Positions 1 through 34,328 of a stretch of DNA of 34,328 bases are shown piece after piece (the stretch's first letter is position 1; each line of letters starts with the position of its first letter). A model generated the notes under the pieces. It was given only the letters and a program-made list of their open reading frames with translations. It had not been told where the DNA came from and ran no database searches. The stretch is taken from positions 1 to 34,328 of the forward strand of contig NZ_JAPFHA010000033.1 in the NCBI RefSeq assembly GCF_026586805.1, written 5' to 3'. The stretch comes from Niveibacterium sp. 24ML. Its GTDB lineage: Bacteria; Pseudomonadota; Gammaproteobacteria; Burkholderiales; Rhodocyclaceae. The translations under genes and the position numbers were made by a program.

Positions 1-336
1 TTACTCGCACGAGCAGAGAAGCTCGAAGCGGGTTCAGCGTGCGAACGCGCTGAGCAACGGTGCAAGGAGTTGGAGATTGACCTCAGTGCCTCTGACTCTA
101 CCGCCCAGCAATTAAGGCTGGAGGTTGCTCGCCTGCAAGACAGCGCGATGAGCCTTGAGGCTGAGCTTTTACTCGCACGAGCAGAGAAGCTCGAAGCGGG
201 TTCAGCGTGCGAACGCGCTGAGCAACGGTGCAAGGAGTTGGAGATAGACCTTAATTCCGCTGACTCTACCGCCCAGCAATTAAAGCAGGAGGTTGCTCGC
301 CAGCAAGACAGCGTCGACGCTCTGTCGCGCTCACTG
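1..336 (+). repeat. Two direct 168-bp tandem repeat units inside the coiled-coil gene
   Basis: Unit 1 is 1-168 and unit 2 is 169-336. The first 77 bases of the two units are identical and the next ~70 are highly similar; the last ~20 have diverged. Each unit encodes 56 residues, exactly eight heptads, so gain or loss of a unit keeps the reading frame and the coiled-coil register. A third, degenerate copy can be seen in the protein from about nt 337. Further copies may lie left of the window edge. Confidence 0.9.
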
Positions 337-960
337 GAAGAGGCGCGCGCGGAACGGATTGACTTGTTAGCCGCCGCGCACGACATGGAGGGGCGCTGTC
401 GCCAACTAGCAGACGAATCTGTTGTACTGCGCGATGCTTTGGCGCAGGGCAAAGATCAGATCTCATATTGGCATGAGCGGGTGCTGCAATTGCATGCTAG
501 TACTTCTTGGCGAGTTACGAAGCCTCTGCGTTTCATCAAGCGGCTGCTGTCGCGCAATAGGCCTAATATTGGCGAAATCGGAGTCGCGCCCCAAAATTCC
601 AAGCCTCCGTATCGATGGAGTCAGGCGGCGTTGGCTCACAGTATTCGTTATGTCTTTGTCAGGCCGAGAGTTCAGCGGGCGCTTAGCCGCGCAATAAAGA
701 AGTTTCCAGGACTGCACAGCAGATTGCGAGAGTTTGGCATCAGCAGCGGCGCGGTACCTTCGCCATATGTAGCGGCCACCAACATGAACGCAATTCGATC
801 CACGTCGACTTCTGAGGGTAGAGCCACGGCGACGCCGCGGCTCGTTCAGGTGGAGCACATGATTCAACAGGATGCAGCAGAACCGGACTTGACTGAGTCG
901 GTGTTGGACGATAGTGCCGTCGCTCGGGTTAGGGAGCGACTTTGGGGTGCCGGGCAATGA
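1..960 (+). CDS. Coiled-coil polysaccharide-locus protein, C-terminal part (5' end outside window)
   Basis: The frame is open from the first base, so the gene begins upstream; the TTG at 70 is only an internal codon. The first ~145 residues are a charged, heptad-like coiled coil made of two near-identical 56-residue units (168 bp each) and a diverged third. Next comes a motif of the type STSWRVTKPLR (about nt 502-534), which is common where coiled coils meet the rest of O-antigen glycosyltransferases and methyltransferases. About 140 basic, low-complexity residues follow to the stop. No catalytic domain is visible. The stop overlaps the next glycosyltransferase start (ATGA), so it is co-translated with the locus. 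Candidate roles are a chain-length ruler/terminator of WbdD type or a coiled-coil-tailed glycosyltransferase; this is inference, since the N-terminal domain is not seen. Confidence 0.75.
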   Translation, partial: LLARAEKLEAGSACERAEQRCKELEIDLSASDSTAQQLRLEVARLQDSAMSLEAELLLARAEKLEAGSACERAEQRCKELEIDLNSADSTAQQLKQEVARQQDSVDALSRSLEEARAERIDLLAAAHDMEGRCRQLADESVVLRDALAQGKDQISYWHERVLQLHASTSWRVTKPLRFIKRLLSRNRPNIGEIGVAPQNSKPPYRWSQAALAHSIRYVFVRPRVQRALSRAIKKFPGLHSRLREFGISSGAVPSPYVAATNMNAIRSTSTSEGRATATPRLVQVEHMIQQDAAEPDLTESVLDDSAVARVRERLWGAGQ

Positions 961-1997
961 AAGTCATTGTTGCAAGCACGCAGGTTCCGTTCATTCGAGG
1001 CGGGGCTGAGGCGATGACCGAGGGGTTGCTCAAGGCCCTGCGGGAAGCAGGCCACAGCGCCGAGTTGGTCACGCTGCCCTTTAGGTTCTCTCCGCTCGAT
1101 GAAGTTGTCGAAAACATGGAATCATGGGAGAGCTTGGACTTTGAGCGGTTTGACGCTGGGCAGGTAGATCACTTGATTGCGCTGAAGTTTCCGGCGTTCA
1201 ACGTTCAGCACCCGAGAAAGACGGTTTGGTTGATGCACCAGCATCGTTCGGTATATGAATTGTTCGACACGAGCTTTGGCGAGCAAGCTAACGAACGCAA
1301 CTGCACACTGAGAGAAAAGATCCTTCGCTCGGATTGCCGTAATCTTTCTTCGGCACGAGCCGTTTTTACGATCTCCCAGACTGTGTCAGATCGACTCAAG
1401 CTGTTCAATGATGTCGAGTCCGAGCCGCTGTACCAACCGCCGCCAGGAGCTGAGTACTTTACTCCCGGACCAGTGTTTCCGTACGTGTATTGCCCGAGCC
1501 GCCTGGAAAAGTTGAAGCGTCAAGATCTTTTGATTAAGGCAATGCAATATGTCAAATCACCGGTTGCCGCAGTTATCGCTGGTGAGGGTGGGATGGCTCA
1601 CGAGTACAAGAAATTGGCGTATGAACTTGGCGTCGAGAATAGAGTCAGCTTTGTGGGACATGTCGATCCGAAGCAGATGTGTCGCTATTACAGCAATTGC
1701 TTGGCGGTATTTTTCGGCCCTTTTTCTGAGGACTATGGGTTCATTACTCTCGAGGCTATGTTGTCTGGGAAGCCTGTCGTGACGTGTACTGATTCGGGTG
1801 GTCCCATGGAGTTTGTGCTGCATGGCCAAACCGGGTTTGTAGTTCCCCCAGATCCGGAGGCTATTGCTGTAAGCATTGACGATCTGTGGAACTCTCCATC
1901 GCATGGTCGCCATATTGGAATGGCAGGTCTTGAACGCTATGGTGACCTTGGAATTAGCTGGAATCGTGTGGTTGAAAAACTTGGTGTTGGACTATGA
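957..1997 (+). CDS. GT4-family glycosyltransferase
   Basis: 346 residues. It has the GT-B fold pattern: an N-terminal acceptor half starting with a beta strand and a glycine-rich loop (FIRGGAEAM, ~13-21), and a C-terminal donor half with the retaining GT4 signature E-x7-E (Glu258 and Glu266, in EDYGFITLE) followed by SGKPVVTCTDSGGP. It should transfer a sugar from a nucleotide donor to a growing lipid-linked glycan on the cytoplasmic side of the membrane; donor and linkage cannot be read. I chose the ATG at 957 because it forms an ATGA overlap with the upstream stop; an upstream TTG at 942 is less likely. It is clearly related to the first half of the next gene, so the two probably arose by duplication. 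Confidence 0.88.
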   Translation: MKVIVASTQVPFIRGGAEAMTEGLLKALREAGHSAELVTLPFRFSPLDEVVENMESWESLDFERFDAGQVDHLIALKFPAFNVQHPRKTVWLMHQHRSVYELFDTSFGEQANERNCTLREKILRSDCRNLSSARAVFTISQTVSDRLKLFNDVESEPLYQPPPGAEYFTPGPVFPYVYCPSRLEKLKRQDLLIKAMQYVKSPVAAVIAGEGGMAHEYKKLAYELGVENRVSFVGHVDPKQMCRYYSNCLAVFFGPFSEDYGFITLEAMLSGKPVVTCTDSGGPMEFVLHGQTGFVVPPDPEAIAVSIDDLWNSPSHGRHIGMAGLERYGDLGISWNRVVEKLGVGL

Positions 1998-4429
1998 ATA
2001 TTTCGATCGTGGCTCCCTCTTCGGTCCCGTATGTGCACGGGGGGGCCGAGAATCTATGGCTTGGTTTGCAGCGCTATCTCATTGAAAACACGACCCATCA
2101 TTGCGAACTATTCAAGATCCCATCGCCAGAGGGCTCGGTCGAGGATATTGTTTCGTCGTACAGAAAGTTCTACAACTTTAACGTCGATCATTTTGATAGG
2201 GTTATCTCGACCAAGTATCCAGCATGGATGGTGAATCATCGCGATCATGTCGTCTATTTGCAGCACACTCTTAGGGGTCTGTACGACACGTATCACTTCT
2301 CCGGGAAGCCCTTGACACTGCCGGATGAGCCGCTCGTTTCCGAGGTGGTGCGTTGGATGACGCAAGTCGAGAATGGTTCAATTGCCCTGGAGAAGTTCTT
2401 TGATCTGCTCCAGAAGGCGCTTTCGCGCGAGGATGCAACTGCGCTTCGGGAGTTTCCGGGGGCCTTTTCTAGGGAGGTTGTGCGTTTCCTGGATCGACGG
2501 GGAATGCGTCAGGATAATATCAAGGGCTATTTTGCGATTTCGAGTACGGTGAGAAAGAGAGAGGGATATTTCCCTCCTGGAGCGGTCGTAGGTGTCATTC
2601 CCCACCCTCCTGCGCTATCTGGATATTATTGCAAGGAATATGACTATCTATTTACGACTAGCAGATTGGACGGACCAAAGCGCGTCGGCTTGATTATAGA
2701 GGCTATGCGCCATGTGAAGGCAAACATTCGCCTACTGATTGGTGGTAAAGGCCCAGATGAGGCTCGTTTGAAGGCGTTGGCGGGCGATGACCGGCGGATC
2801 GAATTCCTCGGTTATCTTAACGATGCAGACTTGCTAGACCACTATGCTAATGCGCTGGCAGTGCCTTTCGTACCTTACGATGAAGATTATGGCCTGATTA
2901 CTATCGAAGCGATGATGAGCGGGAAGCCGGTAATCACGACGACAGATTCAGGAGGCGTTGGCCAATTCGTGGTTAACCACGAAACCGGGCTCGCGGTCCC
3001 GCCAGATCCAATTGCATTGGCTCAAGCTATTGACTACGTTTGCAGCCATCGCGCGGAAGCCAGAAGAATGGGTGAGGGTGCCCGCCGACGCGTGTCTTCC
3101 ATTACGTGGGAGAGAGTCGCCGATGCGCTGATTGGTGAGTCATTGAAGGGTGCCCGGAGGGCGCTATTGCCCGCGGCGTCCTCTAGCGTGGCGCAAAGCG
3201 GCTTAGCCGGATCTGGCCGCAGGAAGATTGTGGTTGCTATCACTTTCCCAGTCTATCCTCCCCGCGGAGGTGGGCAGTCGCGAGTGTTCAATTTGTACCG
3301 GGAGTGGGCGCGATACTACGACGTTACTTTGGTGACCCTCACTGGGCACGAGGCGCCAGCTTTCGAGGGTGAGATTGCTCCTGGGCTTTTGGAAATCCGG
3401 GTTCCCAAGAGTGTCGCTCATCAGGATGCTGAGAATCGCTATTCCGCTTCTGTGGATTGGGTTCCAGTTACCGATATTGTTGCTTCAACGCTGATACACA
3501 TGACGCCGGCATACCTCGAGAAATTAGGGAATGTCTGCGCAGGAGCCGATATCGTGGTTGCCTGTCATCCCTATTTTGTCAAGGAACTCCGTGCTGCTTC
3601 GCCCCAAGCGGAGTTGTGGTTCGAAGCGCAGGATGTAGAGCTGACCATTAAACGGAGCATACTGCCAAAACGTCCGGCTTCGGATGCGCTTCTTGAAATG
3701 GTACGTAATAATGAGGCTGAGGCGTGGAGCGCAGCCAGCGTGGTATTTGTTTGCGCTCAGCCGGATCTGAAAGAGCTTGAGCGAATCTACGGACCAAGTG
3801 CAGCCAAGCAGGTTGTTGTGCCGAATGGCTTTGCTGCAGACGAGGTCGTATTCACCCCTCCTGCGTTACGTCAAAGGACCAAGGCGCAGCTTGGCCTAGA
3901 AGGACGTCCGACAGTCGTATTTATGGGGAGTTGGCATGGTCCGAATCTCGAAGCGGCGGAGCGGGTTATCGCGTATGCAGAGCACCTTTCGGCGGTTACG
4001 TTCCTTATCATTGGTAGTGCCTGTTCAGCATTTGAGAACAGAGTTGTTCCGGAAAACGTGCGTTTCCTTGGGGTGCTAGACGAACAGGAAAAGCAAGTCG
4101 CACTCTCTGCAGCAGACTTGGCAGTCAATCCGATGACGGCCGGTTCGGGGAGTAACCTAAAGATGTTCGACTATATGGCGGCGGGAGTCCCGGTGCTAAC
4201 GACCCGATTCGGGGTTAGAGGCATTGCGGCGACGAGTTCTTTGCATTATCTCGAGGCCGACGTCGACCGTTTCGTGCCTATGATCACCGCCTTTTTTGTC
4301 GAGTCTTCTCTAGATGACATTCAGGAACTGGCGAGAAGTGCGTCAAACTTGGTTCGTTCAAAATACTCTTGGGAGTCCATTTCTCGTTGCTTTATGAATG
4401 ACCTTGACCGACTGGCTGTGTCGAATTAA
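1994..4429 (+). CDS. Two-domain glycosyltransferase (GT4-GT4 fusion)
   Basis: 811 residues, about twice the usual length of a GT-B enzyme. Domain 1 (~1-390) is a paralogue of the preceding protein, with the HGGAEN loop near residue 16 and E-x7-E at Glu297/Glu305 (EDYGLITIE) followed by SGKPVITTTDSGG. Domain 2 begins at ~409 after a short Ala/Ser-rich linker with a new N-terminal Rossmann strand and PPRGGGQSR loop. It ends with AGSGSNLKMFDYMAAG, the donor-binding region of Stp1-like GT4 proteins. Such fusions can make two successive linkages. The start overlaps the upstream stop by ATGA. A run of seven G lies at 2039-2045. Substrates are unknown; the family assignment is secure. Confidence 0.88.
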   Translation: MNISIVAPSSVPYVHGGAENLWLGLQRYLIENTTHHCELFKIPSPEGSVEDIVSSYRKFYNFNVDHFDRVISTKYPAWMVNHRDHVVYLQHTLRGLYDTYHFSGKPLTLPDEPLVSEVVRWMTQVENGSIALEKFFDLLQKALSREDATALREFPGAFSREVVRFLDRRGMRQDNIKGYFAISSTVRKREGYFPPGAVVGVIPHPPALSGYYCKEYDYLFTTSRLDGPKRVGLIIEAMRHVKANIRLLIGGKGPDEARLKALAGDDRRIEFLGYLNDADLLDHYANALAVPFVPYDEDYGLITIEAMMSGKPVITTTDSGGVGQFVVNHETGLAVPPDPIALAQAIDYVCSHRAEARRMGEGARRRVSSITWERVADALIGESLKGARRALLPAASSSVAQSGLAGSGRRKIVVAITFPVYPPRGGGQSRVFNLYREWARYYDVTLVTLTGHEAPAFEGEIAPGLLEIRVPKSVAHQDAENRYSASVDWVPVTDIVASTLIHMTPAYLEKLGNVCAGADIVVACHPYFVKELRAASPQAELWFEAQDVELTIKRSILPKRPASDALLEMVRNNEAEAWSAASVVFVCAQPDLKELERIYGPSAAKQVVVPNGFAADEVVFTPPALRQRTKAQLGLEGRPTVVFMGSWHGPNLEAAERVIAYAEHLSAVTFLIIGSACSAFENRVVPENVRFLGVLDEQEKQVALSAADLAVNPMTAGSGSNLKMFDYMAAGVPVLTTRFGVRGIAATSSLHYLEADVDRFVPMITAFFVESSLDDIQELARSASNLVRSKYSWESISRCFMNDLDRLAVSN

Positions 4430-6599
4430 TCCGGCTTCGATTGGATCTTGGTTCGCGTTTGGCTTTGTGCCATTTTTATTGCTGTTGAAAGAGCGAATGG
4501 ACTTTAAAAAGTTTTTTGACGGGAAAGAGTGGGGTGTGCTATTTCGTCGGGAGGACGTTACCTGGACGGCATTTCTCCTTTTCTTCATTGTGATAGTCTG
4601 GTGTTGGGTTGCTGGAAGGACGACGCTTGGGGCTTGGCTGACGCCGATCTCATATAGTGAAGACACTCTTTTGGCTTTGGCTAATGCTAAGGCATATATG
4701 GACGGAGATGTCCATCTAGTCGTATTGAAGTTAGTGCAACATCTGAATTCGCCATTTGCCGCCAATTGGAACGACTGGCCAATTGCTGAGGAGTTCATAT
4801 ACTTCTCGTTGGGGATGTTGGGAAGGGTGTTTGGGATATTTGCGGCAGCCAATTTGCTCGTTCTGTCCTGTCATCTTCTGGCCGGGTGGTCATTTTGGCT
4901 TGTTAGTCGGCTTTTGGGCGTTGGTCGCGAGTACGCATTTTCTGGCGCGATCGCTTATGCCTTTTCACACTACTTGTTTGCAAGGGGGCTGTCTCACTTA
5001 ACGCTCTCGACTTATTGGCACTTGCCGTTAGCGTGCTTGGTAAGTTGGTGGGTTTGGGATCGCCAGGCGATGGGATTTTCAAGTCGGCGGTGGTCTTTTT
5101 CAGTAGGCGTCTCACTTATTGTCGGTGCGCTTAATCCCTACTATGCATGGATGTATATCCAATTCGTTGGGTTTGCCCTTCTAAAGCGGCTAGTTTGCTT
5201 TGAACGTAGGGCCGCTTTGGAGCCGCTGTTCCTAATTCTTGCGACGATTGGAGTGTTTGTCCTGTTTAACTTGGACACATTCTATTATCAAATCGTCAAT
5301 GGAGGGAATCCGGCGGCGGTCTCTAGAAGCCTTGCAGGGCTTGAGATCTACGGCCTGAAGTTGCCTGAATTATTCCTGCCTCCTTCCCATCGTTGGGATT
5401 GGCTGGCTGGTTTTGCTCAAGCCAATTACTACACTCCAACGTTCATAAAAGGTGAGCTTGGATCTCCATATCTTGGGATTTTTGGGATATCAGGGTTTGT
5501 CACCTTGGTTTTGTTTGGACTATATTGTCTGTTCCGAGCGCAGAGTGAAAAGATACCGGTTGAGTGGTGGCAAGTCCTTTGGGTTGTTTTGTATTCGCTA
5601 ATCGGCGGAGTGAACCTGCTTGTTGGTTCTGCGGGTTTTGTGCTATTTCGAGGTACAAATCGATATGGCATTTTCATCTTGACTATTGTTCTCATATACT
5701 TTGTGAGATTTTTGACAAAGCACTGCGCTGAAAGGGGCGCGAGGGCATTTGCATTGGTGTTAGTGCCGGTGATTCTTTGGGATCAGCTTCCCATGAATTC
5801 GGGGGCGGACTCGATGCCAGTGGTGTCTAATGCCGTGGCGGCTGATCGAGCCTTCGCAGAGAGGTTGGAGAGTCGGACTTTTCCTGGGGCGATGGTGTTT
5901 CAACTTCCCGTGATGCAGTATCCGGAAGTTCCGCCGGTACTTGGTATGAAGGATTACGAGCATTTTAGACCCTATCTATTTACGAAGTCACTGAGGTACT
6001 CTTACGGTACCAATAAAGGACGGTCTGATGCGGCGTGGCAGAGTGAGGTGGCTGCGCTTCCTGTTAACGAAATGATAGCGCGCTTGGAGCGATATGGATT
6101 TGCTGCCGTCTATCTAAATAAAAAGGGCTATTCCGATGGCGGCGCAAGTCTGATTGCGGCTATGTCCTCAGCCGGACGGGCCGTCGTTGCGGAGAGTGAG
6201 GAGTTGATTGCGTTTTCTCTTCAGCCGGCGAGTCGGCCAGTGCTGCCCATGTCAACGTCTTTTGGTTCGGGCTGGTCCAGTCCGGAGGTTGGGCACCGCT
6301 GGGCGGAGAGTCGAAAGGCCGAGATAGTTGTTCTTAATCCGTCCAAGGAAGAATTACACGGAACCTTGGAGGTTGGATTGAGGGGGCTCCAAAAGCAAAC
6401 GATTGGGGTTTCTGTTAATGGGGTGGTGAAAGACAATGTTTCGCTGGACGGAAACGAAGTCACCATTTCTATGGTGCTAGAATTCCAACCTGGTGCTAAT
6501 ACTATTCTGTTCTCGTCGGATGTTACCCCGGCGCCGCCGGGGAATGGCGACCCGAGAAGTTTGGCATTTGATGTTTTCGGTCTAAAGATTTCTTACTAG
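4398..6599 (+). CDS. Large polytopic membrane protein, GT-C-like glycosyltransferase candidate
   Basis: 733 residues if the ATG at 4398 is used, which overlaps the upstream gene by 32 bp. An in-frame ATG at 4497 (MDFKKFFDG) has a GAAAGAG 3 nt upstream and is an alternative start. About ten to twelve hydrophobic segments fill residues ~12-460; the last ~230 residues are soluble and probably periplasmic. The first large loop contains an acidic stretch ([11 protein letters not shown], with DGD shortly after), where GT-C enzymes keep catalytic Asp/Glu. GT-C proteins use polyprenyl-phosphate sugars in the periplasm, and the GtrA/GtrB pair at 12601-14005 could supply such a donor. I do not recognise a named family; an oligosaccharide polymerase or a YfhO-like protein are alternatives. 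Base composition is visibly more AT-rich than the backbone. Confidence 0.75.
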
Positions 6600-6612
6600 T
6601 TCAGGTGTCGTG

Positions 6613-7383
6613 ATGAAAGCCGTTATTCTCGCAGGAGGGCTGGGTACCCGCATTTCGGAAGAGTCGGTAGTCCGCCCTAAGCCGATGATCGAAATCGGGG
6701 GTAAGCCAATTCTTTGGCATATCATGAAGATTTACTCGTCTCACGGAATCAACGATTTCGTGGTGTGCTGCGGATATAAGGGGTATGTGATCAAGGAGTA
6801 TTTTGCGAACTACTTCTTGCACATGTCGGACGTTACATTCGACATGCATCACAACAAGATGGAGGTTCATCACCGCCATGCTGAGCCGTGGCGGGTGACT
6901 CTGGTTGATACCGGCGAGCAGACCATGACTGGGGGGCGGCTCAAGCGCGTTGCTGAGCATGTGGGCACAGAAGACTTCTGCATGACCTATGGCGACGGTG
7001 TGTCGGATGTGGATATCACATCTCTGCTGGCGTTCCATCGTCATCATGGAAAGCAGGCGACAGTAACGGCAACCCAGCCACCCGGACGCTACGGCGCCCT
7101 TGATCTCGATGGTTCGACAGTTCGCAGCTTCCTTGAGAAACCTGTAGGTGATGGGGGGTGGATCAATGGTGGATTTTTCGTGTTGTCTCCGAAGGTGCTC
7201 AAGCTAATTGAGGGCGACGAGACGATCTGGGAACGTACTCCAATGGAGCGTCTTGCCGCGAGCGGCGAGTTGGAAGCGTATTTTCACAAAGGGTTCTGGC
7301 AACCCATGGATACGCTCCGCGATAAGGTTGGTTTGGAAAGCCTGTGGGAGTCTGGGCGAGCGCCGTGGAAGGTTTGGCAATGA
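6613..7383 (+). CDS. rfbF: Glucose-1-phosphate cytidylyltransferase
   Basis: 256 residues, the normal size for RfbF/DdhA. It makes CDP-glucose from glucose-1-phosphate and CTP, the first step to CDP-3,6-dideoxyhexoses, in the cytoplasm. The N-terminus carries the nucleotidyltransferase signature ([13 protein letters not shown], ~6-18) with [16 protein letters not shown] after it, both highly typical of RfbF. Its substrate-loop regions ([26 protein letters not shown]) also match the family. I chose the ATG at 6613, which has AGGTG 5 nt upstream; a GTG three bases earlier is also open. It lies 13 nt after the membrane-protein gene and its stop overlaps the rfbG start, so it is the head of the rfbFGH block. 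Confidence 0.96.
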
Positions 7384-8480
7384 ATCCTGAATTCTGGCGG
7401 GGGCGCCGGGTATTTCTGACCGGGCATACGGGGTTCAAAGGTAGCTGGCTCTCACTCTGGTTGGAGTCCTTGGGGGCTAGTGTGACGGGCTATGCGTTGC
7501 CAGCGCCGACTGCCCCTTCTTTGTTTAACGTTGCGAAAGTCGCGCAGGGGATGACGTCGTCGGTTATCGGTGATGTACGCGATCTCGATGCGTTAACCGC
7601 CGCTATGCGGGAGGCGCGACCCGAAGTTGTCATTCATATGGCTGCTCAGGCGCTCGTCCGGTATTCGTACGATCATCCAGTCGAGACGTATGCGACCAAC
7701 GTGATGGGAACGGTGAACTTTCTCGAGGCCGTGCGCCGTGTTGGCGGCGTGAGGTCGATAGTTGTGGTAACGAGTGATAAGTGTTACGAGAATCACGAAT
7801 GGCCTTGGGGGTATCGCGAGAACGAGCCCATGGGGGGGCATGACCCTTATAGCAACAGTAAGGGGTGCGCTGAATTGGTCGCGTCGGCCTATCGTGATTC
7901 CTTCTTTCCGCCTGCTCGTTGGGGTGAACATGGAGTTGCGCTCGCTTCCGGCCGAGCAGGTAATGTGATCGGCGGTGGCGATTGGGCGCACGATCGCCTA
8001 ATTCCAGACATCCTTCGCGGAATCGAGGCAAACGACGAGGTCGTAATCCGCAGCCCGGGGGCTATTCGCCCTTGGCAGCATGTGCTCGAACCGCTTTCGG
8101 GGTACTTGTTGTTAGCCGAACGCCTTTATCGAGACGGTGTTGCGTTCGCGGAGGGTTGGAATTTTGGCCCGCACGACGAGGACGCAAGGCCGGTTTCGTG
8201 GATCGTTGACAACATGGTGTCGCTGTGGGGCCCTTCGGCACGCTATCGCATTGACGCACCAGCTAATGCTCCGCACGAAGCAAATTACCTCAAACTTGAT
8301 TGTTCGAAAGCGCGTCAGCGCCTGGACTGGCATCCGCGGTGGCGTCTGCATTCAACACTGAAGCGCATCTGCGAATGGCAACGGGCTTGGCTTGACGGTG
8401 GCGATATGCGCGCTTTCACGTTGCACCAGATTGACGCTTACACAAACACTTTGGCAGATCTGCACCAGAAAGATAGATGA
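7380..8480 (+). CDS. rfbG: CDP-glucose 4,6-dehydratase
   Basis: 366 residues, an extended short-chain dehydrogenase that converts CDP-glucose to CDP-4-keto-6-deoxyglucose using bound NAD. Visible are the glycine-rich nucleotide site ([12 protein letters not shown], ~15-26), the TSDKCYEN segment with the catalytic Thr region, and the Y-x3-K pair in [21 protein letters not shown] and GWNFGP are family landmarks. The ATG at 7380 overlaps the rfbF stop (ATGA); upstream in-frame codons would add a spurious extension. A seven-G run (7832-7838) lies just before the Y-x3-K motif and encodes part of PMGGHDPY. Confidence 0.96.
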
Positions 8481-9814
8481 CTACGATGCAAGATAGAAAC
8501 GAAAAACTCGCAGCGCTTCGTCGCGACATCGCCAAGTTGGTCGATGAGTTCGCTGGAATCCAGTACGAGCCGCGCGCTTTTGTACCTGGCGAAAACATTG
8601 TGCCTCCCTCCGGCAAGGTAATCGACGGCGAAGAGCTTAAGTTGATGGTCGAGGCGTCTCTTGACGGTTGGTTGACGACGGGTCGCTTTAATGAGGAGTT
8701 CGAGAAGCGCTTGGCCGCTTTTATCGGCGTTAGTCATCTGATAACCACTAACTCCGGTTCTTCAGCCAATTTGCTGGCGTTTGCGACATTGACTTCACAC
8801 AAATTGGGTGAGCGAGCGATCCGGCCGGGCGACGAGGTCATCGGTGTTGCTGCAGGCTTCCCGACGACGGTGAACCCGATTCTTCAATTTGGCGCGGTAC
8901 CGGTGTTTGTGGATGTAGAACTCGGCACCTACAACATCGACGTGACGAAGCTTGAAGCCGCAGTCACACCAAAAACCAAGGCCATCATGTTGGCCCACAC
9001 CCTTGGCAACCCTTACAACCTCTCTGCCGTGATGGCTGTCTGTGATAAGTACGGCCTGTGGCTCATCGAGGACTGCTGCGATGCCCTGGGCTCGACCTAT
9101 GACGGAAAACTCGTCGGCACGTTTGGTGACATCGGTACGTTGAGCTTCTACCCCGCGCACCACATTACGATGGGTGAGGGCGGGGCCGTCTTCACGAATG
9201 ACGCTGGTCTTAAGCAAATTGCCGAATCTTTCCGAGATTGGGGGCGTGACTGCTATTGCCCGCCCGGCAAGGACAACACCTGCAAAAAGCGCTTCTGTTG
9301 GAAGCTTGGCAATCTGCCGGAGGGGTATGACCACAAATACACGTACTCCCACCTCGGGTACAACCTGAAGATTACCGACATGCAGGCAGCATGCGCGCTT
9401 GCGCAGTTGGATAAGGCCGAGGGTTTTATTCAGGCGCGCAAGGACAATTTTGCCTATTTGAAAGACCGCCTTTCGTCCTGTGAGGAGTTTCTGATTCTGC
9501 CGCGTGCGACGGAGAATTCAGATCCATCGTGGTTTGGATTCCCGATAACGCTGCGTGAGACCGCGGGTGTCAGCCGAGTTGATCTTCTGCAGTATCTCGA
9601 TCAGCACAAGATCGGCACGCGCCTTCTGTTTGCCGGCAACCTGACACGGCAGCCGTACATGATCGGCCGCAACTTCCGCGTTAGTGGCGAACTGACCAAC
9701 ACCGATATCGTCATGAATAACACTTTCTGGGTCGGGGTGTATCCGGGACTCCAGCGTGACATGCTCGATTTCGTCGTTGAGAAAATCGAGACATTCCTCG
9801 GCATCGGTCTTTGA
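8477..9814 (+). CDS. rfbH: CDP-4-dehydro-6-deoxyglucose 3-dehydratase (E1, PMP/iron-sulfur enzyme)
   Basis: 445 residues, matching RfbH/DdhC/E1. It removes the C3 hydroxyl of CDP-4-keto-6-deoxyglucose with pyridoxamine phosphate and a [2Fe-2S] cluster. The usual PLP lysine is replaced by histidine in [14 protein letters not shown] (His228), the hallmark of this subgroup. The cluster motif C-x57-C-x1-C-x7-C is present as Cys201, Cys259, Cys261 and Cys269. All this is directly visible and agrees with the family. The start overlaps the rfbG stop by ATGA. The electron-donating reductase RfbI (E3) that normally partners E1 is not encoded next to it or elsewhere in the window. Confidence 0.97.
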
Positions 9815-9822
9815 GTATAGTG

Positions 9823-10872
9823 ATGACTACCAACGGCTGTGTCGGGAACGACGACCTTGAATTCGCCTTCGGACACGCGGGGGGGGTGTGGGATTCATTC
9901 CGCAACGCTCGCATATTCCTAACTGGCGGGACGGGTTTCGTCGGGAAATGGTTGCTGGAAACGCTGCTATACGCGAACGATCGGCTAGCACTCAATGTCA
10001 CTATAGTGACCCTCACGCGCGATCAAGAGGCCTTTCGTGCGGGCTTTCCTTGGCTAGCGAGCCATCCGGCTGTGACCTTACATCGTGGCGACGTGCGGAC
10101 CTTCGAGGCACCTGAGGGGCGTTTTTCGCACGTCGTGCACGCCGCGACCGACGTGGTTCAGGCTCCCTCGCCGCTCGATACGTTTGACGTTACGGTAAGT
10201 GGAACCCGCCGCGTACTTGAGTTTGCTGTTTCTGCTGGAGCGGCGGAATTTCTTCTTGTCAGTTCGGGCGCCGTATATGGTCCCCAGGCTCCCGCGCTTC
10301 GACTCGTGGCAGAGGGCTGCTGTAATGCGCCTGATTCGTTGGACGTTCGCTCTGCATACGGTTTGGGGAAGCGTGGAGCGGAGTGGTTGGCAACAGCATA
10401 CGGGAAAGCACACGGAATGCGCGTGCGTACTGCCCGGTGTTTCGCGTTCGTGGGCCCCTTGCTGGCGCTGGACAAGCACTTTGCCGTGGGCAATTTCATC
10501 GGAGATGCGCTTGCTGGGCGGGCAATCCAGATCGGCGGTGACGGAACCACGATCCGCTCTTACCTTTATGCTGCGGACCTTGCTACGTGGCTTTGGACGA
10601 TCCTTGTGCGAGGTACTCCTGGAGTTGCGTACAACGTTGGGTCTGACGAAGCAATCTCGATTGCTGATCTGGCTCGTCGAGTGGTGGCGCAGGTGAATCC
10701 GGCGCTCGAAATCCGTATCGCGCGTGAGCCACAATCTGGAAGTCTTCCGGATCGTTACGTTCCGGATGTCGGATTGGCGAGGCGTGAGCTCGGGCTCGAC
10801 GTATGGACCGGACTTGACTCCGCAATTCTCAGGACGGTGGCGTGGCATCTGCAGGAGCGTAATCCCCAATGA
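9823..10872 (+). CDS. NAD(P)-dependent sugar epimerase/reductase of the extended SDR family
   Basis: 349 residues. The Rossmann motif is FLTGGTGFVGKW (~28-39), there is an SSGAVYG segment, and the catalytic Y-x3-K is in SAYGLGKRGAE. Its position directly after rfbH suggests it reduces a CDP-3,6-dideoxy-4-ketohexose or a branched derivative of it. Abequose/paratose synthases (RfbJ/RfbS) and the yersiniose side-chain reductase YerF are the functional models; sequence alone does not choose between them. The start is uncertain: ATG 9823 is preferred, with GTG 9820 and a TTG at 9811 that overlaps the rfbH stop also possible. An eight-G tract (9879-9886) near the 5' end, encoding HAGGVW, could slip. 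Confidence 0.85.
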   Translation: MTTNGCVGNDDLEFAFGHAGGVWDSFRNARIFLTGGTGFVGKWLLETLLYANDRLALNVTIVTLTRDQEAFRAGFPWLASHPAVTLHRGDVRTFEAPEGRFSHVVHAATDVVQAPSPLDTFDVTVSGTRRVLEFAVSAGAAEFLLVSSGAVYGPQAPALRLVAEGCCNAPDSLDVRSAYGLGKRGAEWLATAYGKAHGMRVRTARCFAFVGPLLALDKHFAVGNFIGDALAGRAIQIGGDGTTIRSYLYAADLATWLWTILVRGTPGVAYNVGSDEAISIADLARRVVAQVNPALEIRIAREPQSGSLPDRYVPDVGLARRELGLDVWTGLDSAILRTVAWHLQERNPQ

Positions 10873-11693
10873 CGAGGACGACTCATATGGACTCAATTGA
10901 ACTGGCTAGAAGTGTCAGGCTGACTGCGCTGGATCTGTGTCACTCCAAGCGGGCATCGCATATCGGCGGCGCCTATTCAGTCGCCGACATTCTGGCGGTG
11001 TTGTATGCGGATGTCCTAAACATCTCGCCTTTGACGGTCGACAATCCGGAGCGAGATCGAGTTTTCTACAGCAAAGGGCACGCTTGCACGGCTCTCTATG
11101 CTGTTCTTAACGCCTGTGGATATCTCAAAGGGTATGACTTGCTGAAAGAGTTTACAGTCAACGGCTCGTACTTTACCTCGCATGTCAATCATCAAATTCC
11201 TGGCGTGGAACTCTCCACCGGAAGCCTCGGGCATGCGCTAGGTGTCGCATGTGGCACCGCGCTCGCGCTAAAGCGCAAAGGGAACGCTGGCAGTGTTTTC
11301 ACTATTGTCAGTGACGGTGAGCTCGATGAGGGGTCGAACTGGGAGAGTCTGCTGGCCGGAGCGCACCACGCGCTCGATAATATGATTCTGATTATTGACT
11401 ACAACAAGATCCAAAGCTTCGGCAGCGTCGAGGAGGTGTTGGCCTTGGAGCCCCTCGCAGACAAATTGCGCGCATTCCGTTGGCAGGTGACGGAGGTTGA
11501 TGGCCATAACCATGATGAGTTGCGAAAAACTTTGGCTGAGTCATCGCTTGCGCGCAACGGCCTGCCGAAGGCGATTATTGCGCACACGGTGAAGGGCAAG
11601 GGCGTCTCTTTTATGGAAGGCCAACTCGCTTGGCATTACAAATCGCCGAATGACGCGGACTATACGCGCGCTCGAGCGGAACTGGAGGCTTGA
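10869..11693 (+). CDS. Transketolase, N-terminal (ThDP pyrophosphate-binding) subunit
   Basis: 274 residues, the size of the N-terminal half of a split transketolase. The His pocket (SKGHACTALY) and the ThDP/Mg motif are present, although the usual GDG reads SDG (Ser148-Asp149-Gly150 in SDGELDEGSNWE), with the Asn of DYNKIQ completing the motif. TGSLGHALGVA is another strong landmark. The ATG at 10869 overlaps the reductase stop; an ATG at 10887 with GAGGA upstream is an alternative. Housekeeping transketolase is normally one ~660-residue chain, so this two-gene form in a CDP-sugar operon points to a dedicated role: moving a two-carbon ketol unit, plausibly onto the 4-keto sugar (inference). 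Confidence 0.92.
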   Translation: MTRTTHMDSIELARSVRLTALDLCHSKRASHIGGAYSVADILAVLYADVLNISPLTVDNPERDRVFYSKGHACTALYAVLNACGYLKGYDLLKEFTVNGSYFTSHVNHQIPGVELSTGSLGHALGVACGTALALKRKGNAGSVFTIVSDGELDEGSNWESLLAGAHHALDNMILIIDYNKIQSFGSVEEVLALEPLADKLRAFRWQVTEVDGHNHDELRKTLAESSLARNGLPKAIIAHTVKGKGVSFMEGQLAWHYKSPNDADYTRARAELEA

Positions 11694-11696
11694 TAG

Positions 11697-12608
11697 ATGC
11701 GCAATACTTTCATCAATAGCTTGTGCGAGCTTGCGCGCGCTCACGATGATATCTTCTTGATGTGCGGCGATCTTGGCTATTCAGTGCTCGAGCCATTCGC
11801 GGAGCAGTTTCCCGAGCGGTTCCTTAACGCCGGCATTGCTGAGCAGAACATGACCGAAATGGCCGTCGGTCTCGCGCGCGAAGGCTACAACGTGTTTACC
11901 TATTCGATTGGTAATTTCCCGACGCTGCGCTGCATGGAGCAGATTCGCTACGATGTCTGTTATCACGATGCAAATGTGAAGATCATCGCAGTAGGAGGAG
12001 GGTATGCATATGGCGCGCTCGGGGTTTCGCATCACACGACCGAGGACATTGCGATGCTTCGGTCGATTCCGAATATGCTGGTGACTGCTCCTGCGGATCC
12101 GCACGAAGCTCGGTCAATTGCCAAGTACCTTGTGTCACATCGTGGCCCCGCATACGTTCGTCTCAACAAGGCTGGCGAGCCTATGATCCATCGGGGGGAA
12201 GTCGACGTGCAACCCGGCCGCCTTATTACCGTACGTGAAGGCGCCGGAGTGGCCGTGTTGACGACGGGCGCTGTACTTGACGGCGCAATTCGGCAGATTG
12301 ATGAGGCTGGTCGGCCTTGGGCCGTCTATAGTTGTCCGATGCTTTCCGCCTTCGATACCGAAACCATGTGCTCGCTCGCTCGTCGATTCGATTGCATTGT
12401 GACAATGGAGGAGCATCAACTCGCGGGTGGTTTCGGTAGTGCGGTCCTTGAGTGCTTGTCGGACTTGCGCGCTCAGGGGCGGATCGCATCGATGCCTATC
12501 GTTCGTCGTGTTGGAATCCCGAACAAGTTCATCGGATATGCTGGGACTCAGGAGTACCTGCGCATGAAAGCCGGGGTCGACCTTGGGCGAATACTGGAAA
12601 ATGCCTGA
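11697..12608 (+). CDS. Transketolase, C-terminal (pyrimidine-binding) subunit
   Basis: 303 residues, starting 3 nt after its partner's stop, so the two are certainly co-expressed. It holds the pyrimidine-binding domain with the cofactor-activating glutamate (Glu49 in NAGIAEQNM) and the C-terminal transketolase domain (VAVLTTGAVLDGAI, then MEEHQLAGGFGSAVLE). Segments GGGYAYGALGVSHHTTEDIAMLR and AYVRL match split transketolases and DXP-synthase-like proteins. Together with 10869-11693 it should form an alpha2-beta2 ThDP enzyme in the cytoplasm. The stop overlaps the gtrA-like start. No lesion is visible, so the enzyme should be active. Confidence 0.92.
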   Translation: MRNTFINSLCELARAHDDIFLMCGDLGYSVLEPFAEQFPERFLNAGIAEQNMTEMAVGLAREGYNVFTYSIGNFPTLRCMEQIRYDVCYHDANVKIIAVGGGYAYGALGVSHHTTEDIAMLRSIPNMLVTAPADPHEARSIAKYLVSHRGPAYVRLNKAGEPMIHRGEVDVQPGRLITVREGAGVAVLTTGAVLDGAIRQIDEAGRPWAVYSCPMLSAFDTETMCSLARRFDCIVTMEEHQLAGGFGSAVLECLSDLRAQGRIASMPIVRRVGIPNKFIGYAGTQEYLRMKAGVDLGRILENA

Positions 12609-13017
12609 AATCAAAACGCTCGCGACAGCGACATGGAGTGGTTGGCTCGGCCGCGAGAGGGAGCGTTTTGCACGATTCCTCGTTGTCGGTGCCGTTAACG
12701 CGGCATTCGGTTATGGCATCTATGCTGCGCTCGTCTTCTTTGGGGTTGACTATAAGGCGGCTCTGTTCATTTCTACCTGCGCTGGCGTGGCTTTCAACTT
12801 CAAGACAACTGGCAGTTTTGTTTTCGCAAACCGGCAGCCGTCTCGGATATTCCGATTTGTAGGCGTTTACGTCGTCACCTATCTTGTTAACGCCGCTGGA
12901 GTGGGCTTTCTGGCGAGGTTCGGGATGGGGGCTTATCTCGCTGGTGCGCTGCTCATTCTTCCTGTTGCGATCCTAGCTTTTCTCTTGAACCGGAATTTTG
13001 TCTTTAATGATGCGTAA
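12601..13017 (+). CDS. GtrA-family membrane protein, polyprenyl-phosphate-sugar flippase candidate
   Basis: 138 residues with four hydrophobic segments and the GtrA landmarks FLVVGAVNAAFGYGIY near residue 26, FNFKTTGSFVF in the middle and FLLNRNFVF at the end. GtrA proteins are thought to flip undecaprenyl-phosphate-linked sugars to the periplasm. The ATG at 12601 overlaps the transketolase stop (TGA at 12606-12608); a start at 12583 lies deeper in the upstream gene and is less likely. It overlaps the following GT2 gene, forming the usual gtrA-gtrB pair. Confidence 0.9.
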   Translation: MPEIKTLATATWSGWLGRERERFARFLVVGAVNAAFGYGIYAALVFFGVDYKAALFISTCAGVAFNFKTTGSFVFANRQPSRIFRFVGVYVVTYLVNAAGVGFLARFGMGAYLAGALLILPVAILAFLLNRNFVFNDA

Positions 13018-14005
13018 ACTAATTAGCATCGTCACGCCTTGCTATAACGAGGAAGGCAACGTTGACGAACTCTGCGCGCGTGTTGCAGATGTCATGGCCT
13101 ATATGCCGTACGATTATGAGCATATCCTTATCGACAACCGGTCGACTGACGGCACCGTCGCCAAGATCAGGGAACTTGCTGCGCGCGACTCGCATATCAA
13201 ATTGATAATCAATGCGCGCAATTTCGGGCACATCCGCTCCCCCTACTACGCGATGCTGCAATCGAGTGGCGATGCCTGCGTGCTGATTGCTGCGGACTTG
13301 CAGGATCCGCCTGAGATGATTCCAGAATTCCTCGCGAAGTGGGAGGCTGGTTTTAAGACTGTGTTGGCAGTTAAGCCAGAGAGCGACGAGTCATCGTTGA
13401 TGTTCTTTGTGCGTAAATGCTACTACCGCCTAGTCACGCGCATTTCGGAAGTGCCTCTAGTTCAGAATGCCACCGGTTCCGGACTGTTCGATCGGGAGGT
13501 TATTGATGTTCTGCGTCAGATTCGAGACCCCTATCCCTATTTTCGAGGACTGGTTTGCGAGGTAGGACTTGACATTACAACGGTGCCGTTCAAGCAACCA
13601 CGCCGCAAGCGCGGCTTGACTAAGAACAACTTCTACACGCTTTATGACATCGCGATGCTTGGTATCACCAATCACTCGAAGGTGCCTTTGCGAATAATGA
13701 CCATGACCGGGTTTGCGCTCTCAATCATGAGTTTGGTTATTGCGCTCGCCTTTCTCGTTGCTAAGATTTTCTTCTGGAATCTCTTTCAGCTTGGTATGGC
13801 GCCAGTCTTGGTTGGATTGTTCTTCTTCGGTGGCATTCAGATGTTCTTCATTGGGCTTCTGGGTGAATACGTTGGTGCAATTCATACTCAGGTACGTAAC
13901 ATGCCGCTCGTAGTCGAGTCGGAGAGAGTGAACTTCGAACGGCGCGGCACGACGCCGGGCGAATCCGTTGCGGCGCTTGAAAAGCGGGATCATGCTCGCG
14001 CTTAA
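13007..14005 (+). CDS. GtrB/DPM1-like polyprenyl-phosphate glycosyltransferase (GT2)
   Basis: 332 residues. The N-terminal GT-A domain starts with SIVTPCYNEEGNVDE and has the DNRSTDGT and AADLQDPPE motifs (DXD-type metal/nucleotide site). Two C-terminal membrane helices lie at ~225-290 (nt ~13690-13870), ending in FIGLLGEYVG. This is the layout of GtrB, ArnC and DPM1, which move a sugar from a nucleotide donor to undecaprenyl phosphate. GtrB proper uses UDP-glucose; here the gene follows directly after the CDP-sugar and transketolase genes, so the donor may be the CDP-linked product (inference). ATG 13007 and ATG 13010 are both possible; both overlap the gtrA-like stop. Confidence 0.93.
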   Translation: MMRKLISIVTPCYNEEGNVDELCARVADVMAYMPYDYEHILIDNRSTDGTVAKIRELAARDSHIKLIINARNFGHIRSPYYAMLQSSGDACVLIAADLQDPPEMIPEFLAKWEAGFKTVLAVKPESDESSLMFFVRKCYYRLVTRISEVPLVQNATGSGLFDREVIDVLRQIRDPYPYFRGLVCEVGLDITTVPFKQPRRKRGLTKNNFYTLYDIAMLGITNHSKVPLRIMTMTGFALSIMSLVIALAFLVAKIFFWNLFQLGMAPVLVGLFFFGGIQMFFIGLLGEYVGAIHTQVRNMPLVVESERVNFERRGTTPGESVAALEKRDHARA

Positions 14006-14011
14006 GCCTGA

Positions 14012-15088
<1,077 letters not shown>

Positions 15089-15089
15089 T

Positions 15090-15989
15090 ATGACCGAAAA
15101 TCGGCGAGTTCTTATTACTGGGCTGTCCGGGTTCACTGGGCGGTATTTGGCGAATGAGCTCGCCGGTGCGGGTTTTGATGTCTATGGAGTGGGTTCGCAT
15201 CCGGATACTTTTCAAAACTATAGCCAAGTTGGTCTTGATGATAAGACGGGTTTGCGGCGCGTTTTGGCCGAAGTCCGTCCTGCGTACATCGTCCACCTTG
15301 CCGCAATTGCATTTGTTGGTCATGGTGATGCCAATGCGTTTTATCAAGTAAACCTGATTGGTTCCCGTAATCTACTCGAAGCGTTGGCAGAGAGCGGGTT
15401 GCCTTTGCGGTCTGTCTTGTTGGCAAGTAGTGCAAATATCTACGGTAATGCTGCAGGGGGGGTGCTCACGGAGGGTTCGCTGCCGAATCCAGCGAATGAC
15501 TATGCAGTGAGCAAGTATGCGATGGAACTTATGGCTAAGCTTTGGATTCCTCGTTTGCCCATTACCATTGCTCGGCCATTTAACTACACAGGCGTTGGGC
15601 AATCGGCGGACTTTTTGCTTCCGAAGATCGTGGGCCACTTCCGATCGAAGGCGGCGCACATGGAACTCGGTAACCTGGATGTCTGGCGCGACTTTTCAGA
15701 TGTGCGCGCAGTGGTTAACGCATATCGCAGGTTGCTTGAGCGCGCCCCGGTGGGGGCCGTGGTTAACGTGTGCTCAGGCAATCTTTATTCGCTGCGAGAG
15801 GTGGTCGCGATGGCGACTCAGCTTTCTGGTCATCGACTTGACGTGCGGGTGAACCCGGCTTTTGTGCGTGCCAATGAGGTGAAGTCGCTGTGCGGTGACG
15901 CTTCCTGTCTTCGTTCGATTATCGGAGATTGGTCATGCCCGCCCCTCAGCGACACGCTATCGTGGATGCTTGAGGCGCCAGTTGCCTGA
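15090..15989 (+). CDS. rmd: GDP-4-keto-6-deoxy-D-mannose reductase (GDP-D-rhamnose synthesis)
   Basis: 299 residues, an extended SDR. It has ITGLSGFTGRYLA at the N-terminus, ASSANIYG, Y-x3-K in DYAVSKYAME, RPFNYTGVGQ and LGNLDVWRDFSDV, all typical of Rmd. It should reduce the Gmd product to GDP-D-rhamnose; GDP-6-deoxy-D-talose formation by a relative is the main alternative. The start lies one base after the gmd stop. A seven-G run at 15456-15462 falls between the catalytic Ser region and the Y-x3-K motif. With gmd it makes the donor for the two following glycosyltransferases. Confidence 0.88.
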   Translation: MTENRRVLITGLSGFTGRYLANELAGAGFDVYGVGSHPDTFQNYSQVGLDDKTGLRRVLAEVRPAYIVHLAAIAFVGHGDANAFYQVNLIGSRNLLEALAESGLPLRSVLLASSANIYGNAAGGVLTEGSLPNPANDYAVSKYAMELMAKLWIPRLPITIARPFNYTGVGQSADFLLPKIVGHFRSKAAHMELGNLDVWRDFSDVRAVVNAYRRLLERAPVGAVVNVCSGNLYSLREVVAMATQLSGHRLDVRVNPAFVRANEVKSLCGDASCLRSIIGDWSCPPLSDTLSWMLEAPVA

Positions 15990-17134
15990 TGAAGGTTGTT
16001 CTTGGGGTTGAGGCGATACGGCCACCACTGACGGGCATTGGGCGTTACGCTCTGGAACTAGCGAGGCATTTGCCCGACGTCGACGGCGTTTCGGAAATTC
16101 GCTACTTCGCAGGGCGTCGGATGGTGTTAAAGCCGGAGGCCGCTCTTGCGGTTCCGCTCGTCTCTCCTTCCGTAAGACGGAGCTTTCTTCAGAACTCAGC
16201 CATAGTGTCTGCGTATCGACTATTGGCACCTGTTTACCGAAGATTTGTGTTGCGGGGCACCGGGGATTTTCTCTATCACGGGCCTAATTACTACCTGCCT
16301 CCCTTTCGCGCCCGAGCGGTCGCTACGTTTCATGACCTCTCGATCTACAAGTGTCCGGAGTGTCACCCTGTCGAACGCGTGCGGTACATGCAAAAGGAGT
16401 TGCCCGCGGCCTTGTCCCGTGCCCAGATGTTGATTACTGACTCGGCGTATACGCGAACCGAATTGATGGAGTTCTTTTGCCTTGACCCAGAGCGAGTTGT
16501 CGCTGTTCCGTTGGCGGCCTCTGCGGAGTTCTTTCCTAGGGATAGTGATTCCACCCGGAGCGCGCTGAACCAGCTTGGGTTGGTGCACGGGTGTTATTCT
16601 CTATATGTTGGGACGATTGAGCCCAGAAAGAATCTTGATCTCCTTCTCGATGCCTATTCTGCGATTGCGTTGCCGCTTCGCCGGCGTTTTCCGCTTGTTA
16701 TCGCTGGGTATCGGGGCTGGCACAGTGATGCGTTGCTTCAGCGTATCGCGAAGGCGCGCGCTGCCGGCTGGGTGCGCTACCTTGACTACGTAGACGATGC
16801 TTCGATGCCCTCGCTATTTGCGGGAGCCAGAATGTTTGCGTTTCCCTCTCGTTATGAAGGCTTTGGTCTGCCGGTCCTGGAGGCCTTGCAGTCAGGCGTT
16901 CCTGTTGTGTGTTCGAATGCAACTTCCTTGCCTGAAGTTGCCGGGGGCTCTGCTGCGATGTGTGATGTGGATGACGTGGACGGGTTTACTGCAGCCATCA
17001 CCCGAGCGCTTGAGGACAATAGTTGGCGAGAAGCGTCTGTATCGAGTGGGCTCGTTCATGCATCACGTTTCTCTTGGAAAGAGACGGCAAGAAAGACAGT
17101 TGAAGTCTATCGGACCGTGATGGGACAACAATGA
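15989..17134 (+). CDS. GT4 glycosyltransferase, probable D-rhamnosyl/mannosyl transferase
   Basis: 381 residues. The N-terminal loop PPLTGIGRYALEL (~13-25) is typical of WbpY/WbdB-like mannosyl- and rhamnosyltransferases. GTIEPRKNLDLLLDAY marks the start of the donor half, and E-x7-E is at Glu290/Glu298 in YEGFGLPVLE, followed by SGVPVVCSNATSLPEVAGG. The start overlaps the rmd stop (TGATG). Its place after gmd-rmd supports GDP-D-rhamnose as donor, as in the A-band (common polysaccharide) locus of Pseudomonas aeruginosa. The precise linkage is not readable. Confidence 0.87.
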   Translation: MKVVLGVEAIRPPLTGIGRYALELARHLPDVDGVSEIRYFAGRRMVLKPEAALAVPLVSPSVRRSFLQNSAIVSAYRLLAPVYRRFVLRGTGDFLYHGPNYYLPPFRARAVATFHDLSIYKCPECHPVERVRYMQKELPAALSRAQMLITDSAYTRTELMEFFCLDPERVVAVPLAASAEFFPRDSDSTRSALNQLGLVHGCYSLYVGTIEPRKNLDLLLDAYSAIALPLRRRFPLVIAGYRGWHSDALLQRIAKARAAGWVRYLDYVDDASMPSLFAGARMFAFPSRYEGFGLPVLEALQSGVPVVCSNATSLPEVAGGSAAMCDVDDVDGFTAAITRALEDNSWREASVSSGLVHASRFSWKETARKTVEVYRTVMGQQ

Positions 17135-18276
17135 CTTCTGGCGGGCAACGCCTCAATGTGCTGCACGTTTATCGGACCTACTTTCCGGAAACACAAGGTG
17201 GTCTGCAGGAGGCCATACGCCAAATATGTCTTGGAACTGCGCAGCACGGCGTCAGTAACACCGTGTTCGCCCTCGCACGACAGCCGATTCCTGAGTGTGT
17301 TGATCTGCCTGAAGCCCGATTGGTGCGTGAGCGGAGTTGGTTTGAATTGGCGTCTTGCGATTTTGGTTCCGTTTCCGCATTGTTGAAGTTCCGGTCTCTT
17401 GCGGCAGAAGCTGATGTCGTGCACCTCCACTATCCTTGGCCTTTTGGAGATGTGCTGGCATTGTTGGCTGTTGGTTCATGTCCGTATGTGATTACATACC
17501 ATTCGGATGTAGTACGTCAGCGCTACTTGAACGCGATCTATAGTCCACTGCGGAGTTTATTCTTTAGAAAGGCAGCCGCGGTTGTTTCAACCTCGCCTGG
17601 CTACCGCGCGAGTAGTCCGTTCCTGGGTTCATTGGATCGATCTGTCGAGATGATTCCTTTGTGCTTTGAAGAGGCATTCCTGCCGCCTCGGGATGTGGAA
17701 CGGGAGGCGTACTGGGTGCGGGAGTTTGGGCAGGACTATTTTCTCTTCATCGGTGTTCTTCGTTACTACAAGGGGCTCGATTATCTACTCCGCGCGGCCG
17801 AGATTAGTGGTGTCACGGTTGTGGTGGCGGGGGATGGGCCAGAAGGAAGTCGCCTACGCAGCCAATGGGGAGCGTGTCCGAACGTACGCTTCGTTGGCTA
17901 CGTTAATGATGCGGACAAGCATGCTCTGCTCGAAGGGGCCCGTGCTGTTGTATTTCCATCGCATCTGAGATCGGAGGCTTTTGGTATGACGCTACTTGAA
18001 GGGGCTGTTCGTAGGCGCGCGCTTATTTCAACAGAAATTGGAACCGGCACTTCATATGTCAACGAGGATGGTGTGACTGGCCTGGTTGTGCCGCCCGCTG
18101 ACCCGGTCGCCTTGGCGAACGCAATGCTACGTCTGTCCAAGAATCCGACTGCGGCGCGAGCGATGGGTATTGCTGCTTATGAGCGCTACGTAAAACTGTT
18201 CTCCGCGAGCAGTGTCGGAGCCAAGTATGTAGGCTTGTATCGTAGTGTTCTGGATGCTCGTGTGAGAGTGCAGTGA
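17131..18276 (+). CDS. GT4 glycosyltransferase, probable D-rhamnosyltransferase
   Basis: 381 residues with GT-B layout: VLHVYRTYFPETQGGLQEAIRQ at the N-terminus (acceptor loop), HYPWPFGDVLALL and TYHSDVV in the middle, then GVLRYYKGLDYLLRAA and E-x7-E at Glu282/Glu290 (SEAFGMTLLE). It resembles WbpX/WbpZ-type enzymes that act with GDP-D-rhamnose. ATGA overlap with the preceding gene shows translational coupling. A short 13-bp gap separates it from the dehydratase gene downstream. Family is certain; donor assignment rests on context. Confidence 0.87.
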   Translation: MTSGGQRLNVLHVYRTYFPETQGGLQEAIRQICLGTAQHGVSNTVFALARQPIPECVDLPEARLVRERSWFELASCDFGSVSALLKFRSLAAEADVVHLHYPWPFGDVLALLAVGSCPYVITYHSDVVRQRYLNAIYSPLRSLFFRKAAAVVSTSPGYRASSPFLGSLDRSVEMIPLCFEEAFLPPRDVEREAYWVREFGQDYFLFIGVLRYYKGLDYLLRAAEISGVTVVVAGDGPEGSRLRSQWGACPNVRFVGYVNDADKHALLEGARAVVFPSHLRSEAFGMTLLEGAVRRRALISTEIGTGTSYVNEDGVTGLVVPPADPVALANAMLRLSKNPTAARAMGIAAYERYVKLFSASSVGAKYVGLYRSVLDARVRVQ

Positions 18277-18289
18277 GTTGTCGCTTTAG

Positions 18290-20239
18290 ATGCGGCGTGC
18301 TCCATTCGGAACTTGTCGGAGAGTTTTTGTGTTGGCGAGAAGCCTTGGCTTACCACGTTTGCTTTTTTCCTTGATTGCTCACTGGCGTCAGAGTGCGGTG
18401 TTCATTGCCGACCTGCTGGCTGTCGTGGGTGCATGGTACGGGGCTTATTTGCTCCGCTTCAACGGCGACATTCCAAAGGAGTTTGCGGCAACCGGGATCG
18501 CAGGCTGCTTGGTCGCGCTCCCGATTCACGCGATCGTCGCGCGGGCCGTAGGGCTTTATCGAGGGATTTGGGTTTTTGCGAGTCTTCCGGACTTGACGAG
18601 AATCTTGAGGGCAATCTTTGTCTCTGTTCTGCTTACTGTTGTATGTAACGTGTTCGCAGGCTGGTCGCCTGTCGTTCCCAGAACGGTCTTCATTCTTTAT
18701 CCGATTCTTCTGCTTTTGTGGATGGGCGGCAGTCGCGCTGCATATCGAACGTGGAAAGAGCATCACAGGTATGGCGATTTAATTGCACGCGGGCAGCCTG
18801 TTATTGTGATTGGTGCAGGACGTGCGGGGGCGAATCTCGTTGGTGAGCTGAGTCGATCTGCTGAGTGGAGGGTGGTTGGGCTTCTTGATGATGACCCTAA
18901 AAAGATCGGGCGAGAAATTTCAGGGAACAAGGTTTGCGGTGAGATAAAGGAGTTGGCCGCATGGGCCCATAGACTTAAGGCAAGGCACGCAATTATTGCA
19001 ATGCCATCAATGTCGCGGCAAGTGCGCCAGAGGGCAGCAGCTGAGTGCCTCAAAGCGGGTGTCCGCGTCATGACCTTGCCTTCAATTGAAGATGTAATGC
19101 GGGGAGGCGCGGAAGCGGGTCGGTTTCGTGAGCTGAGCCTTAACGATCTCATCGGCCGCGCCCCAGTTGAGGTTGATGATGCGTCAGTGCGGCAGATGGT
19201 CTTCGGGCGCACCGTGATGGTGACGGGTGCGGGGGGGTCGATCGGGTCGGAGTTGTGCCGGCAGTTGGTTCGTTTTGGCCCTGCGCAGTTGATCTTGGTT
19301 GAGATGAGTGAGTTCGCGCTTTATACGATTCACGAAGAACTGAGAGAGCGCGCGGACGATGTAGCGTTGATTCCCATCGCGGGCGACGTGAGGGATGGAA
19401 TGTGGCTCGAGGCAGTGTTTCGTCAGCAGTCACCGTCTATTGTTTTTCACGCGGCCGCATACAAGCATGTCCCTCTTATGGAAGAGCGGAACGCATGGCA
19501 GGCGGTCCGCAACAACGTTTATGGGACATATAAGCTTGCTGCAGTGTGTGTCTCAAGTCGGGTTGAGCGGTTTGTGCTGGTCTCTACCGACAAGGCGGTA
19601 AACCCCACTAACGTGATGGGGGCCTCCAAGCGAATGGCTGAGATGGTCTGCCAAGTAATGCAGCAGGGCGGAGCAACGCGATTTGAGATAGTCCGCTTCG
19701 GTAATGTGCTTGGCAGCGCAGGTAGCGTTATTCCAAAGTTCCAGGAGCAAATCGCGCGTGGTGGGCCGGTAACCGTCACTCATCCGGAGATTACCAGGTA
19801 CTTCATGTCAATTCCGGAGGCAGCTCAACTGGTTCTTGAGGCTGCTGCTGCAGGTAACGGTAACAACGTGTTTGTGATGGATATGGGCGAACCGGTGAAG
19901 ATTGCGGACATGGCGCGCGATCTGATTCGGTTGTCAGGGTATTTGGAGGATCAGATTCGTATCGTGTTCACCGGCTTGCGACCTGGCGAGAAACTTTACG
20001 AAGAACTGTTGGCTGACCAAGAAGAGACGCTTCCTACCCATCATCCGAAGCTGCGAATTGCTCGCGCGAGAGATGTTGAGGCTGAGTGGTTGGATGAGGT
20101 GCTCGCTTGGCTCACCCAGCGGAGTATTCCTTCTGATGATCAGATTCGGCGTGATCTTCGGCGTTGGGTTCCTGAATATGAGCCGGCGGTTCGGCCGACG
20201 TTGTCGCTTGTGGCGCGTGCGCCTAGAACTGTCGCTTGA
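18290..20239 (+). CDS. Membrane-anchored nucleotide-sugar 4,6-dehydratase (WbpM/FlaA1/CapD family)
   Basis: 649 residues, full length for WbpM-type proteins. About four membrane segments fill residues ~25-140, then a first nucleotide-binding fold (VIGAGRAGANLVGEL, near 175) and the catalytic SDR domain with VTGAGGSIGSELCRQ near 312. Catalytic residues sit in VSTDKAVNPTNVMGASKR: Met replaces the usual Tyr, as is normal in this family. It should act on UDP-GlcNAc or a related UDP-sugar to give a 4-keto-6-deoxy sugar, often the precursor of the first sugar of the unit (QuiNAc/FucNAc or bacillosamine type). The following sugar-phosphate transferase fits this. A seven-G run lies at 19231-19237 within the glycine-rich loop. 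Confidence 0.92.
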   Translation: MRRAPFGTCRRVFVLARSLGLPRLLFSLIAHWRQSAVFIADLLAVVGAWYGAYLLRFNGDIPKEFAATGIAGCLVALPIHAIVARAVGLYRGIWVFASLPDLTRILRAIFVSVLLTVVCNVFAGWSPVVPRTVFILYPILLLLWMGGSRAAYRTWKEHHRYGDLIARGQPVIVIGAGRAGANLVGELSRSAEWRVVGLLDDDPKKIGREISGNKVCGEIKELAAWAHRLKARHAIIAMPSMSRQVRQRAAAECLKAGVRVMTLPSIEDVMRGGAEAGRFRELSLNDLIGRAPVEVDDASVRQMVFGRTVMVTGAGGSIGSELCRQLVRFGPAQLILVEMSEFALYTIHEELRERADDVALIPIAGDVRDGMWLEAVFRQQSPSIVFHAAAYKHVPLMEERNAWQAVRNNVYGTYKLAAVCVSSRVERFVLVSTDKAVNPTNVMGASKRMAEMVCQVMQQGGATRFEIVRFGNVLGSAGSVIPKFQEQIARGGPVTVTHPEITRYFMSIPEAAQLVLEAAAAGNGNNVFVMDMGEPVKIADMARDLIRLSGYLEDQIRIVFTGLRPGEKLYEELLADQEETLPTHHPKLRIARARDVEAEWLDEVLAWLTQRSIPSDDQIRRDLRRWVPEYEPAVRPTLSLVARAPRTVA

Positions 20240-20243
20240 GGTG
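20238..20243 (+). promoter_or_regulatory. Ribosome binding site that supports the TTG start at 20251
   Basis: GAGGTG ends 7 nt before the TTG at 20251. No ATG is available near the N-terminus, so this site decides the start of the phosphoglycosyl transferase. It overlaps the stop of the preceding dehydratase gene (20237-20239). Confidence 0.6.
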
Positions 20244-20250
20244 TTTGGGC

Positions 20251-20811
20251 TTGAAGCGTCTTTTTGATGTGGTTTGCGCGGGATTGGCGCTCCTTTTCCT
20301 GCTGCCCGCGTTGCTTGTGATCGCCTTGGTGGTAAGAGTTGAATCCAGGGGTGCTGCGCTTTATTGGTCGAAACGAGTTGGGCGGCGCGGCGTGATTTTC
20401 CTCATGCCGAAGTTCCGGTCGATGCGCACGGATACGCCGGTGGTCGCGACTCATCTTCTTGGAGATCCCGGCCGATATTTGACGCGTGTTGGCAAGTTCT
20501 TGCGGCGAACCAGCCTGGACGAGCTTCCGCAGCTACTCAGCGTTCTAAAAGGCGATATGAGCCTCGTCGGGCCGCGGCCGGCTCTGTTCAATCAGGATGA
20601 CCTCAATGCGATGCGGGCCGCATGCGGGGTTGATCAGCTTCGTCCTGGGATTACTGGTTGGGCGCAGGTCAATGGTCGGGACGAACTGCCGATTCCCGAC
20701 AAAGTCGCGCTCGATCTGGCGTATCTTCAACGCCAGTCTTTCTGGTTTGATTTGAAGATCCTCTTCATCACTGTGCTTCGCGTGCTTACGGCGCATGGCG
20801 TGAGCCACTGA
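20251..20811 (+). CDS. Initiating phosphoglycosyl transferase (bacterial sugar transferase, PglC/WbaP catalytic domain)
   Basis: 186 residues, a monotopic PglC-size enzyme. The re-entrant membrane helix is at ~6-28, followed by PKFRSM, the catalytic Asp-Glu dyad in [20 protein letters not shown] and [14 protein letters not shown]. It moves a sugar-1-phosphate from a UDP donor to undecaprenyl phosphate and so starts the repeat unit. I chose the TTG at 20251 (MKRLFDVV) because family members start with this sequence and GAGGTG lies 7 nt upstream; TTG codons at 20236 and 20245 are alternatives. It closes the polysaccharide operon and probably uses the product of the upstream dehydratase. Confidence 0.92.
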
Positions 20812-20813
20812 CT

Positions 20814-20843
20814 GCCGTTGCCGGTGTTTTGCGGAACAACGGC
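20814..20843 (+). terminator. Hairpin after the polysaccharide operon, possible terminator
   Basis: GCCGTTG (20814-20820) pairs with CAACGGC (20837-20843), and an inner CCG/CGG pair extends the stem with a two-base bulge around a GTGTTTTG loop. It starts three bases after the last stop of the locus. There is no clear T-run, so intrinsic termination is uncertain. Confidence 0.35.
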
Positions 20844-20870
20844 GCGAGCGAATTCTCCTGGGTGCCGGGC

Positions 20871-20876
20871 TACAAT
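20871..20876 (+). promoter_or_regulatory. Candidate -10 element for rdgC
   Basis: TACAAT lies 30 nt upstream of the rdgC start in the only gap between the polysaccharide locus and rdgC. The region 17 bp upstream shows no good -35 match, so the call rests on the -10 alone and on the need for a promoter here. Confidence 0.35.
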
Positions 20877-20905
20877 TGCGCGCCTGATGAAAAACGGATC
20901 CTTCC

Positions 20906-21808
20906 ATGTGGTTCAAGAATCTCCAGCTTTACCGCCTGCCTGCACCGTGGGCGATTGATCTTTCTACGCTTGAAGACAAGCTTGCGGCAAAGCCGTTTGT
21001 GCGGTGTGGGTCGCAGGATATGGCCAGCCGGGGTTGGGTGTCGCCGACCGGTTCGGATGTGATGGTGCTGGCGGTCGGGGGGCAGTGGTTGCTGGCTTTG
21101 CGCAGCGAGCAGCGCTTGTTGCCGGGCTCGGTGGTCAATCAGGTGGCGCAGGACAGGGCGGAGGAGCTTGAGGCGCAGCAGGGGTTCAAGCCTGGCCGCA
21201 AGCAGATGAAGGAGATCAAGGAGGCGGTGACGCAGGAGTTGTTGCCGCGCGCATTTACCCGGCGCCGCACCGGCTATGTGTGGATTGATCCGCAGAATGG
21301 TTGGTTGGTGGTGGATGCGTCCAGCGCGGCGAAGGCCGACGAGGTGATCGAGTTGCTGCACGATACGCTGGACGATTTGCCGCTGAAGCTGCTGGACACC
21401 GAGCGCTCGCCGCAGTCTGCGATGTCCGATTGGCTTGCTTCGGGTGAAGCGCCTGCGAACTTCACGATCGACCGCGACTGCGAGTTGCGTGCCATCACGG
21501 ACGAGAAGGCAGCCGTCCGTTACGTGCGGCATCCGCTTGAGGGTGACGAGATTCCGAATCACTTGGCGGCAGGCAAGGTGCCGACCCGCTTGGCGCTGAC
21601 GTTTGACGATCGGATCTCGTTTGTGTTGACCGAGCGCCTTGAGATCAAGCGCCTCGCTTTCCTCGACATCATTCAGGAGCAGGCCGAAAAGGCCGCAGCC
21701 GAGGGCGATCCGCAGTTCGAAGCGGACTTCGCGCTGATGTCGGCCGAGTTGGCGCGATTTATCCCCTGCGTGATCGAAGCGCTGGGCGGCGAACGCGAGA
21801 TCGTCTGA
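20906..21808 (+). CDS. rdgC: Recombination-associated protein RdgC
   Basis: 300 residues, the family's usual length. RdgC is a ring-shaped, nucleoid-associated DNA-binding protein that restrains RecA. The N-terminal MWFKNLQLYRL, the central LPRAFTRRRTGYVWIDP region and the final RLEIKRLAFLDII stretch match the family well. It is the first gene of the GC-rich backbone right of the polysaccharide locus. It is followed after 5 nt by yaeQ and probably shares a transcript with it. The ATG at 20906 is the natural start. Confidence 0.96.
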   Translation: MWFKNLQLYRLPAPWAIDLSTLEDKLAAKPFVRCGSQDMASRGWVSPTGSDVMVLAVGGQWLLALRSEQRLLPGSVVNQVAQDRAEELEAQQGFKPGRKQMKEIKEAVTQELLPRAFTRRRTGYVWIDPQNGWLVVDASSAAKADEVIELLHDTLDDLPLKLLDTERSPQSAMSDWLASGEAPANFTIDRDCELRAITDEKAAVRYVRHPLEGDEIPNHLAAGKVPTRLALTFDDRISFVLTERLEIKRLAFLDIIQEQAEKAAAEGDPQFEADFALMSAELARFIPCVIEALGGEREIV

Positions 21809-21813
21809 TCGCG

Positions 21814-22350
21814 ATGGCACTTAAATCGACGATCTTCAAGCTCGATCTGCAGATTTCGGACATGGATCGCGGCTACTACGGGAACCATTCACTGACCATC
21901 GCCCGCCACCCCTCCGAGACCGATGAGCGGATGATGATGCGGGTGTTGGCCTTCGCGATGTTTGCCGATGAGGGCCTGGTGTTCTGCAAGGGCTTGTCGT
22001 CAGACGACGAACCCGATTTGTGGCAGAAAGACCTGACCGACGCGATTCAGACGTGGATTGAAGTCGGCTTGCCAGACGAGCGTGGGCTCCGGCAGGCGAG
22101 TGGTCGTTCGGATCAGGTGGTCTTGCTCGCTTACGGCGGGCGCACGGTGGATATCTGGTGGCAGAAGAACCGCGCGGCGTGCATGAAGCTGCAAGCGCTC
22201 AAGGTGTATCGTGTGCCGGAAGATGTGGCCGAAGCCTTGACCGCGATGGCGGTGCGCACCATGCAGATCCAGTGCAGCGTGCAGGACGGCGAGTTCTGGT
22301 TCTCAGACGGCGAGCGTAGCGCGCATTTTCGCCCGCTGCTGTTGGACTAA
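21814..22350 (+). CDS. yaeQ: YaeQ family protein
   Basis: 178 residues, close to E. coli YaeQ. It begins MALKSTIFK and contains ARHPSETDERMMMRVLAFA, GLSSDDEPDLW and YGGRTVDIWW, which are clear family landmarks. YaeQ has a PD-(D/E)xK nuclease-like fold but its cellular role is not firmly known. It follows rdgC with a 5-nt gap. Its stop codon (22348-22350) overlaps the stop of the convergent diguanylate cyclase gene by two bases, so no separate terminator fits between them. Confidence 0.95.
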   Translation: MALKSTIFKLDLQISDMDRGYYGNHSLTIARHPSETDERMMMRVLAFAMFADEGLVFCKGLSSDDEPDLWQKDLTDAIQTWIEVGLPDERGLRQASGRSDQVVLLAYGGRTVDIWWQKNRAACMKLQALKVYRVPEDVAEALTAMAVRTMQIQCSVQDGEFWFSDGERSAHFRPLLLD

Positions 22351-24365
22351 GCGCTTCCCGGGGAGTCGCCGGGGATCATGGCGAGGATGACGCGCCCGTC
22401 GCGCAACGCGTCTTCGAAGCTCCCTTCGATCATGTCCAGTTCGGCTTCGGTACGCGCATCGATACTCCGGATGCCGCACGCCCGGTTTCGCCCTTGCGCC
22501 TTGGCCACATAGAGCGCCATATCGACCTGATTGATGCCGCGCTCCCAGTCGATCGGGAGCGCTGCTGGTGGCAAGGGGAAGCTGGCGAAACCGATCGAGA
22601 TGGTGATGTTCATCGAAAGCTCGCCGAAGCGCACGGGCTTGCTGCTGATTGCGTGCAGCAGGCGGCCGGCGAGGCGATCGAATTGTTCGATCGGCATGGC
22701 GCCGACGGCGATCAGGAATTCTTCGCCGCCCCAGCGAACCACCAGATCGCTGTCTCGCATCGTATCGAGCAGGCGCTGCGCAACCGCGGTGATTACGGCG
22801 TCGCCGGCTGCGTGGCCATGGGTGTCGTTCACCCGCTTGAAGTGATCGATGTCCAGCAGGATCAGGCCGCCCGCAAAGCCTTCATTGCCACTGCGGGCAT
22901 GCATCGCCTCCTGGAAGTAGCGGCGATTGAAGAGCCCGGTCAGGGCGTCGCGTTCGCCGCGCACCTTGAGCATGCGATTGTTTTCGGCGAGTTTCTGGTT
23001 CGCTTCGCGCACGCGCCGGTAGAGCAGGCCAACGGCAAGCAGGCCGGTGAGCATCAAGCCGGCTGCGAGCAGCCAGACCCTCTGCTGGAGCGAGCGATTC
23101 TGCAACTCCGCGCTCTTGAGCGCGTTGTCCCGGTTCAGGAGCTCGATCTCGCGTTGCTTCTTCTCGGATTGGTAGCGCGCATCAAGCTCAAGCAACGCGC
23201 CTTTCCTGCTTGCCTCAGCCAGCGCGCGGGACGCACGACGTTCGCGGTGGTAGGCGTTGATGGCGTGCTTGTAGTCGCCTGCGGCCTCGAGTGCTTCGCC
23301 GTATTCGGCGAGCAAACCGGCATACATCGAATGTGAGTCGAGCCGCATTGCGAGGTCGAGTGCTTCTTCAACGTTCTTGCGCCCTTGCTCAAGCAGTCCC
23401 AGCCTGATCTCGGCTTGGCCTGCATTGGCAAGGGCGACGATCAGGCCGTGCGGGTCGGAGATCCGGCGGGCAATCACGATCGCTTCGTTGGTGATCTGCA
23501 AGGCGTCGCGGTAGCGCCCGGCTTTCAGGTAGGTGTCGCCAAGGTTGATCAGCATGGTTTCGATACGCTCCGGGTTGCCGGCCTGGCGGGCAAAACCCAG
23601 CGCGTTCTGTGCTGCAACAAGCTCCAGGGGGCGGTCTTTCTGCGCCTGGGCGAGCTTCGATCGGGTGTCCCAAAACTGCGCCAGGAGTGCCGGCTCGTCG
23701 ATGCTGGCGGCAAGCTTGCTCGCGATCGTGGTTTCATCCGCCGCCCTGACAAGTTCGCCAGCTTCGATGAACAGCGTGGCAATGCTGTCATGGGCGCGGA
23801 ACTGGCGCGGTTTGGATCTGAGCCGTACCGCGATCGCCAGCGCATCGCGGTAGGCGGCAAGCGCATCCGCTTGGCGTCCAAGATCGAACAGCAGCGATCC
23901 GCGAATCATCTGCAAGCGATAGCGCTGCCGCAAGTCGGCATCCGCCGGCAAGGCGTCATGCGCCTCGTTGGCAAGTTCGAGCGCGCGTGTCAGATCGCCG
24001 TGTGCGCGCACCGCGAAGCCGCGCACGATCAGGGCTGCTGCCTTGGCCTCGGGCGTGGCCAAGGCATCAAGCGCTGCAGCGGTGGCGTCGGCGGCATCAA
24101 GCTTGTTGGCGCTTGCTTGACTGGTTCCCTTCAGGGTCAGGAACGCAATGCGCGACGCTTGATCCGGCGCCGTCTTGAGCAGTGGATCAAGGCTATCGAT
24201 TGCCGCATCGGGGTTGCTTCGCGCCTGGGCTTCGATTGCGTCGACCCGCGAAGCAAGGTCGGGATCGAGTTCGGCCGCTGTTGCTGCGGGCGAAAGCGCG
24301 ATCCAGACAAAGGCGAAGGTGCAACGCACCAGGGCGCCCATGCTCCGGCTTGATGGAAGAGGCAT
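22347..24365 (-). CDS. Periplasmic-TPR diguanylate cyclase (GGDEF), with inhibitory I-site
   Basis: 672 residues from the ATG at 24365; an ATG at 24341 is an alternative, and both keep the signal peptide (LVRCTFAFVWIALSPAATAA). A helical region of degenerate TPR-like repeats fills ~35-390, then a coiled coil, one membrane helix (~425-448, WLLAAGLMLTGLLAVGLLYRR) and a cytoplasmic GGDEF domain. The active site reads GGEEF (residues ~546-550), with RDALTGLFNRRYF and DIDHFKRVNDTHGH. RDSD sits exactly five residues before GGEEF, which is a complete allosteric I-site (RxxD). It should make cyclic-di-GMP in response to a periplasmic signal sensed by the repeats. It lies 104 bp downstream of its paralogue. 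Confidence 0.92.
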   Translation of the reverse strand: MPLPSSRSMGALVRCTFAFVWIALSPAATAAELDPDLASRVDAIEAQARSNPDAAIDSLDPLLKTAPDQASRIAFLTLKGTSQASANKLDAADATAAALDALATPEAKAAALIVRGFAVRAHGDLTRALELANEAHDALPADADLRQRYRLQMIRGSLLFDLGRQADALAAYRDALAIAVRLRSKPRQFRAHDSIATLFIEAGELVRAADETTIASKLAASIDEPALLAQFWDTRSKLAQAQKDRPLELVAAQNALGFARQAGNPERIETMLINLGDTYLKAGRYRDALQITNEAIVIARRISDPHGLIVALANAGQAEIRLGLLEQGRKNVEEALDLAMRLDSHSMYAGLLAEYGEALEAAGDYKHAINAYHRERRASRALAEASRKGALLELDARYQSEKKQREIELLNRDNALKSAELQNRSLQQRVWLLAAGLMLTGLLAVGLLYRRVREANQKLAENNRMLKVRGERDALTGLFNRRYFQEAMHARSGNEGFAGGLILLDIDHFKRVNDTHGHAAGDAVITAVAQRLLDTMRDSDLVVRWGGEEFLIAVGAMPIEQFDRLAGRLLHAISSKPVRFGELSMNITISIGFASFPLPPAALPIDWERGINQVDMALYVAKAQGRNRACGIRSIDARTEAELDMIEGSFEDALRDGRVILAMIPGDSPGSA

Positions 24366-24380
24366 TCGACGTTGTCCCAG

Positions 24381-24446
24381 CGGCGCGAATGCGCCGTCTG
24401 AGCTCTTTACGGCCAGCCTTGCTGGAACTTGATCCCCCGTAAGGGG
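24381..24446 (-). promoter_or_regulatory. Three consecutive small hairpins in the leader of the second cyclase gene
   Basis: In the 104-bp gap between the two cyclase genes, read on the - strand, there are CCCC-TTAC-GGGG (24446-24435), CCAGC-AAG-GCTGG (24425-24413) and CGGCGC-ATTC-GCGCCG (24396-24381), in that order before the start at 24365. No T-run follows any of them. This could be an attenuator, an mRNA-processing site or an RNA control element. The conserved cores of known cyclic-di-GMP riboswitches were not found. Confidence 0.4.
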
Positions 24447-24469
24447 CTGGGCGCACGACGGTGCCCGAG

Positions 24470-26521
24470 TCAATCCACCGGGCTCGGTGGCGGGCCTTCG
24501 GTCACGAGCAGTTCGACCAGCCCGTTCGACCACGCCTGTTCGAGATCCCGCTCAATCACTTCCATGTTCGATTCGCCGCCGGTGAGCAGGCGTGCCACCC
24601 CGTAAGCGCGGCTGCGGCCATGGGCTTTGGCGAGGTACAAGGCCATGTCGATCAGGTTGATCTCTCGTTCCCACGGCAGGCGCACATCGCCGGGGCTCAG
24701 CGGGTAGGGCGCGTAGCCCACGGACGCGGTGACCGGTATTTGACCGCAGGCGCTGGGCACCGGATGCGCAGAAATCGCCTCGATGATGCGTTGCGCGATG
24801 GGCTGCATCTGCTCGAGCCGCACGCTGGGCATGAAGACGAGAAACTCTTCGCCACCCCAGCGCACCACCATGTCTGCTTCGGGCAGCGCGCCGCGCAAGC
24901 GCGACGCCACCTCGATCAGCACCGCGTCGCCCGCGGGGTGGCCAAGCCGATCGTTGATCCGCTTGAAGTGATCGATGTCGATCAGGTAGGTTGCGCGCAC
25001 GGTGTTAGCTACTTGCGCCTCAGGCTGGGCATCGAGCTGCGCCATGCGTTGCTGGAAGTGTCGGCGGTTATACAGCCCGGTCAGCGGATCGCGGCTGCTC
25101 TGGATCGCCAGCTCTGCGTTGCGCTCCGCCAGTTGCTGATTTGTCGTCCGCACGCGTCGGTAAAGCAGGCCGACCACCGTGGCGGCCAGCGCACCGACGA
25201 TCATCAAGAGCCACCACACCCGCTGCTCAAGGCGGTGGTTGCTGATCTCGGCGTCCTTGAGCGCGTTCTCGCGGTTGAGCAAGGCGATCTCGCGCTGCTG
25301 TTTGTCGGCCTCGTAGCGCGCTTGCAGTTCAAGTACGACGCGTTGCTTTTCTGTCTGGAACAGCTCTTCTGACAGCGCGCGTTCGCGCATCAGGATTTCC
25401 AACGCCGCGTCGCTCTGGCCAATCTTGCGCAGCGCGTCGCCGTACTCCTGCAGCACGATGATCTCGTCATTCCGCGCGCCGTGGTCTGCGTAGGTCTGCA
25501 AGGCCTTGTCGATCTGGCGTCGCCCGGCGGCGGTGTCGCCGCTGAGCACTCGCGCAAGGCCAATGTTGGTCTGGATCGTGGCTTCGCCGGCCCAGTCCTG
25601 GAAGCTCTGCGCAATCGGCTGCGCCAGTTCGGCATGGGCGATGGCCTCGCGATACTCGCCGGTCAGCAGGAAGTAGTTGGACAGATTGATCAGCGCGGCC
25701 GACTCGGTCGCGCGTGCCCTGGATGCGCGTGCAAGTCTTAACGCCTCGCCCAGCGCCGTGCGCTGCGCTGCGCGCTCGCCCGTCATGTTGTGGATGTTGC
25801 TTTCGATCAGCTTGCAGTTGGCCAGCGCCGCCGTGTCTTCGTTGGCGCGCGCCGTGGCGCTTGCCTGATTGATGGTGACCAGCGCCCGGTCATATTGGCG
25901 CAGGCTCACGAACAGGCTGGCCAGGTTGGCCTGCGACGAGGTCTTGCGCCGCAGCCAGCTGTTGTCTTCCGCAATCCGCACGGCTTGTTGCAGGTGCCCG
26001 AGCGCGATGTCGTAGTGCCCTTGCTGATGGGCGACCGCGCCGAGTACGTTTTCCGCCCAGTACAGCAGGCGGGGCGGGGCATCGTTGCCAAGCTGGTTGC
26101 GGCCGGCGTTCGCGGCGCGTGCGGCTTCTTCAAGCTTGCCGTTTACCAGCAAGGCGTTGGCGCGCACCAGTTCGGCCTCGGCTGCGATGTTCTGGTTGTC
26201 GGCCGCAAGTGTGGCCAGTTCGCGCGCCGTTTGCAGCGCACTTTCCGGCACGCCGGCGAGTGCCTGTGTATAGCCCAGCAGGCTCAGGTAAGCCGCACGC
26301 CGCTTTGGGGGGGCTTTGCGGGCCTCGGCTTCGAGCGCGTTCAGTTGCGCGAGCGCCTGGTCCGGGTAGTCGCCTGTCAGGGCTTCGATCCGGCCCAATG
26401 CTTCGTCGGTCAGCGGGGCTGCTGCCGAGGGCGGCGCGGCCAGCAGCAGTGCGAGTCCGACCAGGCCGGCGGCGAGCGGCGCTGCGAAACACCGGGCGGA
26501 AACGAGCCAGCGCTTGTGCAT
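24470..26521 (-). CDS. Periplasmic-TPR diguanylate cyclase (GGDEF), I-site absent
   Basis: 683 residues. The signal peptide is at the N-terminus (LAAGLVGLALLLAAPPSAAA), TPR-like helical repeats fill ~40-400, then a coiled coil, one membrane helix (~430-455) and a GGDEF domain with SRDPLTGLYNRRHF, IDIDHFKRINDRLGHPAGD and GGEEF (~556-560). The residues five before GGEEF read PEAD, so the Arg of the RxxD I-site is missing and product inhibition through it is not expected. Layout and linker sequence (EQRVWWLL...YRRVR) show it is a paralogue of the gene at 22347-24365. It starts 3 nt after murB ends, so the two are transcribed together. Confidence 0.92.
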   Translation of the reverse strand: MHKRWLVSARCFAAPLAAGLVGLALLLAAPPSAAAPLTDEALGRIEALTGDYPDQALAQLNALEAEARKAPPKRRAAYLSLLGYTQALAGVPESALQTARELATLAADNQNIAAEAELVRANALLVNGKLEEAARAANAGRNQLGNDAPPRLLYWAENVLGAVAHQQGHYDIALGHLQQAVRIAEDNSWLRRKTSSQANLASLFVSLRQYDRALVTINQASATARANEDTAALANCKLIESNIHNMTGERAAQRTALGEALRLARASRARATESAALINLSNYFLLTGEYREAIAHAELAQPIAQSFQDWAGEATIQTNIGLARVLSGDTAAGRRQIDKALQTYADHGARNDEIIVLQEYGDALRKIGQSDAALEILMRERALSEELFQTEKQRVVLELQARYEADKQQREIALLNRENALKDAEISNHRLEQRVWWLLMIVGALAATVVGLLYRRVRTTNQQLAERNAELAIQSSRDPLTGLYNRRHFQQRMAQLDAQPEAQVANTVRATYLIDIDHFKRINDRLGHPAGDAVLIEVASRLRGALPEADMVVRWGGEEFLVFMPSVRLEQMQPIAQRIIEAISAHPVPSACGQIPVTASVGYAPYPLSPGDVRLPWEREINLIDMALYLAKAHGRSRAYGVARLLTGGESNMEVIERDLEQAWSNGLVELLVTEGPPPSPVD

Positions 26522-26524
26522 TGC

Positions 26525-27565
26525 TCAGGTCGGCAAGGCCGGGCCAATGATGATCGGCTCGGGTTCGAGCACGACGCCAAAGCGTTGCCGCACATCGGCC
26601 TGAATGGCTTGCGCCAGCGCGAGGATTTCGCTGCCGCTGGCGCCACCCGTGTTGGTCAGCACCAATGCCTGATTGGGATGTACTCGCGCGCGGCCCAGCG
26701 CGCGGCCCTTCCAGCCCGCCTGATCAATCAGCCAGCCCGCCGCAAGTTTGAAGCGGCCGTCTGCCTGGGGATAGCTCACCAATGCCGGGTGCAAGCCTTG
26801 CAGTTGCGCGTGCGCTGCGGCACTGACGATGGGGTTCTTGAAGAAGCTGCCTACGTTGCCGAGCACCGCTGGATCCGGCAGCTTGCGTTGGCGCACCGCA
26901 ACCACCGCGTCGAAGATGTCTTGCGGTGATGGGCTGGTGACGCTGCGAGCGGCAAGTTCCTCGCTGACATCGCGGTAGCCCGCGTGCGCAGACCAGCGCT
27001 TGGGGAGCGCAAAGGTCACGCTGAGCACGATCAGGCGACTGCCGGCGGGGTGTTTGAAAATGCTGTCGCGGTAGCCAAAGCGGCAGTCGGCGCGCGTGAG
27101 CGTGCGGGTTTCGCCGGTGTCCCGATCGATGGCTTCGAGGCTGTCGAAACAATCGGTCAGTTCCAGCCCGTAGGCGCCGATGTTCTGTACCGGTGCCGCG
27201 CCAACGTTACCCGGGATCAGCGCCAGGTTCTCAAGCCCCGGCCAGCCCTGGGCGAGCGTCCAGGCCACCGTTTCATGCCAGTTTTCACCAGCCCCGACGC
27301 GCACGAGGTGGTGGGCCGGGGTTTCGCCCACCTTTTCGCGGCCCGCAATGCTTGGCTTGAGCACCAGGCCGGCGTAGTCGCTGGCGAAGACGATGTTGCT
27401 ACAGCCGCCGACGATGAGCACCGGATGCCGATTCGAGTCCGCCCACGCGAGCGCTTCGCGAATCGAGGCCGCCGAATCGGCTGCGCAGAAATGCGCAGCC
27501 CGTGCCGCCACACCCAAGGTGCTGAGGGGGGCAAGATCGACGTCGTGCTCGATGCTGGTGTCCAT
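26525..27565 (-). CDS. murB: UDP-N-acetylenolpyruvoylglucosamine reductase
   Basis: 346 residues, the long type I form as in E. coli. It is a FAD enzyme that makes UDP-N-acetylmuramic acid for peptidoglycan in the cytoplasm. The FAD-binding region GGCSNIVF and LALIPGNVGAAPVQNIGAYG are present; catalytic residues are visible as Tyr-Arg in RFGYRDSIF, Ser in NVGSFFKNP and Glu in LEPEPIIIG near the C-terminus. It is divergent from yajQ with its own -10 box, and is the first gene of a murB-cyclase-cyclase operon. Confidence 0.96.
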   Translation of the reverse strand: MDTSIEHDVDLAPLSTLGVAARAAHFCAADSAASIREALAWADSNRHPVLIVGGCSNIVFASDYAGLVLKPSIAGREKVGETPAHHLVRVGAGENWHETVAWTLAQGWPGLENLALIPGNVGAAPVQNIGAYGLELTDCFDSLEAIDRDTGETRTLTRADCRFGYRDSIFKHPAGSRLIVLSVTFALPKRWSAHAGYRDVSEELAARSVTSPSPQDIFDAVVAVRQRKLPDPAVLGNVGSFFKNPIVSAAAHAQLQGLHPALVSYPQADGRFKLAAGWLIDQAGWKGRALGRARVHPNQALVLTNTGGASGSEILALAQAIQADVRQRFGVVLEPEPIIIGPALPT

Positions 27566-27589
27566 GCGGCTGCTAGGCGAAAAGCCTTG

Positions 27590-27595
27590 ATTATA
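27590..27595 (-). promoter_or_regulatory. murB: -10 box for murB (minus strand)
   Basis: A perfect TATAAT read on the - strand, 25 nt before the murB ATG. The expected -35 position reads GCCGGG, a poor match, so activity may depend on other features. It faces the yajQ -10 box 11 bp away. Confidence 0.5.
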
Positions 27596-27606
27596 GAGGC
27601 GCGCCG

Positions 27607-27612
27607 TATAAT
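27607..27612 (+). promoter_or_regulatory. -10 box for yajQ
   Basis: A perfect TATAAT 36 nt upstream of the yajQ ATG. TTGATT at 27587-27592 is the nearest -35-like hexamer, but the spacer is only 14 bp. The box lies in the promoter region of the divergent murB gene. Confidence 0.55.
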
Positions 27613-27648
27613 CCCGGCGTTCGGGTTTTGTACTGGAGAGACAAAAAG

Positions 27649-28134
27649 ATGCCGTCCTTCGACGTAATGAACGAAGTTAACTGGGTTGAGGTGCGCAATG
27701 CCATCGACCAGGCCAACAAGGAAATCACCAATCGCTTCGACTTCAAGGGGTCGGATGCGCGCGTGGAGTTGAACGACAAGGCCTTGACCCTGTTCGCCGA
27801 TAACGACTTCCAGCTCTCGCAGGTGTGGGACATCGTGGTGGGCAAGTTCGCCAAGCGCAATGTGGACGTGCGCTGCATGGAAGAGGGCGAGATCGAGAAG
27901 ATCAGCGGCAACAAGGTCAAGCGCGCAGTGACCGTGAAGGCGGGTATCGACTCTGATCTGGCCAAACGCATCGTGCGCATCATCAAAGACAGCAAGCTCA
28001 AGGCGCAGGCAAGCATTCAGGGCGATACCGTGCGTGTCTCGGGCGCCAAGCGCGATGTGTTGCAGGAAACCATTGCGCTGCTGAAAAAGTCGGTCACTGA
28101 CTTCCCCTTGCAGTTCGGCAATTTCCGCGAGTAG
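27649..28134 (+). CDS. yajQ: YajQ family cyclic-di-GMP-binding protein
   Basis: 161 residues, the family's standard size. It starts [15 protein letters not shown] and contains [30 protein letters not shown] and a C-terminal [10 protein letters not shown], nearly invariant in YajQ. Members in Xanthomonas and Pseudomonas bind cyclic-di-GMP and act with transcription factors; nucleotide and tRNA binding were also reported for the E. coli protein. I chose the ATG at 27649, with GGAGAG 8 nt upstream, over an upstream start. The two diguanylate cyclases on the opposite strand nearby fit a signalling role, but that link is inferred. Confidence 0.95.
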
Positions 28135-28245
28135 TGCCTGGGCGTCGTTTGGGGGCGCGGGTCTTCGCCCGGCCTGCCTGAGGCCCGGGCGTCGGGGTGT
28201 TCCCCTGCTCAAGCTATGCGTCGTTCTGCCGTTAAGTCACTGACA

Positions 28246-28265
28246 GGCCGGCAATGCGGCCGGCC
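28246..28265 (+). promoter_or_regulatory. Hairpin abutting the ribosome binding site of the YjfB-like gene
   Basis: GGCCGGC (28246-28252) can pair with GCCGGCC (28259-28265) across the loop AATGCG. AGGAG follows at once (28266-28270), 6 nt before the ATG at 28277. The stem could hold off or position the ribosome; an upstream helix (28166-28191) may be the end of the yajQ transcript. Confidence 0.4.
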
Positions 28266-28276
28266 AGGAGAACGCA

Positions 28277-28471
28277 ATGGACAGTTCAGCAATCGCAGCC
28301 TCGATCTCAGATCAATCGATGGGCACCGTAAAAGGTGTGGCGCAGGTGGCAATGCTCAAGAAGAGCATGGAAATTGAAGGTCAGTCGGCGCTTGCCCTGG
28401 TGCAGGCACTGCCAAAGCCGGCGCCGGTGCCGGCGGGGCAGCCGGGCGCGCTGGTCAACACCTTCGCGTGA
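28277..28471 (+). CDS. YjfB-like putative motility protein
   Basis: 64 residues. It matches the small YjfB family pattern: a short N-terminal Ile/Ala/Ser-rich helix, VAQVAMLKKSMEIEGQSALALVQALP in the middle, then a Pro/Gly-rich tail ending in LVNTFA. Family members are often found in flagellated bacteria and labelled putative motility protein, with no proven function. A good AGGAG site precedes the ATG. It stands alone between yajQ and the Nudix gene, without flagellar genes in the window. Confidence 0.75.
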   Translation: MDSSAIAASISDQSMGTVKGVAQVAMLKKSMEIEGQSALALVQALPKPAPVPAGQPGALVNTFA

Positions 28472-28489
28472 CGCCCGTGCCCGGCGCGT

Positions 28490-29104
28490 TTGGCGCGTCA
28501 GGGCAAATGCCATGGAGGCACCTGTCTGCAGCTTGACGTTGCGTACCTGAAGGCGCGCCTGGCGAGTGCCACACACAGCGAGTCAGAGCCGCCCGAGGCC
28601 GGCGATCAGATCGCCGCGGCGGTGCTCGTGCCTCTGGTTGTGCGGCCGCATGGCCTGCAGGTGTTGCTGACCAAGCGTACCGCTCACCTGAATCACCACC
28701 CCGGCCAGATCAGCTTTCCGGGCGGGCGCATCGAAGCAGACGATGTGTCACCCACTGCCGCCGCGCTGCGCGAAACCGAAGAGGAAACCGGCCTTGCGCC
28801 CGCCCTGATCGAACTCCTCGGCGAACTGCCGGCGTTCGATACCAGCACCGGCTTCCGGATCTCGCCGGTGGTTGGCATCGTTCGCCCCCCGTTCGAACTC
28901 ACGCCCGATCCGTTCGAAGTCGCCGAGGTCTTCGAGGTACCCCTGAGCTTCCTGCTCGATCGTGCCAATCACCAGCGGCACGAGATTGTCTGGCGCGGGC
29001 GTGTGCGCCACTACTGGGCGATGCCTTGGGGCGATTACTACATATGGGGCGCGACTGCGGGGATCATCCTCTCCTTGGCGCACGCGCTTGCACCACAGGC
29101 CTGA
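28490..29104 (+). CDS. Nudix hydrolase, CoA pyrophosphatase (NudL type)
   Basis: 204 residues from the TTG at 28490. The Nudix box spans about residues 78-100 (GGRIEADD ... ALRETEEETGL), preceded by the NudL/CoAse landmark TKRTAHLNHHPGQISFPGG, and WGATAGIIL near the end also fits. It should cleave CoA or oxidised CoA to phosphopantetheine and 3',5'-ADP. The start is unclear: no in-frame ATG or GTG exists before the domain, the TTG has no good ribosome site, and a CTG at 28526 has GGAGG placed 7 nt upstream. Either start leaves the enzyme core complete. Confidence 0.9.
   Translation: MARQGKCHGGTCLQLDVAYLKARLASATHSESEPPEAGDQIAAAVLVPLVVRPHGLQVLLTKRTAHLNHHPGQISFPGGRIEADDVSPTAAALRETEEETGLAPALIELLGELPAFDTSTGFRISPVVGIVRPPFELTPDPFEVAEVFEVPLSFLLDRANHQRHEIVWRGRVRHYWAMPWGDYYIWGATAGIILSLAHALAPQA
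28514..28518 (+). promoter_or_regulatory. Strong ribosome binding site facing a CTG codon
   Basis: GGAGG is a full Shine-Dalgarno core. The only in-frame codon of start type at proper distance for the Nudix gene is the CTG at 28526, 7 nt downstream. The nearby ATG at 28512 is out of frame and ends within a few codons. Confidence 0.4.
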
Positions 29105-29161
29105 CCCTGCCGCAGCAGATTGTTGCAAAGCCGCGTCGGGCAAGGGTTTGACGTTAATCGG

Positions 29162-29184
29162 GCAAGATGGATGTGGTATCTTGC
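29162..29184 (+). promoter_or_regulatory. Inverted repeat upstream of the CobD/CbiB-like gene, operator candidate
   Basis: GCAAGAT (29162-29168) and ATCTTGC (29178-29184) form a perfect 7-bp inverted repeat with a 9-bp centre, 54 bp before the ATG at 29239. TTGACG lies just upstream at 29148-29153 and could be a -35 element, but no matching -10 at normal spacing was found. Confidence 0.3.
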
Positions 29185-29238
29185 GGTGCACTAAGAAGGC
29201 CCGGAAACGCGCGGCCTCAACCGTTCTCAGATACCCCG

Positions 29239-30165
29239 ATGACGCTGCTCTCCCTGCTCGTAGCCATTCTGCTTGAACAGATCCGCCCGCTGCCGTGGCG
29301 GCGTTTCGTCGAAGAACCGACCGAGGCGCTGGCCGGTTTTCTCGAAGACCGCCTGAACGACGGCCAGGCCCGCCATGGCACGATCGCGTGGTGCGTCGCC
29401 GTCCTGCTGCCAACCCTCGCATCGGTGCTGATCTACGCGGTGCTGTTCCTGTGGCAGCCGATCGCCGCGGTGATCTTCAACGTCCTTGTTCTCTACCTCG
29501 GCTTCGGCTATCGGCAGCACAGCCACTTCTACGGGCGTATCCATGCGTCCCTGCGTGCGCAGGAGATCGATCGTGCCCGCAACCTGCTGTCGGACTGGCG
29601 GGGCGGACGTTACGACCGCACGCCGCCTTCGGAACTGGCGCGTCTGTCGATCGAAAAGGGGCTGGTGGTCGGGCACCGCCAAGTGTTTGCGCTGTTTCCC
29701 ATGTTCTTGCTCTTCCCGGGGCCAAGCGGGGTGGTGCTGTACCGCTTGTCCGAGCGTTTTGCGCATCTGTGGCCGGAAGGCCGCGAGCCCGGCTTCACCG
29801 AGTTCGGTCGCTTCGCGCGCAACGCGTTCACTGTGATCGACTGGTTGCCGGCGCGGATTACCGCGGTTGCGTTCTCGATCATGGGTGACTTTGAAGACGC
29901 CATCTACTGTTGGCGCACCCAGGCTGCGCTTTGGTCGGACAAGGTTGAAGGGGTTCTCCTTGCAGCCGGCGCCGGCGCGATCGGCGTGCGCCTGGGCAAC
30001 CCGGTGCACGGTGCGGGCGAGGTGATCGAGCGTCCTGAATTGGGCACCGGTGACGATGCCGACGTGGATTTCATGTACAGCGCGGTCGGCCTGATCCGGC
30101 GCACGCTGGTGCTTTTTCTGGTGGTGATCCTGATGGTTGGCATTGCTGGTTGGGCGGGGCGCTAG
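29239..30165 (+). CDS. CobD/CbiB family membrane protein
   Basis: 308 residues with hydrophobic segments at the N-terminus (LLSLLVAILLEQ), at ~50-95, in the middle and at the C-terminus (TLVLFLVVILMVGIAGW). Family landmarks include NDGQARHG, the ERFAHLWPEG stretch and FEDAIYCWRTQA. Members relate to adenosylcobinamide-phosphate synthase (CobD/CbiB) and AmpE, but this short betaproteobacterial branch often occurs without cobalamin genes, as here, so its function is unproven. The ATG at 29239 is preferred to an upstream in-frame codon at 29167 because the protein then starts with the family's MTLLSLL. Confidence 0.82.
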   Translation: MTLLSLLVAILLEQIRPLPWRRFVEEPTEALAGFLEDRLNDGQARHGTIAWCVAVLLPTLASVLIYAVLFLWQPIAAVIFNVLVLYLGFGYRQHSHFYGRIHASLRAQEIDRARNLLSDWRGGRYDRTPPSELARLSIEKGLVVGHRQVFALFPMFLLFPGPSGVVLYRLSERFAHLWPEGREPGFTEFGRFARNAFTVIDWLPARITAVAFSIMGDFEDAIYCWRTQAALWSDKVEGVLLAAGAGAIGVRLGNPVHGAGEVIERPELGTGDDADVDFMYSAVGLIRRTLVLFLVVILMVGIAGWAGR

Positions 30166-30186
30166 CGCAATCAAGCAAACGGACGG

Positions 30187-31087
30187 GTGCAGCGCATCAT
30201 TGGCACGTGTGAAGTGGGTTTCGTCACTGGTGTCCGGACGCCGATTGGGACTTACGGCGGACCTTGCAAGGATTTACGCCGACCGACCTGGCGGCCCGCT
30301 GGGGCGTGCGTACGGGCGACGCCAAGATGCCCACAGGATCGTCGGTGCGCTCACCGACCCGTTCGAGGCGACTCACATGTGCATCACCGCCTAGAACGTG
30401 GCGGATGAATTCGGTATCTCGCGCGAGGGCCAGGACGCCTTTGCTGTTGAATTGCATCGCCGCGCCAGCCTTGACACCGCTGCGGGCTACTTTGGCGACC
30501 AGATCCTGCCATCGAACTGGCGAGCAAGAAGGGTTCGACTTTCTTCACCAACGACGCGCATTTCCGGCGCGACGCTTCACTCGAGGGCATGGCCAAGCTC
30601 AAGCCTGTGTTCCGTAAGGATGGCTCGGTCACCGCGGGCAATGCCTCGGGCTTGAATGACGGCACCGCAGCGCTGGTCATGATGGAGGCCGAAGCGGCTG
30701 CCCAGGCCGGGCTCAAGCCGCTGGCGCGCCTCGTGTCGTATGGCCTGGCGGGCGTCGATCCGGCCTTGATGGGTACCGGGCCGATTCCTGCGGTGCAATT
30801 GGCGCTCAAGCGCGCTCGTCTGCGCGCAGCCCAGATCGACGTGTTCGAATCCAATGAAGCCTTTGCGGCACAGGCCTTGTGCGTGACGCACGGGCTTGGA
30901 TCTTGATCCGGCGAAGGTGAACATCAACGGCGGCGCGGTGGCGCTGGGGCACCCGATTGGCGCGACCGGAGCGATCCTTTCGGTGAAAGCAATCTACGAG
31001 CTGATCCGCACTGGAAAGCGTTTTGGTCTGGTCACCATGTGTATCGGTGGTGGGTAGGGCATCGCCGGGGTCATCGAACGGCTTTGA
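30187..31087 (+). pseudogene. Decayed thiolase (acetyl-CoA acetyltransferase) pseudogene
   Basis: Pieces of a thiolase follow in order but in different frames: GVRTPIGTYGG (N-terminus), PTDLAARWG, RTGDAKM, ALTDPFEATHM, NVADEFGISREGQDAFAVELHRRA, ELASKKGSTFF, MAKLKPVFRKDGSVTAGNASGLNDGTAAL, and [18 protein letters not shown] with MCIGGG near the C-terminus. The stretch that should hold the nucleophilic Cys between PTDLAA and GDAKM is missing. Stops fall at 30392-30394 (where the family has Glu in ITAENVA) and 31055-31057 (where it has Gln in GGGQGIA). Several frameshifts separate the pieces, including one near 30510 and one near 30900. An intact thiolase is ~390 codons; this remnant has about 300 and cannot be functional. 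Confidence 0.9.
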
Positions 31088-31696
31088 AGGCCGCCCTTGC
31101 CCGGTGGCATGCCGGGTATGAACGCAAAGTCGGAGGCCGGTAAGCTTGGCCCGCACGGCCGGTCTGCGCTGTGGCGTGTGCAGCGTTGTGTGCAAAGGGG
31201 GCAGTGCTTTGGCTGGGTGTCGCGCCTGCCCATCTGTGCTTCGGCGCGTGAGCCGAATCGAGGCAAAATGTAAAAAAACGTCACAAGTTTCCAGTCTGGC
31301 ATCGTACTAAGGCGACGATGTGCTAGCAGTTTCCGTGACTTTGCGTCCGCGCTTTCGGGAATGGGATGGCCTGGGGCGTGCGTTGAAGCGTTCATTCTGG
31401 TGTGACGAACTGCCTTTGTTTCCGGGATTCTTGGCCGTTTTGTGACCCGCGCGCGGCGATATTGATGCCTGGGCATGCATTTGGGATGGCCACGTCTCTG
31501 CGTTGCAATGTTGCGCGGCCCGATGGGTGGATAAGCAAAACTTCGAGCAAGCCTGGTCAAGATGCACTTTGGTGCGCAAATCAGCATGGCCGCCGATTCA
31601 AAGCGCTGCCGATGTGCAGCGCTTTGCGCTTATTCAGGCCGAACGCCAGCAATGATTGGTGTGGAGGCCGATGGACAAACCAAGAGGATTCCACTC
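31088..31696. other. 609-bp gene-free stretch before the MalE-like gene
   Basis: No convincing gene is present; open frames here lack ribosome sites and family features. It carries a short A-rich patch (31266-31280), a perfect 11-bp inverted repeat near the right end, and the AAGAGGA ribosome site of the next gene (31682-31688). It probably holds the malE promoter, but no clear -35/-10 pair was found. Confidence 0.6.
31599..31626. promoter_or_regulatory. Perfect 11-bp inverted repeat upstream of malE, operator or leader hairpin
   Basis: CAAAGCGCTGC (31599-31609) and GCAGCGCTTTG (31616-31626) are exact inverse copies around a 6-bp centre. The half-site AAAGCGCT resembles operators of LacI-family sugar regulators, and it lies 70 bp before the MalE-like gene. 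With no T-run after it, a terminator is unlikely. Confidence 0.5.
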
Positions 31697-32902
31697 ATGA
31701 AGATTTCGACTCGTTTGATGACTCGCACCGCCCGCGTTTGCGCCCTTGGTCTGGCGCTGGCGTTTTCTGGATCGGCGCTGGCCTGGGAAAAGGGCAAGCT
31801 CCTGATCTGGGTGGGCGATGATCGTGCTGCCAAAGGCATGCGCAAGCTGGCTGCGGCCTACACGCAGAAGACCGGCATCAAGGTCGTGGTTGAAGTGCCC
31901 GAAAACCCCACCGGCACCTTCGAGTCGTCGATGGGGGGGGGCGGTGGCCCCGACATCTTCATGTGGCCGCACGACCGTATCGGTGACTGGGCGGGCAAGG
32001 GCTGGCTTTCGTCGGTGTCGGTGTCGCAGAACCTGAAGAACAGCATCGTCCAGGTGGCCTGGGATGGCGTGACCTCCAAGGGTAAGGTCTGGGCCTATCC
32101 GGTTGCCGTCGAGGCGCTGAGCCTGGTCTACAACAAGGCACTGGTGCCTGTCGCCCCCAAGTCGTTCGAAGAGATCCCGGCATTGCACGCCTCGCTCAAG
32201 GCCAAGGGCGTGTCCGCAATTGGCTGGGAAGTGAACAATCCTTACATGTCCTGGCCGTTGCTTGCCGCGAACGGCGGCTATGTGTTCCGCCGTGATCTGC
32301 TGGGTAACTACGAGCCCAAGAACACCGGCGTGAATAACCAGGGCGCGATTTTTGGCGCTGAATTGCTGCAGAAAATGGTCAAGGGTGGTGTGCTCAATCC
32401 CAGCCAGTCGACCGGCGATGTCGAGGCCGCGATGAAGAGCGGCAAGTTGGCGATGATGCTGACCGGCCCCTGGGCCTGGGAAGGTCTGAGCAAGGCCGGT
32501 GTGAAGTACGGCATTGCGCCGATCCCGAGCGTGGGCGGTCAGCCGGCTGCGCCTTTTGTGGGCGTGCTCGGCGCCATGATTCCGGCTGGCTCGCCCAACC
32601 GTGCTGCGGCGGTGCAGTTGATCGAACAGCATTTGCTGCCGGCAGAGGGCCTGCTGGCTTTCAACAAGGATCGCCCGCTGGGTATTCCCGCATCCAAGGA
32701 CATCTTCTGGGATTTCTACTCTGACCCGCAGATCCGTCAGGCCATGGAGAGTGTGTTCGCCGGCAAGCCGATGCCGAACAACCCGGAAATGCAGTACTTC
32801 TGGAGCAATCTTGGCGGCGCCCTGCAAGAGATCACGATCAACGGTCGCAAGCCCAAAGAGGCGCTCGACGTGGCAGCCAAGAACATCGCTTCAGGTAGCT
32901 GA
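31697..32902 (+). CDS. malE: MalE-like maltose/maltodextrin-binding protein of an ABC transporter
   Basis: 401 residues. A signal peptide ends near residue 28 (LALAFSGSALA, then WEKGKLLIW). Ligand-site equivalents of E. coli MBP are visible: Trp-Asp-Arg in MWPHDRIGDW, Glu in YPVAVEALSLVYNK, Tyr in NPYMSWPLLAANGGY, Trp in TGPWAWEGL and Trp in MQYFWSN. The Glu next to that Tyr in E. coli (EPY) is Asn here. It should bind malto-oligosaccharides in the periplasm. The ATG at 31697 has AAGAGGA 8 nt upstream. No malF, malG or malK is in the window, and a terminator follows directly. A nine-G run (31933-31941) encodes a pentaglycine before PDIFMW. Confidence 0.92.
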   Translation: MKISTRLMTRTARVCALGLALAFSGSALAWEKGKLLIWVGDDRAAKGMRKLAAAYTQKTGIKVVVEVPENPTGTFESSMGGGGGPDIFMWPHDRIGDWAGKGWLSSVSVSQNLKNSIVQVAWDGVTSKGKVWAYPVAVEALSLVYNKALVPVAPKSFEEIPALHASLKAKGVSAIGWEVNNPYMSWPLLAANGGYVFRRDLLGNYEPKNTGVNNQGAIFGAELLQKMVKGGVLNPSQSTGDVEAAMKSGKLAMMLTGPWAWEGLSKAGVKYGIAPIPSVGGQPAAPFVGVLGAMIPAGSPNRAAAVQLIEQHLLPAEGLLAFNKDRPLGIPASKDIFWDFYSDPQIRQAMESVFAGKPMPNNPEMQYFWSNLGGALQEITINGRKPKEALDVAAKNIASGS

Positions 32903-32925
32903 GCGGGCCTGCAGTCTGCGAACAG

Positions 32926-32951
32926 AACGCCCACCATCCGGTGGGCGTTTT
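32926..32951 (+). terminator. Rho-independent terminator after malE
   Basis: A 10-bp stem, AACGCCCACC with GGTGGGCGTT around the loop ATCC, followed by TTTT and a T-rich stretch. It begins 23 nt after the malE stop, so the transcript ends here and purT needs its own start. Confidence 0.88.
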
Positions 32952-33050
32952 GCTTTCTGGCGTGCGCATTCGCTGCCGGTTTGATCAGAAGCGTGGCGGA
33001 GCCCTGAGGGGGCGGGCATGATGCGCCTTTGCCCATTTTCGGAGAAGTCC

Positions 33051-34250
33051 ATGACCCTTGGCACCCCGCTCACGGCATCCGCTACCCGCGTGATGCTGCT
33101 TGGCGCCGGCGAACTCGGCAAGGAAGTGATCATTGCCCTGCAAAGGCTCGGCTGTGAGGTGATTGCGGTTGATCGCTACCCACATGCGCCGGGCCATCAG
33201 GTGGCGCATCGCGCGCATACGATCGACATGACGGACGCTGCGGCCGTGCGTGCGCTGGTTGAACTGGAACGGCCGGCGCTGATCGTGCCGGAGATCGAGG
33301 CGATTGCCACTGATGAGCTGGCGCGTATCGAGGCCGATGGCTTGGCCGAGGTGATCCCGACCGCGCGCGCCGCGCAACTGACCATGCACCGCGAAGGCAT
33401 CCGTCGCTTGGCTGCTGAAACGCTGGGCCTGCCGACTTCGCCCTACGCATTTGCCGATACGCTGGACGAATTGCGTGCGGCAATCGACGCCGGTATCGGC
33501 TATCCCTGCGTGATCAAGCCGGTCATGTCCTCGTCCGGAAAGGGCCAGTCCACCGTCCGCTCGGCGGCCGAACTGGATGCCGCGTGGGAATATGCCGCCA
33601 AAGGCGGGCGGGTCAAGCAAGGGCGCGTGATCGTCGAGGGCTTCATCGATTTTGATTACGAGATCACGCAGCTGACCGTGCGTGCGGTGGGCGCTAGTGG
33701 TGAGGTCGAAACCAGCTTCTGCGAGCCCATTGGTCATGTGCAGGTGTCAGGCGATTACGTCGAGAGCTGGCAGCCGATGGCCATGTCACCCGTGGCGCTG
33801 GCGCGCTCGCGCGACATCGCGGGCAAGGTGACCGCGGCGCTCGGTGGGCGTGGTCTTTTTGGCGTTGAGTTGTTCGTCAAGGGCGATCAGGTGTGGTTCT
33901 CGGAAGTCAGTCCGCGTCCGCACGACACCGGCTTGGTCACGCTGGCGTCGCAGCGGTTTTCAGAGTTCGAACTGCATGCGCGCGCGATTCTTGGTTTGCC
34001 GGTTGATGCGTCGCTGCGCCGGCCCGGTGCAAGCGCGGTCATCTACGGTGGTGTGGATGCTACCGGTATCGTCTTCGACGGGGTGCGCGAGGCATTGCTG
34101 GTGCCCGAGAGCGACATTCGCCTTTTCGGCAAGCCCGAATCCTTCATTAAACGGCGCATGGGCGTGGCCGTGGCAACTGCCGACGACACCGACACGGCAC
34201 GCGCGCGCGCAAAAGAATCGGCGTCGCGCGTCAAGCCCAGGGCGGTTTAG
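33051..34250 (+). CDS. purT: Formate-dependent phosphoribosylglycinamide formyltransferase (GAR transformylase 2)
   Basis: 399 residues, full length. It is an ATP-grasp enzyme that adds formate to GAR in purine synthesis. The N-terminal domain has [21 protein letters not shown] and [18 protein letters not shown], the ATP-grasp part has [13 protein letters not shown], and [18 protein letters not shown] is the catalytic-metal region; all are hallmarks of PurT. The ATG at 33051 has GGAGAAG (33041-33047) at good spacing; an upstream in-frame ATG at 33018 is less likely. It is monocistronic, between the malE terminator and the right edge. Confidence 0.97.
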
Positions 34251-34328
34251 CCCTTAGGGAAGGTCTGAATAAGTGAGCGAGAGGGATGCAGCGCAAGGCG
34301 CGGCGCGCGCAGCGACCAAGCCATATCA

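Follow-up and report, generated by a model that had tools for sequence, protein, structure and literature searches.

Background

The yersiniose-type module comprises rfbFGH, the gene for the ThDP enzyme YerE and a reductase, and according to the passages of a 2025 review that treat it, YerE is a decarboxylase-superfamily enzyme with pyruvate as its donor (PMC12247030). The same passages describe ThDP enzymes of the alpha-ketoacid dehydrogenase type from the aldgamycin, kosinostatin and kibdelomycin systems, which add a C2 branch to a ketosugar, again with pyruvate as the donor (PMC12247030). Here we analyzed a window, i.e. the whole of a stretch of 34,328 nucleotides from Niveibacterium sp. 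24ML. It shares with the yersiniose-type module a CDP-4-keto-3,6-dideoxyhexose pathway, a position after rfbH taken by a ThDP enzyme and an adjoining SDR, but whereas YerE is a single-chain-type lyase taking pyruvate, the window has a two-gene transketolase (TK) in that position. The role proposed below for this TK would resemble that of the aldgamycin, kosinostatin and kibdelomycin enzymes in using ThDP to place a C2 branch on a ketosugar; those enzymes differ from it in their ThDP superfamily, their pyruvate donor and their location in antibiotic clusters.

Miharamycin and amipurimycin are nucleoside antibiotics of Streptomyces. Likened by description rather than by sequence, their TKs share with that of the window the split into two genes and a keto sugar as the proposed acceptor, but they belong neither to a CDP-3,6-dideoxyhexose pathway nor to glycan clusters. 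The relevant passages of the review put forward hydroxyacetyl transfer to a keto sugar by these enzymes as a proposal only, list 13 further TKs from gene-cluster mining, all streptomycete, and describe the role of split-gene TKs in keto-sugar branching as still pending, with none of the review's candidates characterized in vitro (PMC12247030). The first-pass annotation of this DNA had inferred a chemical solution different from that of yersiniose; since those passages already propose a split TK acting on a keto sugar for miharamycin and amipurimycin (PMC12247030), the novelty would lie in the variant in CDP-dideoxyhexose glycan clusters. Among the matches listed in our literature searches no paper joined a split TK to rfbFGH, which is weak evidence of absence as most subscription papers were out of scope. 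Among solved structures, the split TK from Carboxydothermus hydrogenoformans (6yak, 6yaj) comes closest to both halves in sequence, and its fold matches the C half, but it retains the His and Asp of the acceptor site, both of which are missing in the window. The split TK of apiose breakdown, which cleaves a tertiary alcohol, offers a chemical precedent, for which a literature search returned nothing.

Organization of the locus

Six open frames on the + strand, namely rfbF, rfbG, rfbH, an SDR reductase and the two halves of a split TK (TK-N and TK-C), make up a single, tightly coupled unit (6610-12608). The 4-nt overlaps at rfbF/rfbG, rfbG/rfbH, rfbH/SDR and SDR/TK-N, and the 3 nt between the TK halves, bear out the first-pass description of these genes as joined without real gaps. 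The genes for a GtrA-type protein and a GT2, absent from that annotation, adjoin TK-C without a gap (12583-14005). The features of the region are as follows:

4398..6599, + strand: 733-aa membrane protein directly upstream of rfbF; seven hydrophobic segments (simple scan)
6610..7383, + strand: rfbF, glucose-1-phosphate cytidylyltransferase; GTG start, with an ATG at 6613; NCBIfam TIGR02623, 484 bits (cut-off 300)
7380..8480, + strand: rfbG, CDP-glucose 4,6-dehydratase; ATG at 7380 overlapping the rfbF stop; NCBIfam TIGR02622, 505 bits (cut-off 278)
8477..9814, + strand: rfbH, CDP-4-keto-6-deoxyglucose 3-dehydratase (E1); PRK15407, 758 bits (cut-off 423); YPAHH motif with His229
9811..10872, + strand: SDR reductase; start TTG at 9811 or ATG at 9823; Pfam Epimerase
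10869..11693, + strand: split TK, N half (ThDP pyrophosphate/Mg domain); PF00456; 6yak, E 6e-55
11697..12608, + strand: split TK, C half (pyrimidine and C-terminal domains); PF02779/PF02780; 6yaj, E 9e-47
12583..13017, + strand: GtrA-type membrane protein; proposed role, flipping of the branched sugar on its lipid carrier; PF04138
12998..14005, + strand: GT2, hydrophobic segments at the C-terminus; proposed role, transfer of the CDP-branched sugar to polyprenyl phosphate; PF00535

For the six genes from rfbF to TK-C, identity and coupling are established at the level of sequence. The window holds the gene set of a YerE-type CDP-3,6-dideoxyhexose branching module, i.e. rfbF, rfbG and rfbH with an adjacent ThDP carboligase-type gene and an SDR. 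RfbH displays His229 within the YPAHH motif and a Cys cluster, which we take to be the marks of a 3-dehydratase rather than an aminotransferase. A candidate E3 partner for it, a protein with Fer2, FAD_binding_6 and NAD_binding_1 domains, is encoded at an unlinked site (G000:C9, L050), and matched no equivalog above the cut-off. The 733-aa protein upstream of rfbF, which matched no family in Pfam or NCBIfam, is possibly a GT-C-type transferase, of uncertain position in the pathway.

The split transketolase has an altered acceptor site

The Transketolase_N domain (PF00456) in TK-N and the Transket_pyr and Transketolase_C domains (PF02779 and PF02780) in TK-C all scored above the Pfam cut-offs, which places the pair in the transketolase superfamily. 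The split is real, since the eight homologues linked to rfb genes also consist of two ORFs each, and a single TK broken by a frameshift was thereby ruled out. The Mg/ThDP residues equivalent to Asp155 and Asn185 of TktA and the catalytic Glu411 are present (D149 and N179 in TK-N, E49 in TK-C). Thus, the first-pass description of a two-gene TK with conserved cofactor residues holds, though the GDG motif begins with Ser in place of Gly.

The positions of TktA His461, Asp469 and Arg520, which we take to be acceptor/phosphate residues, are occupied in TK-C by Gly100, Leu108 and Lys158, so that the canonical pentose-phosphate residues are absent from the window enzyme. The residue comparison and the tree took in the best 80 of 596 TK-N relatives, less 8 that had no paired TK-C. 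Gly replaces His461 in all 17 rfb-linked TKs; Asp469 gives way to Leu in 15 and Gln in one, with Asp retained in one (16 lost Asp469), and Arg520 to Lys in 15, while Glu411, Asp155, Asn185, His26, His66, His261 and His473 are kept in all 17. The sequences thus show that His and Asp have been lost from the acceptor site. Among the other 74 aligned TKs, both His461 and Asp469 are retained in 31 and the Gly461 signature recurs in 22; the 28 split TKs that we term canonical were picked for His461 and Asp469 and keep both by definition.

A single clade with 42 members (support 0.995), a subfamily of sugar-cluster TKs, contains all 17 rfb-linked TKs. The count of loci with NDP-sugar neighbours is 18/27 versus 0/53 with the eight rfb-linked loci included, and 10/19 without them. 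Given that Gly461 also occurs in those 22 other TKs, and that the subfamily has members without rfbH (L164, L172) or without the rfb genes sought, membership in it does not in itself set the acceptor. The window TK retains His100, presumably the residue that reads the ketol C1 hydroxyl, whereas the TK of locus L076, from a different branch of the subfamily, is without it. Two full-length TKs are encoded elsewhere in the genome and, together with the changed residues of the rfb-linked TKs, led us to reject an ordinary metabolic TK as the identity of the pair.

Recurrence of the module and exchange with YerE-like genes

The six-gene order is also seen in L036, from another genus of the same family, and in L161 (Janthinobacterium sp. 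CG3). A linked split TK was detected in at least 8 of 103 rfbH neighbourhoods from other genomes, a lower bound as many of these loci end at contig ends; L036 and L047 were first picked for their TKs, and were retained among the 103 since the RfbH search also found both genomes. Conversely, 8 of the best 80 of 596 TK-N relatives are rfb-linked, and the linkage is found in several phyla. The recurring order and these counts establish that the adjacency of the TK and rfb genes is more than chance. The linkage of the split TK to rfbH, raised in the first-pass annotation, thus recurs but is not fixed in the genus: of the six other genomes of the genus, two (G001, G006) have rfbH, and neither has this TK directly after it.

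A YerE-like acetolactate-synthase-type ORF, defined by a match to an HMM trained on 21 ORFs from within this set of loci (the sequences of YerE and YerF themselves stood outside the comparison), is present in 47 of the 103 loci, and none has both this ORF and a linked split TK (P(0) = 0.006 with loci taken as independent, a rough value given that the loci are related). The HMM matched no ORF of at least 200 aa in the window, and a hidden YerE was thereby ruled out there. The two loci L075 and L076, from one genus, match closely on both sides of the junction, with 94.3% identity over the preceding kb and 92.4% over the following one. They differ in what separates the rfbH stop from the next SDR start, which is a single acetolactate-synthase-type ORF of 611 aa in L075 but the pair TK-N and TK-C in L076, with rfbFGH, the reductase, GtrA and GT2 left in place. 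This swap of a YerE-like gene for a related TK pair, itself evident from the sequences, bears on the window by analogy, since the L076 TK is from a different branch and lacks His100.

The SDR of the window matched no NCBIfam equivalog above cut-off and, in the PDB, only distant SDRs. In the trees it shares a group with those from L161 and L036 (support 0.83). Another clade unites the SDRs beside the TKs of L070, L073, L076, L123 and L142 with those of the YerE-like loci L075, L133 and L134, and also L127 and L156 when both strands are counted. Ten SDRs labelled as lacking a ThDP enzyme form a clade of their own, the labels being same-strand counts that change to YerE-like for L112, L127 and L156 once both strands are considered. 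Relatives of the window SDR (at least 35% identity) occur in 36 of the 103 rfbH loci, of which 22 are YerE-like, one has a TK and 13 have neither enzyme in the stretch covered. These trees and the gene context suggest that the window SDR is probably a side-chain ketone reductase. GtrA also lies beside the module in L070, L076 and L075, and the GT2 is 71-76% identical to those of L070, L073 and L076. At 50% identity or more, GT2 relatives occur in 11 of 55 loci with a ThDP enzyme versus 0 of 48 others (6/55 versus 0/48 at 60%; 14 versus 2 at 35%).

The first-pass reading of the TK as the occupant of the YerE slot gains support, because a gene swap is seen within a genus, no locus of the 103 has both enzymes, one reductase clade occurs beside either and the acceptor site is altered.

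Proposed pathway and alternatives

We lean toward the view that the six genes direct synthesis of a CDP-3,6-dideoxyhexose with a carbon branch at C4, in which the TK would perform a YerE-type step with a ketol unit and the SDR would reduce the side chain; the cell probably makes a branched sugar via this cluster. RfbF would yield CDP-glucose, RfbG would convert it to CDP-4-keto-6-deoxyglucose, and RfbH, aided by a ferredoxin-type reductase from another site in the genome (the candidate at G000:C9), would give CDP-4-keto-3,6-dideoxyglucose. The split TK, in the role of YerE, would then take two carbons off a ketose phosphate as a ThDP-bound ketol (glycoloyl) unit and attach them at the C4 ketone, producing a tertiary alcohol. 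Reduction of the resulting ketone in the side chain by the SDR would leave a 4-C-(1,2-dihydroxyethyl) branch. GT2 and GtrA probably serve in loading and flipping of the sugar on polyprenyl phosphate, prior to its addition to a surface glycan. A ketol donor and a dihydroxyethyl product are both likely, though donor specificity cannot be read from the TK sequence, with the C half also near DXS.

DXS takes pyruvate as a substrate, and the same C4 branching could proceed with a TK-fold enzyme that uses pyruvate as do YerE and DXS, giving an acetyl or 1-hydroxyethyl branch, i.e. yersiniose by another fold. The C half scores 125.6 bits as DXS versus 137.2 for the best TK model, and a Foldseek search with the TK-C model, which matched 6yaj, had DXS at ranks 5 to 50. 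Furthermore, a related TK, that of the L076 branch without His100, replaces a YerE-like gene with the reductase, GtrA and GT2 unchanged, so the product could be the same. We nevertheless consider pyruvate an unlikely donor for the window enzyme: its N half fits TK far better than DXS in Pfam (116 versus 27 bits), a split TK is the nearest solved relative of both halves, and its branch still has His100 and, at the Arg520 position, Lys, which is likewise positive.

The SDR could also be a C4 reductase, a role that fits it because 13 of its 36 relatives sit in rfbH loci with neither ThDP enzyme seen. The cluster would then make a plain 3,6-dideoxyhexose of the abequose/paratose type, and the TK would act in another step, e.g. 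precursor supply. Relatives in such no-ThDP loci lie directly after rfbH, and in L090, L100 and L108 the ORF after the SDR resembles, by eye, an ABC-transporter permease. However, in the tree the window SDR lies with its counterparts from L161 and L036, apart from the ten no-ThDP SDRs, YerE-like loci account for 22 of the 36 relatives, two further full-length TKs are available in the genome and the TK-rfb linkage recurs across phyla, all of which make this outcome distinctly improbable. A chance adjacency, with the split TK acting as an ordinary pentose-phosphate enzyme, accords with the TK domains and core cofactor residues but is scarcely tenable against the recurrent linkage, the gene swap, the altered acceptor residues and the two full-length TKs elsewhere.

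Implications

More generally, and tentatively, with chances that we place slightly short of even, there may be a widespread split-TK subfamily in several phyla that has lost the site for aldose acceptors and serves nucleotide-bound ketosugars alone. Its members would transfer a ketol unit to a ketone to give tertiary-alcohol, dihydroxyethyl-branched sugars of surface glycans, and could replace YerE-type lyases gene for gene; those beyond rfbFGH, near WbpM-like dehydratases, DegT enzymes or a C-methyltransferase, may produce further branched sugars. What would be new is a variant of the proposed split-TK branching of ketosugars, in glycan clusters of several phyla. In the locus and its relatives there are candidate enzymes for which the substrate is defined and a reductase partner is at hand, together with a natural control in the swapped YerE-like locus and a short list of residues to test. 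If the proposal is true, bacterial surfaces would carry a class of branched sugars whose synthesis runs through a transketolase.

Organization of the six-gene run

The window carries an uninterrupted gene run, which continues without a gap into two further genes:

6610-12608, plus strand: rfbF, rfbG, rfbH, an extended SDR and the N and C halves (TK-N, TK-C) of a split transketolase (TK)
12583-14005: GtrA-type protein and GT2, the gapless continuation of the TK run

The six genes overlap by 4 nt, with 3 nt separating the TK halves, which bears out the first-pass description of them as joined without real gaps. The rfbF, rfbG and rfbH assignments pass the NCBIfam equivalog cut-offs. Beyond the GT2 gene lie gmd, another SDR, two GT4s, a WbpM-like gene and a WcaJ-like gene, and the whole series constitutes a surface polysaccharide cluster. 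Two tandem TPR-GGDEF proteins are encoded downstream of this cluster (22347-26521, minus strand). The genome additionally contains two full-length TKs and, on a separate contig, a second split TK (L045, G000:C67:136000-155900), which has Arg and Ile at the positions of His26 and His100 of E. coli TktA. The latter lies amidst a GHMP kinase, a nucleotidyltransferase, a HAD phosphatase, a B12-binding radical SAM enzyme and a DegT enzyme, a cluster whose product is possibly a higher-carbon sugar; similar loci were seen in four genomes of the same genus (L046-L049).

Linkage of the split TK with rfb genes

Searches with the window RfbH (E 1e-120 or better) in three overlapping genome draws, each of which includes the window's own genome, recovered it in 11 of 369 class, 37 of 398 phylum and 57 of 297 family genomes. 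The resulting neighbourhood set comprised 103 rfbH loci, all from other genomes, and nine of these contained TK matches. In one (L047) the TK is about 6 kb from rfbH and belongs to a different, heptose-like cluster. The remaining eight have the TK pair next to rfb genes: L036, from another genus of the family, reproduces the window gene for gene; L070, L073, L076, L123 and L142 have the order rfbH-TKN-TKC-SDR; in L066 the pair is placed between rfbH and an aminotransferase-like ORF; and in L151 it is upstream of rfbF. The L066 stretch (6527-10165) begins with an rfbH truncated at the contig end and its aminotransferase is LegC/PseC-like, so that the branched product may be aminated there. The genome with L036 has a second split TK pair (L037; both on G018:C25) about 15 kb away, and just one of the two is inside an rfbFGH run.

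We also searched a TK-N alignment against genome contigs and retained the best 80 of 596 relatives, eight of which have rfbG or rfbH close to the TK. One of these, L161 from Janthinobacterium sp. CG3, has the same six-gene order as the window; the other seven are metagenome-assembled (two Bacteroidota, two Acidobacteria, two Alphaproteobacteria and one Lachnospiraceae), and both alphaproteobacterial loci have no rfbH within the stretch. Among the six other genomes of the window's genus, two have rfbH, neither with a window-type TK after it, and the six-gene module is thus not fixed within the genus. The linkage on which the first-pass annotation had set store recurs at rfbH loci of other genomes.

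Some loci depart from this arrangement. Both L172 (6035-11694) and L164 (5272-11739) show rfbF-rfbG-TK without rfbH, and the C-methyltransferase between rfbG and the TK in L172 suggests a doubly branched 6-deoxy sugar. TKs of the same subfamily near DegT-type ORFs (L166, L169 and L231; WbpM-like dehydratase in the first two) hint at TK action on UDP-ketosugars.

Replacement of a YerE-like gene by a split TK pair

We compared loci of two genomes of one genus, G966 (L075) and G914 (L076), after orienting them by rfbH. They are 93.8% identical across 3662 bp ending at the end of rfbH, and 93.5% identical across 2287 bp beginning at the next SDR. Between these segments L075 has a 611-aa ORF starting right after the rfbH stop, with the acetolactate synthase large subunit as its top NCBIfam match, under cut-off. 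In L076, TK-N and TK-C begin at the same point and end just ahead of the same SDR. The genes retained on both sides of the swap are rfbFGH, the SDR (92%), GtrA (94%) and GT2 (95%). The split TK of L076 thus stands in for the YerE-like enzyme, with the remaining parts retained. As the L076 TK falls in a different branch of the TK subfamily tree from that of the window, the swap is evidence by analogy for the latter. The 611-aa ORF has CDG in place of GDG, a substitution that a review (PMC12247030) also gives for JanthE.

By eye, L122 has two ORFs between rfbH and its SDRs, one resembling an acylating aldehyde dehydrogenase and the other a 4-hydroxy-2-oxo acid aldolase, and a short stretch between the YerE-like ORF and the SDR of L075 resembles the former; donor supply is a possible role.

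YerE-like ORFs, defined by an HMM built from 21 ORFs of these same loci, were detected in 44 of the 103 rfbH loci on the rfbH strand and in 47 counting either strand; on both strands, none was found in any of the eight TK loci (P = 0.006 for zero overlap, taking loci as independent). The SDRs following TK-C in L070, L073, L076, L123 and L142 form a clade of 11 with those of the YerE-like loci L075, L133 and L134, of L127 and L156, which are YerE-like once both strands are counted, and of L122, at which no YerE-like ORF was found. The window SDR lies outside this clade and groups with those of L161 and L036 (support 0.83), all three sharing the six-gene order. It has relatives at 35% identity or above in 36 of the 103 loci, of which 22 are YerE-like, one has the TK (L036) and 13 have neither; ten of these 13 SDRs form their own clade, following rfbH with no ThDP enzyme seen, which counts against the favoured reading. 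Matches to the window GT2 at 50% identity or above occur in 11 of 55 loci with a ThDP enzyme and in none of the other 48 (Fisher P = 0.0006); at 35% identity the figures are 14 of 55 and two of 48. This concentration hints that GT2 and GtrA may act on the branched sugar.

Active site and affinities of the rfb-linked TKs

We aligned 91 sequences, including the joined halves of the window TK, E. coli TktA, the genome's two full-length TKs and other split TKs. All 17 rfb-linked TKs retain TktA Asp155, Asn185 and Glu411, in keeping with the earlier claim of conserved cofactor residues, as well as His26, His66, His261 and His473. In contrast, His461 is replaced by Gly in all 17, Asp469 by Leu in 15 (Gln in L164, Asp in L173) and Arg520 by Lys in 15 (Arg in L164 and L181). 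His100 is retained in the window and is Leu in L036, L070, L073, L076 and L123. The linked TKs also depart from the usual residues of the 28 split TKs with His461 and Asp469 at TktA positions 118 (His for Gln), 262 (Tyr for Gly), 432 (Tyr for Ser), 444 (Asp for Ser) and 466 (Tyr for Val). The His461/Asp469 pair is retained by 31 of the other 74 TKs (28 split, three full-length), and 22 of the 74 have Gly at 461. In TktA, His461 and Arg520 contribute to phosphate binding, His100 reads the C1 hydroxyl of the donor and Asp469 the alpha-hydroxyl of the acceptor; the acceptor proposed here lacks a hydroxyl at C3, next to its ketone, in agreement with the loss of Asp469.

A single clade of 42 sequences (support 0.995), separate from the split TKs with His461 and Asp469, takes in all 17 rfb-linked TKs, and 39 of its members have Gly461. 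Among the best 80 of 596 TK-N relatives, NDP-sugar-type neighbours accompany 18 of 27 clade members versus none of 53 others; setting aside the eight loci chosen for rfb genes, the proportion is 10 of 19. The model of the window TK-C (pLDDT 82.7) has a fold like that of the split TK 6yaj, as seen in the top four Foldseek matches. Its confidence is low (pLDDT below 50) in the changed loop (residues 105-112) and at the C terminus.

Proposed reaction and earlier proposals for keto sugars

The reading best supported by these comparisons is that the split TK would catalyze ThDP-dependent carboligation at C4 of CDP-4-keto-3,6-dideoxyglucose, followed by side-chain reduction by the SDR. We regard the C4 role of the TK as quite probable and, granted this role, a ketol donor as likely. 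The main rival donor is pyruvate, given the resemblance of the C half to DXS as well and the retention of the same downstream enzymes at the swapped loci.

For miharamycin and amipurimycin, Bjarnesen and colleagues relate in a 2025 review (PMC12247030) that TKs have been proposed to move hydroxyacetyl onto a keto sugar; they term the miharamycin enzyme a split-gene TK, describe this function as pending, and list 13 further candidates, all split-gene and all from streptomycetes. We found no link between a split TK and rfbFGH in the literature searched. The step is therefore best viewed as a variation on YerE-type branching, in which surface glycan clusters would employ a transketolase-type enzyme.
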